Below the pieces are notes generated by a model that was given only the letters and a program-made list of their open reading frames with translations, made no database searches and was not told the DNA's origin. A program made the position numbers and the translations under genes. A stretch of DNA of 44,135 bases from the IMG/VR virus record IMGVR_UViG_3300030389_003163, positions 1 through 44,135 of that record, one strand, 5' to 3'. Origin of the DNA: a virus. Positions 1 through 44,135 of the stretch are shown here, piece by piece (the first letter of the stretch is position 1; every line of letters begins with the position of its first letter).

Positions 1-29
1 AAATGTTAAATAAGATTTAAGGAGAAGCA

Positions 30-1277
30 ATGCCAAGTACATATACAGACAACGGTGGTATAGAAAAGATCGGTCTTGGTGAAAAGGCAGGAGCTTGGGG
101 AACCACCACAAATAACAACTTTGATATTATAGACAGGCTGACCAACGGAGTTGGAGCCATAACACTTTCTGGAACAACACATACATTAACAACATCAGAC
201 GGAAGCTTATCCGATGGTATGTTTAAGGTTTTGGTTTTAGGAGGTTCACCCTCTGGCACAAACACAATAACAATAAGCCCTAACGATGCAGACAAGTTAT
301 ACTTTGTACAAAATGGAACAAGTCAGACAGCTACATTTACGCAAGGCTCTGGTGCTAACGTAAGCATAGCAGCAGGTGAGGCAGCTATAATATTTGCAGA
401 TGGTGCAGGATCAGGAGCAGCCGTAACAGACTTGTCAGCTTTGTTTCCTTTGAAGTCTGGAGTGGCAGCGTCATTCACAACAATAACAGCAGGCACATCA
501 ATATTACCTGATACATCTGGTGGAGCAGATATAGGCTCTGCATCGGCTGAGTTTGGAGATATATACATAGCTGACGATAAGAAGATTAAGTTTGGTTCTG
601 ACCAAGACATAAGTGTTGAATACGATGAAGACGGTACAGACAGTCTTTTAATATCAGGTGGTGATGTAACCATAGCTGATGACAAAAAGTTATTTTTTGG
701 AACCGACAAAGACGTAAGCATAGAGTATGATGAGGATGGTAATAACACCATGCTAGTTACAGGTGATGTGGTTTTTGCTGATGGATCAACCTCTGTTGAT
801 ATCAAGTCACATGATTTAAGTGCTAACGGACTAAAGCTAGACGGCACTTTGGTTACAGCTAGTGCTGCTGAGATAAATAAATTAGATGGCGTAACACGAA
901 CAACGTCACAAATAAACTCAGCTAGAGATGGCACTGTGACATCAGTAGCAACAGGAAGTGGCTTAACTGGTGGCACAATAACAGGCTCTGGCACAGTGTC
1001 TCTAAAAAACAGTTTTCTAAACAATACGTCCTCAGCAATATCCTCAAGCACAACAACGAGTTTTACGGCAAGCACATATCCCACGTTTATTTCTGGTAGA
1101 ACAGTTAGCACTGGTGGGGGCGACTTTACAGTTACAGTTGGTGGGCAGGCACATACTTTAAGTATGAGAGATGGTGATGGAGGAACTTTTGATGTCTTTG
1201 CTACTTTACTGCCAGCAGGTGCAACTATTTCTGGAAACTCATTTACTTATGTAGCTGTGCAACTAAGACCAGGTTAA
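30..1277 (+). CDS. Putative tail fibre / receptor-binding protein
   Basis: A 415-residue protein rich in Thr, Ser, Gly and Asp, consistent with a beta-structured fibre shaft. Residues about 180-255 hold two tandem copies of a unit of the form ADDKK-x-x-FG-x-D-x-D-x-S-x-EYDEDG. It is followed by an SAAEINKLDGVT segment and a GTVTSVATGSGLTGG segment, both of which recur in phage fibre proteins. The start follows AGGAG with good spacing. The next gene begins one base after the stop, so the two are probably co-translated. The role in host recognition is inferred from composition and repeats. No enzymatic domain was seen. Confidence 0.65.
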   Translation: MPSTYTDNGGIEKIGLGEKAGAWGTTTNNNFDIIDRLTNGVGAITLSGTTHTLTTSDGSLSDGMFKVLVLGGSPSGTNTITISPNDADKLYFVQNGTSQTATFTQGSGANVSIAAGEAAIIFADGAGSGAAVTDLSALFPLKSGVAASFTTITAGTSILPDTSGGADIGSASAEFGDIYIADDKKIKFGSDQDISVEYDEDGTDSLLISGGDVTIADDKKLFFGTDKDVSIEYDEDGNNTMLVTGDVVFADGSTSVDIKSHDLSANGLKLDGTLVTASAAEINKLDGVTRTTSQINSARDGTVTSVATGSGLTGGTITGSGTVSLKNSFLNNTSSAISSSTTTSFTASTYPTFISGRTVSTGGGDFTVTVGGQAHTLSMRDGDGGTFDVFATLLPAGATISGNSFTYVAVQLRPG

Positions 1278-1278
1278 T

Positions 1279-3396
1279 ATGCCATTACAAAAATTACAGT
1301 TCAGAGCAGGTATAAACAGAGACTCTACATCATACACCAACGAAGGTGGATGGTTTGACGGAGACAAAGTACGTTTTAGAAATGGACTGCCTGAGAAGAT
1401 AGGTGGTTGGACAAAGTATTCTGATAGTCAGTTTGTAGGAACCTGTCGTGCCTTGCACACATGGACAGCACTAGATAACACAAACTTTATAGGCATAGGT
1501 ACAAGTCAAAAGTATTACCTTAACGCAGGTGGCACTTACTACGACATAACACCACTAAGGCTTACCACAGGTGGTGGTGATGTCACTTTCTCTGCAACAA
1601 ATGGAAGCTCCACTATACAAGTAACAGACACAGATCATGGAGCAAACCTAAATGACTTTGTTACTTTTACAAATGCAGACCCACTGGGGGGCAATATAAC
1701 GGCAGAAGTTCTTAATCAAGAGTATCAAGTAACAGCCGTTACTGCATCTAATACCTACACCATATCGGCAAAAGACACTAGTGGTAATGGAGTGGTGGCA
1801 AATGGATCAGACACAGGCAATGGTGGCAGTTCTACAGTAGGAGCTTATCAGATAAACGTAGGACTAGACGATAATTCCTATGGCACAGGTTGGGGTGCAG
1901 GTATATGGGGTGGCATATCTGGATCAGCAGCAACTACAGCAATAAACGATGGAAGTGGTATTACAGCTTTAGACACTAGTGTAACAGTGGATTCGTCAGC
2001 TAACTTTGAAACAACAGGATACTTGCTAATAGGTAGTGAGATAATCCAGTACACAGGAAAAACATCTACGACATTTACAGGTCTACTTAGAGGATTGTTT
2101 GGAACAACGTCAGCTAGTCATGCTGATAATGCTACGGTTACAGAGGCACTAGGTGGTTGGGGTATGCCTGCAACGACAAACGTAGCAGGAGCTTTGTTGC
2201 GACACTGGTCACACGATAACTTTGGCGAAGACCTAGTTATGAATGTTAGAGATGGTGCAATATATTATTGGGATAAATCAGGTGGTACATCCACAAGAGC
2301 CGTAGAGATTACAACACTAGCAGGGTCTACCAACGCACCAACAATAGCCAAGAAGGTAATAGTCTCTGAAAGAGACAGACACGTTTTAGCCTTTGGTTGT
2401 GATAGCGAGACAGCAAGTGGCACACAAGACCCACTGCTAATTAGATTTGCCTCACAGGAAAGCCTTACGGAATGGAACGCACTGCCAACAAATACAGCAG
2501 GTGAGTTGCGTATTGGTACAGGATCAGAGATTGTTACAGCCGTACAGACAAAACAACAGACACTTGTTATTACAGACGTATCGGTACACGCATTACAGTT
2601 TATTGGCCCTCCGTTTACTTTTGGTATTACAGAGGTTGGTAGAAACACCACAATAATATCTGAGAATGCTGCCGTTGCTATAGAGGAATCTGTATACTGG
2701 ATGGGATACAGAGAGTTCTATGTTTATAATGGTCGAACACAAAAGCTCGTATGTCCTGTACAGGACTTTGTGTTTAGTGATTTAAACAGAGATCAAGACA
2801 CAAAGATTGTGGCAGGTCAGAATAGTGCATACTCTGAAGTATGGTGGTTCTACCCATCATCAGATGCCACAGCTAATGACAGGTATGTGGTATATAACTA
2901 TGAACAAAACATTTGGTATTATGGCACTCTGGCAAGAACAGCATGGGTAGACAGAGGTGTTTTGTTGTATCCCATAGCTGCCTCAACAGATAACTATCTT
3001 TACTATCAGGAGTTTGGTTTAGATGATGGATCGCAGTCACCTGCATCAGGAATTACATCGTTTATAGAATCAAGTCAGGTTACTATAGGAGATGGAGACA
3101 AGTTCTTCTTTGCAAGCAAAGTTATACCAGACATAACATTTAGAGAGAGTACAAACGAAACACCACAGGTCAACTTGACGTTAAAGGCAAGACGGTTCCC
3201 TGGGACTACATACAATCAGACAGAGACAAGTGCAGTTACACAGTCAGCAAGTACGCCTATAGAGTTATTCACTGAGAAGGCTGATATACGCCTCAGAGGG
3301 CGTTCTTTTGCTCTTAGGCTAGAAAGTACAGCAACAGGCGTTTCATGGCGTTTAGGAACCACTAGAGTTGATCTGAGGCAGGATGGTAGGCGATAA
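1279..3396 (+). CDS. Large tail/hub protein, P22 gp10-like (putative)
   Basis: A 705-residue protein opening with MPLQKLQFRAGINRD and then WFDGDKVRFRNGLPEKIGGW. This opening is typical of large proteins encoded next to the fibre in marine podovirus-like genomes. It resembles packaged-DNA-stabilisation or hub proteins of the P22 gp10 type, which close the portal channel and hold tail parts. The protein is mainly beta-rich with several GGW and YW segments. The similarity is recalled from family patterns, not from a search. The gene is flanked tightly by the fibre gene and a small gene that overlaps its stop codon, so it belongs to the tail operon. Confidence 0.55.
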   Translation: MPLQKLQFRAGINRDSTSYTNEGGWFDGDKVRFRNGLPEKIGGWTKYSDSQFVGTCRALHTWTALDNTNFIGIGTSQKYYLNAGGTYYDITPLRLTTGGGDVTFSATNGSSTIQVTDTDHGANLNDFVTFTNADPLGGNITAEVLNQEYQVTAVTASNTYTISAKDTSGNGVVANGSDTGNGGSSTVGAYQINVGLDDNSYGTGWGAGIWGGISGSAATTAINDGSGITALDTSVTVDSSANFETTGYLLIGSEIIQYTGKTSTTFTGLLRGLFGTTSASHADNATVTEALGGWGMPATTNVAGALLRHWSHDNFGEDLVMNVRDGAIYYWDKSGGTSTRAVEITTLAGSTNAPTIAKKVIVSERDRHVLAFGCDSETASGTQDPLLIRFASQESLTEWNALPTNTAGELRIGTGSEIVTAVQTKQQTLVITDVSVHALQFIGPPFTFGITEVGRNTTIISENAAVAIEESVYWMGYREFYVYNGRTQKLVCPVQDFVFSDLNRDQDTKIVAGQNSAYSEVWWFYPSSDATANDRYVVYNYEQNIWYYGTLARTAWVDRGVLLYPIAASTDNYLYYQEFGLDDGSQSPASGITSFIESSQVTIGDGDKFFFASKVIPDITFRESTNETPQVNLTLKARRFPGTTYNQTETSAVTQSASTPIELFTEKADIRLRGRSFALRLESTATGVSWRLGTTRVDLRQDGRR

Positions 3397-3692
3397 TGTC
3401 CACAAAAGTACCCATACCGTTCTTTCCATCGGCTCCAAGCGAGTATGATGCAAACTACATAACACAGATAGTAAGAGCCTTTGCGATATATACAGAACAG
3501 CAAAACGCAGGGGGAGAGGGCAGAAACACAGGTTTAGTCTTAACTAATCTACAGGCACATGACGATAACCTAGAAGTGGGGTCATTGTTTGACCACGATG
3601 GGTTTGTGAAAATAAGTAGAGTGGATAGACCACATCCAAGAGGCAGTTTGGGAACGACAGGATTAGGGTCGGTAACCGTAACATTACCATAA
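3396..3692 (+). CDS. Small conserved phage protein, unknown function
   Basis: A 98-residue protein whose ATG overlaps the last base of the upstream stop codon, so translation is probably coupled to the hub gene. It starts MSTKVPIPFFPSAPSEYD, a Pro-rich N-terminus, followed by a helical stretch (residues about 18-35) and a mixed C-terminus. No catalytic motif, membrane segment or signal peptide was seen. Its position in the tail block suggests a minor structural or assembly role. I do not recognise a named family. Confidence 0.6.
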   Translation: MSTKVPIPFFPSAPSEYDANYITQIVRAFAIYTEQQNAGGEGRNTGLVLTNLQAHDDNLEVGSLFDHDGFVKISRVDRPHPRGSLGTTGLGSVTVTLP

Positions 3693-4250
3693 ATGGGTAA
3701 GAGAAGTAATTTTGAGAGGCTCGATAGAGACTATTATATCACACCAGTAGAGGCTGTACTGCCTTTGTTGCCACATATAATGGGAAAGATACAAAGATTT
3801 GCAGAGCCTTGTGCAGGGAATGGTGCTTTGATAGATCATATAGAGGGGCATGACTTTTTTTCTCTTGAAAAAAATAACCCTGTGTGTGTTTTTGCATCTG
3901 ACATTGAGCCACAAAGAAAAGATATTATTAAGAAAAACGCTCTTAAACTAACTAGGAATGACGCAGTAGGAGCAGAGGTATTTATAACAAATCCACCTTG
4001 GGATAGAAGTATACTTCATCCTCTAATATTTCATTTAACAGCTTTTAAACCAACGTGGCTTTTATTTGACGCTGATTGGATGCATACTAAACAAAGTTCT
4101 ATATTTCAGAAAATGTTGAAGAAAGTGGTAAGTGTTGGTAGAATCAAATGGATTAAAGATAGTAAAGGCACAGGTAAAGATAATTGTTGTTGGTACTTGT
4201 TTGATAAACAATTTGATGGGAACACAGAATTTTACGGAAGAGTAGATTGA
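3693..4250 (+). CDS. DNA N6-adenine methyltransferase-like protein
   Basis: A compact 185-residue Rossmann-type methyltransferase. The SAM-binding motif I is AEPCAGNGAL (E38, P39, G42, N43, G44), and the catalytic motif IV is NPPW (N100-W103). NPPW is typical of adenine methylating enzymes. The C-terminal half (GRIKWI and CCWYLFD) fits a core fold without a large target-recognition domain. In phages such enzymes modify DNA against restriction. It could instead act on another substrate, since no specificity domain is visible. It sits directly after the tail genes and overlaps the next start (TTGA). Confidence 0.65.
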   Translation: MGKRSNFERLDRDYYITPVEAVLPLLPHIMGKIQRFAEPCAGNGALIDHIEGHDFFSLEKNNPVCVFASDIEPQRKDIIKKNALKLTRNDAVGAEVFITNPPWDRSILHPLIFHLTAFKPTWLLFDADWMHTKQSSIFQKMLKKVVSVGRIKWIKDSKGTGKDNCCWYLFDKQFDGNTEFYGRVD

Positions 4251-4588
4251 CACAAAAGAAATTAGAAAAAGGCTCTGTTTGGGAAAAAGCAGACGCAAAC
4301 GGTGATGGTGTAGTCAGCGATCAAGAGATGGCTATGCGTGAGCGTATGGTTCTTTTGGAGAACAGAGACAAGAAAGAGGATCAACAGCGTTACCTTGTGT
4401 GGTTTTCGGCATTAACTGTTACGGCTTTTATAGTTGTATTGATGACACCGTTGATTCCTGTTGATAGAATTTCACACCTCTCAGGAATCGCTGAAATTTG
4501 GGTATTGAGTAACATGGGCATTTTGGCGAGTTTCATAGGGTTTAATCAGCTTGCAAAAAGAGGAGCTAAAGATGACGGAAAAGGCTAA
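4247..4588 (+). CDS. EF-hand plus two-TM membrane protein
   Basis: A 113-residue protein starting at a TTG that overlaps the previous stop. Residues 16-27 form a textbook 12-residue EF-hand calcium loop: D16, N18, D20, G21, V23 and E27. Two hydrophobic segments follow (about 50-71 and 81-100), so the N-terminal loop is anchored to a membrane. The short charged C-terminus overlaps the next gene. The location just before the lysis genes could point to a role in envelope disruption or its timing, but this is inference. No known holin or spanin family was recognised. Confidence 0.6.
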   Translation: MTQKKLEKGSVWEKADANGDGVVSDQEMAMRERMVLLENRDKKEDQQRYLVWFSALTVTAFIVVLMTPLIPVDRISHLSGIAEIWVLSNMGILASFIGFNQLAKRGAKDDGKG

Positions 4589-4874
4589 GAAGGTAATAAA
4601 AAAAGTAGCGAGTAAACTTACTAAAGCTAGTCAGGCTCATGCAGGACAAGCTAAAGCTCTAAAAGCCATAGAGTTAAGAAAAGGCGGTAGACCTAAAAAG
4701 AAAAGTAAGTCTAGAGTAAATGAGGCAGGTAATTATACGAAGCCTGAGATGAGAAAAAGATTATTTAATAGAATAAAAGCAGGTTCTAAGGGGGGCAAAC
4801 CTGGTCAGTGGAGCGCAAGAAAAGCACAAATGTTAGCCGCAGCCTATAAAAAAGCAGGTGGTGGTTATCGCTAA
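4572..4874 (+). CDS. Small very basic protein
   Basis: About 100 residues, starting at the ATG with AGGAG six bases upstream; an earlier TTG in frame is less likely. It is Lys/Arg-rich throughout, with RKGGRPKKKSKSR near residue 40, which resembles an AT-hook. The C-terminal segment contains KPEMRKRLFNRIKAGSKGG and GQWSARKAQML. I associate this segment with a widespread small protein of marine phages of unknown function. DNA binding is plausible from composition alone. Confidence 0.6.
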   Translation: MTEKAKKVIKKVASKLTKASQAHAGQAKALKAIELRKGGRPKKKSKSRVNEAGNYTKPEMRKRLFNRIKAGSKGGKPGQWSARKAQMLAAAYKKAGGGYR

Positions 4875-5187
4875 AGACCCTAAAATAGGAACAGGAAAGA
4901 AACCAAAAGGTTCTGGAAGGAGGCTATACACAGATGAAAACCCCAAAGATACAGTCACTATTAAATTTGCCACTGTGGCAGATGCCCAAGCAACTGCTCG
5001 TAAGGTTAAAAGAATTAATAAGCCGTTTGCTCGGAAAATCCAAATCCTCACCGTCCTTGAACAGCGAGCCAAAGTTGCAGGTAAAAACAAGCAAGCCCAA
5101 ATCGCAAAAAGGGCGAAAGAAGAAATCCGATCTAAGCATAGAAGAGATCAAGGAACAGCTAAAACCAAAAAAAAGAGGAAGACCTAG
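4858..5187 (+). CDS. Small basic conserved phage protein
   Basis: A 109-residue protein with a GTG start overlapping the upstream gene by 17 bases. The N-terminal pattern (AKDPKIGTGKKPKGSGRRLY then TDENPKDTV) and INKPFARKIQILTVLEQRAK are conserved-looking blocks that I recall from small marine phage proteins. The function is unknown. The C-terminus is Lys/Arg-rich. Most of its length overlaps another open frame with its own ribosome binding site and an AT-hook end. The two tandem AGG arginine codons here double as that frame's Shine-Dalgarno sequence. Confidence 0.6.
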   Translation: MVVIAKDPKIGTGKKPKGSGRRLYTDENPKDTVTIKFATVADAQATARKVKRINKPFARKIQILTVLEQRAKVAGKNKQAQIAKRAKEEIRSKHRRDQGTAKTKKKRKT

Positions 5188-5224
5188 AAAAGATGGCTCT
5201 AGCAAAAAGTCAAAAAAGTCTTAA
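4934..5224 (+). CDS. Overlapping-frame AT-hook protein (possible)
   Basis: A 96-residue frame, +1 relative to the gene it overlaps. Its ATG lies ten bases after GGAAGGAGG, a near-perfect Shine-Dalgarno. The C-terminus reads SIEEIKEQLKPKKRGRPRKD, which holds a classical AT-hook core (KRGRP) and runs past the end of the overlapped gene into the next one. The N-terminal half is compositionally less convincing. It may be a real overprinted gene, or the C-terminal tail of the upstream protein reached by a +1 frameshift. Confidence is limited because the shared stretch is constrained by the other frame. Confidence 0.35.
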   Translation: MKTPKIQSLLNLPLWQMPKQLLVRLKELISRLLGKSKSSPSLNSEPKLQVKTSKPKSQKGRKKKSDLSIEEIKEQLKPKKRGRPRKDGSSKKSKKS

Positions 5225-5435
5225 AAAGTGGACAAAACAAAAATGGCGAACCAAGTCAGGTAAGAAGTCTTCTAAAACAGGAGAGCGTTATCTACCAGAA
5301 GCCGCTATCAAAGCCTTGTCACCACAAGAATATGCCGCTACCACACGAGCGAAGCGAAAGGGTACAAAAAAAGGCAAGCAGTTCGTTAAGCAACCTAAGA
5401 ACATAGCGAAGAAAACAAGGAAATATAGAACATGA
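5193..5435 (+). CDS. Small basic protein, conserved in marine phages
   Basis: An 80-residue protein with very high Lys/Arg content: SQKSLKKWTKQKWRTKSGKK, then GERYLPEAAIKALSPQEYAA and a Lys-rich tail. The central block looks like a short conserved domain, which I recall from marine phage genomes without a known function. It overlaps the end of the AT-hook frame and the start of the holin gene. Nucleic-acid binding or packaging inside the particle is plausible from charge only. Confidence 0.6.
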   Translation: MALAKSQKSLKKWTKQKWRTKSGKKSSKTGERYLPEAAIKALSPQEYAATTRAKRKGTKKGKQFVKQPKNIAKKTRKYRT

Positions 5436-5827
5436 TACAAAGTCTGATTGGACCTGTTACAGGGTTGCTAGATAAGTTTATTGAAGATAAGGATCAAAAG
5501 GCAAGAATCGCCCACGAGTTGGCAACAATGTCTGAGAAACACGCCCAAGAATTGAGTCTTGCTCAAATAGAAGTAAACAAGGCAGAGGCACAGTCAGGGT
5601 CATTGTTTAAGGGCGGTTGGCGACCAGCAGTTGGGTGGGTCTGTGCGATTGCGTTCCTATACCATTTTCTCCTAAAAGATATAATTATTTTTGTCTGTGC
5701 GTTTGCAGGTGTGGATGTTCCTGAGTTACCAGAGTTTGATATGAGTACATTGCTCACAGTTCTAGGCGGTATGCTTGGGATTGGAACACTCCGCACATAC
5801 GAAAAGCAAAAGGGAATAACAAAATAA
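5432..5827 (+). CDS. Holin, gene-transfer-agent 3TM type
   Basis: A 131-residue protein with a charged N-terminal helix (residues 1-55) followed by FKGGWRPAVGWVCAIAFLYH. The GGWRP-WV signature is typical of the three-TM holins associated with gene transfer agents and alphaproteobacterial phages. Hydrophobic segments lie at about 66-92 (probably two passes) and 105-120. It would form the membrane lesion that releases the endolysin, which is encoded just downstream. The start overlaps the previous gene by four bases. No spanin genes were recognised nearby. Confidence 0.8.
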   Translation: MIQSLIGPVTGLLDKFIEDKDQKARIAHELATMSEKHAQELSLAQIEVNKAEAQSGSLFKGGWRPAVGWVCAIAFLYHFLLKDIIIFVCAFAGVDVPELPEFDMSTLLTVLGGMLGIGTLRTYEKQKGITK

Positions 5828-5844
5828 CATCGATAAAATGCGAT

Positions 5845-5988
5845 GTGTGTGGGCATGACATGGAGAATGTAGAGGGAAGTATGCGTTGTAAATACTGCCA
5901 ATACTTCTATGATATGAACAAGGAGTGGATAGATTTTGTTCACAAGGAAACGATTATAAAAGAGGAGGAAGAAGACGATGGATTATAA
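5845..5988 (+). CDS. Tiny zinc-ribbon protein, start uncertain
   Basis: A short frame between holin and endolysin. It encodes a CxxC pair (KCDVCGHD), then RCKYCQ twenty residues later, and an acidic tail (KEEEEDDGL). Two CxxC knuckles 17 residues apart are the mark of a zinc ribbon. The only usable canonical start, the GTG at 5845, would remove the first cysteine (TGC at 5839). The frame stays open upstream to about 5740 with no ATG, GTG or TTG, so an ATA start at 5824 or 5833, or a shift from the holin frame, may be used. It ends 11 bases inside the endolysin gene. Confidence 0.5.
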   Translation: MCGHDMENVEGSMRCKYCQYFYDMNKEWIDFVHKETIIKEEEEDDGL

Positions 5989-6502
5989 TTATGATGATTG
6001 CATAGTAATGTTGTTGCACCACGAAGGGGGGTTCTCAGATCATCCTCGTGATCCAGGCGGTGTCACAAATTTGGGAGTTACTAAGAAAGTATACGAAGAA
6101 TATCTTGGTAGAGAGGTAACAGTTGATGAGATGAAGAAGCTTCAGCCATCAGATGTAAAGCCATTATACAAGAAACTATACTGGGATCGCTGTAAATGTG
6201 ATGATCTGCCAAGTGGATTAGATTGGGCAGTGTTTGATTGGGCAGTAAACTCTGGTACAGGAAGGGCGGCAAAAGCAGTGCAAAAGATATGTGGGGCAGC
6301 CCAAGATGGAGCGATAGGTCCTAAGACACTAGCTTTAGTAGATGGGCAAAGCCCACACTACATGATAGAGGAGTTTGGTAAGATACGACAAGAGTTCTAT
6401 GAATCTCTTAAAACATTTGATACATTTGGTAAAGGTTGGACAAGACGTAATAAGGAGACAACCGAAAAAGCCATGAAGATGATGGAAGAAGATGACGACT
6501 AA
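5978..6502 (+). CDS. Endolysin, glycoside hydrolase 108 type
   Basis: A 174-residue peptidoglycan hydrolase. Residues 14-34 carry the HHEGGFSDHPRDPGGVTNLG signature of GH108 (secretion activator) muramidases, with E16 as the expected catalytic acid. The C-terminal half, from GLDWAVFDWAVNSG through GAIGPKTL, matches the predicted peptidoglycan-binding extension of this family. There is no signal peptide, so it should depend on the holin just upstream to reach the cell wall. The stop overlaps the start of the next gene. Confidence 0.88.
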   Translation: MDYNYDDCIVMLLHHEGGFSDHPRDPGGVTNLGVTKKVYEEYLGREVTVDEMKKLQPSDVKPLYKKLYWDRCKCDDLPSGLDWAVFDWAVNSGTGRAAKAVQKICGAAQDGAIGPKTLALVDGQSPHYMIEEFGKIRQEFYESLKTFDTFGKGWTRRNKETTEKAMKMMEEDDD

Positions 6503-6800
6503 AAGAGACCCAAGATTAGCCAGAGCAGGGGTAAGTGGGTACAACAAGCCTAAACGAACCCCTAATCATCCCAAGAAATCACATATTGTGGTTGCAAAAG
6601 AAGGTGACAAGATCAAGACAATACGTTTTGGTCAGCAGGGTAAGAAAGTAGGAACAGTAAAAGGAACGGCAGGAAAGCCAAAGGCAGGGGAGTCTAGACG
6701 AATGAAGATGAAGCGTAAGAGCTTTAAGGCAAGGCATGGTAAAAATATTGCCAAAGGCAAGATGTCAGCGGCATATTGGGCGGATAAAGTTAAATGGTAA
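6492..6800 (+). CDS. Basic conserved phage protein, unknown
   Basis: A 102-residue basic protein overlapping the endolysin stop by 11 bases. It contains DPRLARAGVSGYNKPKRTPN, then PKKSHIVVAKEGDKIKTIRF and a C-terminal FKARHGKNIAKGKMSAAYWA segment. I recall this pattern from many marine phages, always as a small protein of unknown function near lysis or packaging genes. No enzymatic motif was seen. It is the last gene before a 100-base gap with a regulatory palindrome, so it probably ends a transcription unit. Confidence 0.65.
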   Translation: MTTKRDPRLARAGVSGYNKPKRTPNHPKKSHIVVAKEGDKIKTIRFGQQGKKVGTVKGTAGKPKAGESRRMKMKRKSFKARHGKNIAKGKMSAAYWADKVKW

Positions 6801-6839
6801 AAGGTTTGTTTTTTGTATTAATGTTTAATTTGTTTTATT

Positions 6840-6867
6840 TTGAGCTTTTGGCTTACAAGGTTATATG
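6840..6867 (+). promoter_or_regulatory. Possible promoter before internal virion genes
   Basis: TTGAGC (6840-6845), a 16-base spacer and TATATG (6862-6867) resemble a weak sigma-70 promoter. The predicted start of transcription would fall inside the palindrome at 6872-6889, as expected for a repressible promoter. The match to consensus is partial. Confidence 0.3.
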
Positions 6868-6871
6868 GTAA

Positions 6872-6889
6872 AAAGTTATATAGAACTTT
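6872..6889. repeat. 18-bp palindrome AAAGTT-N6-AACTTT, copy 1
   Basis: AAAGTT-ATATAG-AACTTT. Extended by one base on each side, it is a 20-bp near-perfect palindrome. It lies 15 bases before the ATG of the 6905 gene, in the only sizeable gap of this part of the plus-strand block. It is the first of 15 sites in the window. Confidence 0.8.
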
Positions 6890-6904
6890 TGTGAAAGGTT
6901 AATA

Positions 6905-8038
6905 ATGGCACTACCTCTAATACTCGGCTTACTAGGATCATCACTTGGTGCAGGAACTGCTTTAGGTGCTGTGGGAGCAGGGGCTTTAGCGTCAGGTGTA
7001 GGAAGGTTCTTAGAGACAGGAGATTTTGAAGAAGGTCTTAAAACAGGAGCCGTAAGTGCCTTAGGCGGATATGCGTTACAGGGTGCTTTGGGTGCTTTAG
7101 GAGGTAGCAAAGCAGCGGAGACAGCCGTTAAAGCAGGACAAGAAGCATCAAAAGCTACATTTGCACAGAAATTAGGTGGTTTTTCAGATCAATTAGGTCA
7201 AGATTATCTAGGAAGTACGAATATGCTAGGCGGTTTACAGGCAGCTGCGTCTAATCCCGTCACTCTTGGGCAGGCAACACTAGCTCAAGCAACAGTAAAA
7301 CCTCCTCAGGGAACTAAGCCAGAAGAGATAAAGTCAGACACCAGAGAGAGAATGGGTCCAAGAAGAATAATGAGGAGACCACCTGTGGGATATAGACCAG
7401 GTTTTGACGCTGAGTTTGACTATCAGGTAGCTCCTAACTACGGAGCAGGCATAGTTGGCATGAGAGGCGGTGGTCTTACCAACCCTGAAAAAGCAGATTT
7501 AGACGGTGACGGATCATTATCGTCTTATGAAAGAAGAAGAGGTGAAGCCATAGAGAAGTCTATAGCGGAACAAAAAGGAGCTAACGTAGGCGGTTTGCAA
7601 GAGATGAGCGAAATAGTGGCAAGAATGCCAGAGGCTCAAGGGTCAGACAAAATAATAGATAATGCAAGGAGAGCAATAGCTGATCTAGAAATATTCACTC
7701 AGACATACGGTTTACGAGCATTAGAAAATTTACAAGAAACTATGGGTTCGGATATAGACCTATCTCCGATGATTAGAGGAGAGGGCGATGGCATGAGCGA
7801 CAGTATAGATGCAGAGGTAGTTGACAAGAAGAGCAGCCCTAAAGGCACAGGTGATCCATTAAAAGTAGCTAACAATGAGTATGTAGTAGCGGCAGATGTA
7901 GTGTCTGATATTGGAAACGGATCATCAGATGCAGGTGCAAAGAAGTTAGATGACATGATGAAGAGAGTAAGAATGGCTAGGCATGGCACTGACAAACAGC
8001 CACCTGAGGTCAAAACAGAGAACTTGTTGCCAGCATGA
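6905..8038 (+). CDS. Putative internal virion protein with EF-hand loop
   Basis: A 377-residue protein. Residues 1-70 are Gly/Ala-rich and hydrophobic and could insert into a membrane. Residues 186-191 are MRGGGL, a motif shared with two other proteins of this phage. Residues 198-209 (DLDGDGSLSSYE) form a complete EF-hand calcium loop. The C-terminal third is helical and charged. It begins a run of four genes with one-to-four-base overlaps that ends at the giant protein, the place where ejection proteins are usually encoded in podoviruses. Being an ejected or neck protein is inferred from position and composition. Confidence 0.55.
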   Translation: MALPLILGLLGSSLGAGTALGAVGAGALASGVGRFLETGDFEEGLKTGAVSALGGYALQGALGALGGSKAAETAVKAGQEASKATFAQKLGGFSDQLGQDYLGSTNMLGGLQAAASNPVTLGQATLAQATVKPPQGTKPEEIKSDTRERMGPRRIMRRPPVGYRPGFDAEFDYQVAPNYGAGIVGMRGGGLTNPEKADLDGDGSLSSYERRRGEAIEKSIAEQKGANVGGLQEMSEIVARMPEAQGSDKIIDNARRAIADLEIFTQTYGLRALENLQETMGSDIDLSPMIRGEGDGMSDSIDAEVVDKKSSPKGTGDPLKVANNEYVVAADVVSDIGNGSSDAGAKKLDDMMKRVRMARHGTDKQPPEVKTENLLPA

Positions 8039-8445
8039 TGTTTAGTGCCGTTCCAAAAGAAGCTTTAGATATCGTGTGGGGCGATGTAAAGAAACTATTA
8101 GAGCCTGCCGTAGAAACAGCAAAAGGCAAGATGACATTAAAAGATGTGTATGAATACATTAAAAAAGATATTTATAGCTTATGGGTTGTTATGGAAGAAA
8201 CAAAAATAGTAGCGGTCGTGACCACTCGTGTGATACAATACCCAGAGAGCAGAGCATTGGCACTAGACTTTATTGGGGGTAAAAGAATGAAACATTGGTT
8301 GCCCAAAGCCCAAAAAGTTATTAATAAGTTTGCAAGAGATAACGGATGCCGTCATCTAGAAGGATATGGTAGAAAAGCATGGATTAGATGGGGCAGACGA
8401 CACGGATGGAAAGAAGATTACACAGCATTTAAGATGGAGCTATAA
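8035..8445 (+). CDS. GNAT-fold-like small virion protein (putative)
   Basis: A 136-residue protein overlapping its neighbours by four bases upstream and one base downstream. Its second half shows a GNAT-like pattern: IVAVVTTRVIQYPESRALALDF, a helix (LPKAQKVINKFARDNGCRHL), then EGYGRKAWIRWGRRHGWKED and a terminal beta strand. No clear acetyl-CoA P-loop is visible. Podoviruses such as T7 carry a small GNAT-like protein (gp13) next to their internal virion genes, and the gene order here fits such a role. Enzymatic activity is doubtful. Confidence 0.5.
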   Translation: MMFSAVPKEALDIVWGDVKKLLEPAVETAKGKMTLKDVYEYIKKDIYSLWVVMEETKIVAVVTTRVIQYPESRALALDFIGGKRMKHWLPKAQKVINKFARDNGCRHLEGYGRKAWIRWGRRHGWKEDYTAFKMEL

Positions 8446-9332
8446 TGGGCGGCGGAGGATCAGCACCTACAGAAACAAAATCTACGGTTACTCAGACTAA
8501 CTTACCTGAGTATGTAAGACCGTATTTTGAGAGGTTACTACAAAGAACCGAGACTGAATCTAAGAGAGACTATGAGCCGTATCAGGGTCAGAGGATCGCT
8601 GATGTCAGTCAGGATATACTTACATCAGAGGACAGAGTAAGAGGGATTGCCGATCAAGGTCTGCCAGAAATACAAGCATCTCTGGATAGATTTCAGCGTT
8701 CTATGGATTTTCAGCCTAGACAATTTACTGGTGAAGAGGTTGGCAAGTATATGTCACCGTATATGGATGAGGTTATTGCCAGACAAAAGCAGGGTGCTAC
8801 GGAAGATTATCTAGCTCAGTTGCCTCAAGGAGCGGCTCAAGCCATATCAGCAGGAGCATTCGGTGGTTCTAGAGAAGGGGTACAAAGAGGAATAGGACAG
8901 AGTAAGTTTTTAGATAGATTAGCAGATATAGAGGCAACAGGACGACAGCAAGCCTTTGACAAAGCCGCAGGATTGTTTCAAGCAGACAGGGCGGCGGATG
9001 TGCAAGCAGAGCAACTAGGGTTAGGGGCGGCTACACAGTTTGCAGGATTAGGTGAAAGAAGAAGAATGGGTGCAATAGATGATGCCAAGTTATTGGAAAC
9101 AATAGGTAAAGCAGGTATGGGAAGAGAGCAGGCAGGTCTTGATTTAGCCTATCAGGACTTTGTAAGACAGCAGGCTTTCCCACAAGAGAGACTAGGACTG
9201 TTTTCATCGGTGCTAAGAGGTATACCTGTTACACCATCGCAAACATCAACAACGTATCAGCCATTTGACCCACTAGGAAGAGCGTTAGGTCTTGGTCTTA
9301 CAGCGTTAGGTGGGGCGAGGTACTTTGGCTAA
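8445..9332 (+). CDS. Putative internal/ejection virion protein
   Basis: A 295-residue protein with a glycine-rich start (MGGGGSAP) and a mainly alpha-helical, Gln/Ala/Arg-rich body. Features include EEVGKYMSPYMDEVIARQKQ and a GAFGGSREGVQRG turn, then repeated helices with LGLG and FAGLGERR breaks. It ends in FDPLGRALGLGLTALGGARY, a short hydrophobic Gly-rich tail that could sit in a membrane. Its tight coupling to the neighbouring genes and the helical content suggest a DNA-ejection protein. No catalytic motif was seen. Confidence 0.55.
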   Translation: MGGGGSAPTETKSTVTQTNLPEYVRPYFERLLQRTETESKRDYEPYQGQRIADVSQDILTSEDRVRGIADQGLPEIQASLDRFQRSMDFQPRQFTGEEVGKYMSPYMDEVIARQKQGATEDYLAQLPQGAAQAISAGAFGGSREGVQRGIGQSKFLDRLADIEATGRQQAFDKAAGLFQADRAADVQAEQLGLGAATQFAGLGERRRMGAIDDAKLLETIGKAGMGREQAGLDLAYQDFVRQQAFPQERLGLFSSVLRGIPVTPSQTSTTYQPFDPLGRALGLGLTALGGARYFG

Positions 9333-10570
9333 TGTATAATATCATTCAAATACAGGACAGGCTGAAAGACGTATCAGATCAGTATCTTCAAGGATTAGCG
9401 ACAAGACCAACAGACGATGTGCCTCCTTTCTTGGTTTTATCCGAACTAAAAAGACGTTCTGATAGCAAGAAAGCACAAGAAGTTCGGCAAGCTCAAGATA
9501 TGTCAACAGTGCTTGAGGATCAGGTTGCAATGCAAGGTATGCCTGTGGATGAAGCATCAGCTATGGCACAAGCAATGAACCCAAATACAGACACTGGCAT
9601 GAACACAGGGCGTGACGAGGGTCTTATGGCAATGAAAAGAGCCAGTAGTATACCATCAGAGATTATGAGTGTAGAAGATGAAGATGTTAGAGGTATGCGT
9701 GGTGGTGGTTTAGCTGAAAGAGTATCGCCTAGACCAGACGATACAGGAAAGTTTGAAGGACTCATGGGTAAGTTTTTCGGACCTGCTATGGGGAGTATAG
9801 ATTTAGCCGCTAAATGGGATGCACAGTTTGGTATGTACTATAATCCAGACGGAACGATCAAAGATCAATTTAAAGATTTAGTTGGTAGCAGTGCCACACA
9901 AGCGACCACAGATGCTGATGATCAGTTGCCATCGGTCAAAGATGCACAAAGAATGATGGATATAAATGAAATACCTAGCGTACCAAAGGAAACGGATGAT
10001 GCCGATGATGATGACGATGATGACGATGGAACAGGTTCTCCGACAGGGTTTTTAGCTGATATAAAGAGGTCACTAGCCGAAATGAAAGAAGAAGCTAAAG
10101 ACCAAAAGAAGAGGGATGAGGGTTTAGCTCTGATACAGGCAGGATTAGCTGTATCGAAAAGAGGCGATATATCAGAGGCTAGTGAAGGTATAAAAACACT
10201 ACAAGCACAGACAAAAGCAGCGAAAGATAGAGAGCTAACAGCGGCAGGTCTCGGTGCAAAAATAGGAATAGCAGAAGCCACGATTGGTCAGAGAGCAGCC
10301 GCAGCAAAGTTAGCCGCCCAAAAAGCACTGACCAAGTCAAGTCTTACAGATGCACAGGCATTAGCCAATTACAGAATGGCTACAGAAACTATAGATAAGC
10401 TAAATAAAACGCTGAACGATCTTACCAATCCTTTATCGGAAGAGGACAAAATAAAAGCTCTAGAAAGAAAAGCATATTTTGAGAATGTTGTCGATATCTT
10501 GGGGGCAAGAGTTAAGGGAATTTTAGGAGCAGACATTATAGATGTAGCACCCAAAGCAGGAACGAGTTAG
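9332..10570 (+). CDS. Helical virion protein with MRGGGL motif and Asp run
   Basis: A 412-residue protein overlapping the previous stop by one base. It has an N-terminal helical region (1-90), MRGGGL at residues 122-127, and an Asp-rich run near residue 230 (DDADDDDDDDDG). A long Lys/Ala/Gln-rich region follows, likely coiled coil (about 245-400). Together with the three upstream genes it fits an internal core or ejection assembly. The codon choice of the MRGGGL segment differs from the copies at 7470 and 39297, so the motif is conserved at the protein level. Confidence 0.55.
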   Translation: MYNIIQIQDRLKDVSDQYLQGLATRPTDDVPPFLVLSELKRRSDSKKAQEVRQAQDMSTVLEDQVAMQGMPVDEASAMAQAMNPNTDTGMNTGRDEGLMAMKRASSIPSEIMSVEDEDVRGMRGGGLAERVSPRPDDTGKFEGLMGKFFGPAMGSIDLAAKWDAQFGMYYNPDGTIKDQFKDLVGSSATQATTDADDQLPSVKDAQRMMDINEIPSVPKETDDADDDDDDDDGTGSPTGFLADIKRSLAEMKEEAKDQKKRDEGLALIQAGLAVSKRGDISEASEGIKTLQAQTKAAKDRELTAAGLGAKIGIAEATIGQRAAAAKLAAQKALTKSSLTDAQALANYRMATETIDKLNKTLNDLTNPLSEEDKIKALERKAYFENVVDILGARVKGILGADIIDVAPKAGTS

Positions 10571-10577
10571 GTGTGCG

Positions 10578-13500
10578 ATGCCATTGAAAATAGTACAAAG
10601 TCCTGAAACAGGTAAATACTATCCAGTAAATATCGCAGGCGAAACGCCAACAGAGGAAGAAAAGGCTAGAATACGAGAGTATCTTTCTCAAAGAGAAAAG
10701 CCTGTAGAACCACAAGAAGTAGAAAAAGAATACGAAGCCAAATCAGGTATTGTAGGGGCGTTTGATGTAGGAACTGACCTGATGGCTAATCAGCTATACT
10801 CCACAGTAGAGGGTATAGGTAATATCACTGGTATAAAAGCACTACAAGACTTTGGTAGAGAGGGGGCAGAGTCATACTCAGAGTCAGCCGCTCAGAAGTC
10901 AGAGGGTCTAACAAGACTAGGCGATGTAGAGGGTGGGTATACTGGAGCGAAGTTTGTTGCGGAAACCTTTGGTCAAGCGGCACCACAGATAGGTACAGCG
11001 CTAGCAGTAGGAGCCGCTACCGCAGCCCTTGCACCTGCTTTGCCTCTTGCGTTTGTAGCAGGTAGTGTAGTCGCAACGCTCCCATTATTATTTGGTGCTA
11101 ACAGAGAAAGACAGAAAGAAGTAGATGAAGCCGAGGGTAGACCAGTAGAGGTTAATGAAGGGGCGGCTTTTATAGCAGGTTTAGGGCAATCATTTTTAGA
11201 ATCATTAAGTTTAAAATTTTTAACAGCCGTTAACAAAGCAGGTCTCAAGATAGACACGACAAAGTTTGCAGAAAGAGGTCTTCTGACAGGTATACAAAGG
11301 GCTGCTCCGAAAGCTACTGCCGTAGGTGTAGCCGCAGGTAAGGGTGCAGGAGTGGAGGGTCTTACTGAGATAGGACAACAGGCAATAGAAAGAATACAGG
11401 CAGGTTTAGACCCATTGAGTGATGATGCTATGGCAGAGTATCTTGAGGCAGGTGTTGCAGGGGGTATCGTAGGTGGTGGTTTAAGAGGAACAGTGGCAAC
11501 GGCTACTGAATTATCTGGTAAGAAAGAGGAGGCTGACAAGTTAAAAGAGTTAGCAGAAGACGAGCAAACAGATATCAAGAGGGATCAAGAGGCTCTAAAG
11601 AGATCAAGAGCATCATTTAATCAAGAGCCACTAAAACTTCAGGTAGAGCAAGGCGGTGTGGTTACAGACGCTCTAAGTGACGAGCAGATAGGCAGAGCCA
11701 TAGGTAGACGAACAGCGGCAGAAAGAGAGATACTGCCAGACGAGTTAACAGAGGTAGAAAAGAAAGAGTTATCGTTATTTAGAACACGCAATAACATACC
11801 TCAAGACAAGCCTATAAGTCTGTCGGAAATAAGAAGTGCATTAGGTGAGGACAAAGCTAACGAATTAGCTAGTCAGCAAGGCTTGACAGCAGACAGCAGA
11901 AGATACCCACTGATTACGCAAAATAATAAATTTACACACGAACAGTACAAAAAAGTTCTGGATGAAATAGGCAAAAAGCAAAAGAAAGCGTTTACAGAGA
12001 CAGAGCTAGATCAAGCGATACAAAAAGTTACAGGTAACTTTTCTGATGAGTTTACTATCGATATAAGAAATGCCTTAATTACAACAGGTAATCTTAGGGC
12101 AACGCAAGACCAGATTTACAACTACGAAACACAAACATTATTCCCATTAAAAAAGGTCAAATTTCAGAAAACAACGCCTCTCGCACAGGGTAAAGACTAC
12201 ACCGTAGAAGGAAGTGTAGCAAAGAAAGCTAATCAGCTTACAGAAGAAAGGGATAGACTGCAAAATAGACTAGATGAGATACCTAAAGAAATAGAAAATA
12301 AAGAAAATCTTATTGCAAAGCTTGATCAGCTACAAAATATAGACTTGACCACTGATGAGGGCATGAAAACAGCAGGTCTATATCTAGGAAAACAGTTCAA
12401 GCCACTGCCTAAAAATGCGACACCACAAAGACGCAGACAAAACGCCCAAAGAATAGCGACAGAAGTCAGAAGAAGAGCAGGTCAAATAGGTAACTTAGAA
12501 GTAGAACCTACAGGCGAGAGAAAGAACCTAAAAAATCTTAGAGAAGAGGTCGAAAATACCAAGAATGCCATAGAAAGTCTGTCTCAAGAAATCGATGCTA
12601 TGAGAACAAAAGACTTTCGCATAGAAAACACTGAAAAAGGCGGTCGAGGTATGCAAAGTCTGAACGATCCAAAGACTTTGAGATTTGCCCTAAGAAACAA
12701 AGAGATAGACTTAAAGCTTGCAGAGCAAAGATTAAAGAATCAGAAGAAAGCAAAAGAGTCTGACGAGGTTTTACAAGCCACAGACAACGAAATATCTATT
12801 TTAAAAACAGAAATAGATGAGTTTAAAAACAGACTAGATAATCCTACTGCTCCAGTGCAGGAAAACATAGAGCAAAACGATGGCAACGCCTCATCAGCAG
12901 GTGCTGAAGTCGCTATGGGCAAGCCTTTTTCACCTAAATACAGAGCCAAAATGGCAGCGATAGGCTCACGACTTAAAAAGTATATGTATAAAGAGCTAAA
13001 GCTTAATCCTGAACAGGTAGGTCTGATACTAGATAAGCTAATAGACCCCAACAAAAACTTTGTAACTTTCGGTGCAGAGCAGAGAGCGGCAGGAACAGAC
13101 ATAGCTGAAAACAAAAGGATGATTTATCTTGCCACAGACTTGTTTGATCCTGAGATGGTAGAAAAAGGTAATCTTAATGAAGCATACAAGAGGCTAAAAA
13201 GCACTCTAAATCACGAAATATTACACTCTCTCAGGGCTACCAATATAATAACAGACCCTGAGTTTAACGCCTTGGTAAAGGCAGCAAAGACACGCAAGCG
13301 TGTAATATTTAAGGATGGAAAGCTAACAGAGAGAAAGTATAGCTACTTTGAACACGCCCTGAATTTGTATCCAAGAAGTAAAACAAGAAACGATGGGGTA
13401 GAGGTACAATTTTATCCTGACATGAGCGACCAGAAGTATGCCGAAATGGTAGAAGAAGAGGCAGTAGCAGAGATGTTTCGTGATGTCATGGATGGCAAGC

Positions 13501-16500
13501 TTAAAATGGGTGGTAAGCCAAGAACACTGTTGCAAAGAATAAAAGATTTCTTCCTGTATTTATTTAAATCGCATCAGGACAATGATGTAATTTCTGTTGA
13601 GCAGATATTTGAGGATATTAAGTCAGGTAAAATAGGTGACACCAGAAGAGGCAGAGCAGGCGATGATGATAGAGGCAAACGACTATCTATAAGCAGAGCA
13701 TTTATGGAGGCAGAAGAGAACTACACCGAAGGGTATAAGTACAAGGACATGGGCTTCCATAAAATAGTGAAGAATATGTTGGATGAGGGATATAAGTTTA
13801 ATCCAGAAACAATAGAATACCTTGGTATGAAAGAGGGGTCGGAGATAGTGCCTCCTGTAGAGGACTATGTCGCTAATTTATATACAAACAGGGGTCTAGA
13901 CTACTTGCAGAGCCGCCACTCAGGTGACAGAGGTAGAAATCTAGCTTTGCTGTATCAGGGTAAAGTGGGAATAAGCCAAGCAGAGGTTGATAGACAGCCT
14001 AGAAAAGACGATATGTCCTTTGTACCAGATGAGCAAGCTTTAGAAAAAATTAAGTTTGATCTATGGAAGATAACACAGGCTCATCTCATACATTTACCAG
14101 ATAGAATACCGTTGTTTAGGATCGGTCCTGTAGACTCCAAAAACTTATACAAGGGGCAGATGCATTCATACTCTCTCACACCCAATCCTAGCCAGATGGG
14201 GATGTATAAAAACAAGAGGAGCTTTGCCTACAAGGAATACATAAAGAAACGAAAAGCAGAACTTGGTTTGTTTGGCAGAGGTCAGGTAGAGCCAGAGGTG
14301 CAGGGATATCTTGTTGACAAAGAAGACATAGTAGTTGCCCCTAATCTAATTAGAGGGGATATCTTTGCAAAAGACCCAGAGCAAGAGGTTCTAGTAAAGC
14401 CTGCCGATATTATGCGAGCCGACATAGACGAGTACGAATATATCTATGGTAAGCCTGACGTTAGAGTAAGACGATCCAAGGGAAGAGAGTTAGGCTTTCA
14501 AGTATCACCCAAAGTTAATATGATACCGTCCGATACTACTTTGATTAGTTTGACTAACTTTATCAAAGAAAATCCATATGGGTTTACAATAACATCTGAC
14601 ACCTTTGAACCTGTTCCTACAGGGTTTGTTGTTGCTCCTGTCAAGGCTGCGGAGATACCTGTAGGTAAAGATTTAAGCCTAGATTTTTTAAGAGAGTGGA
14701 TAAATAACGCCAAAGATATTTCTGGTATATTAAACAGAGAAATATTTATGGGTGGTTGGAAAGACAGCAAGACAGACGACTATTATCTTGACAATACGAT
14801 CATATTTGATAATAAAGAAGAGGCTTTATATGTCGGTCAGGCATCGGATCAAAAAGCCATCTTTCACATTGATGAACTTAATGAAATAAGGACAGAAGAT
14901 GGAATCAGAGAACTCAAAGAAGGTGGAGCTTATAGGGATCAACTCGCAGAGCGATACCGAAGAAGTGTTGAAAAGGCTAGTAGCCTCTTTGACGAGGCAA
15001 GGGTTCAACGTGGTCGGCTCCCCATCGGAGGACGAGCAGTCGATCAAGAGTTCAAAAAGCGATCCATCAGCCGACTAGACCCTGAACTATTCCAAATATC
15101 ATCACTACCAGAAGTAGACCTATCAACCCTAGAGTTTGTATCTCGTTTAGGTGAGAACGACAAACCTGAGAACCTTGTTAAGGTTGTTCGTGATTATCTA
15201 GACGAAAGAATGCAGAGATCAGGAGTAGACTTTAGAGTAGACTATACTGATCCAGACCCAGAGGTTCTTGAAAAGATAGCCACGCTGATGGCAGCAGAAG
15301 CAGAGGTGGCTCTTGCAAGAGATGGTAATGCTATAGGTTGGTACGACAACAAGTTAAAACTTGCCAAGAAACTATTTGGTCTTGTGCATCCAGAGATCGT
15401 AAACAAGAAAGACCATGAGGCAGCCTTTGACTTTGCATTGGCAGTAACATCAAACGGTACATCGGTTGTAGATAATTCTAAGTTTGCCATAGAAGCATAT
15501 AGATCATGGGTTAGAAACGGTAGGTTCGACATAAAAGGCTATGGTGACAAGGTGGATGCGATGCAAAAAGCATTCTCTTTCTACAACGCTTTGTATGATT
15601 TCTACGATAGGACGAGAGGCAACAAGACTACAGCAGAAAGAGTAGCTGACTTTCTCGATGAGAAAATGACTGTCCGTGACTTACGAGAAAGCGATTTCTT
15701 ACGAACAATATCAGAGGAATACGACTTAAATATATTGGCTAGTTTGGCACAAGAGTCTGTAGATACAGAGGTAACAGTGTCAGCCATAATAGGTGCGAAG
15801 ATAGGTAATGGCTTTTATCAAAACCTTAGAGGCAACTATAATAACTTAACGATGGATAGATGGTGGCAACGGTTCTGGAACAGAATTACAGGCAATCCAT
15901 TCGTAAAAACTGGTGACGCTACAAAGATACAAGCCTACAGAGATTTTATAGATCAACTAAAGAGACCAAAGCGAGACCTACCAGATATAGACAGACAAGC
16001 ACTCCGAGCCACTATGAAGTCTATGGATAATCCTGTAATAAAAACAGGAAAATTTGAGGGTGGCATACAAGATGTAGATACCAACATCGTAGACATAGCG
16101 TTGCAGTTCGCTGTTGAAAGAAACAAGCTATATAAAAGAATATCAAACGAGGGTGTTGGTAAACTAAAAGGCGAGGCAAAGAGAGCTATAGTCGCACGAA
16201 ACAGAGAGGCGGCAGGCATAGACGAGAATACTGATATGTCTAAAGTTGCTAATCGAATGGTCAGAAACTTTGCCGAAACACTAGACGATTCTCCAAGAGG
16301 TCCATTAGAGCGTAGCTACATGAGGAGTGCGGTTGATAGAGCTATAAAAATACTAGAACAAGACAAAATAGTAGAGCCTAACTCACTAACAGTGGCAGAT
16401 TTCCAAGCCTTGATGTGGTTTTATGAAAAGAGTTTACTACGAAACCTAGGGGCAAAAACAGGCAGAGGATCAGAGAACGACTATGTAGACGGAGCGATAG

Positions 16501-19500
16501 CATTTTTAAGAGAGGAAGGTATATCCGATGACAATATTCAAGAAGCACTCCCCACAACAGACGGACACCGCATCAATCGTGGAGTTAGTCCCGACACAGG
16601 AAATGAGCAACTTAGTGAAAGAGCTTCAGACGTTAGTAAAAAAATCCAAGACTTCCAAACTCAAGGGGAGTTCGATGCGGAAATCAGGCGAAGAACGGAT
16701 GCCAATAAGCAGTCCATTGACGACAGACGTAGAAGCATCGGAAGATACATAGATGACTCTATAAAAGAACGAACAAGAGTAGAGGGTACAACTCGTGGTG
16801 ATGTGATGACTCATCAGCATAAGATGATGTACACAGCCTCTGCCAACGCCATAGCTGACAGGCTTGCAGGAAAGATACCTAATTTTATTCCTGTAATAGG
16901 CGGTAAAAAGATACCTTTCGTTGGTTTCGATCAAAAGAAATCAAAAGAGTTATCGGATTTATTTATAAGATACTTCCAAGACCGCATGATACCAGTGGGT
17001 AGAATGATCGATGAGTTGCAGGAAAAAGGATTTAAACTAAGTGATGCTTTCGATCCTGTGATGCAAGAGCAGTTGATGCAAGGTAAAACAGGTGTCCTTT
17101 TGGAGAATAAGAAGGAGACCATATACAAGAAGCCAATGGACATCATCAAGAAGTTTCAATACAGTGAAGCCGATCTCAACGCATTGCAAGAGGTGTCACG
17201 GAATGCCTCTGATCCTGATCAGCAGGGTTACGTCACAGAGATGAGAGAGAAGTTTTATCCGTCATTCTGGAAGAGAATATTGTTTGGTGATCAAAGCAAA
17301 AAGCTCGTCATGGCTGAGACATATCTCTATGCCTTACACGCAAAAGAGAGAAACGCATACATAAGACAGATAGATGTAAACAAGGTTAACCAGTTTCCAA
17401 ACAGAGGCTCTGGTATGTCCGACACTGAGGCTGATGCTATAATTAATTGGTTCAAGCAACAGCCAGAAAGTTCTAGGGAACTTTTGAACGATCTACAGGA
17501 ATCTGTCAGAGAGGTTATAGCCGATACTAACAAGACAAGAGAGGATGCAGGATTGCAACGCATCTTTGATACAGGACCTCGTTGGAAAGACTATGTTCCT
17601 CTAAAAGGTATCTTCCACGTTGAGGATGAAACAGTGGATTACTCCAACGGTAGTGCGAGACTGCCATCACAACAGCCCATGTTTGGGGCTATGTTTGCAG
17701 AGGACAGACAGGTCAAAGGTCGTATGGAATATGCTCCTAACATACTTGCCAACGTGTTTACACAAAACGCTAACTCAACCATCAGAGCAGAGAGAAACAA
17801 GGTCGGATTGTCAATGCTAAATCTTATACGGCAAGACCCAGAGCTACTGAGAGACTATGCACAGATACAGGATATACCTGGTCAAACAAGACGAAGAGAT
17901 GCACGAACAGGGATACTTAGCAGTAAACCGAACACGAGACTACAAGATGCGTTGGATAAGAATGTTCTAGTTGTAAAAGAAGACGGAAACGAAGTTAACA
18001 TACGATTTAACAGTGCGGTTATGGCAGGTGCATTCAGAGGTGATACTGCCATCAACATCCAAGGATTTATGGTTCCACAAATAGGTAGGTTCAATAGGTT
18101 TCTATCGAACATCAATACCTCTTATAACCCTGCGTTTATCATACCAAACTTTGCCAGAGACTTGCAGACAGCCTTGGTAAATATAGATCAGTACGAGGGA
18201 GAGAACCTAAAGAAAACCGTATTCAAGAGAACTCTTCCGATGGCAAGAGGTGTCATGAGAGCCGTAAACAGAGACCCATCAAAGAGAGATACCACATCAC
18301 CAGAGGCAAAAGCATACCTCGACTTTGTTGCAAACGGTGGTAAGAACGTAACCAACCAGATGACCACGTTAGAAGATCAGGCTAATGACATATCACGAAT
18401 CATGGGGGAGATAGCCGAGGGTGGTCTTGTTGGTAATCTACAAAAAGTTAGAAACGGTTGGGTTGGCGATAAGACAGCAAGTATATTCAGCTATGTCGAG
18501 AACCTCAATACTGCGGCTGAGAACGGTGTTCGTGTTGCCACATATCAAACTTTGCTTGATACAGGTAAGTACAGCAAGGAGCAGGCAGCCTTGGCGGCTC
18601 GTAACATCACTGTGAACTTTGCAAAAGGCGGTGAACTCAAACAGCCATTTAACTCATTGTATCTATTCTACAATGCTTCTCTCCAAGGATCGTTTGCGTT
18701 ACTACAGGCATTCTCAAAGTCTGCGAAAGTCAGGAGATTATGGATGGGTCTCCTTTTCTTAGGTATATCTCTAGATCAGCTAGGAGCGTTGTTTTCGGAC
18801 GAGGACGAAGAGGGCATGAAGCAATACGACAAGATCACAGACTTCATGCATGAGCATACAATGATACTTCCAAACTTTGGCAATGTAGCAGAAGCAGTTA
18901 CAGGCAAAGAGTTGGAGATGAAGACATTCATATCCATACCGCTACCTTACGGTGTCAACATGGCATACAATACAGGTCGTGCTGTAAGTAGAAGATTAAG
19001 AGGCGGTTATACAGGAGCGCAGGCGACCAGTACGATTATGTCCACATTTTTTGAGGCAGTTAATCCGTATGGCGGTATGGAGAGTTTCGATAACTTTGTG
19101 TTCCCAACAATACTTGATCCGTACATGAGTTTAAAAAACAACATCGACTACGATAAGACACCAATATACAGAGAGGTTTCACAGTTTGCTGTAGGCACAC
19201 CTGATAGTCAGGCGTATTGGAACAGTGCATCTCCAAGTGCTGTTGGTGTTGCACAGTTCTTAAACAGAGCAACAGGTGGATCGACAGTGCGTAAAGGCTT
19301 AATAGATTGGTCACCAGATAGCATAGACTTCATCTTTGGTTATCTAACAGGTGGTGTTGGTGTATTTGTACAGAGGTCTGCCAACGCAGGATATCAGGTC
19401 GTGTCAGGCAACGTATTTAGAAGTTTTGAAGATGGATTAAGTTCACAAGAACTCAGAGAGGGCATAAGACAAACACCGTTTGTAAGAAGAGTTCTTTACT

Positions 19501-19871
19501 CCACATCAGAGCGAGAGGACACAGGTATGTTTATCGCTAAACGTAACGAAGTATTTATAGCAAGGAAAGAGTTGCAAGCCGCAGCACAGACAGGTGATCC
19601 AACAGAAATTCAAGCAGTGCGAGATAGATACAAAGACGAACTGAAAGTGTATGGCATCATACGAGCCATAAACTCCAAGAGACAAAAGCTTACGACAGCA
19701 AGAAATCAGCTTCTACGAGCAGACCTCAAAAGGCTAGGTATAGACGAGCAAGAGAGAGAACGAAGGTTAGAGGTCTTGGATAAGGCTATACAGAAACTTA
19801 TTCAAAGAGGTAACGCTGTGATGAGAGATGTTGATATGTCTTACACTACAGAGTTAGGACTAACAGGATAA
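10578..19871 (+). CDS. Giant multidomain ejected protein (polyvalent type)
   Basis: A 3097-residue protein. Residues about 120-180 are hydrophobic. Residues about 470-770 are rich in charged helices. A zincin-like site follows: H879-E880-x-x-H883 (NHEILHS) with E959-E961 and E965 downstream as possible third ligands. Residues about 1180-1275 match an ADP-ribosyltransferase layout: R1181 in LFRIG, S1197 and S1199 in HSYSLTPN, and E1268-Q-E1270 in EQEVLVKP. From about 2500, YNPAFIIPNFARDLQTALVN and the hydrophobic LWMGLLFLGISLDQLG near 2723 recall the C-terminal domain of large polyvalent proteins. Such proteins are packaged in the head and injected to protect DNA or reprogram the host. The size and position fit that role; domain names are my reading and were not searched. 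Confidence 0.7.
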   Translation: MPLKIVQSPETGKYYPVNIAGETPTEEEKARIREYLSQREKPVEPQEVEKEYEAKSGIVGAFDVGTDLMANQLYSTVEGIGNITGIKALQDFGREGAESYSESAAQKSEGLTRLGDVEGGYTGAKFVAETFGQAAPQIGTALAVGAATAALAPALPLAFVAGSVVATLPLLFGANRERQKEVDEAEGRPVEVNEGAAFIAGLGQSFLESLSLKFLTAVNKAGLKIDTTKFAERGLLTGIQRAAPKATAVGVAAGKGAGVEGLTEIGQQAIERIQAGLDPLSDDAMAEYLEAGVAGGIVGGGLRGTVATATELSGKKEEADKLKELAEDEQTDIKRDQEALKRSRASFNQEPLKLQVEQGGVVTDALSDEQIGRAIGRRTAAEREILPDELTEVEKKELSLFRTRNNIPQDKPISLSEIRSALGEDKANELASQQGLTADSRRYPLITQNNKFTHEQYKKVLDEIGKKQKKAFTETELDQAIQKVTGNFSDEFTIDIRNALITTGNLRATQDQIYNYETQTLFPLKKVKFQKTTPLAQGKDYTVEGSVAKKANQLTEERDRLQNRLDEIPKEIENKENLIAKLDQLQNIDLTTDEGMKTAGLYLGKQFKPLPKNATPQRRRQNAQRIATEVRRRAGQIGNLEVEPTGERKNLKNLREEVENTKNAIESLSQEIDAMRTKDFRIENTEKGGRGMQSLNDPKTLRFALRNKEIDLKLAEQRLKNQKKAKESDEVLQATDNEISILKTEIDEFKNRLDNPTAPVQENIEQNDGNASSAGAEVAMGKPFSPKYRAKMAAIGSRLKKYMYKELKLNPEQVGLILDKLIDPNKNFVTFGAEQRAAGTDIAENKRMIYLATDLFDPEMVEKGNLNEAYKRLKSTLNHEILHSLRATNIITDPEFNALVKAAKTRKRVIFKDGKLTERKYSYFEHALNLYPRSKTRNDGVEVQFYPDMSDQKYAEMVEEEAVAEMFRDVMDGKLKMGGKPRTLLQRIKDFFLYLFKSHQDNDVISVEQIFEDIKSGKIGDTRRGRAGDDDRGKRLSISRAFMEAEENYTEGYKYKDMGFHKIVKNMLDEGYKFNPETIEYLGMKEGSEIVPPVEDYVANLYTNRGLDYLQSRHSGDRGRNLALLYQGKVGISQAEVDRQPRKDDMSFVPDEQALEKIKFDLWKITQAHLIHLPDRIPLFRIGPVDSKNLYKGQMHSYSLTPNPSQMGMYKNKRSFAYKEYIKKRKAELGLFGRGQVEPEVQGYLVDKEDIVVAPNLIRGDIFAKDPEQEVLVKPADIMRADIDEYEYIYGKPDVRVRRSKGRELGFQVSPKVNMIPSDTTLISLTNFIKENPYGFTITSDTFEPVPTGFVVAPVKAAEIPVGKDLSLDFLREWINNAKDISGILNREIFMGGWKDSKTDDYYLDNTIIFDNKEEALYVGQASDQKAIFHIDELNEIRTEDGIRELKEGGAYRDQLAERYRRSVEKASSLFDEARVQRGRLPIGGRAVDQEFKKRSISRLDPELFQISSLPEVDLSTLEFVSRLGENDKPENLVKVVRDYLDERMQRSGVDFRVDYTDPDPEVLEKIATLMAAEAEVALARDGNAIGWYDNKLKLAKKLFGLVHPEIVNKKDHEAAFDFALAVTSNGTSVVDNSKFAIEAYRSWVRNGRFDIKGYGDKVDAMQKAFSFYNALYDFYDRTRGNKTTAERVADFLDEKMTVRDLRESDFLRTISEEYDLNILASLAQESVDTEVTVSAIIGAKIGNGFYQNLRGNYNNLTMDRWWQRFWNRITGNPFVKTGDATKIQAYRDFIDQLKRPKRDLPDIDRQALRATMKSMDNPVIKTGKFEGGIQDVDTNIVDIALQFAVERNKLYKRISNEGVGKLKGEAKRAIVARNREAAGIDENTDMSKVANRMVRNFAETLDDSPRGPLERSYMRSAVDRAIKILEQDKIVEPNSLTVADFQALMWFYEKSLLRNLGAKTGRGSENDYVDGAIAFLREEGISDDNIQEALPTTDGHRINRGVSPDTGNEQLSERASDVSKKIQDFQTQGEFDAEIRRRTDANKQSIDDRRRSIGRYIDDSIKERTRVEGTTRGDVMTHQHKMMYTASANAIADRLAGKIPNFIPVIGGKKIPFVGFDQKKSKELSDLFIRYFQDRMIPVGRMIDELQEKGFKLSDAFDPVMQEQLMQGKTGVLLENKKETIYKKPMDIIKKFQYSEADLNALQEVSRNASDPDQQGYVTEMREKFYPSFWKRILFGDQSKKLVMAETYLYALHAKERNAYIRQIDVNKVNQFPNRGSGMSDTEADAIINWFKQQPESSRELLNDLQESVREVIADTNKTREDAGLQRIFDTGPRWKDYVPLKGIFHVEDETVDYSNGSARLPSQQPMFGAMFAEDRQVKGRMEYAPNILANVFTQNANSTIRAERNKVGLSMLNLIRQDPELLRDYAQIQDIPGQTRRRDARTGILSSKPNTRLQDALDKNVLVVKEDGNEVNIRFNSAVMAGAFRGDTAINIQGFMVPQIGRFNRFLSNINTSYNPAFIIPNFARDLQTALVNIDQYEGENLKKTVFKRTLPMARGVMRAVNRDPSKRDTTSPEAKAYLDFVANGGKNVTNQMTTLEDQANDISRIMGEIAEGGLVGNLQKVRNGWVGDKTASIFSYVENLNTAAENGVRVATYQTLLDTGKYSKEQAALAARNITVNFAKGGELKQPFNSLYLFYNASLQGSFALLQAFSKSAKVRRLWMGLLFLGISLDQLGALFSDEDEEGMKQYDKITDFMHEHTMILPNFGNVAEAVTGKELEMKTFISIPLPYGVNMAYNTGRAVSRRLRGGYTGAQATSTIMSTFFEAVNPYGGMESFDNFVFPTILDPYMSLKNNIDYDKTPIYREVSQFAVGTPDSQAYWNSASPSAVGVAQFLNRATGGSTVRKGLIDWSPDSIDFIFGYLTGGVGVFVQRSANAGYQVVSGNVFRSFEDGLSSQELREGIRQTPFVRRVLYSTSEREDTGMFIAKRNEVFIARKELQAAAQTGDPTEIQAVRDRYKDELKVYGIIRAINSKRQKLTTARNQLLRADLKRLGIDEQERERRLEVLDKAIQKLIQRGNAVMRDVDMSYTTELGLTG
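12024..12041. repeat. 18-bp palindrome, copy inside giant gene
   Basis: AAAGTT-ACAGGT-AACTTT, within codons for QKVTGNFS. Both arms are exact. Confidence 0.7.
17467..17484. repeat. 18-bp palindrome, second copy inside giant gene
   Basis: AAAGTT-CTAGGG-AACTTT, within codons for ESSRELL. It is read in a different codon register from the copy at 12024, so the match is not caused by a repeated peptide. Confidence 0.7.
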
Positions 19872-19887
19872 AGTTACATATAACTTT
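19870..19887. repeat. 18-bp palindrome joining two convergent stop codons
   Basis: AAAGTT-ACATAT-AACTTT. One base on each side extends it so that the left end contains the TAA of the giant gene (19869-19871). The right end, read on the minus strand, contains the TAA of the methyltransferase gene (19886-19888). It is the only sequence separating the two transcription units and is likely a two-way boundary. Confidence 0.8.
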
Positions 19888-20896
19888 ACTCGATATTGAG
19901 CTTGGTGAACAGAGGTGTCTCACCCATAATTCTATTCTCAGCAATCTGTATGTAATCTTTGTTTAACTCTATGATGGTTGCGTTTCTATTTAATCTATCT
20001 GCCACTAAGCCTGTGGTTCCTGATCCGCCAAAGGGGTCAAGTACATGACCATCTCTTGGACAGCCTGCTTTTATACAGGGTTCTATTAGATCAGTAGGGA
20101 AGACAGCAAAGTGTGCGTCCTTGTAGGGTTTAGTGTTTACCGTCCAGACAGACCTCTTATTCTTTGTTTCTAATTCTTGACTTGCTTCTTCCTGTATTGC
20201 CTCGTGGTCAAAGTAGTAATGAGACTTCTTACTTAACAGGAATATATACTCGTGTGCTTTGGTGCATCGGTCTTTTACTGATTCGGGCATGGGGTTTGGT
20301 TTGTGCCATATTATATCTTGTCGTAGATACCAACCATCCTCTTGCAGAGCGAGTGCCACTCTCCACGGAATGCCTATCAAATCTTTCTCTTTTAGACCCT
20401 CAAGCCTGTTTGCCCTGTTCGGACTCACATCTGGTTGGTCATGTTTGCAATTATGGAATGTTTGCTTAACATTTGCCCCATCTGCACGATAGTTGTGATA
20501 GGAGTCCCCCAAATTTAGCCATAGAGTGCCGTCCTCTTTCATCGTATGTCTTACTTCACGGAACACCTCTACAAGCCGTGTGACGTAATCCTGAGGGGTC
20601 AATTCTAAGCCAATTTGCGAATCTTGACGCTTTGCACCACAATTTGGGCATTCTTGGCGATAAATGGCATCTCCGACCACATCTCCGTGTTCATACATAT
20701 TTGCATGACCTGTTGCTGTATCTTTGGATATCTTTGTTAGACGTTTGTGGGGGCAGTTAGGATCGCCCCCTACCCACGTTCCTGTGTTGTAGTCACGCAA
20801 TCCATAGTAGGGGGGTGAGGTGACAACAGTATGGAAGTGATCTCTGGGAAGTGTCTTTAGAACCTCAAAACAATCTCCTATTTTAATCGTTATCAT
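19886..20896 (-). CDS. DNA methyltransferase, beta class (N4-C or N6-A)
   Basis: A 336-residue enzyme with catalytic motif IV TSPPYYGLRDY at residues 26-36 and SAM-binding DPFGGSGTTGLVA near the C-terminus. This IV-before-I order defines the beta group. SPPY occurs in N4-cytosine and some N6-adenine enzymes, so the base is uncertain. An insert of about 45-80 with NCPHKR and CPNCGAK is likely a zinc knuckle in the target-recognition region. It is the last gene of the minus-strand DNA-metabolism block and overlaps the upstream gene. No restriction enzyme is nearby, so a self-protection role is likely. Confidence 0.85.
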   Translation of the reverse strand: MITIKIGDCFEVLKTLPRDHFHTVVTSPPYYGLRDYNTGTWVGGDPNCPHKRLTKISKDTATGHANMYEHGDVVGDAIYRQECPNCGAKRQDSQIGLELTPQDYVTRLVEVFREVRHTMKEDGTLWLNLGDSYHNYRADGANVKQTFHNCKHDQPDVSPNRANRLEGLKEKDLIGIPWRVALALQEDGWYLRQDIIWHKPNPMPESVKDRCTKAHEYIFLLSKKSHYYFDHEAIQEEASQELETKNKRSVWTVNTKPYKDAHFAVFPTDLIEPCIKAGCPRDGHVLDPFGGSGTTGLVADRLNRNATIIELNKDYIQIAENRIMGETPLFTKLNIE

Positions 20897-21368
20897 TTTT
20901 AAGCTTCCAAGCTTTCTGTCGTAACTCTTTAAATTTAGCTTGTGCCATTTGATTGTGTTCTAAATCTTTTCTTGATTCTATATTAAGAAAACCTTTCAAA
21001 GCCTTAGAGCATTTATCCTCGCTATCTATATCATCTGTCATTAGATGGTAACTAGACTCCATGAGAAAGTGATTAGACTCTTCTATCTCATTCATCAATA
21101 CTTCCCAGAACTCTGGTTCTTTGCATGACATGATAGCACTTTTTACAAGACGCTTACCCTCAAGTTCGGTCGGCTTGATGTCTACCTCTTCGTTTTCATT
21201 TATCCTAACCATAGCGACACCGTATCTAGTTCCTACCCAATCTCTTAATAAACCAACAGGCACATCATCAGGATGAACGCAGAGAACTAAGTTATATCCG
21301 TTCTTATCTTTTCGTAACGAAACTTGTACAGCCTCAAAGTTGTACGCTAAATCTTTCACATTATCCAT
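20883..21368 (-). CDS. Unknown protein of DNA-metabolism block
   Basis: 161 residues from the ATG at 21368, chosen because AGGAG lies nine bases upstream. The frame is open further upstream, but that part overlaps the neighbouring gene. The N-terminal half is mixed alpha/beta (FEAVQVSLRKDKNGYNLVLC, then VPVGLLRDWVGTRYGVAMVR). The C-terminal half is acidic and helical. The first part resembles small phage proteins that accompany ssDNA annealing or nuclease genes, but I do not recognise a named family. Confidence 0.6.
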   Translation of the reverse strand: MDNVKDLAYNFEAVQVSLRKDKNGYNLVLCVHPDDVPVGLLRDWVGTRYGVAMVRINENEEVDIKPTELEGKRLVKSAIMSCKEPEFWEVLMNEIEESNHFLMESSYHLMTDDIDSEDKCSKALKGFLNIESRKDLEHNQMAQAKFKELRQKAWKLKNDND

Positions 21369-21606
21369 TATCTGTTTCTCCTGATGGTAAAGCTTTGATT
21401 GATGATACTTTTTTAACTTCATAATCAACGTGTTTCTTATTGTCGTATCGCCCTGTTGCATAAACTTCTTCTCGTGCTTTAGCAAACTCCTTGGCTTGTC
21501 GAGGGTCTATGGCTCTCACTCTTCGTGTTCGTCTGTAAGTCACTTCTACAATAACGTCATACGATATTGCTCTGAGGTAACTAGCTTTTCTTCGATCTAG
21601 TTTCAT
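21361..21606 (-). CDS. Small basic unknown protein
   Basis: 81 residues from the ATG at 21606, preceded by GGAGA at nine bases. It starts MKLDRRKASYLRAISYDVIV with a Tyr/Arg-rich strand (EVTYRRTRRVRAID) and a helical middle (KEFAKAREEVYATGRYDNKK). It overlaps the genes on both sides by a few bases, which is usual in this block. The function is unknown. Confidence 0.55.
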   Translation of the reverse strand: MKLDRRKASYLRAISYDVIVEVTYRRTRRVRAIDPRQAKEFAKAREEVYATGRYDNKKHVDYEVKKVSSIKALPSGETDNG

Positions 21607-21877
21607 TATACTTTCTCCAATTTTTTTCTGCCCACTCGATAGGATCGACACCTTGGAATATCCACCATCTACGCTCGTTACCGTCATGATGTATTTCCAT
21701 GTGATGTGTATGGCATAAAGGCACTGTCCAGTTATCTCCCACCTTGAGGCTAACACCTCTGGGTTCAGCGTACATGATGTGATGAGCCTCGCTTGATTGT
21801 CCACATATCAAACAAGGCTCTTGCCGTACTAACCCAAGGTATTTGTTATCTCTAACTTTAGAGTTCGAAAGGATCAT
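21581..21877 (-). CDS. HNH-like / DUF968-type nuclease fold protein
   Basis: 98 residues from the ATG at 21877. A TTG at 21931 would add 18 residues, but it overlaps the neighbour more. It carries CLICG (zinc knuckle), EAHHIMYAE, VPLCHTHHMEIHHDGNE and a C-terminal VDPIEWAEKNW. This is the cysteine-histidine pattern of the DUF968/HNH family found beside phage recombination genes. Such proteins are thought to cut branched or single-stranded DNA during recombination. It sits a few hundred bases from the ERF-like annealing protein gene, which fits that role. Confidence 0.72.
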   Translation of the reverse strand: MILSNSKVRDNKYLGLVRQEPCLICGQSSEAHHIMYAEPRGVSLKVGDNWTVPLCHTHHMEIHHDGNERRWWIFQGVDPIEWAEKNWRKYNETRSKKS

Positions 21878-22154
21878 TGTTAGATGATCTCTGAGGCGGT
21901 GGTGACGATTGATTAGATCGTCTAGTATCAATGCTACCCTTTACAGATAGAAAAACCTCACCAGACTTTTTAGCCTCTCTCTTCCACGCACCTAAAGACA
22001 TCTTTGGAAACAGAACACCCTCTTGCATCTGGGTGTATAAGTTCTCCACGACATCCCTCGTTACTTCTAACTGACCTGCGTAATCAGGTTGTGTGTCGGT
22101 TGTTTTGTTTTTGTTAGTAAACAATGAACCGTTAGCGTATTTTTTTTGTTCCAT
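21858..22154 (-). CDS. Unknown small protein near ERF
   Basis: 98 residues, starting MEQKKYANGSLFTNKNKT, an N-terminus often seen in small phage proteins that accompany ssDNA-binding proteins. The middle part (VTRDVVENLYTQMQEGVLFP) is helical and hydrophobic. A GAWKREAKKSGEVFLSVKGS segment looks like a beta hairpin. The C-terminus is Ser/Pro/Asp-rich and acidic at the end (NNDPFEL), as in ssDNA-binding proteins. A small ssDNA-binding or ERF-associated protein is possible. Confidence 0.55.
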   Translation of the reverse strand: MEQKKYANGSLFTNKNKTTDTQPDYAGQLEVTRDVVENLYTQMQEGVLFPKMSLGAWKREAKKSGEVFLSVKGSIDTRRSNQSSPPPQRSSNNDPFEL

Positions 22155-22163
22155 AATTTTCTC

Positions 22164-22832
22164 CTATTTGGTTGCTTCAAGTGATTTACGTCTTTCATTA
22201 AAAGACACTCTAGTTTTTTGGAATAATTGCTCATCGCCCTGTTGCAATTTATATATAGCAAAACCCTCACCGATGTTTGCTCTCCAAAAATCTTGTACAC
22301 TCTGTTCTGTTTTGCACAGGTCTAGCAAGCTGACCATCTTTTCTGAGATATCTTTTAGATGTGTGTATTCTTCTTTAGAAGTTTTACCATCTGGACTAGA
22401 AAGTTGCATATAACTTTTTGGAGTTACAGTGGTTGCATCACCATCATCATCCGTTTCTGGATCGCATTCAAGATTAAGCATGGCTTGTAAAAGATATCTA
22501 CGCATATAGCTGATACCAGAGCCTATGGCTTGGCTACCTTTTTTGGTATCGTCAAGACAGCTAACTTTACTCTCAAGCATTTCACCTGATTCTAAGTGTA
22601 ACAGCCTACACACTAAGAGGTTCTCTACTCTGTCATCAACAACGATAGCATCGGTGGTGAAAGAGATATGCACACCGTTTTCTTCTAAGGGTTTTTTGCA
22701 AGCATCGAACACATCTTGTAGTGTGGAGTACTTGCTTTTAAATGCAGGGTTTGTACCAGACTTTTTAAGTTCTGAAAAACCTTTCGCTCTGGCATTTTCT
22801 ATAGCCAAAAATATTTTTTTGTTTTCACTCAT
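22164..22832 (-). CDS. ERF-family single-strand annealing protein
   Basis: 222 residues from the ATG at 22832, with GGAG upstream. The N-terminal two thirds contain NPAFKSKYSTLQDVFDACKK, LEENGVHISFTT, and the hallmark QAIGSGISYMRRYLLQAMLN. These are the conserved blocks of ERF recombinases, which anneal complementary single strands during phage recombination and circularisation. An acidic segment (DPETDDDGDA) follows, then a helical C-terminus. One copy of the 18-bp palindrome lies in its coding sequence. RusA and an exonuclease-like gene in the neighbouring units complete a plausible recombination set. Confidence 0.85.
   Translation of the reverse strand: MSENKKIFLAIENARAKGFSELKKSGTNPAFKSKYSTLQDVFDACKKPLEENGVHISFTTDAIVVDDRVENLLVCRLLHLESGEMLESKVSCLDDTKKGSQAIGSGISYMRRYLLQAMLNLECDPETDDDGDATTVTPKSYMQLSSPDGKTSKEEYTHLKDISEKMVSLLDLCKTEQSVQDFWRANIGEGFAIYKLQQGDEQLFQKTRVSFNERRKSLEATK
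22400..22417. repeat. 18-bp palindrome inside ERF gene
   Basis: AAAGTT-GCATAT-AACTTT, within codons for KSYMQLS on the minus strand. Confidence 0.7.
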
Positions 22833-23124
22833 CGTCTTCTCCAATCATCCTTTTAGTTTTAAAAAATCCCTCATGCTGTGGATATCTGTGCATGAAGTAT
22901 CGTGCATACATTGCAATGTAATCGTTACTAATCTTAAATGGGTTACCATACGTTACGACACTGGTTTCCCACCGTACACGGTTGATAATCATCCACGCTG
23001 ACATCTTCTTGTGTCCTCGTCTTATTGCGTGGAACGTGAACTTGTCGAACAGTTCACAAACCTCTGGGTTTTTTAAATGCCATGACCACCAACTTGCTTT
23101 TAAATTTTGATATCTATTTCCCAC
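22825..23124 (-). CDS. Conserved phage protein with WWSW N-terminus
   Basis: 99 residues, with a GTG start overlapping the upstream gene. It holds LKASWWSWHLKNPEVCELF, AIRRGHKKMSAWMIINRVRW, and ISNDYIAMYARYFMHRYPQH blocks. This combination recurs in phage replication or recombination regions as a protein of unknown function. It is rich in aromatic and basic residues, which suggests nucleic-acid contact. Translation is probably coupled to both neighbours through overlaps. Confidence 0.65.
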   Translation of the reverse strand: MGNRYQNLKASWWSWHLKNPEVCELFDKFTFHAIRRGHKKMSAWMIINRVRWETSVVTYGNPFKISNDYIAMYARYFMHRYPQHEGFFKTKRMIGEDDE

Positions 23125-23317
23125 GTTTACGTCCTTTGTTGTTAAATAGGTCTGGTTTCAAAAAACTCTTGCTCATATCCTCATGTATTTCTTTCATGAT
23201 TTTTGCTTTACGCTTTCCTATCGCAGATAGTTTCTGACTTTTCTTCTGCTCTGCTGTAATAGGCTTTAACTTCATCGCATCCCAATCTATCCGAAATTTA
23301 TCGTCATCTTTACTCAT
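23114..23317 (-). CDS. Small basic unknown protein
   Basis: 67 residues with high Lys content (SQKLSAIGKRKAKIMKEIHE) and a basic tail (NNKGRKRGK). The N-terminus contains RIDWDAMKLKPITAEQKKSQ. The start ATG overlaps the upstream stop in an ATGA arrangement. No domain was recognised. Confidence 0.55.
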   Translation of the reverse strand: MSKDDDKFRIDWDAMKLKPITAEQKKSQKLSAIGKRKAKIMKEIHEDMSKSFLKPDLFNNKGRKRGK

Positions 23318-23544
23318 GGCATTCCCTTTGGTTTTGGTAGAGGCAATCGAACCGTGATCTCATAGTTCTCCACCTCTACGCAGTTTGGTTTATGTACCCA
23401 AGGATCGTATAGCTGTCTCAGTTGTTGAGCCATCTCGATACAATCGTCCTTGTAACTAAACACCAACCTATGCATAGCGTGGTTGTCTTGCTGTATGTCT
23501 GGCAGTGTTATTAAGTGTAAGACAAAGTAAGAGACAGGACTCAT
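23314..23544 (-). CDS. Small unknown protein
   Basis: 76 residues with a mixed sequence (MSPVSYFVLHLITLPD, then HRLVFSYKDDCIEMAQQLRQ and NYEITVRLPLPKPKG). A beta-alpha-beta outline is possible. It is coupled by four-base ATGA overlaps to both neighbours, which supports real translation. No family was recognised. Confidence 0.55.
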   Translation of the reverse strand: MSPVSYFVLHLITLPDIQQDNHAMHRLVFSYKDDCIEMAQQLRQLYDPWVHKPNCVEVENYEITVRLPLPKPKGMP

Positions 23545-23957
23545 GATGTAGCCTTTGTGACATCATGTACGATACGCTCACATACGCCTAAAATATCTAT
23601 CCAGTGAGAGTTATCACGTTCAACATGGATGTGTCTATCACCTGCATCTATGTAATAATCGCTATCTTCATCCCACTCACCGTGTTCATTCATGTGAACT
23701 GGTGAACTGCTCTCTACCCAGTACTCATGGTCACCGTATTCAAGAGTAAGAAAGTCGTGCTTTCTCACAAGATACCTCACTCGTCTTTGTGCTTTTTTAC
23801 ACCAAGCTTGGGTCACATCTATTGCTTTTAAAGTTTCAGAAACCTTGCTTCTTGTGTCTTTAAGCTTTGCTATTCTAGAGTTCAAATCGGCTAACTGTCT
23901 TTGAAGAGTAGATACTTTTTGCCTAATTGAATTTCCATCTGAATAATAAAATACCAT
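23541..23957 (-). CDS. Unknown protein with N-terminal coiled coil
   Basis: 138 residues. Residues about 10-45 form a likely coiled coil (STLQRQLADLNSRIAKLKDT). The C-terminal half is acidic and aromatic, with LEYGDHEYWVE and SDYYIDAGDRHIHVE. AAGGAAAA lies upstream of the ATG. No enzymatic motif was seen. The gene lies between the ERF-like and nuclease-like genes and shares the operon. Confidence 0.55.
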   Translation of the reverse strand: MVFYYSDGNSIRQKVSTLQRQLADLNSRIAKLKDTRSKVSETLKAIDVTQAWCKKAQRRVRYLVRKHDFLTLEYGDHEYWVESSSPVHMNEHGEWDEDSDYYIDAGDRHIHVERDNSHWIDILGVCERIVHDVTKATS

Positions 23958-23968
23958 TTGTTTTCCTT

Positions 23969-24193
23969 TTATTTAGTGACTTTAGTGGCACTAGTATTGT
24001 TTTCCAGATCAAGTATTTCCATCTGCATATCACGCAATTTATCCATCTGGTCAGTATCTGGAATTTTAAACTTAATAGTAACCGCCTTATGATCGGTATA
24101 CTGTCTCTCATCTACAGGTTGCCATCTGTCCAAAGGACATTGTTCAAGCCAGTTATAAAATTTTGTTTTGATACTAAAATCTTTTTCACTCAT
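23969..24193 (-). CDS. Small unknown protein
   Basis: 74 residues, starting MSEKDFSIKTKFYNWLEQCP, with a KAVTIKFKIPDTDQMDKLRD strand-helix segment and a short acidic helix. The ATG overlaps the stop region of the upstream nuclease gene by eight bases. No recognised family. Confidence 0.5.
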   Translation of the reverse strand: MSEKDFSIKTKFYNWLEQCPLDRWQPVDERQYTDHKAVTIKFKIPDTDQMDKLRDMQMEILDLENNTSATKVTK

Positions 24194-25082
24194 TAGTAGT
24201 CTCCTTGTATTGTTGACAAAAATCTGCTACACCGCAGTAGTTCGATTTACACCGTGTGTACTCGCCCTTTCTAAATTCTATATCGTGATTTCTTTTGTGT
24301 ACGTCTAAAGCTAATTTATCGGATAGATCGTAGACTAAGTTCTCTGCATCCTGCTTGTTGTTGAATACTCTAAATGCTTTCTTATTACCCTTTTTGATTA
24401 CCGCCCACTTGTCCTCTTTTGCCCATCTCTCTTTATCGGAGCATGGGGTCAAACCGTCTTCTAGATCGAACATCTGACGAGCATCCTGATGAGCAGTAAC
24501 TCGTTCGTTAACATATTTGATTCGTTCTTTCATAGACCACAAAGGTATGTCTATGTATGCTACAGGATGTTGTGGATAGTCTGGTTTTAGCCTTGCCTGT
24601 GTCCTGTTCCAATCTCTCAGGATAGCACATATCTTGATGTTGGTCACTGGTCTCTGCTTGTTCACCTCAAGCAAATAAGCATACACGTTTAACTGATTTA
24701 TCCACTCCTGCTTGTCAAACATCACAGACCAAACAGAGGTTACCTTGTAGTCGGTGATCACAAGATCATCGCCAAGTATTTCATATTGATCTATTGCACC
24801 TGATATCTTCCAACCTCTAACAGTGTCGTATAGTCTCTGTTCTTTAACTACGTTGGGAGTCTTACCTGTTTCTAAAACCGAATGCACCGCAGTTCCAAAC
24901 AGGGCGAATATCATATCCATAACATCCGTTGTTGTTTCTTCTTGGTGCTTCTCTCTAAGTAATAAAACCTGTGGTGCGTCTATTAACTGGGTAACAGAAA
25001 TGTCTGCATCACCCCTGCTGTATTTATCAGACCTAGCATAGTTCAAGAACGAGTCTGGTAGACCGTGTTTATTGGTAATCAT
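24186..25082 (-). CDS. PD-(D/E)XK exonuclease, RecB/Cas4-like
   Basis: 298 residues with the order of motifs of RecB-type nucleases: FGTAVHS (H67), GAIDQY (D98), ITDYKVT (D111, K113) and QLNVYAYLL (Q130, Y134). The C-terminus has three cysteines (C278, C283, C289 in CKSNYCGVADFC), as in Cas4/AddB-like enzymes that bind a metal or iron-sulfur cluster. A fourth ligand cysteine was not obvious. It would trim DNA ends to feed ERF-mediated annealing. It is the first gene of the minus-strand block and is divergent from the rusA gene across 48 bases. Confidence 0.8.
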   Translation of the reverse strand: MITNKHGLPDSFLNYARSDKYSRGDADISVTQLIDAPQVLLLREKHQEETTTDVMDMIFALFGTAVHSVLETGKTPNVVKEQRLYDTVRGWKISGAIDQYEILGDDLVITDYKVTSVWSVMFDKQEWINQLNVYAYLLEVNKQRPVTNIKICAILRDWNRTQARLKPDYPQHPVAYIDIPLWSMKERIKYVNERVTAHQDARQMFDLEDGLTPCSDKERWAKEDKWAVIKKGNKKAFRVFNNKQDAENLVYDLSDKLALDVHKRNHDIEFRKGEYTRCKSNYCGVADFCQQYKETTNE

Positions 25083-25117
25083 TGTAATCTCGTGTTTTTC
25101 GTTTATTATGTTTTCTA

Positions 25118-25129
25118 AAGGTATACCTT
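25118..25129. promoter_or_regulatory. Operator-like palindrome AAGGTATACCTT
   Basis: A perfect 12-bp palindrome that ends one base before the rusA-like ATG. It overlaps the -10 of the predicted leftward promoter, so a bound protein could control both directions. The core AGGTATACCT recurs in the cluster upstream of the HNH-terminase genes. Confidence 0.6.
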
Positions 25130-25149
25130 AATGAAAAACAGCTTGTCAA
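25120..25149 (-). promoter_or_regulatory. Predicted leftward promoter for recombination block
   Basis: On the minus strand: TTGACA (25144-25149), an 18-base spacer, and TATACC (25120-25125). The -35 is a consensus match and the -10 matches four of six bases. It would transcribe the nuclease-to-methyltransferase block. Confidence 0.5.
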
Positions 25150-25556
25150 TAAAAAATCCGCAAAAGACAAATTTTAATGTCACTTTTACAGTGTTAGGTG
25201 AGCCTGCCTCCAAAGCAAATCAAAGAAAACTTGTGAACATAAAGGGTAGAATAGTTCCGATAAAATCACAAAAAGCTTTGAATTATGTTAAGACCTTTCA
25301 ACAACAAATCCCAAAACTAGAACCGCCAACTGAAGAATATGTCAGGGTGGAGATGATGATTTACTATGCCTCTCGCAGACCTGATCTGGACGAATCACTG
25401 ATCCTCGATTGTATGCAGGATTATGTTTATTACAACGACAGGCAGGTGAAAGAGAAACATATCTATTGGGGTCTTGATAAAGAAAATCCACGAACAATCA
25501 TTAGGGTTAGTGCCTATAACCCTGACCTAATTCCTGAGTACTTGACAAACATCTAA
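25131..25556 (+). CDS. rusA: RusA-like Holliday junction resolvase
   Basis: 141 residues. The N-terminus has FTVLGEPASKANQRK, the usual opening of RusA proteins. The active-site region RRPDLDESLILDCMQDYVYY followed by NDRQVKEKHI gives D85 and D87 plus D103 as the expected catalytic aspartates. RusA cuts four-way junctions formed during recombination and replication, which clears branched DNA before packaging. It is divergent from the nuclease gene and lies just upstream of the primase-helicase. Confidence 0.85.
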   Translation: MKNSLSIKNPQKTNFNVTFTVLGEPASKANQRKLVNIKGRIVPIKSQKALNYVKTFQQQIPKLEPPTEEYVRVEMMIYYASRRPDLDESLILDCMQDYVYYNDRQVKEKHIYWGLDKENPRTIIRVSAYNPDLIPEYLTNI

Positions 25557-25570
25557 CTCTGACAAATAAT
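25542..25570 (+). promoter_or_regulatory. Predicted promoter for primase-helicase
   Basis: TTGACA (25542-25547), a 17-base spacer and AATAAT (25565-25570). The -35 is exact, the -10 matches five of six bases, and the spacing is ideal. The -35 lies within the last codons of rusA. Confidence 0.6.
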
Positions 25571-25585
25571 GTCCAATGTCAGAGT
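25556..25585. promoter_or_regulatory. Inverted repeat in primase-helicase leader
   Basis: ACTCTGACA (25556-25564) and TGTCAGAGT (25577-25585) form a nine-base inverted repeat that encloses the -10 box. It could be an operator or form a hairpin in DNA near the transcription start. Confidence 0.55.
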
Positions 25586-25595
25586 AGAGTGAATC

Positions 25596-27341
25596 ATGGA
25601 ACACGTTAGAATAAACGACATGGTTCTCAATTTAAGTAAGGGTCAACATAAAATACATTGTCCTGCCATTGAGTGCCGTGAGCGTAAGAAGAAAAACTTA
25701 AAAACATTATCCGTGAAAGTAGATCACGAGGGTGCGGTATACTATTGTCACCACTGTGATCTTAGAGGCTCCGAATTTTTCAAAACAGAAATGGAGATAA
25801 AACCCATGTCAGTGGTACAACCTTTAGATAAAAAATCATTAACAAACAATAGCTTACACTGGTTACAAGACAGAGGTATCAGTGAACAAACTGCTAACAA
25901 GCTAGGCTTGCAAACTGTCACAAGTTACATAAACTCGGTTGGACACGACACCGAGTGCGTTACGTTTCCGTATACGAATCAGGGGCAGACTTATGCTTCT
26001 AAGATACGAGCGATAGAGGAGAAGGGATTTGCTTGCAGTGGATCACCACAAACGTTTTTTAATATCGAAAACATAGATACCGACAAGCCTTTGATCATTG
26101 CAGAGGGAGAGATGGATGTATGTAGCTTTGTTGAGGCAGGATGGGATAACTGTGTGAGTGTTCCAAACGGTGCTGTAATGAAAGTCGTAGACGGTGATAT
26201 CGATCCACAATCAGATAACAAGTTTAGGTTTCTCTGGAACGCTAAAGATATTCTGGAGAGCGTAGAGAAGATAATCATAGCCACCGATAATGATTCGGCA
26301 GGTAAGGCAATGTCAGAAGAGATGGCAAGACGCATTGGCAGACACAAGTGCTATAGATTTAAGTATCCAGAGGGGTGCAAAGACGCTAACGACATACTAA
26401 CCCAGAAAAGTTCCATAGAACTTTATGACCTTATAGACACTGCCGAGCCGTTCCCCGTAAGTGGTCTCTATGATGCAGATCACTTCTACAAGGAGTTAGA
26501 ACAGCTTTACACAGAGGGTTTTGGAAAAGGGGAGTCCACAGGCTTCGGTATGGTTGACAACCTCTACACAATCGTTACAGGGCAACTGACGGTCGTTACA
26601 GGACATCCTAGTAGCGGTAAGTCAGAGTTCGTAGATCAGCTAATGGTAAATCTTGCAAAGAGCAAAGGTTGGAAGTTTGCAATCTGTAGTTTTGAAAATC
26701 AACCAAGCATACATCAGGCAAAGCTGATATCCAAAAATTGTGGCAAGCCTTTCTTTGAGGGTCTTAGTCCGAGGATGACACGAGAGGACTTGGAGAATGG
26801 TAAGAAGTTTATACAAAACCATTTTAGTTTTGTGCATCAAGCAGATGGGTCTTTAGCCACTCTTGATTCGTTATTAGATAGGTTAAGGATTGCGGTGTTA
26901 CGCTTCGGAGTAAAGGGATGCGTTATTGATCCGTACAATTACATTGCAAGACCGAGTGATATTAAAGAGACAGATTGGGTATCTGATATGCTGACAAAGC
27001 TTAGAGTGTTTGCTCAGAGTTATGATGTTCACCTATGGATGGTTGCTCACCCCACAAAGATGATGAGAGATGCATCAGGTAAAGTGCCTGTGCCAAAAGG
27101 ATACGACATATCAGGTAGTGCATCTTGGTTTAGTAAAGCTGATGTCGGTCTATCTGTACACAGACCTAATCCATCTGAATCAAATATCTCTGAGATACAT
27201 TGTTGGAAGTGTAGGTACTCATGGGTTGGTAGACAGGGAGAGACTTCACTGAACTACAATGCTGTTACATCTTCGTACAGTGAGACCAAACCAAAGGGAA
27301 TATATGACGACTTTCTATTGGATGATGAACCTGATTTCTAG
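25596..27341 (+). CDS. Bifunctional primase-helicase, T7 gp4-like
   Basis: 581 residues. The N-terminal zinc ribbon has C22, C27, C51 and C54 (HCPAIEC and CHHCDLRG). The Toprim core has LIIAEGEMD (E170, E172, D174) and IATDNDSAGK (D231, D233). The helicase domain has the Walker A GHPSSGKS at 336-343 and a CSFEN strand at 364-368, typical of DnaB/gp4 ring helicases. It would unwind the fork and prime lagging-strand synthesis. No DNA polymerase was found in the window, so the phage may use the host enzyme or encode one in the missing part. A promoter and inverted repeat lie upstream. Confidence 0.9.
   Translation: MEHVRINDMVLNLSKGQHKIHCPAIECRERKKKNLKTLSVKVDHEGAVYYCHHCDLRGSEFFKTEMEIKPMSVVQPLDKKSLTNNSLHWLQDRGISEQTANKLGLQTVTSYINSVGHDTECVTFPYTNQGQTYASKIRAIEEKGFACSGSPQTFFNIENIDTDKPLIIAEGEMDVCSFVEAGWDNCVSVPNGAVMKVVDGDIDPQSDNKFRFLWNAKDILESVEKIIIATDNDSAGKAMSEEMARRIGRHKCYRFKYPEGCKDANDILTQKSSIELYDLIDTAEPFPVSGLYDADHFYKELEQLYTEGFGKGESTGFGMVDNLYTIVTGQLTVVTGHPSSGKSEFVDQLMVNLAKSKGWKFAICSFENQPSIHQAKLISKNCGKPFFEGLSPRMTREDLENGKKFIQNHFSFVHQADGSLATLDSLLDRLRIAVLRFGVKGCVIDPYNYIARPSDIKETDWVSDMLTKLRVFAQSYDVHLWMVAHPTKMMRDASGKVPVPKGYDISGSASWFSKADVGLSVHRPNPSESNISEIHCWKCRYSWVGRQGETSLNYNAVTSSYSETKPKGIYDDFLLDDEPDF
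26407..26424. repeat. 18-bp palindrome inside primase-helicase gene
   Basis: AAAGTT-CCATAG-AACTTT, within codons for KSSIELY. The arms AAAGTTC and GAACTTT are perfect seven-base complements. Confidence 0.7.
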
Positions 27342-27372
27342 ACAGGGTGTGTATCCTCCTTCTCTGTCACGA

Positions 27373-27390
27373 GAAGTTATATAGAACTTT
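27373..27390. repeat. 18-bp palindrome after primase-helicase
   Basis: GAAGTT-ATATAG-AACTTT. With two flanking bases it is identical over 20 bases (AGAAGTTATATAGAACTTTT) to the copy at 27660 and, inverted, to the copy at 29380. Confidence 0.75.
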
Positions 27391-27500
27391 TAGTTGGTCA
27401 CGGTGGTCACGGTATTGATGATAAGTGCCACATCTAGTAGCCGAACTGCAACGAACCACAAAATATTGCAAGCCGTAATCCGTTGTGGGTAGGGATTTAC

Positions 27501-27530
27501 TTGACAAAAATAAAACAACTACTTTATAAA
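27501..27530 (+). promoter_or_regulatory. Predicted promoter of a short transcript
   Basis: TTGACA (27501-27506), an 18-base spacer and TATAAA (27525-27530). There is no open reading frame of note between it and the terminator at 27577. Confidence 0.5.
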
Positions 27531-27536
27531 GTGTGT

Positions 27537-27603
27537 GTGATTTTATGTTTTTCACTCTGACAAATAAGTCATACTTGGGTCTCTTCGGAGACCCTTTTTT
27601 TTT
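27537..27603 (+). ncRNA. Possible small RNA of about 65 nt
   Basis: Bounded by the predicted promoter at 27501-27530 and a strong intrinsic terminator at 27577-27603. The body before the terminator stem is AT-rich and unstructured and could base-pair with a target. The only support is the promoter-terminator pair in a gene-free stretch, so the call is tentative. Confidence 0.35.
27577..27603 (+). terminator. Intrinsic terminator, plus strand
   Basis: A perfect stem GGGTCTC / GAGACCC closed by a TTCG tetraloop and followed by nine T residues. This is the strongest terminator seen on the plus strand. It ends any transcript coming from rusA and the primase-helicase. Confidence 0.9.
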
Positions 27604-27659
27604 GGGGGGATTGTTGCGGCTCTGGGGGCGTGACTGCGGCAGCGTAAGCCAGCAGAGCA

Positions 27660-27677
27660 GAAGTTATATAGAACTTT
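27660..27677. repeat. 18-bp palindrome in convergent region, second copy
   Basis: GAAGTT-ATATAG-AACTTT, in the same orientation as the copy at 27373 and 287 bases from it. Confidence 0.75.
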
Positions 27678-27721
27678 TCAGAAGAGGATTTAAATAGCGA
27701 TTCAATTCCTTAAAAAAAAAG

Positions 27722-27760
27722 ACAAAAAAAAAGCCCCCAGACCACGAGAGTCTGAGGGCT
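27722..27760 (-). terminator. Intrinsic terminator of the accessory operon
   Basis: Read on the minus strand: the stem AGCCCTCAGAC / GTCTGGGGGCT has one wobble pair and a seven-base loop, followed by ten T residues. It lies downstream of all the minus-strand genes from 34950 to 27894. Confidence 0.88.
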
Positions 27761-27774
27761 AAAGTTTGAGGAAA

Positions 27775-27881
27775 GTGTCCTGCAAAAAAATGGGGATAGG
27801 CATTTAAGGATTATGTCGGAAACCCATCCCCAAGTTTCCCAATAGACAAGGGGAGTGAACCCTAGCAGGCAGTGTCTATTG
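27775..27881 (-). ncRNA. Structured 3-prime RNA element (possible)
   Basis: A gene-free stretch with several long complementary segments. CAATAGACA (27840-27848) pairs with TGTCTATTG (27873-27881). AGGG (27849-27852) pairs with CCCT (27860-27863) inside that loop. TGGGGAT (27791-27797) pairs with ATCCCCA (27826-27832). CCTGC (27779-27783) can pair with GCAGG (27865-27869), which would make a pseudoknot. On the minus strand it lies between the last operon gene and the terminator, so it would be a 3-prime untranslated RNA or processed small RNA. Confidence 0.45.
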
Positions 27882-27893
27882 GTGTTCGTATTA

Positions 27894-28100
27894 CTAATTA
27901 TATTTAGACCAATACTCATTCCAATGGAAGGAAATAGTTTGATCTATGTGGTGATCGGAAAGGTCTAGGTCAAGCTTACGATTAAGATCAGTGGCAAAGG
28001 TCTTTAACTCTTCCTTGTCCTCTACCTTGGCTACCTTGTCGATAACTCCATCGTAAAACTCTTCCTGCTTTCCTATTAGTGTATCTTTATATCTAGTCAT
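27894..28100 (-). CDS. Small acidic protein, last gene of accessory operon
   Basis: 68 residues, mainly helical and charged (QEEFYDGVIDKVAKVEDKEE), with a C-terminal DHHIDQTISFHWNEYWSKYN segment. The leader is AGAGTGAAAA before the ATG, a variant of the GGAGTGAA leader shared by the operon. No family was recognised. Confidence 0.6.
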   Translation of the reverse strand: MTRYKDTLIGKQEEFYDGVIDKVAKVEDKEELKTFATDLNRKLDLDLSDHHIDQTISFHWNEYWSKYN

Positions 28101-28136
28101 TTTTCACTCTCTTTCTGATACTTGATTGCATCCACA

Positions 28137-28158
28137 GGGAGACTATCGCTAGTCTCCC
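28137..28158 (-). other. Intergenic hairpin, perfect 9-bp stem
   Basis: GGGAGACTA / TAGTCTCCC closed by a four-base TCGC loop, between the 28170 and 27894 genes. There is no T-run, so it is not a standard terminator. An RNA processing or stability role is possible. Confidence 0.6.
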
Positions 28159-28169
28159 AAGGGATAAAA

Positions 28170-29291
28170 TCATTTTTTATTTAGTGCGTACTCATGCTCG
28201 ATTGTACCCAACTCCGCATTGCCTACCATCCGTGGGGCGATCCACTTTTTAATAACTACACCGCCTTTGAGATGGTAGTGCCGAAAGTGTCCCCTGCGTA
28301 GATGCCTACGTTTGGGCGATCCACTACCTCTAAAAATTTTAGGATAGATGGTGATGCCCCTCGGCTTTGGCAGATCGATGCTGATCCGAGTAACCTCGTT
28401 GGTTGGCATTCGCCTGCCCCACATGATCCGAGGTGTACCCTTATCGACAGGCTTGTGCCTCACATGGTTTGGGTAGTTGATCAGTGCAATCAATGCCATG
28501 AGAAAACGAGTGTCTCCTGCATAGCTGTTAACTTGTTGCTGAACAACTCCCTGCATCTCCTTGCTCCAAGGAATTTTATCCAGAGCAAACCCAAAGGTGT
28601 TTGCCCATCCCAGTGCCAAGTGATGAGAAAAACTATTGTGTTTCATCAGTGGATCATCGGCATATTTTTGCCTGTAGATACCGCCCAACAAAACCCAACC
28701 GAGTTCATGCTGATGACTCAGGAACTGTTCGTGGGTGCAGTGCGGTTCCATGTCGGTCAGGCTTGTGTGTGCATCACCGACCGCAACGTGTGCAACCGAA
28801 CCTTTCCAAGTGTATGGACTACCGTACTCGATCATGTGATCGTTAGCTAAGTGATAGTTACAAATCGGAAACACCACTTTGTTATTATCCAAAAAGATTT
28901 GGTCATAGGCATAGACGTTTTTATGCTTGACCTTGTGAATGTGGTAACCGATATGCTCGATTGGACTATCGTTGTCAAAGGGAACACCCAACCGCTTTGC
29001 CCACCTCTCGACCAACTCCATACGTTTTTTTTCATTCCACTCGATCCACATATTATCGACAGGCGGTATCGAGGTATCCAAGGCATCGAACAAATGCCGA
29101 GGCGGAACAAAAGAAGAGGCAACTGCGTGTTCAAGTAAATCATCGTCAACAAAAAACTTTGTTGAATTGATTAACTCGCCCTGAGTGTGTCGCTTTATGT
29201 ACTCACTCTTTTTAGTTTTTTCGTAAACCGAGAGGCTACGCTTGGGATCAACTAAAGAACCAATTACTGTATTAATAAAATCATGCTCCAT
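28170..29291 (-). CDS. Unknown protein with C-terminal Arg/His-rich motif
   Basis: 373 residues. The N-terminal part is helical. The middle has conserved-looking aromatic and His segments (GYHIHKVKHKNVYAYDQIFL, PICNYHLANDHMIEYGSP). The C-terminus reads GSPKRRHLRRGHFRHYHLKG, followed by a W and a basic loop. A similar RRH-x-RRGH-x-R tail recurs in phage proteins of unknown function and suggests nucleic-acid binding. The leader GGAGTGAAC lies just before the ATG. It is downstream of the MoxR/VWA genes in the same operon. Confidence 0.6.
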   Translation of the reverse strand: MEHDFINTVIGSLVDPKRSLSVYEKTKKSEYIKRHTQGELINSTKFFVDDDLLEHAVASSFVPPRHLFDALDTSIPPVDNMWIEWNEKKRMELVERWAKRLGVPFDNDSPIEHIGYHIHKVKHKNVYAYDQIFLDNNKVVFPICNYHLANDHMIEYGSPYTWKGSVAHVAVGDAHTSLTDMEPHCTHEQFLSHQHELGWVLLGGIYRQKYADDPLMKHNSFSHHLALGWANTFGFALDKIPWSKEMQGVVQQQVNSYAGDTRFLMALIALINYPNHVRHKPVDKGTPRIMWGRRMPTNEVTRISIDLPKPRGITIYPKIFRGSGSPKRRHLRRGHFRHYHLKGGVVIKKWIAPRMVGNAELGTIEHEYALNKK

Positions 29292-29371
29292 TGTTCACTC
29301 CATTTTTATTGTGCTTTCGCAGACCATAAAGGTTTCGACAGGTAGCAACCCTTGTCTCATCAGTGCGATAG

Positions 29372-29405
29372 GGTTGGCAAAAGTTCTATATAACTTCTGC
29401 CAACC
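29372..29405 (-). repeat. 18-bp palindrome within a 34-base hairpin
   Basis: The core AAAGTT-CTATAT-AACTTC (29380-29397) is flanked directly by GGTTGGCA and TGCCAACC. The whole element is therefore an inverted repeat with a GC-rich outer stem and the AT-rich palindrome inside. It lies upstream of the 28170-29291 gene, in its leader. Confidence 0.8.
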
Positions 29406-29416
29406 AATTAGAAAAT

Positions 29417-29608
29417 TTAGTAGTCTGCTCCCCAGAAACCAATGAGCAACCCTGCAAAGTTTACCAGTGCAATGGTTGCCCAGTTAGTCAGGGCATCGAT
29501 GTTGTCGGTAGCTGTAGCATCGACTATGCCCCAAGTGACGATGAAGAACAGGATCGATGAGATCACCAATACCTTATTGAAAAAACCTCTGTTCCAAAAT
29601 TCAAACAT
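29417..29608 (-). CDS. Small two-TM membrane protein
   Basis: 63 residues from the ATG at 29608, with a G-rich Shine-Dalgarno-like stretch upstream. Hydrophobic segments lie at about 12-30 (KVLVISSILFFIVTWGIV) and 44-60 (TIALVNFAGLLIGFWGA), joined by a polar Asp/Asn loop. Size and topology resemble small holins or membrane effectors. The gene overlaps another tiny membrane-protein gene, so the pair may work together. No family was recognised. Confidence 0.6.
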   Translation of the reverse strand: MFEFWNRGFFNKVLVISSILFFIVTWGIVDATATDNIDALTNWATIALVNFAGLLIGFWGADY

Positions 29609-29744
29609 TGCCACCCCCCATCTCGATAGAAAAAGCGCACCAGATAAAGATAAGCACCAGTATGCCCATGAATAAAAAGATACAGTTGAAGATATCGATA
29701 ACGTGCATCTCTCTAATGTATTTCAATATTTCTTTAATGGTCAT
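29601..29744 (-). CDS. Tiny single-TM protein (47 aa)
   Basis: 47 residues, starting MTIKEILKYIREMHVIDIF with one hydrophobic segment (FLFMGILVLIFIWCAF). AGGAG lies nine bases before the ATG. The start overlaps the upstream stop in an ATGA arrangement, and the end overlaps the next membrane-protein gene by eight bases. These overlaps and the clear ribosome site argue for a real gene despite its size. Confidence 0.62.
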   Translation of the reverse strand: MTIKEILKYIREMHVIDIFNCIFLFMGILVLIFIWCAFSIEMGGGNV

Positions 29745-30694
29745 GCTACATCTCCTATCAAAGCTGATTTGATCATTGCGTCCTGTCTCCCATCGATAAG
29801 TCTCTGGGCATCGTATCGGTTGTTACCGAAACCAATAACAGGCTCACCGCTTGCGGTCTCCTTAACCATCATCCAAGCATTAGTCCAGACCCTGAAGTGA
29901 TACTTCATACCCCAGTAACGCTTTTCAGGTTTCTTCCATACAGGCTGATAGACCGTAGCACTGTATACCTCGATACCCTGATCAGATAATTCCTGTAACT
30001 CCTTGGCATCGATGTCGGTGCGTGGCTGTAGATCAAGGGTCATGGCAAGTCTGCCCTGATACTTGAAAGTCTCTAACCCCCTCTGCATGATCTTTTTCTT
30101 CCAGAGGTAAGGAACTACAATTCGGATACGCTTGTAACTGGAGTCCAAAAGCTGACCGCCAGAGAGAAGTCGTATGCTCTCGTCTAGGTCTCTGGACTCT
30201 ATCACAGGCTTGCCAGAGTAAGTACCATAACGATGCTCGATTGCAACTCCACCCTCTTTCTCTGCCTTTGGAAAGGCATTAGAGAACACGCTCTTGAAAG
30301 CATACATACTGTCATATGCTCTTTCGAATGGAACATTCTCAGGCTTGAACTTTAAAGTGTTAGGCTTGTCCTCATCGAGTTCATAGGCATTGCCTCGTGC
30401 GTTCTCTCGCATATCCTCAAACTCTCGCCTCATATCGGCAAAGGTATGGAGATAGGGTGGCAGTGTTCTCTCAGGGTATGAGAGTTGAGAGGCATCATAG
30501 AAACCATTATGTTGTGCATCTAAGATGTAGTCTCTAACGTGTTCTGGCTTTTCCGAGTAATCACTCTTGCCAGTTTTCCTGTAGTTCTCCGAGGTCAACC
30601 ACTGGGAAACAGAGGTTGGCACTTTGTAGTGATCCAAGAGGAACTGCATATGCTCCCTGCGTACTGCAAGGTCTTGATTTATTTTAACTGTCAT
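29741..30694 (-). CDS. Unknown accessory-operon protein
   Basis: 317 residues, mixed alpha/beta. Segments include SQLSYPERTLPPYLHTFADM, FKYQGRLAMTLDLQPRTDID, a Trp/Tyr-rich region near the end (KPEKRYWGMKYHFRVWTNAW), and a C-terminal helix with RYDAQRLIDGRQDAMIKSAL. No catalytic motif was identified. The leader AAGGAGTGAAAA lies before the ATG. It lies close to the MoxR/VWA genes and may be a target or partner of that machinery. Confidence 0.6.
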   Translation of the reverse strand: MTVKINQDLAVRREHMQFLLDHYKVPTSVSQWLTSENYRKTGKSDYSEKPEHVRDYILDAQHNGFYDASQLSYPERTLPPYLHTFADMRREFEDMRENARGNAYELDEDKPNTLKFKPENVPFERAYDSMYAFKSVFSNAFPKAEKEGGVAIEHRYGTYSGKPVIESRDLDESIRLLSGGQLLDSSYKRIRIVVPYLWKKKIMQRGLETFKYQGRLAMTLDLQPRTDIDAKELQELSDQGIEVYSATVYQPVWKKPEKRYWGMKYHFRVWTNAWMMVKETASGEPVIGFGNNRYDAQRLIDGRQDAMIKSALIGDVA

Positions 30695-30963
30695 TTTTCA
30701 CTCCTTTTTAAAAAATATGATGACCGAAAGTTCTCTAACCAAAAACTAAAACTTAATTTACTTGGCTGTAAAACTTTACATATGTAAGACTCAAAAAGAC
30801 CCTCGTCATGTAGCGTCTTCTTATACTTAGAGGTAACCTCTGATATGCTAGAGTAGCCATCATAGGTATCGTAAACCTCTACATCGCTGAACTCCTTGGT
30901 ACGAGGATTGCGTACATAATACGTCCTGACCAAAAAGTAATTTGGTTGTTTATAGTCTGTCAT
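30691..30963 (-). CDS. Small unknown accessory-operon protein
   Basis: 90 residues, starting MTDYKQPNYFLVRTYYVRNP, with a Tyr-rich first half (EVYDTYDGYSSISEVTSKYK) and a basic helical tail. The stop overlaps the next ATG by four bases. The leader is AAGGAGTGAAAC. No recognised family. Confidence 0.55.
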   Translation of the reverse strand: MTDYKQPNYFLVRTYYVRNPRTKEFSDVEVYDTYDGYSSISEVTSKYKKTLHDEGLFESYICKVLQPSKLSFSFWLENFRSSYFLKRSEK

Positions 30964-30992
30964 GTTTCACTCCTTTATTGTTATGACATTGT

Positions 30993-31007
30993 GATGCTAG
31001 GTGCATC
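30993..31007 (-). other. Leader hairpin GATGC-N5-GCATC
   Basis: A five-base stem with a five-base loop between the larger palindrome hairpin and the ribosome binding site of the 30963 gene. The same arrangement occurs before the MoxR-like gene at 33429-33443. Confidence 0.5.
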
Positions 31008-31010
31008 TGG

Positions 31011-31049
31011 TTGCAGGCAAAAGTTCTATATAACTTTGCTTGCCTGCAA
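31011..31049 (-). repeat. 18-bp palindrome within a GC-armed hairpin
   Basis: The core AAAGTT-CTATAT-AACTTT (31020-31037) lies between TTGCAGGCA (31011-31019) and TGCCTGCAA (31041-31049). The outer stem is nine bases long. It is located between the VWA gene and the 30963 gene. Confidence 0.8.
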
Positions 31050-31059
31050 CGGGTTGAAC

Positions 31060-32280
31060 CTAGTCCTTAACGTGGATGGTCTCACCGAAAGGGGCATCGA
31101 CCTCATACCCAGAAGTATTGATCCAAAGCACCTCACAAGGCGGTGCAGTGTCTGGGTAATCGTCTATACCCATGTCAGTAAGGAACATCACCTTGGTATC
31201 CTCATCGATTAGGTGATTGTCTTCGAGGTACTGAAAGCAGGGTGCAACAGCAGTGCCACCGCATCGAGTACGCTCCAGAGATGTAATCTCCTCACCCTCT
31301 TGATAGTAGGCGATGTTCTCCTCATCGATGCTTGTGTCGAATGGGATCAGGGTCACACTGGTAGGCTTGCAAGTGAGAGATATCTCGTTCAACTCTGCAA
31401 GGGCAAGCTTGCGTTCGTCAGTGCGTACACTGCCACTCTGATCATCGAATATAATCAACTTGCCTACACCCTTGGTCTCCAGTACAGGATCGAGAATACC
31501 AGTAGTCCGATAGGTAACGATATCGAAAAACTCGTAAGTGTAATCGTCAGGCTGATCACCGCCATTCGCAAACCTGCGTAGCTTGTCTCGCCAATCAACC
31601 TTAGGTGTTAACAACTCATCGATCAAACCCTTGACCGCACTGGGCAGATTGCCTGCTGTTCTCGGTGCGTTGAGGATCATCTGATCAATATCTGCCTCAA
31701 GAGTAGATAGGTCTGCCTCGGACATAACCGAACCGTCCTCATTGGTAGGCTCTAGCATCTCGCCCCAAGGTTGAGGCTGTAGTCCAGAACCGCCCTGACC
31801 CTGACCGTCCTGCTCCTGCTTGTCCTCTTCCTCTTGCTGTTTGTTCAAGCGGTTGTAGATAACCTCTGCGGTCAAGCCTCGGAAAGCAGGATCGAGCAAA
31901 GCACCCTCAGGCAAACTCAAACCGCTCTTAGGATCATCACGAATAATGTCCTCGATGATCCAGTTAACCGCATGATCACAAGCCATATTCCAAAGCTTAT
32001 GATTACGATTTTTCATACGCAAAACGTGCTTGAATACAACGTGCAAAATCTCATGCAGTAAAACAGTGGCGGTCTCCTGTGGTGACAGGGAGTCGGTGAA
32101 TGCCCTGTTCCAGTAAACCTTTTTGCCATCGGTTGCCATCGTGGCTAAATCGTCACGTTCAACGATAGGCATTCTGGTGAGGCTTGTACCGAAAAAGGTA
32201 TGTCTGAGCGTCAGGTGTACAGTGCCTTTCTTGATCTTAACATCGGCTGACCATGACGATGCATTAACTTGTAAATTCAT
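31060..32280 (-). CDS. Metallopeptidase-VWA protein, DUF2201-like
   Basis: 406 residues with two domains. The N-terminal half holds a zincin motif (LLHEILHVVFKH: H76, E77, H80, with H85 and D102 nearby) and a Gln/Gly linker at about 145-175. The C-terminal half is a von Willebrand A fold with a full MIDAS: D280-x-S282-x-S284 (FDDQSGS), T343 (CGGTAV) and D369 (LTDMGID). This pairing is typical of VWA proteins that team with MoxR ATPases to remodel or activate targets. The MoxR-like gene is directly upstream. Protease activity is inferred from the motif only. Confidence 0.82.
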   Translation of the reverse strand: MNLQVNASSWSADVKIKKGTVHLTLRHTFFGTSLTRMPIVERDDLATMATDGKKVYWNRAFTDSLSPQETATVLLHEILHVVFKHVLRMKNRNHKLWNMACDHAVNWIIEDIIRDDPKSGLSLPEGALLDPAFRGLTAEVIYNRLNKQQEEEDKQEQDGQGQGGSGLQPQPWGEMLEPTNEDGSVMSEADLSTLEADIDQMILNAPRTAGNLPSAVKGLIDELLTPKVDWRDKLRRFANGGDQPDDYTYEFFDIVTYRTTGILDPVLETKGVGKLIIFDDQSGSVRTDERKLALAELNEISLTCKPTSVTLIPFDTSIDEENIAYYQEGEEITSLERTRCGGTAVAPCFQYLEDNHLIDEDTKVMFLTDMGIDDYPDTAPPCEVLWINTSGYEVDAPFGETIHVKD

Positions 32281-32299
32281 TTTTCACTCCTAAAATTGT

Positions 32300-32318
32300 G
32301 GGGGGAAAGTTCCCCCCC
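32300..32318 (-). other. Intergenic hairpin between MoxR and VWA genes
   Basis: GGGGGGAA and TTCCCCCC form a nearly complete palindrome in the 41-base gap. Its loop contains the AAAGTT half-site. It may limit or process the mRNA between the two coupled genes. Confidence 0.6.
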
Positions 32319-32321
32319 AGA

Positions 32322-33395
32322 TTAAACAATCAACTCTCTGCCAGAGTTTCTCACCCATTCTTTGTAGGCTTTGTTCTTGAGTAACTCAGGGTTGCGTCTG
32401 ATTGCGTCCTTGATGACAACGACAGCCATCTCATCCTTGTTGATCTCCTTAAATCGAGAGATGTATTTGACGATGTTGTCAAAATTTTTCTCGTTAGCCT
32501 TGGTGGAGATAGCACCACACAGGGCATAGAGTACATCCACTTTCTCAGGTATGGTTGCAGTGTCTGGATTGTTGATTAGCTTATCCAGATCGAGGAACTC
32601 AGGCACACTGCCGATCAACTTGAGAAAACCTATGAAATCGTTAGTAGCACTCTCGCCAACTGTGCCTGCTATTAATTTCATCAGGGTGACCTTGTTGAGA
32701 CCTTTCACCTTTAGGATATGCCCCACCTTTTCCCATGATCTGGGAGTGTAGCAAACATCCTGCGTAGGATCGTTGAGGTAGTAGAAATTAGGTCTCGCTC
32801 TGAGGTAAGCATTCACCTTAAAGTCAAGACCGATCTTAGCAAAGTAGCTGAGTGTGTCCTCAAGATCAGGGGCAATTGGGATGTAAGTCAAAACATCCTT
32901 AACGTGTGATGGCAGTGCGTTAACTCCTGCCTTGTCAGACAATCTGTTACCTGCACAGACAACCTGCCAACCCTCTGGCAACTCCCAATCTCCAATTCTT
33001 CGCTCAAGAATAAGAGGTCTGGCAACATTAAGAGTTGCAGTGATTGCTTGAGCCAACTCGTCCAGAAATAAAACTCCTGTCTTGTAACCCTCGGCAATCA
33101 TGCGTTCAATATTCTTGATGAATATCGGCTTGGTCTGGTTGGTCTCAGTGCCATCCTTGTTTGGTATTTTGTCACCGCCTACCTGAGTAGGATTAAAGGT
33201 TGCTAGGTGCAGTGGCTCTAAGCCTCGACCTGTTCTTTCACAAGCCTGCTTGACCGCAGAACTCTTGCCAACTCCTGCACCACTGACAAGGTAGGGAACA
33301 ACCCTAGATTGATCATTGGCTGTAGCAGGCAAGCTATCGTTGTAGTCGAGTATTGAGATTAGGCTATCAATAGCCTCTGATATTTTCCATTCCAT
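32322..33395 (-). CDS. MoxR-like AAA+ ATPase
   Basis: 357 residues. Walker A is SGAGVGKSS (residues 38-46, K44), Walker B is VLFLDEL (108-114, D112, E113), and sensor 1 is CAGNRLSD (N150). The order and spacing match MoxR-type AAA+ proteins. They form rings and act with VWA-domain partners as chaperone-like machines on specific targets. The partner gene is directly downstream. The C-terminal third (residues about 220-357) is helical. Its leader carries two stacked hairpins and the GGAGTGAA ribosome site. Confidence 0.85.
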   Translation of the reverse strand: MEWKISEAIDSLISILDYNDSLPATANDQSRVVPYLVSGAGVGKSSAVKQACERTGRGLEPLHLATFNPTQVGGDKIPNKDGTETNQTKPIFIKNIERMIAEGYKTGVLFLDELAQAITATLNVARPLILERRIGDWELPEGWQVVCAGNRLSDKAGVNALPSHVKDVLTYIPIAPDLEDTLSYFAKIGLDFKVNAYLRARPNFYYLNDPTQDVCYTPRSWEKVGHILKVKGLNKVTLMKLIAGTVGESATNDFIGFLKLIGSVPEFLDLDKLINNPDTATIPEKVDVLYALCGAISTKANEKNFDNIVKYISRFKEINKDEMAVVVIKDAIRRNPELLKNKAYKEWVRNSGRELIV

Positions 33396-33428
33396 GATTT
33401 CACTCCTTTTTTATTGTTGATGGATGGT

Positions 33429-33480
33429 GATGCTATGTGCATCCCCAGAGGCGGTGAAAGTTATATGAAACTTTACCGCC
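33429..33480 (-). repeat. 18-bp palindrome in GC-armed hairpin, MoxR leader
   Basis: The core AAAGTT-ATATGA-AACTTT (33457-33474) is enclosed by GGCGGT (33450-33455) and ACCGCC (33475-33480). Next to it is GATGC-TATGT-GCATC (33429-33443). The layout parallels 30993-31049 before the 30963 gene, so the two leaders share a design. Confidence 0.8.
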
Positions 33481-33495
33481 CTAGGGGATAAACAT

Positions 33496-34194
33496 TTACG
33501 ATGCGTAGAGGTTGTTGTTTAGATCGTCTTGCTGATCCTGATTAATGCTATCGAGGATTTTGTCCTCTGCCTGTTCGCACTCATCCAGTATCTGCTTTTC
33601 CTCTTTTTCTGCCTTGTCGATCTTCGCACCCTTTTTGTTGATCTTATTCTTAGCCGTTAGTCTGGCTTGGAATATCTTATCGAACTCCCTGTACTCGTCA
33701 GGTGATAGACCGCCTTTCCAACCGCTACCGTCCTTAGTGTGCCTGCCCAATATCTTGTCCACTAGCAGACCTACTTTGCTTGTGTCCTCTCGGTTAGGAT
33801 CACAAGTAGCAACTAGCTTTGCCTCAGAGGTGATATCTGCCTTGGCAAAGGCATCCTCTATCCAACCCTCGATATCGTTGTGACCTTTGGGCGGTAGCTG
33901 TTTGGTAGTCTTAAACCACTTGATAACGTGCTGAGTTTTCTCTGCTTTTTTCTTAACAAAGCTTGGTGAGTATCCGCAGTTATTAGCCAACTCGGTGCGT
34001 AGTTTAGTCATAACGTCAGGCTCGATCACGTTGCCTTTGTGGTCTAAAAACTTAGAGGCAAGCTTAGTGTAAATACCTACTTGAGCCGTATTGATCAGAG
34101 CAGAGTTGTCTTTGTTAGTTGCCCTAGCTTTACTGATCTCTTGAAAGTTACCCTTTAAGATTTGAGTATCGTCTTGATTTAAAATATTTGTCAT
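33496..34194 (-). CDS. Lys-rich helical unknown protein upstream of MoxR
   Basis: 232 residues from the ATG at 34194, chosen because TAGGAGTGAACCA precedes it. The N-terminus has ILNQDDTQILKGNFQEISKA. The middle contains PSFVKKKAEKTQHVIKWFKT. The C-terminal third is a long charged, likely coiled-coil segment (KINKKGAKIDKAEKEEKQIL). It could be an adaptor or substrate of the MoxR/VWA pair, since such systems usually include a third protein, but this is inference. Confidence 0.58.
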   Translation of the reverse strand: MTNILNQDDTQILKGNFQEISKARATNKDNSALINTAQVGIYTKLASKFLDHKGNVIEPDVMTKLRTELANNCGYSPSFVKKKAEKTQHVIKWFKTTKQLPPKGHNDIEGWIEDAFAKADITSEAKLVATCDPNREDTSKVGLLVDKILGRHTKDGSGWKGGLSPDEYREFDKIFQARLTAKNKINKKGAKIDKAEKEEKQILDECEQAEDKILDSINQDQQDDLNNNLYAS

Positions 34195-34225
34195 TGGTTC
34201 ACTCCTATTTGACAGTTGATGTTGC

Positions 34226-34263
34226 CCTGTAATTACAGGCGAGTCGAGCCTCAACTGAGGCTC
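34226..34263 (-). other. Tandem hairpin element A
   Basis: CCTGTAATTACAGG (34226-34239) is a perfect 14-base palindrome, followed by GAGCCTC / GAGGCTC (34246-34263) with a four-base loop. A second copy of this two-part element lies at 34606-34646. Confidence 0.65.
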
Positions 34264-34276
34264 TCATCGTTTGTAA

Positions 34277-34585
34277 TTAGAACGCATCGAGATAATGTGG
34301 ATATGTGCATATATCCCAAAGTGCATCCTGTAAGCTCTTGTAGGTTTGACACCATTCCTCATGTTCACGTTCCCATTGGGTGCCTTTGCTCTCGATGGTT
34401 TGCTCAAGCACTAGCCATTCATTTGTTGCGTAGGTTCCTGTCTCATCGTATTGCCTACGCACCAAGAAAACTCTGCCCTTGTATTCTAATCGATATCCAA
34501 ATGTCAGAGCCAAGCTTTTACCGTATTGCTTTCGCACTGCTTTTTTAAACTTTTGAAACTGTTCTTCTTGTTGATCTATATTCAT
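34277..34585 (-). CDS. Small unknown protein
   Basis: 102 residues from the ATG at 34585. A GTG lies 12 bases upstream, but the GGAGTGAA leader favours the ATG. The N-terminus is Gln/Glu/Lys-rich (EEQFQKFKKAVRKQYGKSLA), the middle holds GYRLEYKGRVFLVRRQYDET, and the C-terminus is acidic and Trp-containing. No family was recognised. Confidence 0.55.
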   Translation of the reverse strand: MNIDQQEEQFQKFKKAVRKQYGKSLALTFGYRLEYKGRVFLVRRQYDETGTYATNEWLVLEQTIESKGTQWEREHEEWCQTYKSLQDALWDICTYPHYLDAF

Positions 34586-34605
34586 TTGTTTTTTCACTCC
34601 TTGAT

Positions 34606-34646
34606 CCTGTTTAATTACAGGGGAGTCGAGCCTCTCGGTGAGGCTC
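34606..34646 (-). other. Tandem hairpin element B
   Basis: CCTGT-TTAATT-ACAGG (34606-34621) and GAGCCTC / GAGGCTC (34628-34646). It has the same order and nearly the same sequence as the element at 34226, so this is a repeated intergenic RNA structure. Confidence 0.65.
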
Positions 34647-34659
34647 TCATCCTTTGTAA

Positions 34660-34950
34660 TTATACTTGCTCCAGTCTATCAAGCTTATTGGTTAATGCCT
34701 TTAAGCAATACTCAGTAAATTCGTTAAGAGTACCTTTAAAATTGCCATCGAAAATCTCGACTGCTTTACGTCTGCCATCGGCAGTTTTTCGATAAGTTAT
34801 AAAGAGGTATGGGTCTCTCTTAACTTGTCTTAAAGTCATAGGCTTTTTGCCTTTTCCTTTAAAAGCTACTGCATAGATTTGCAAAACCTTGTTTAACTCT
34901 TGGGCATTTTTTACTGGGGATGCATACCTTGTACCTAATTGAATAGTCAT
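34660..34950 (-). CDS. Small basic protein, first gene of accessory operon
   Basis: 96 residues with KGKGKKPMTLRQVKRDPYLF, then YRKTADGRRKAVEIFDGNFK and a helical C-terminus. It is the first gene after the leftward promoter, about 330 bases downstream of its start. The leader AAGGAGTGAAAA lies directly before the ATG. First genes of phage accessory operons are often small regulators or host-takeover proteins. No helix-turn-helix is obvious. Confidence 0.6.
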   Translation of the reverse strand: MTIQLGTRYASPVKNAQELNKVLQIYAVAFKGKGKKPMTLRQVKRDPYLFITYRKTADGRRKAVEIFDGNFKGTLNEFTEYCLKALTNKLDRLEQV

Positions 34951-34972
34951 TTTTCACTCCTTTAATTCTGAA

Positions 34973-35030
34973 AGAGATGCAGAACCAATCTGCACCTCTC
35001 GCAAAATTAAGAGGGGCGATTTCTCGCCCC
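34973..35030 (-). other. Leader hairpins of accessory operon
   Basis: AGAG-A-TGCAGA-accaa-TCTGCA-C-CTCT (34973-35000) and GGGGCGA-TTTC-TCGCCCC (35013-35030) form two strong stems in the leader before the 34950 gene. There is no T-run. They may slow RNA polymerase or be processed. Confidence 0.6.
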
Positions 35031-35287
35031 ATCTAATTTGATGTCGAAAGACCTCGGAAAATTTCTCTACATCGCAGAGCCTAGTCCTTGGTTTGTTTCT
35101 GTTCTGGCTACCCTAGCTTAGACCTTATGGTTTGTGATCTGCTTTTAATGAGGGTGGGTAGTGTTTCATCATCGAGCCTGTCGCTTGCGGTATCAGGTGA
35201 TCTAGATGCCCTCTTGGTGCTTGCGGTATCTGTGTCGTATGTGTCTCCTTGCGAATCACAGGGTGCATTATTGCCCCTGATGTGATC

Positions 35288-35317
35288 ATTATACGCACAC
35301 TTTTAAAACTATGTCAA
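35288..35317 (-). promoter_or_regulatory. Consensus leftward promoter of accessory operon
   Basis: On the minus strand: TTGACA (35312-35317), an 18-base spacer and TATAAT (35288-35293). Both hexamers match the sigma-70 consensus exactly. Transcription should start near 35281 and run through 34950 to 27894. The strength suggests host RNA polymerase use early in infection. Confidence 0.8.
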
Positions 35318-35358
35318 AGGGAGATTTTTACAGTGGTTAAGAGGTGGCTATGCTGTAC

Positions 35359-35376
35359 AAAGTTATAGGTAACTTT
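35359..35376. repeat. 18-bp palindrome upstream of leftward promoter
   Basis: AAAGTT-ATAGGT-AACTTT, 42 bases behind the -35 of the leftward promoter, a position suited to an activator or a looping repressor. Confidence 0.75.
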
Positions 35377-35640
35377 TGAGACCTTTTTTTGCCCTATATA
35401 ATAGTGAATACCCATTATGCAGATGCAGAAAAACAGCCTAAAATGTTGACGTTAGGTAAGCTTTTGTACCCTGTTTGTTCTCACTTTTTGAAAAGTTAAG
35501 TCATTGATTTTATTGACTTTTTTTTTCCATTCTGCAAGTGCGAATATCGCGAATAAGCGTCACTGAGTGGGTGTTAGCCGATTTTATGACCCAGAACACC
35601 TAAAAGTTCCCAATGCCTCTGTATGAGGCTTAAAACGATG

Positions 35641-35670
35641 TTTACCTTTTGTTCTTTTTGGTGCTATATT
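35641..35670 (+). promoter_or_regulatory. Predicted promoter for terminase operon
   Basis: TTTACC (35641-35646), an 18-base spacer and TATATT (35665-35670). Matches are four of six and five of six. Transcription would start near 35677, just before the palindrome at 35684. Confidence 0.45.
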
Positions 35671-35683
35671 GAACTTTTAGAGC

Positions 35684-35701
35684 AAAGTTATATCTAACTT
35701 T
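35684..35701. repeat. 18-bp palindrome in terminase leader
   Basis: AAAGTT-ATATCT-AACTTT, starting about seven bases after the predicted transcription start and reaching the ribosome site GGAGG (35703-35707). A bound protein would block transcription, or an RNA hairpin could hide the ribosome site. Confidence 0.75.
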
Positions 35702-35712
35702 TGGAGGCAAAA

Positions 35713-36231
35713 ATGACCGATAAACGCAGACCAAAACTGAGGGTAGTGAAGGGAAAAACCGCGACCGCGTCCACTGCTACGCAGGCAAAGAGACTGACCC
35801 AGAAACAAGAGAAATTCCTAAACCTAGTACTAGGATATGATTGTAAACCTATGACCTTAACCGATGCATACAGGGAAACATATAAAAGCAATATGACAGA
35901 CCAGAACACCAGAACAGAGGCTTACAGGCTTTATAAGACATTTGAAACCGATCCCCTATTAATCCCCCATTTAAATTCAAAGCAGGCAGAATTGGCAGAC
36001 CGTAATCGCACGAGAGACCGAAACTTGAAAGCCGAAATATTACAGGGGATTTATCAGGAGGCTAATGATTTCCAGAACGGTTCACCGACCTCCAGAGTCA
36101 GATCATGGGAATTACTGGGCAGGACGATCCCTAATCTTTTTAATTCTAATATCACCATCGAGGAATCCAAAAGCTCTGAGGATATCAAAGAGGAGTTAGA
36201 GAAAAAGCTTAAGACACTTCTATCTGATTGA
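35713..36231 (+). CDS. terS: Terminase small subunit (putative)
   Basis: 172 residues from the ATG at 35713, with GGAGG upstream. It begins with a basic segment (KRRPKLRVVKGK). It then has LTQKQEKFLNLVLGYDCKPM, TLTDAYRETYKSN and TRTEAYRLYKTFETDPLLIP, which matches the helix-turn-helix and central domains of Terminase_2-type small subunits. A helical C-terminus (SSEDIKEELEKKLKTLLSD) would contact the large subunit. TerS recognises the packaging site. The position upstream of TerL and next to a gene-poor region supports this. Confidence 0.78.
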   Translation: MTDKRRPKLRVVKGKTATASTATQAKRLTQKQEKFLNLVLGYDCKPMTLTDAYRETYKSNMTDQNTRTEAYRLYKTFETDPLLIPHLNSKQAELADRNRTRDRNLKAEILQGIYQEANDFQNGSPTSRVRSWELLGRTIPNLFNSNITIEESKSSEDIKEELEKKLKTLLSD

Positions 36232-36308
36232 CCCCACCTACCCCCACCCACCCTCTGATAAGCACACGCTAGACATGACTATGTATAATATTCTACACAT
36301 ACAATACT

Positions 36309-36461
36309 ATGGATTTCTTAAAACGGTTCAAAGTGAGTGAGTGGGTACTCTTTTCTATCTTATTTTCGTATATTATGGAGAGGCTCATAGAAGGTGATAC
36401 AGAGGGCTTAATGGTTTGGTGGTACTTTGTGATGTATTTAGGTTCTCTGCCTACTGAATGA
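36309..36461 (+). CDS. Tiny membrane protein (50 aa)
   Basis: 50 residues starting MDFLKRFKVSEWVLFSILFS, with hydrophobic stretches at about 12-23 and 34-46 separated by a short acidic loop. It lies in the gap between TerS and a minus-strand membrane protein. There is only a weak ribosome site. It could be a small accessory membrane protein. Confidence 0.4.
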   Translation: MDFLKRFKVSEWVLFSILFSYIMERLIEGDTEGLMVWWYFVMYLGSLPTE

Positions 36462-36464
36462 AGC

Positions 36465-36695
36465 TTATTTGCTCGCTATGAGGCTATCTAGCTTCTGTTC
36501 TAGTCTTAGTAGATGCTCAACAACTCTTTCGATGTCTTCTCGGTGGTCGTTCTTGTGGACATACTGCTCACGAGTTTTGTTCAAAAGTATTTGAATACGT
36601 TTTAGTTCGTCACTTTGGGATTTGATATAATATGCCAGTGGTGCTATAACTAAAGTTATGATTATATTCCACAATGTTGGTACATCAAGTTCCAT
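36465..36695 (-). CDS. TM plus coiled-coil small protein
   Basis: 76 residues on the opposite strand to its neighbours. The N-terminus has one TM segment (LWNIIITLVIAPLAYYI, about 8-24) followed by a charged coiled coil (SQSDELKRIQILLNKTREQY, VEHLLRLEQKLDSLI). The layout resembles small phage membrane-anchored proteins such as spanin-like or holin-associated proteins, but no lipobox was seen. Its upstream region is the AGGTATACCT cluster, so its promoter is likely controlled with the divergent HNH gene. Confidence 0.6.
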   Translation of the reverse strand: MELDVPTLWNIIITLVIAPLAYYIKSQSDELKRIQILLNKTREQYVHKNDHREDIERVVEHLLRLEQKLDSLIASK

Positions 36696-36765
36696 AGGTA
36701 TACCTTAAATTCTTTAATATTTTTAGATATACCTTAAAAGGTAAACCTATTATACAGGTATACCT
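36696..36765. promoter_or_regulatory. Cluster of four AGGTATACCT operator-like sites
   Basis: AGGTATACCT at 36696-36705 and 36756-36765 (exact), AGATATACCT at 36725-36734 and AGGTAAACCT at 36739-36748 (one mismatch each). All lie in the 97-base gap between the divergent 36695 and 36793 genes. The same core lies at 25119-25128 before rusA, and a fifth exact copy is inside a gene at 9218-9227. The pattern suggests a cooperative repressor-binding region. Confidence 0.72.
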
Positions 36766-36792
36766 ATAAGAGAGAGGGAAGTAAAGTATAAA

Positions 36793-36999
36793 ATGAGTGA
36801 ATATAGAAAATACCATTCATCGACTAAGATGAAAAAAGAACGTGCTTTACGAAATAAGAACCGAAGAGCGGCGATTAGAAAAGGAAAAGTAAAGAAAGGT
36901 GACAATAAACAGATTGATCATCGTGATGGTAATCCTAGGAATAACAGGAAAAGCAATCTGAGAGTTATATCCGCAAGACGAAACAGAAAAAAACAGTGA
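36793..36999 (+). CDS. Small HNH-type protein before TerL
   Basis: 68 residues, very basic, with IDHRDGNPRNNRKSNLRVIS. This matches the central part of HNH nucleases (D-H-x-DGN-x-x-N-x-x-x-NLR). The cysteines of full HNH domains are absent. HNH proteins beside terminase genes take part in DNA packaging cuts in several phages. The stop overlaps the GTG start of TerL, so translation is coupled. Confidence 0.65.
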   Translation: MSEYRKYHSSTKMKKERALRNKNRRAAIRKGKVKKGDNKQIDHRDGNPRNNRKSNLRVISARRNRKKQ

Positions 37000-38507
37000 A
37001 CATTCAAACAAAAGATATCAAAAAGAAAATAGGTAGTCTCCCTATAGAGGAGCAAAAAGAAATATTAGCTCTGTTAGAGCAATATGAAAAAGTTAAATCA
37101 AAAGAATCAGCACAGTCACACTTCCTTCCTTTTGTTAAAATGATGTGGAATGGGTTTATAGGAGGACCCCACCACGATATAATGGCGGAATCTTTTGAAA
37201 GAGTAGCAAGAGGTGAGCTAAAAAGATTAATTATCAATATGCCACCCCGTCATACCAAGTCAGAATTTGCATCATACTTGTTTCCTGCTTGGTTCTTGGG
37301 GCAGTATCCTGAAAAAAAGGTGATCCAGACAGCCCACACAGCCGAACTAGCCGTTGGATTTGGCAGAAAAGTCAGGAACCTCATACAATCCCCAGACTAT
37401 CAGGATGTATTTCAGGGCATAGACCTGTCCACAGACAGTAAAGCCGCAGGAAGATGGAATACAAACAAGGGTGGAGACTACTTTGCTATCGGTGTTGGTG
37501 GGGCAGTAACAGGAAAAGGTGCGGATGTACTGATAATTGATGACCCACACTCGGAACAGGACGCACAGGCAGGGCAGTACAACCCAGAGGTCTTTGATAA
37601 AGTGTACGAATGGTACACATCAGGTCCTCGTCAACGTCTACAGCCAGGCGGAGCGATCATTGTAGTGATGACACGATGGGCGAAACGTGATCTTACAGGT
37701 CAGATTATAAAAAGTATGTCCGAAAGAGAGGGTGCAGACGAGTGGGAGGTCATACAACTGCCTGCAATCATGCCATCAGGCAATCCTTTATGGGAAGCTT
37801 TCTGGAAATTAGAAGAATTAGAGAGTTTAAAAGCAGAATTACCTGCTTCTAAGTGGAATGCACAGTATCAACAAGACCCCACCTCCGAGGAAGGGGCGTT
37901 AATTAAGCGTGAATGGTGGAAAGAATGGACAGAACACGAGTTACCACCCTGTGAATGCATAATTCAGTCGTGGGATACCGCTTTTTTAAAGACACAACGC
38001 AGTGACTACAGTGCCTGCACCACATGGGGGGTGTTTTACCATAATAATGACGCTGATCAGCAAAGACCAAACCTGATTCTCCTTGATTCTTTCAAAGATA
38101 AGCTTGAATTTCCTGAACTTAAACGTGCAGCTTACGATAAATACTGGGAATTTGAGCCAGATCAGATGATTGTAGAAGCAAAAGCGTCTGGTGCGCCTTT
38201 GGTGTTTGAGCTTAGAGCTATGGGAATACCTGTAACAGAGTTTACCCCCACTAGGGGTAACGATAAGATAGCAAGAGTTAATGCGGTAACTGATCTTTTC
38301 TCTAGTGGCAGTATATGGTATTATGAATCACGATGGGCAGATGAGTTAATTGAAGAATGTGCCTCATTTCCCACAGGCGATCACGATGATTTAGTTGACA
38401 GTACTACACAGGCACTGTTAAGATTTCGTCAAGGCGGATGGGTTCGTGCTGAAAGAGATGATTGGGATGACGAGCCTAAATACAGGAGACCAGTTGAATA
38501 CTACTAA
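36996..38507 (+). CDS. terL: Terminase large subunit
   Basis: 503 residues with a GTG start overlapping the previous stop. The ATPase has a Walker A-like PPRHTKS (83-89), typical of large terminases, and Walker B with the catalytic acid in DVLIIDDPHSE (177-187). The nuclease domain follows with QSWDTAF (first Asp), IVEAKASG and a final DHDDLVDSTTQALLRF. TerL powers DNA packaging and cuts the concatemer. The sequence shows no gaps or frameshifts. It is followed by a Lys/Gly-rich gene and the portal gene, the standard head-gene order. Confidence 0.93.
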   Translation: MNIQTKDIKKKIGSLPIEEQKEILALLEQYEKVKSKESAQSHFLPFVKMMWNGFIGGPHHDIMAESFERVARGELKRLIINMPPRHTKSEFASYLFPAWFLGQYPEKKVIQTAHTAELAVGFGRKVRNLIQSPDYQDVFQGIDLSTDSKAAGRWNTNKGGDYFAIGVGGAVTGKGADVLIIDDPHSEQDAQAGQYNPEVFDKVYEWYTSGPRQRLQPGGAIIVVMTRWAKRDLTGQIIKSMSEREGADEWEVIQLPAIMPSGNPLWEAFWKLEELESLKAELPASKWNAQYQQDPTSEEGALIKREWWKEWTEHELPPCECIIQSWDTAFLKTQRSDYSACTTWGVFYHNNDADQQRPNLILLDSFKDKLEFPELKRAAYDKYWEFEPDQMIVEAKASGAPLVFELRAMGIPVTEFTPTRGNDKIARVNAVTDLFSSGSIWYYESRWADELIEECASFPTGDHDDLVDSTTQALLRFRQGGWVRAERDDWDDEPKYRRPVEYY

Positions 38508-38516
38508 GGAGCAGTC

Positions 38517-39344
38517 ATGGCTGAAGAAAAGAAAAAAAATAACGGTGTTACTTTCAAACAAAGAGTTGAAAGGTCTATGGGTACAAAGTTTGGAGAGAAA
38601 AAAGCAAAGAAAATATTAGAGAAAGATGCAGCGAAAGGAAATGATCCAAATAGAGTAGTAGCAAGACCGCCAAAAAGAGGACCTGATTTACCAAAGCAAG
38701 GTGTAACAACTGTTCCACCAAAACCCAAAAAACCAAAATCTCCTACTATTGGTAAGACAGGTGGTTCAGGTAAAATGCCAAAAGTTATGCGAGGCGATAC
38801 AGCATCAGCTGCTACTAAAACAACTGGTGGAGACCCACTATCAGGAAAACCAAGAACTATAGCCGCTGCTAAAAAAGCAGGAGAAAAATACTTTTTTGAC
38901 AAACAGGGAGTTAAAAAGTTAGCTGTAACTTCTGCTGAATTAAAAAAATACATGAAAGATAAAGGTATTACATCCACGGCAAAAGGATTGAGAAGCTTTG
39001 CAAATACCTTTGCTCCTAAAAAAGTAACCAAGGCTGAAGCGGAGAAGTTTAAAAAGAAACGTGTAGGCGGTGTTATGCGTAAAAAAGGAGCTGCAGGTGG
39101 CGGAGCTATGAAGAAGAAAGGAATGGCTGCAGGCGGTAGAACCACCATGAAAAAGCAAATGATGCGTGGTGGCGGCATTACAGGCATGAAAAAGAAAATG
39201 ATGGCAGGCGGTGGAGCCATGAAGAAAAAAGGATACGCTATCGGAGGTGCTATGAAGAAGAAGGGCATGAAGAAAGGCGGCAAAACCATGAAGATGAGAG
39301 GTGGAGGTCTAGCCACTAGAGGCACTAACTTCACAATTAGATAA
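38517..39344 (+). CDS. Lys/Gly-rich repetitive protein with MRGGGL end
   Basis: 275 residues, strongly basic. The C-terminal third consists of irregular repeats of the type GGAMKKKGMAAGG separated by Gly runs. It ends in MKMRGGGLATRGTNFTIR, with MRGGGL at 260-265. Lys/Gly proteins with this ending sit between terminase and portal genes in marine phages. Their role is unknown. Nucleic-acid binding or a head decoration role is possible. The minus strand also reads through almost the same stretch as a Pro/Phe-rich frame, which is a shadow. A degenerate 18-bp palindrome lies at 38915. Confidence 0.68.
   Translation: MAEEKKKNNGVTFKQRVERSMGTKFGEKKAKKILEKDAAKGNDPNRVVARPPKRGPDLPKQGVTTVPPKPKKPKSPTIGKTGGSGKMPKVMRGDTASAATKTTGGDPLSGKPRTIAAAKKAGEKYFFDKQGVKKLAVTSAELKKYMKDKGITSTAKGLRSFANTFAPKKVTKAEAEKFKKKRVGGVMRKKGAAGGGAMKKKGMAAGGRTTMKKQMMRGGGITGMKKKMMAGGGAMKKKGYAIGGAMKKKGMKKGGKTMKMRGGGLATRGTNFTIR
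38915..38932. repeat. 18-bp palindrome, degenerate copy
   Basis: AAAGTT-AGCTGT-AACTTC, within the Lys-rich gene. The last base differs from the consensus, as in the GAAGTT copies at 27373 and 27660. Confidence 0.5.
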
Positions 39345-41755
39345 TGGCTGTTGATAAAACTCTAGAACCCTTTGAGGTGCAAGCCGAGGGAAACCCTGAA
39401 GAGTCTCAAATCAAAGTTGAGATCGTCAATCCAGACGCTGTAGCGGTTGAAACAGATGATGGCGGTGTGGTCGTTGACTTTGAAGGTAGCATGACAGAAG
39501 ACCTCATAGGTCCTGAACACAATGGAAATCTGGCAGAGTTTTTAGAGGAGTCAGATTTAGATGAGATGGGTTCGGAGTTAGTCAGTGATTTTGAATCAGA
39601 CAGAACATCTAGAAAAGAATGGTCAAGGTCTTATGTGAAGGGTCTTGATTTGCTTGGCATGAAGATAGAAGAACGAACCCAACCTTGGGAAGGAGCTTCA
39701 GGAGTTTTTCATCCCTTACTATCTGAGGCAATCGTTAGGTTTCAGGCGCAGGCTATGGGTGAGATATTTCCTGCGTCAGGACCTGTACGAACTAAAATAG
39801 TTGGCAAACAAACAAAAGAAAAGAATGCACAGGCAAAGCGTGTAGAGCATGAGATGAACTATATGCTAACCGAGGAGATGACAGAGTATCGTGATGAAAT
39901 GGAACAGATGCTCTTTCGTTTACCATTAGCAGGCTCTGCTTTCAAGAAGGTGTATTACGATCCTATAATGGAAAGACCCTGTTCTATGTTTGTTCCTGCG
40001 GAAGACTTTGTAGTTTCATACGGAGCTTCTGATCTAATGTCCTGTTCTCGTTACACTCATGTAATGAAGAAAACAGAGAACCAAGTAAAAGAATTGATGG
40101 TCAGTGGATTTTATAGAGATATCGATCTTCCAGAACCCACCGTGGATGAGAGCGATATACAGGATAAATACGATGAGATGGAAGGAAATGAATCAGTTTA
40201 TGAAGAGGATGATAGATATACAATATTAGAGATGCACGTTGATATTGAGTTGCCAGAGCCATTTCAAGACAAAGACGGATTAGCCAGACCGTATGTGGTA
40301 ACCATAGATAAGTCATCGAGAACAATTTTATCCATAAGAAGGAACTGGTATGAAACTGATCCAAAGAAGATTAAAAGACAGCATTTTATTCATTATAGAT
40401 ATCTTCCTAGCCTTGGCTTTTATGGTACAGGACTTATTCATCTTATTGGTGGGTTGGCTAAATCGGCTACGTCCATACTGCGTCAGCTTATTGATGCAGG
40501 TACTTTATCGAATCTACCTGCTGGTCTTAAAGCTCGTGGTCTCCGCATTAAAGGGGATGACTCGCCTCTTATGCCTGGTGAGTTCCGAGATGTCGACGTG
40601 CCTGGCGGTGCGATACGAGATTCCATTACGTTTATACCTTATAAAGAACCATCCTCAGTGCTTTACCAGTTATTGGGAAATATTGTCGAAGAGGGAAGAC
40701 GAATTGGGTCGATAGCTGATGTTCAAGTAGGAAACATGAATCCAAACGCACCAGTGGGTACAACACTAGCGTTGTTAGAAAGATCAATGAAAGTAATGTC
40801 TGGTGTGCAAGCCAGACTACACGCATCTCTCAAAAAGGAATTACGCATACTAGCAAAGTGCATACACGACTTCATGCCCTCGGATTATGTCTATGAAACA
40901 GACGGAGAGTTTTCTAGAACAAAAGATTTTGATGGCAGAGTTGATGTCATTCCAGTATCCGACCCTAATGCATCAACAATGGCACAGAGGGTGACACAAT
41001 ATCAATCTGCCTTGCAGTTAGCTCAACAAGCCCCACAGTTGTATGATATGGGTAAGCTGCACAGACAGATGCTAGAGGTGTTGGGTATACAAGATGCGTC
41101 TAGTATTATAAAACTTCCAGATGATTTGACACCAAAAGACCCTGTAACAGAAAACATGGCTATATTAAAACAAGAGCCTGTCAAAGCGTTCAAGTATCAG
41201 GATCACGAAGCACACATAGCGGTGCATACAGCAGCGATGCAAGACCCAAAGATGCAACAGATTATAGGGCAGTCCCCGTTTGCATCAGCGATACAAAACG
41301 CCATATCAGCGCATATTACCGAACACGTTGCATTCCAGTACAGAAAAGAAATAGAGATGCAGATGGGTGTGCCTATGCCAGATGAAGATAAGCCTTTGCC
41401 AGAAGATGTAGAAGAGCAGTTATCCAAGGTTACAGCCGATGCTGCAGCTAAAGTGTTACAGAAGAGTAATGCAGAAATAGCACAACAAGAAGCTATGCAG
41501 AAGTCTCAAGACCCATTAACAATCATGCAACAAAAAGAAATGGCTCTAAAAGAGGCTGAATTTGCACATAAAAAAGAAATGGATTTAGCTAAACTAGAGG
41601 TAGAAACAAAAGCAAAACAAAAAGATCAAGAGATAGAGGTAGCAAAAGTAGCAACAAAAGCTATCACAGATGAGGTTAAATCGAAGAGAGAAGAGAGAAA
41701 ACAAGGTCTTCAAGAAGGAATAGATTTAGCTAGAGAGTTGCTAGATGACCAGTGA
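39344..41755 (+). CDS. Portal protein, P22-like
   Basis: 803 residues. The N-terminus is acidic. Blocks such as QPWEGASGVFHPLLSEAIVR, MGEIFPASGPVRTKIVGKQT and GNMNPNAPVGTTLALLERSM match the P22-type portal family. The C-terminal 150 residues are helical and Gln/Lys/Glu-rich, like the barrel helices of large portals. The portal forms the ring at one vertex through which DNA enters and leaves. The start overlaps the last base of the previous gene, and the end overlaps the next small gene. Confidence 0.88.
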   Translation: MAVDKTLEPFEVQAEGNPEESQIKVEIVNPDAVAVETDDGGVVVDFEGSMTEDLIGPEHNGNLAEFLEESDLDEMGSELVSDFESDRTSRKEWSRSYVKGLDLLGMKIEERTQPWEGASGVFHPLLSEAIVRFQAQAMGEIFPASGPVRTKIVGKQTKEKNAQAKRVEHEMNYMLTEEMTEYRDEMEQMLFRLPLAGSAFKKVYYDPIMERPCSMFVPAEDFVVSYGASDLMSCSRYTHVMKKTENQVKELMVSGFYRDIDLPEPTVDESDIQDKYDEMEGNESVYEEDDRYTILEMHVDIELPEPFQDKDGLARPYVVTIDKSSRTILSIRRNWYETDPKKIKRQHFIHYRYLPSLGFYGTGLIHLIGGLAKSATSILRQLIDAGTLSNLPAGLKARGLRIKGDDSPLMPGEFRDVDVPGGAIRDSITFIPYKEPSSVLYQLLGNIVEEGRRIGSIADVQVGNMNPNAPVGTTLALLERSMKVMSGVQARLHASLKKELRILAKCIHDFMPSDYVYETDGEFSRTKDFDGRVDVIPVSDPNASTMAQRVTQYQSALQLAQQAPQLYDMGKLHRQMLEVLGIQDASSIIKLPDDLTPKDPVTENMAILKQEPVKAFKYQDHEAHIAVHTAAMQDPKMQQIIGQSPFASAIQNAISAHITEHVAFQYRKEIEMQMGVPMPDEDKPLPEDVEEQLSKVTADAAAKVLQKSNAEIAQQEAMQKSQDPLTIMQQKEMALKEAEFAHKKEMDLAKLEVETKAKQKDQEIEVAKVATKAITDEVKSKREERKQGLQEGIDLARELLDDQ

Positions 41756-41936
41756 GAGTATCTACGCACCTCTTTTAAAAAAGATACTAGATTACAAAGA
41801 AAGCATCAAAGATCATATGTCAACAGGTGGTGCTAAGTCTATGGAAGAGTATAATTTATTAGTGGGAGAGTATAAGTGTCTAGAAAAAATACAAGAAGAT
41901 ATACTTGACATAGAACAAAGATTTATTAATGATTAA
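41745..41936 (+). CDS. Small helical protein after portal
   Basis: 63 residues, overlapping the portal stop by 11 bases. It is mainly helical (YAPLLKKILDYKESIKDHMS, GEYKCLEKIQEDILDIEQRF). Similar small proteins occur between portal and scaffold genes in many phages, with no defined function. The next gene lies about 70 bases downstream, past a regulatory palindrome. Confidence 0.6.
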   Translation: MTSESIYAPLLKKILDYKESIKDHMSTGGAKSMEEYNLLVGEYKCLEKIQEDILDIEQRFIND

Positions 41937-41938
41937 AA

Positions 41939-41956
41939 AAAGTTACATATAACTTT
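41939..41956. repeat. 18-bp palindrome before GroES-like gene
   Basis: AAAGTT-ACATAT-AACTTT, with the same spacer as the copy at 19870. It lies two bases after the previous stop and 50 bases before the GroES-like start. A small GTGAT / ATCAC stem (41978-41992) follows. Confidence 0.75.
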
Positions 41957-42006
41957 TCGTTTTTAACGCAAGGAACTGTGATCCTTAATCACTGCATGAG
42001 GTAAAA

Positions 42007-42378
42007 ATGTATCAAGCTGTAAAGACGGAAGAAGACCCAAAGGTCGCTTCCAAGATGCCCGAACCAAAGGGCTACAAACTCCTAATATCCCCAGTAGAAG
42101 TAGACGAGAAAACTGAAGGTGGTGTGTATATGCCAGATGCATTGAGAGATGCTGAAGGTATAGCGTCAATCATAGGTTTTGTCGTTAGTATGGGTCCTGA
42201 TGCTTATCAAGATAAAGAGAAGTTTCCTCACGGACCTTACTGTAAAAAGGGTGACTTTGTTATCTTTAGATCATACTCAGGCACTCGATTTAAAATTCAC
42301 ACACAAGAGTTTAGATTAATTAACGATGACACGGTTGAAGCCGTTGTTGATGACCCAAGAGGATACAAGAGAATATGA
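42007..42378 (+). CDS. GroES-like co-chaperonin
   Basis: 123 residues with PEPKGYKLLISPVEVDEKTE, GGVYMPDALRDAEG (mobile-loop region), a GFVVSMGPDAYQ strand and YCKKGDFVIFRSYSGTRFKI, the order of Cpn10 proteins. Phage co-chaperonins such as T4 gp31 replace host GroES and help GroEL fold the phage capsid protein. The location between portal and scaffold/capsid genes supports that use. No GroEL gene was seen. It overlaps the next gene by four bases and has its own leader with a palindrome. Confidence 0.85.
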   Translation: MYQAVKTEEDPKVASKMPEPKGYKLLISPVEVDEKTEGGVYMPDALRDAEGIASIIGFVVSMGPDAYQDKEKFPHGPYCKKGDFVIFRSYSGTRFKIHTQEFRLINDDTVEAVVDDPRGYKRI

Positions 42379-43295
42379 ACGATACAGCAGAAAAGTTAGA
42401 AGAGAACATCGAAGACAGCAATCAAGCAGTTGAAACAGATGATTATGAAGTTGAGATAGTGGACGACAGACCAGAAGAGGATCGAGTCACTAAAAGAAAC
42501 GAATCAGCAGAAAAAAAAGATGTAGATGATTCTGATGATGAGGCAAAAACATATAGTCAGAACGCACAGAAAAGAATATCTCAACTAAAATACGAATATC
42601 ATGAAGAGCGTAGAGCAAAGGAAGAAGCTAAAAGACTTGAGAAGGAAGCTATACATTACGCTGAAAAGTTAAAGAAAGATAATGAAATTCTTAGAAAAAC
42701 TCTAGCTGATGGCGAGACAATGCTAATGGATCAAGCGAAAGGCAGGGTTGATGCACAACTAGATAAAGCTAAAAAAGACTACAAAGAAGCTTATGAATCA
42801 GGTGATACCGACAAACTTATGGAGGCTCAAGACGCTTTAACAAAGCTACAAGTTGAAAAATCAAAGGTAGAAGATTATAAGCCAGAACCTGTACAAACGG
42901 AGCCACCTGCACCACAAAAACAAGAAAAACCAGTTATATCCAGTAGGGGTATAGAGTGGCAGAAAAACAACGAATGGTTCGATAAAGACATGAGAATGAC
43001 AGGTTATGCTTTAGGTATACACGAAGAGTTGAAGCAAAAAGGTATTGTGCCAGACAGCGAACAGTATTATAAAGAGATAGATGAGGAAATGCGTAAAGTG
43101 TTTCCAGAGAAATTTGAGACTGAGCAGGAAGCACCTCAGTTACAAAATGGAACCGTGGTAGCCCCCGTTGAAAGAAGCGGAAAAAAATCACGCACAGTGC
43201 GTCTAACAAGAACCCAAGTAGCACTCGCAAAGCGACTTGGTCTCAGTCCAGAGCAATATGCAGCGCAGTTAATGAAGGAACAGCAAGATGGCTAA
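42375..43295 (+). CDS. Capsid scaffolding protein (putative)
   Basis: 306 residues. The N-terminal 60 residues are acidic. Residues about 65-175 are a long charged coiled coil (EYHEERRAKEEAKRLEKEAI, QAKGRVDAQLDKAKKDYKEA). A Pro/Gln linker and a basic helical C-terminus (RTVRLTRTQVALAKRLGLSP) follow. This architecture, between portal and capsid-region genes, is that of podovirus scaffold proteins, which guide capsid assembly and then leave. The basic C-terminal helix would bind the capsid protein. Confidence 0.78.
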   Translation: MNDTAEKLEENIEDSNQAVETDDYEVEIVDDRPEEDRVTKRNESAEKKDVDDSDDEAKTYSQNAQKRISQLKYEYHEERRAKEEAKRLEKEAIHYAEKLKKDNEILRKTLADGETMLMDQAKGRVDAQLDKAKKDYKEAYESGDTDKLMEAQDALTKLQVEKSKVEDYKPEPVQTEPPAPQKQEKPVISSRGIEWQKNNEWFDKDMRMTGYALGIHEELKQKGIVPDSEQYYKEIDEEMRKVFPEKFETEQEAPQLQNGTVVAPVERSGKKSRTVRLTRTQVALAKRLGLSPEQYAAQLMKEQQDG

Positions 43296-43722
43296 TAGAG
43301 AATCCAGAGACACGCAAAATCGTGAAACGCAGACTCGCACAAAGAAGTGGGAAAGACCCACACTTTTGCCAACTCCTACTCCAAGGGAAGGCGTTGAATT
43401 CCGTTGGATAAGAACAGCAGTCATGGGTCAATCTGATACTCCTAATGTATCTGCAAAATTTCGTGAAGGATGGACTCCTGTCAAAGCCAAAGATCACCCA
43501 GAGTTGCACGTTATGACAGATATCGACTCAAAATGGGGTGAAAATATAGAGGTTGGAGGGTTACTTTTATGTAGCAACGCAACCGAAACTGTAGAGAGCC
43601 GTAAGGAATATCACAAAGAGCAGTCCAAAAGACAAATCGAGAGCGTTGATAATTCTTACATGAAAACCAATGATCCACGGATGCCAGTTCTGAGACCAGA
43701 GCGAAGCACCTGTACAACTTAA
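43288..43722 (+). CDS. Unknown head-region protein
   Basis: 144 residues overlapping the scaffold gene by eight bases. The N-terminus is Arg/Thr-rich. The middle has GVEFRWIRTAVMGQSDTPNV and GENIEVGGLLLCSNATETVE, the latter probably beta strands. The C-terminus is basic and ends in a cysteine-containing tail. Similar small proteins sit just before the capsid gene in marine phages. A decoration or assembly role is possible. Confidence 0.58.
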   Translation: MANRESRDTQNRETQTRTKKWERPTLLPTPTPREGVEFRWIRTAVMGQSDTPNVSAKFREGWTPVKAKDHPELHVMTDIDSKWGENIEVGGLLLCSNATETVESRKEYHKEQSKRQIESVDNSYMKTNDPRMPVLRPERSTCTT

Positions 43723-43735
43723 TGGAGGTAGACAT

Positions 43736-44135
43736 ATGTCTAGCACAGCAGCTCCCTTTGGGTTGAGACCAGTAGGAACATTAGGTGGCGAATACACAGG
43801 TGGTTTTCGTCAATATCCTATCCTATCCTCAACATCCACAAGGATTTGTTATGGTGATATCGTCAAGCTAGTTGATGACGGTGGCACTACAACCGTCCAT
43901 AAGGATACAGGCACGACTTCAGCAACGCCTATCGGTATCTTTCTTGGATGTAGATATATAGATGTAAGCACAAGTCAGCTTACATTTTCACAACAATGGT
44001 CAGGTGCAGCTCATACCAGTGGTATGGCTTATGTTGCGGATGATCCAAATGTTACATTTGCTGTACAAGCAGATGGTGCGGTAGTAGATGATGATTTGGG
44101 AGCTAATGTAGCGTTAGTGCAACCAACATCAAGTG
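43736..44135 (+). CDS. Virion structural protein, capsid region, partial
   Basis: The first 133 codons of a gene cut by the window edge. The ATG follows GGAGG at seven bases, a strong ribosome site fit for a highly expressed protein. The start SSTAAPFGLRPVGTLGGEYT and the following beta-rich, Thr/Asp/Gly-rich sequence are of a type I associate with capsid or decoration proteins of marine phages. Gene order (scaffold, small protein, then this) suggests the major capsid protein, but a decoration protein cannot be excluded without the rest. Confidence 0.55.
   Translation, partial: MSSTAAPFGLRPVGTLGGEYTGGFRQYPILSSTSTRICYGDIVKLVDDGGTTTVHKDTGTTSATPIGIFLGCRYIDVSTSQLTFSQQWSGAAHTSGMAYVADDPNVTFAVQADGAVVDDDLGANVALVQPTSS

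Follow-up and report, generated by a model that had tools for sequence, protein, structure and literature searches.

The DNA analyzed here (the window) comprises the 44,135 bases of virus record IMGVR_UViG_3300030389_003163, a single metagenomic assembly, for which no near relative was found among phage records with positions 20000–44135 as the query. Its plus strand carries the terminase (36996–38507), portal (39344–41755) and lysis genes, as well as genes for an ejection-type protein and a 3097-aa protein (10578–19871, +), the C-terminal 800 residues of which resemble giant phage proteins with no assigned function (phrog_14770, 616 and 10691). A leftward gene cluster, spanning approximately 35.3 kb to 27.7 kb on the strand opposite to that of the structural genes, contains an ATPase/VWA gene module, and the following features were identified in it:

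35288..35317, minus strand: sigma-70-type promoter match, 12/12, at the head of the leftward cluster (sequence scan)
34660..34950, minus strand: 96-aa ORF between promoter and module (ORF; relatives not found)
34277..34597, minus strand: 106-aa ORF between promoter and module (ORF; relatives not found)
33496..34194, minus strand: 232-aa helical/coiled-coil protein, first gene of a conserved four-gene row, w232 family (ORF, AlphaFold2 model)
32322..33395, minus strand: MoxR-like AAA+ ATPase, 357 aa, N4 gp24/phrog_1297 family (PHROG match, residues)
31060..32280, minus strand: zincin-VWA protein, 406 aa, N4 gp25/phrog_1314 family (Pfam, PHROG, residues, model)
29741..30694, minus strand: divergent member of the c4 family, 317 aa (hhalign, gene order)
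27732..27760, minus strand: intrinsic-terminator-like hairpin, 12 bp stem and T8 (sequence scan)

The three ORFs between 31060 and 34194, which an earlier note on this DNA had described as a unit under a near-consensus phage promoter, were confirmed. The promoter (TTGACA-18-TATAAT, 35317..35288, minus strand) is indeed a strong match, with 12 of 12 positions agreeing and 0.05 such matches expected per shuffled window; however, judged by its sequence it is of the host sigma-70 type, not a phage one, and it lies 1.1 kb upstream of the w232 gene with two small ORFs in between. A conserved promoter was also considered and rejected, since the relatives scored like shuffles. The hairpin at 27732..27760 possibly marks the end of the leftward operon. 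It is opposed by another strong terminator-like hairpin with a T run (27577–27594, plus strand), and the two sit at the junction of the leftward cluster and a rightward primase–helicase gene. An intergenic palindromic element is present in two copies on the minus strand (approximately 34605–34665 and 34222–34282), with outer stems TAATTACA/TGTAATTA, inner stems GAGCCTC/GAGGCTC and a GGAGTGA ribosome site directly after; an Rfam search gave no match to it.

The 357-aa protein matched phrog_1297 (E = 6.3e-67), Pfam AAA_5 remained below the cut-off, and the family profile matched Midasin (2e-20) and CbbQ/NorQ (5e-7) in the PDB, which bears out the MoxR-like assignment made earlier. Residues of Walker A (K44), Walker B (D112/E113), sensor 1 (N150) and sensor 2 (R219) are present and conserved. 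Position 168 falls within the conserved LPSHxKDR motif and, going by MoxR/BchI-type ATPases, we predict it to be the arginine finger; 108 of the 109 aligned homologues have Arg there, the window ATPase alone having Val (GTT). The window protein thus lacks the predicted arginine finger of the LPSHxKDR-type motif, and it is therefore called MoxR-like by homology only; Val168 indicates either an impaired or unusual ATPase or an error in the metagenomic contig. The residue would be accounted for if the window ATPase bound ATP and hydrolysed it poorly, the module being degenerate or a static clamp, or if there were a sequencing or assembly error, which is possible given that there is only this one metagenomic assembly. 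We consider this explanation very unlikely; against it stand the open ORFs and the intact state of every other ATPase, zincin and MIDAS residue. Because of Val168, the claims on mechanism given below lean on the family more than on the window copy.

In the adjacent 406-aa protein, Pfam identified a DUF2201_N metallopeptidase domain (E = 7.8e-37, 127.8 bits against a gathering score of 23.2) and a VWA-like DUF2201 domain (E = 7.8e-14, 52.3 bits against 26.4). The zincin motif (HExxH, 76–80; H76, E77 and H80) and a complete MIDAS (D280, S282, S284, T343 and D369), both noted previously, are present, as is the zincin residue D102; the HExxH and MIDAS residues were invariant in a nine-row alignment and near-invariant among 113 aligned homologues, nearly all of which also keep D102. 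Residues 270–406 of the AlphaFold2 model (pLDDT 85) have a VWA fold matching VWA/integrin I domains (VIA-align against the VWF A2 domain: Z = 12.3, rmsd = 2.6 Å, 134 residues aligned), so that the fold expected from the sequence is supported by structure comparison. The name of phrog_1314, "HNH endonuclease", which has been copied into many records of the zincin-VWA gene, found no support, as the window protein has no Pfam HNH domain and its conserved residues are those of the zincin and VWA domains. In tblastn searches of 50,697 phage records, the window ATPase and VWA protein had matches in 780 and 700 records, respectively.

The upstream gene encodes, as the earlier note had stated, a Lys-rich protein (31 Lys in 232 aa), and its AlphaFold2 model (pLDDT 87) consists of helices only, the C-terminal one being long (165–231). 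Only chance-level matches were obtained for it in Pfam, PHROGs, NCBIfam, PDB sequences and PDB structures; no solved fold matched the model, and among viral models there was a single match, to the uncharacterised A0A6J5P665 (E = 6e-4). No relative was found by a scan of genome contigs with w232, nor did single-protein IMG/VR scans with the window w232 protein or the window VWA protein find relatives. The 317-aa protein downstream of the VWA gene was assigned to a 53-member family, c4, by hhalign (probability 96.5, E = 7.8e-10). Searching the same 50,697 phage records by tblastn with one member each of the w232 and c4 families gave nothing, and the window w232 protein likewise had no match among phage records. 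PADLOC and PHROGs had no match to either protein and Pfam none to w232, although these libraries need not hold the third components (VMAP, FtsH or an effector domain) of the ternary MoxR-vWA conflict systems (PMC7159879).

Relatives were gathered from IMG/VR by two alignment scans (two- and three-row alignments), which yielded 106 loci, 80 of them ATPase-centred. The genes of the pair are not scattered: the VWA gene followed the ATPase gene 3′ on the same strand in 77 of 77 ATPase-centred loci with room, at a distance of −33 to 401 bases, the remaining three running into the contig edge; the eight phages sampled first likewise had the two genes no more than 3 kb apart on one strand, with the ATPase gene first (8/8). 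The search for the trio in other phages showed that the w232 partner is conserved together with the pair. Members of this family (about 235 aa) occur at 72 IMG/VR loci as well as in Planktothrix phage Pag-Yong1; where at least 3.5 kb lay upstream of the ATPase gene, it was present in 52 loci and absent in 14. The Pag-Yong1 match reached 2.9e-38 with the Pag-Yong1 protein included in the iterated profile, and 4.9e-8 and 0.0015 with a profile built without it. Of the 62 loci with enough sequence beyond the VWA gene, 49 had a c4 gene downstream of it, and the order w232–ATPase–VWA–c4 was kept on one strand in all 48 loci holding the four genes. After clustering of the ATPases at 90% identity (n = 30), the VWA gene was present in 30 clusters, w232 in 19, c4 in 18 and all four genes in 18. 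Thus, the co-conservation of the three genes proposed earlier holds, but the conserved unit reaches one gene further, to 29741; what is new is that the third and fourth genes are conserved families in a fixed row of uncultivated podophages.

The pair itself is not novel: it is a known phage gene pair that has never been functionally studied. The window genes are homologues of Escherichia phage N4 gp24 and gp25, which belong to the 14-gene core of N4-like phages, where they are listed as "unknown" and "vWFA domain", respectively (PMC4193335), and a pair of this kind has also been described in jumbo phages (PMC7824862). No functional papers on gp24/gp25 were found in the literature search, nor any biochemical data for a phage member of the pair; for more than a decade, gp24/gp25 have figured among the core genes without an assigned function, and they are present in hundreds of phage records. 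The N4 genes resemble those of the window in encoding a homologous ATPase and zincin-VWA protein, adjacent and on the same strand with the ATPase first, at about 25% identity, whereas neither the w232 nor the c4 family was detected in N4 or the other N4-like phages tested. According to the N4 record, gp24 is the ATPase gene and gp25 the VWA gene; another study calls them "rIIA- and rIIB-like" (PMC9525291), names that the record gives to gp33/gp34.

Two named phages share parts of the longer row. In Roseobacter phage CRP-7 (gp07/gp15/gp16), the ATPase was the best match to that of the window among phage records (34.5% identity), the VWA protein had 28% identity, and a c4-type gene lies directly 3′ of the VWA gene; unlike in the window, seven small ORFs separate the ATPase and VWA genes, and the w232 family was not detected. 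Pag-Yong1 has a terminase and portal homologous to those of the window, carries the pair in a leftward cluster adjoining the terminase, and has a w232-family gene directly upstream of the ATPase gene, but five small genes lie between the ATPase and VWA genes and c4 was not detected. Of its two w232-family matches (39022–39426 and 32213–32806 in its record), one heads the leftward cluster and the other is the gene before the ATPase. Elsewhere, the arrangement of the pair varied: in the vequintavirus Escherichia phage magaca, approximately 3.5 kb separates the MoxR ATPase gene (annotated as two ORFs) from the metallopeptidase gene, which is on the other strand. In Vibrio phage JA-1, the VWA gene has two HNH homing endonuclease genes upstream and no full-length ATPase gene is annotated there, so that the ATPase gene may be interrupted.

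A MoxR-type AAA+ protein with a VWA/MIDAS partner, as in the window, also occurs in NorQ/NorD, RavA/ViaA, Midasin and ATV p618/p892, for all of which clients are known. To our knowledge, the VWA partners of NorQ/NorD, RavA/ViaA and Midasin have no zincin domain. The ATV VWA partner likewise lacks one (PMC7824862).

With regard to timing, N4 gp24/gp25 are middle transcripts (PMC4193335), whereas the window has an upstream sigma-70-type promoter; in phage AR9, the pair is preceded by an annotated early promoter. The module would accordingly be expected to be expressed early or in mid-infection.

The gene neighbours of the pair depend on lineage: helicase and DNA polymerase genes lie beside it in LUZ7 and Vibrio D505, and in PHA46 and S-TIM54 it adjoins virion structural genes and Hsp70/Hsp20. 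The latter setting is what would be expected of a virion assembly or maturation chaperone-protease, in which the ring and the zincin-VWA protein remodel and process structural proteins. Such an assembly role has been proposed for the pair of group 2.2 jumbo phages, which, as in the window, consists of a MoxR AAA+ protein and, next to it, a vWA protein that has a metallopeptidase domain at its N-terminus (PMC7824862); jumbo phage pairs at times adjoin virion genes, the p618 protein of archaeal virus ATV interacts with its VWA protein p892 and with virion proteins (PMC4124505), and RPP1 virion proteins are encoded close to gp24/gp25 homologues (PMC4193335). The window, however, is a podophage-like genome of 44 kb with two additional co-conserved families, unlike those of the jumbo phages, and its module lies on the strand opposite to the structural genes. 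In a check for an association of the pair with the giant C-terminal virion protein, the query matched none of 13 phages. Moreover, both genes of the pair were absent from the whole records of psg01, HTVC023P, HTVC027P, CRP-901, DSL-LC04 and GB2A, which have a terminase and portal homologous to those of the window. Since these six relatives are without the pair and Pag-Yong1 has it, the pair is not needed to build this head–portal type; together with its early or middle transcription elsewhere, this makes a generic role in virion assembly unlikely here.

The earlier note had suggested that the module could disarm host defences. In a host take-over or counter-defence role, it would dismantle or remodel a host complex, with w232 and c4 as targeting adaptors; this would agree with the consensus host-type promoter at the cluster head, with accessory families that differ among phage lineages while the pair is constant, and with the occurrence of MoxR-vWA cores in bacterial conflict systems (PMC7159879). 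The proposal gained no direct support, as none of the four window proteins had a PADLOC match and there is no known partner. In addition, the pair is conserved in a core-like manner across phages of Escherichia, Thermus, Bacillus, cyanobacteria and others, unlike patchy anti-defence genes; because of this conservation over very different hosts, a phage-intrinsic or universally conserved target fits better than defence, and we regard host targeting as improbable.

Our preferred reading, held with confidence just short of even, is an AAA+ remodelling machine of the early or middle phase that carries a tethered peptidase-like adaptor and of which w232 and c4 are probable clients or adaptors. The identities of the genes, the completeness of the VWA and zincin motifs and the constant order of the four genes were observed; the assembly, activity, clients and timing of the machine are inferred. 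By analogy with its family, the AAA+ protein would assemble into a ring, on which the VWA protein may dock as an adaptor via its MIDAS, as with the VWA partners of Midasin and NorQ; the zincin domain carried in by the VWA protein may then cut or bind the remodelled client. The varying neighbours suggest that the remodelling machine is a general one whose partners differ between lineages; in the window, these partners are most likely w232 and c4. As no recognised fold or family was found for either protein, it is gene order that points to them as dedicated clients or adaptors, and if they are, the primary target would be a replication/expression-phase complex encoded by the phage; since both were undetected in the N4-like phages tested, neither is a general client of the pair. 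Val168 and the structural-gene neighbours in PHA46 and S-TIM54 were counted against the remodelling machine. A more specific version, which we consider doubtful, is that the AAA+ ring gates in trans the zincin on the VWA adaptor, and that the two phage proteins dedicated to it act as substrate and adaptor. If so, the four proteins would combine MoxR and VWA parts into an ATP-gated metalloprotease, and we know of no other example of such an enzyme. The fixed four-gene row names two candidate partners, and therefore the target of the MoxR/zincin-VWA pair can be addressed directly by co-purification.

Downstream of the module, a 373-aa protein, w373, is encoded at 28170–29291 (minus strand). It showed a weak local match (pairwise E = 2e-6, 95 aa) to a Pag-Yong1 protein labelled AcrVA2, the gene of which is two genes after the Pag-Yong1 VWA gene; an AcrVA2-like anti-CRISPR was not adopted as its identity, the likeness being local and to a protein so labelled in Pag-Yong1. 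A strong relative of w373 (8e-59) adjoins the ATPase/VWA pair at another locus (L097:8628-9719).
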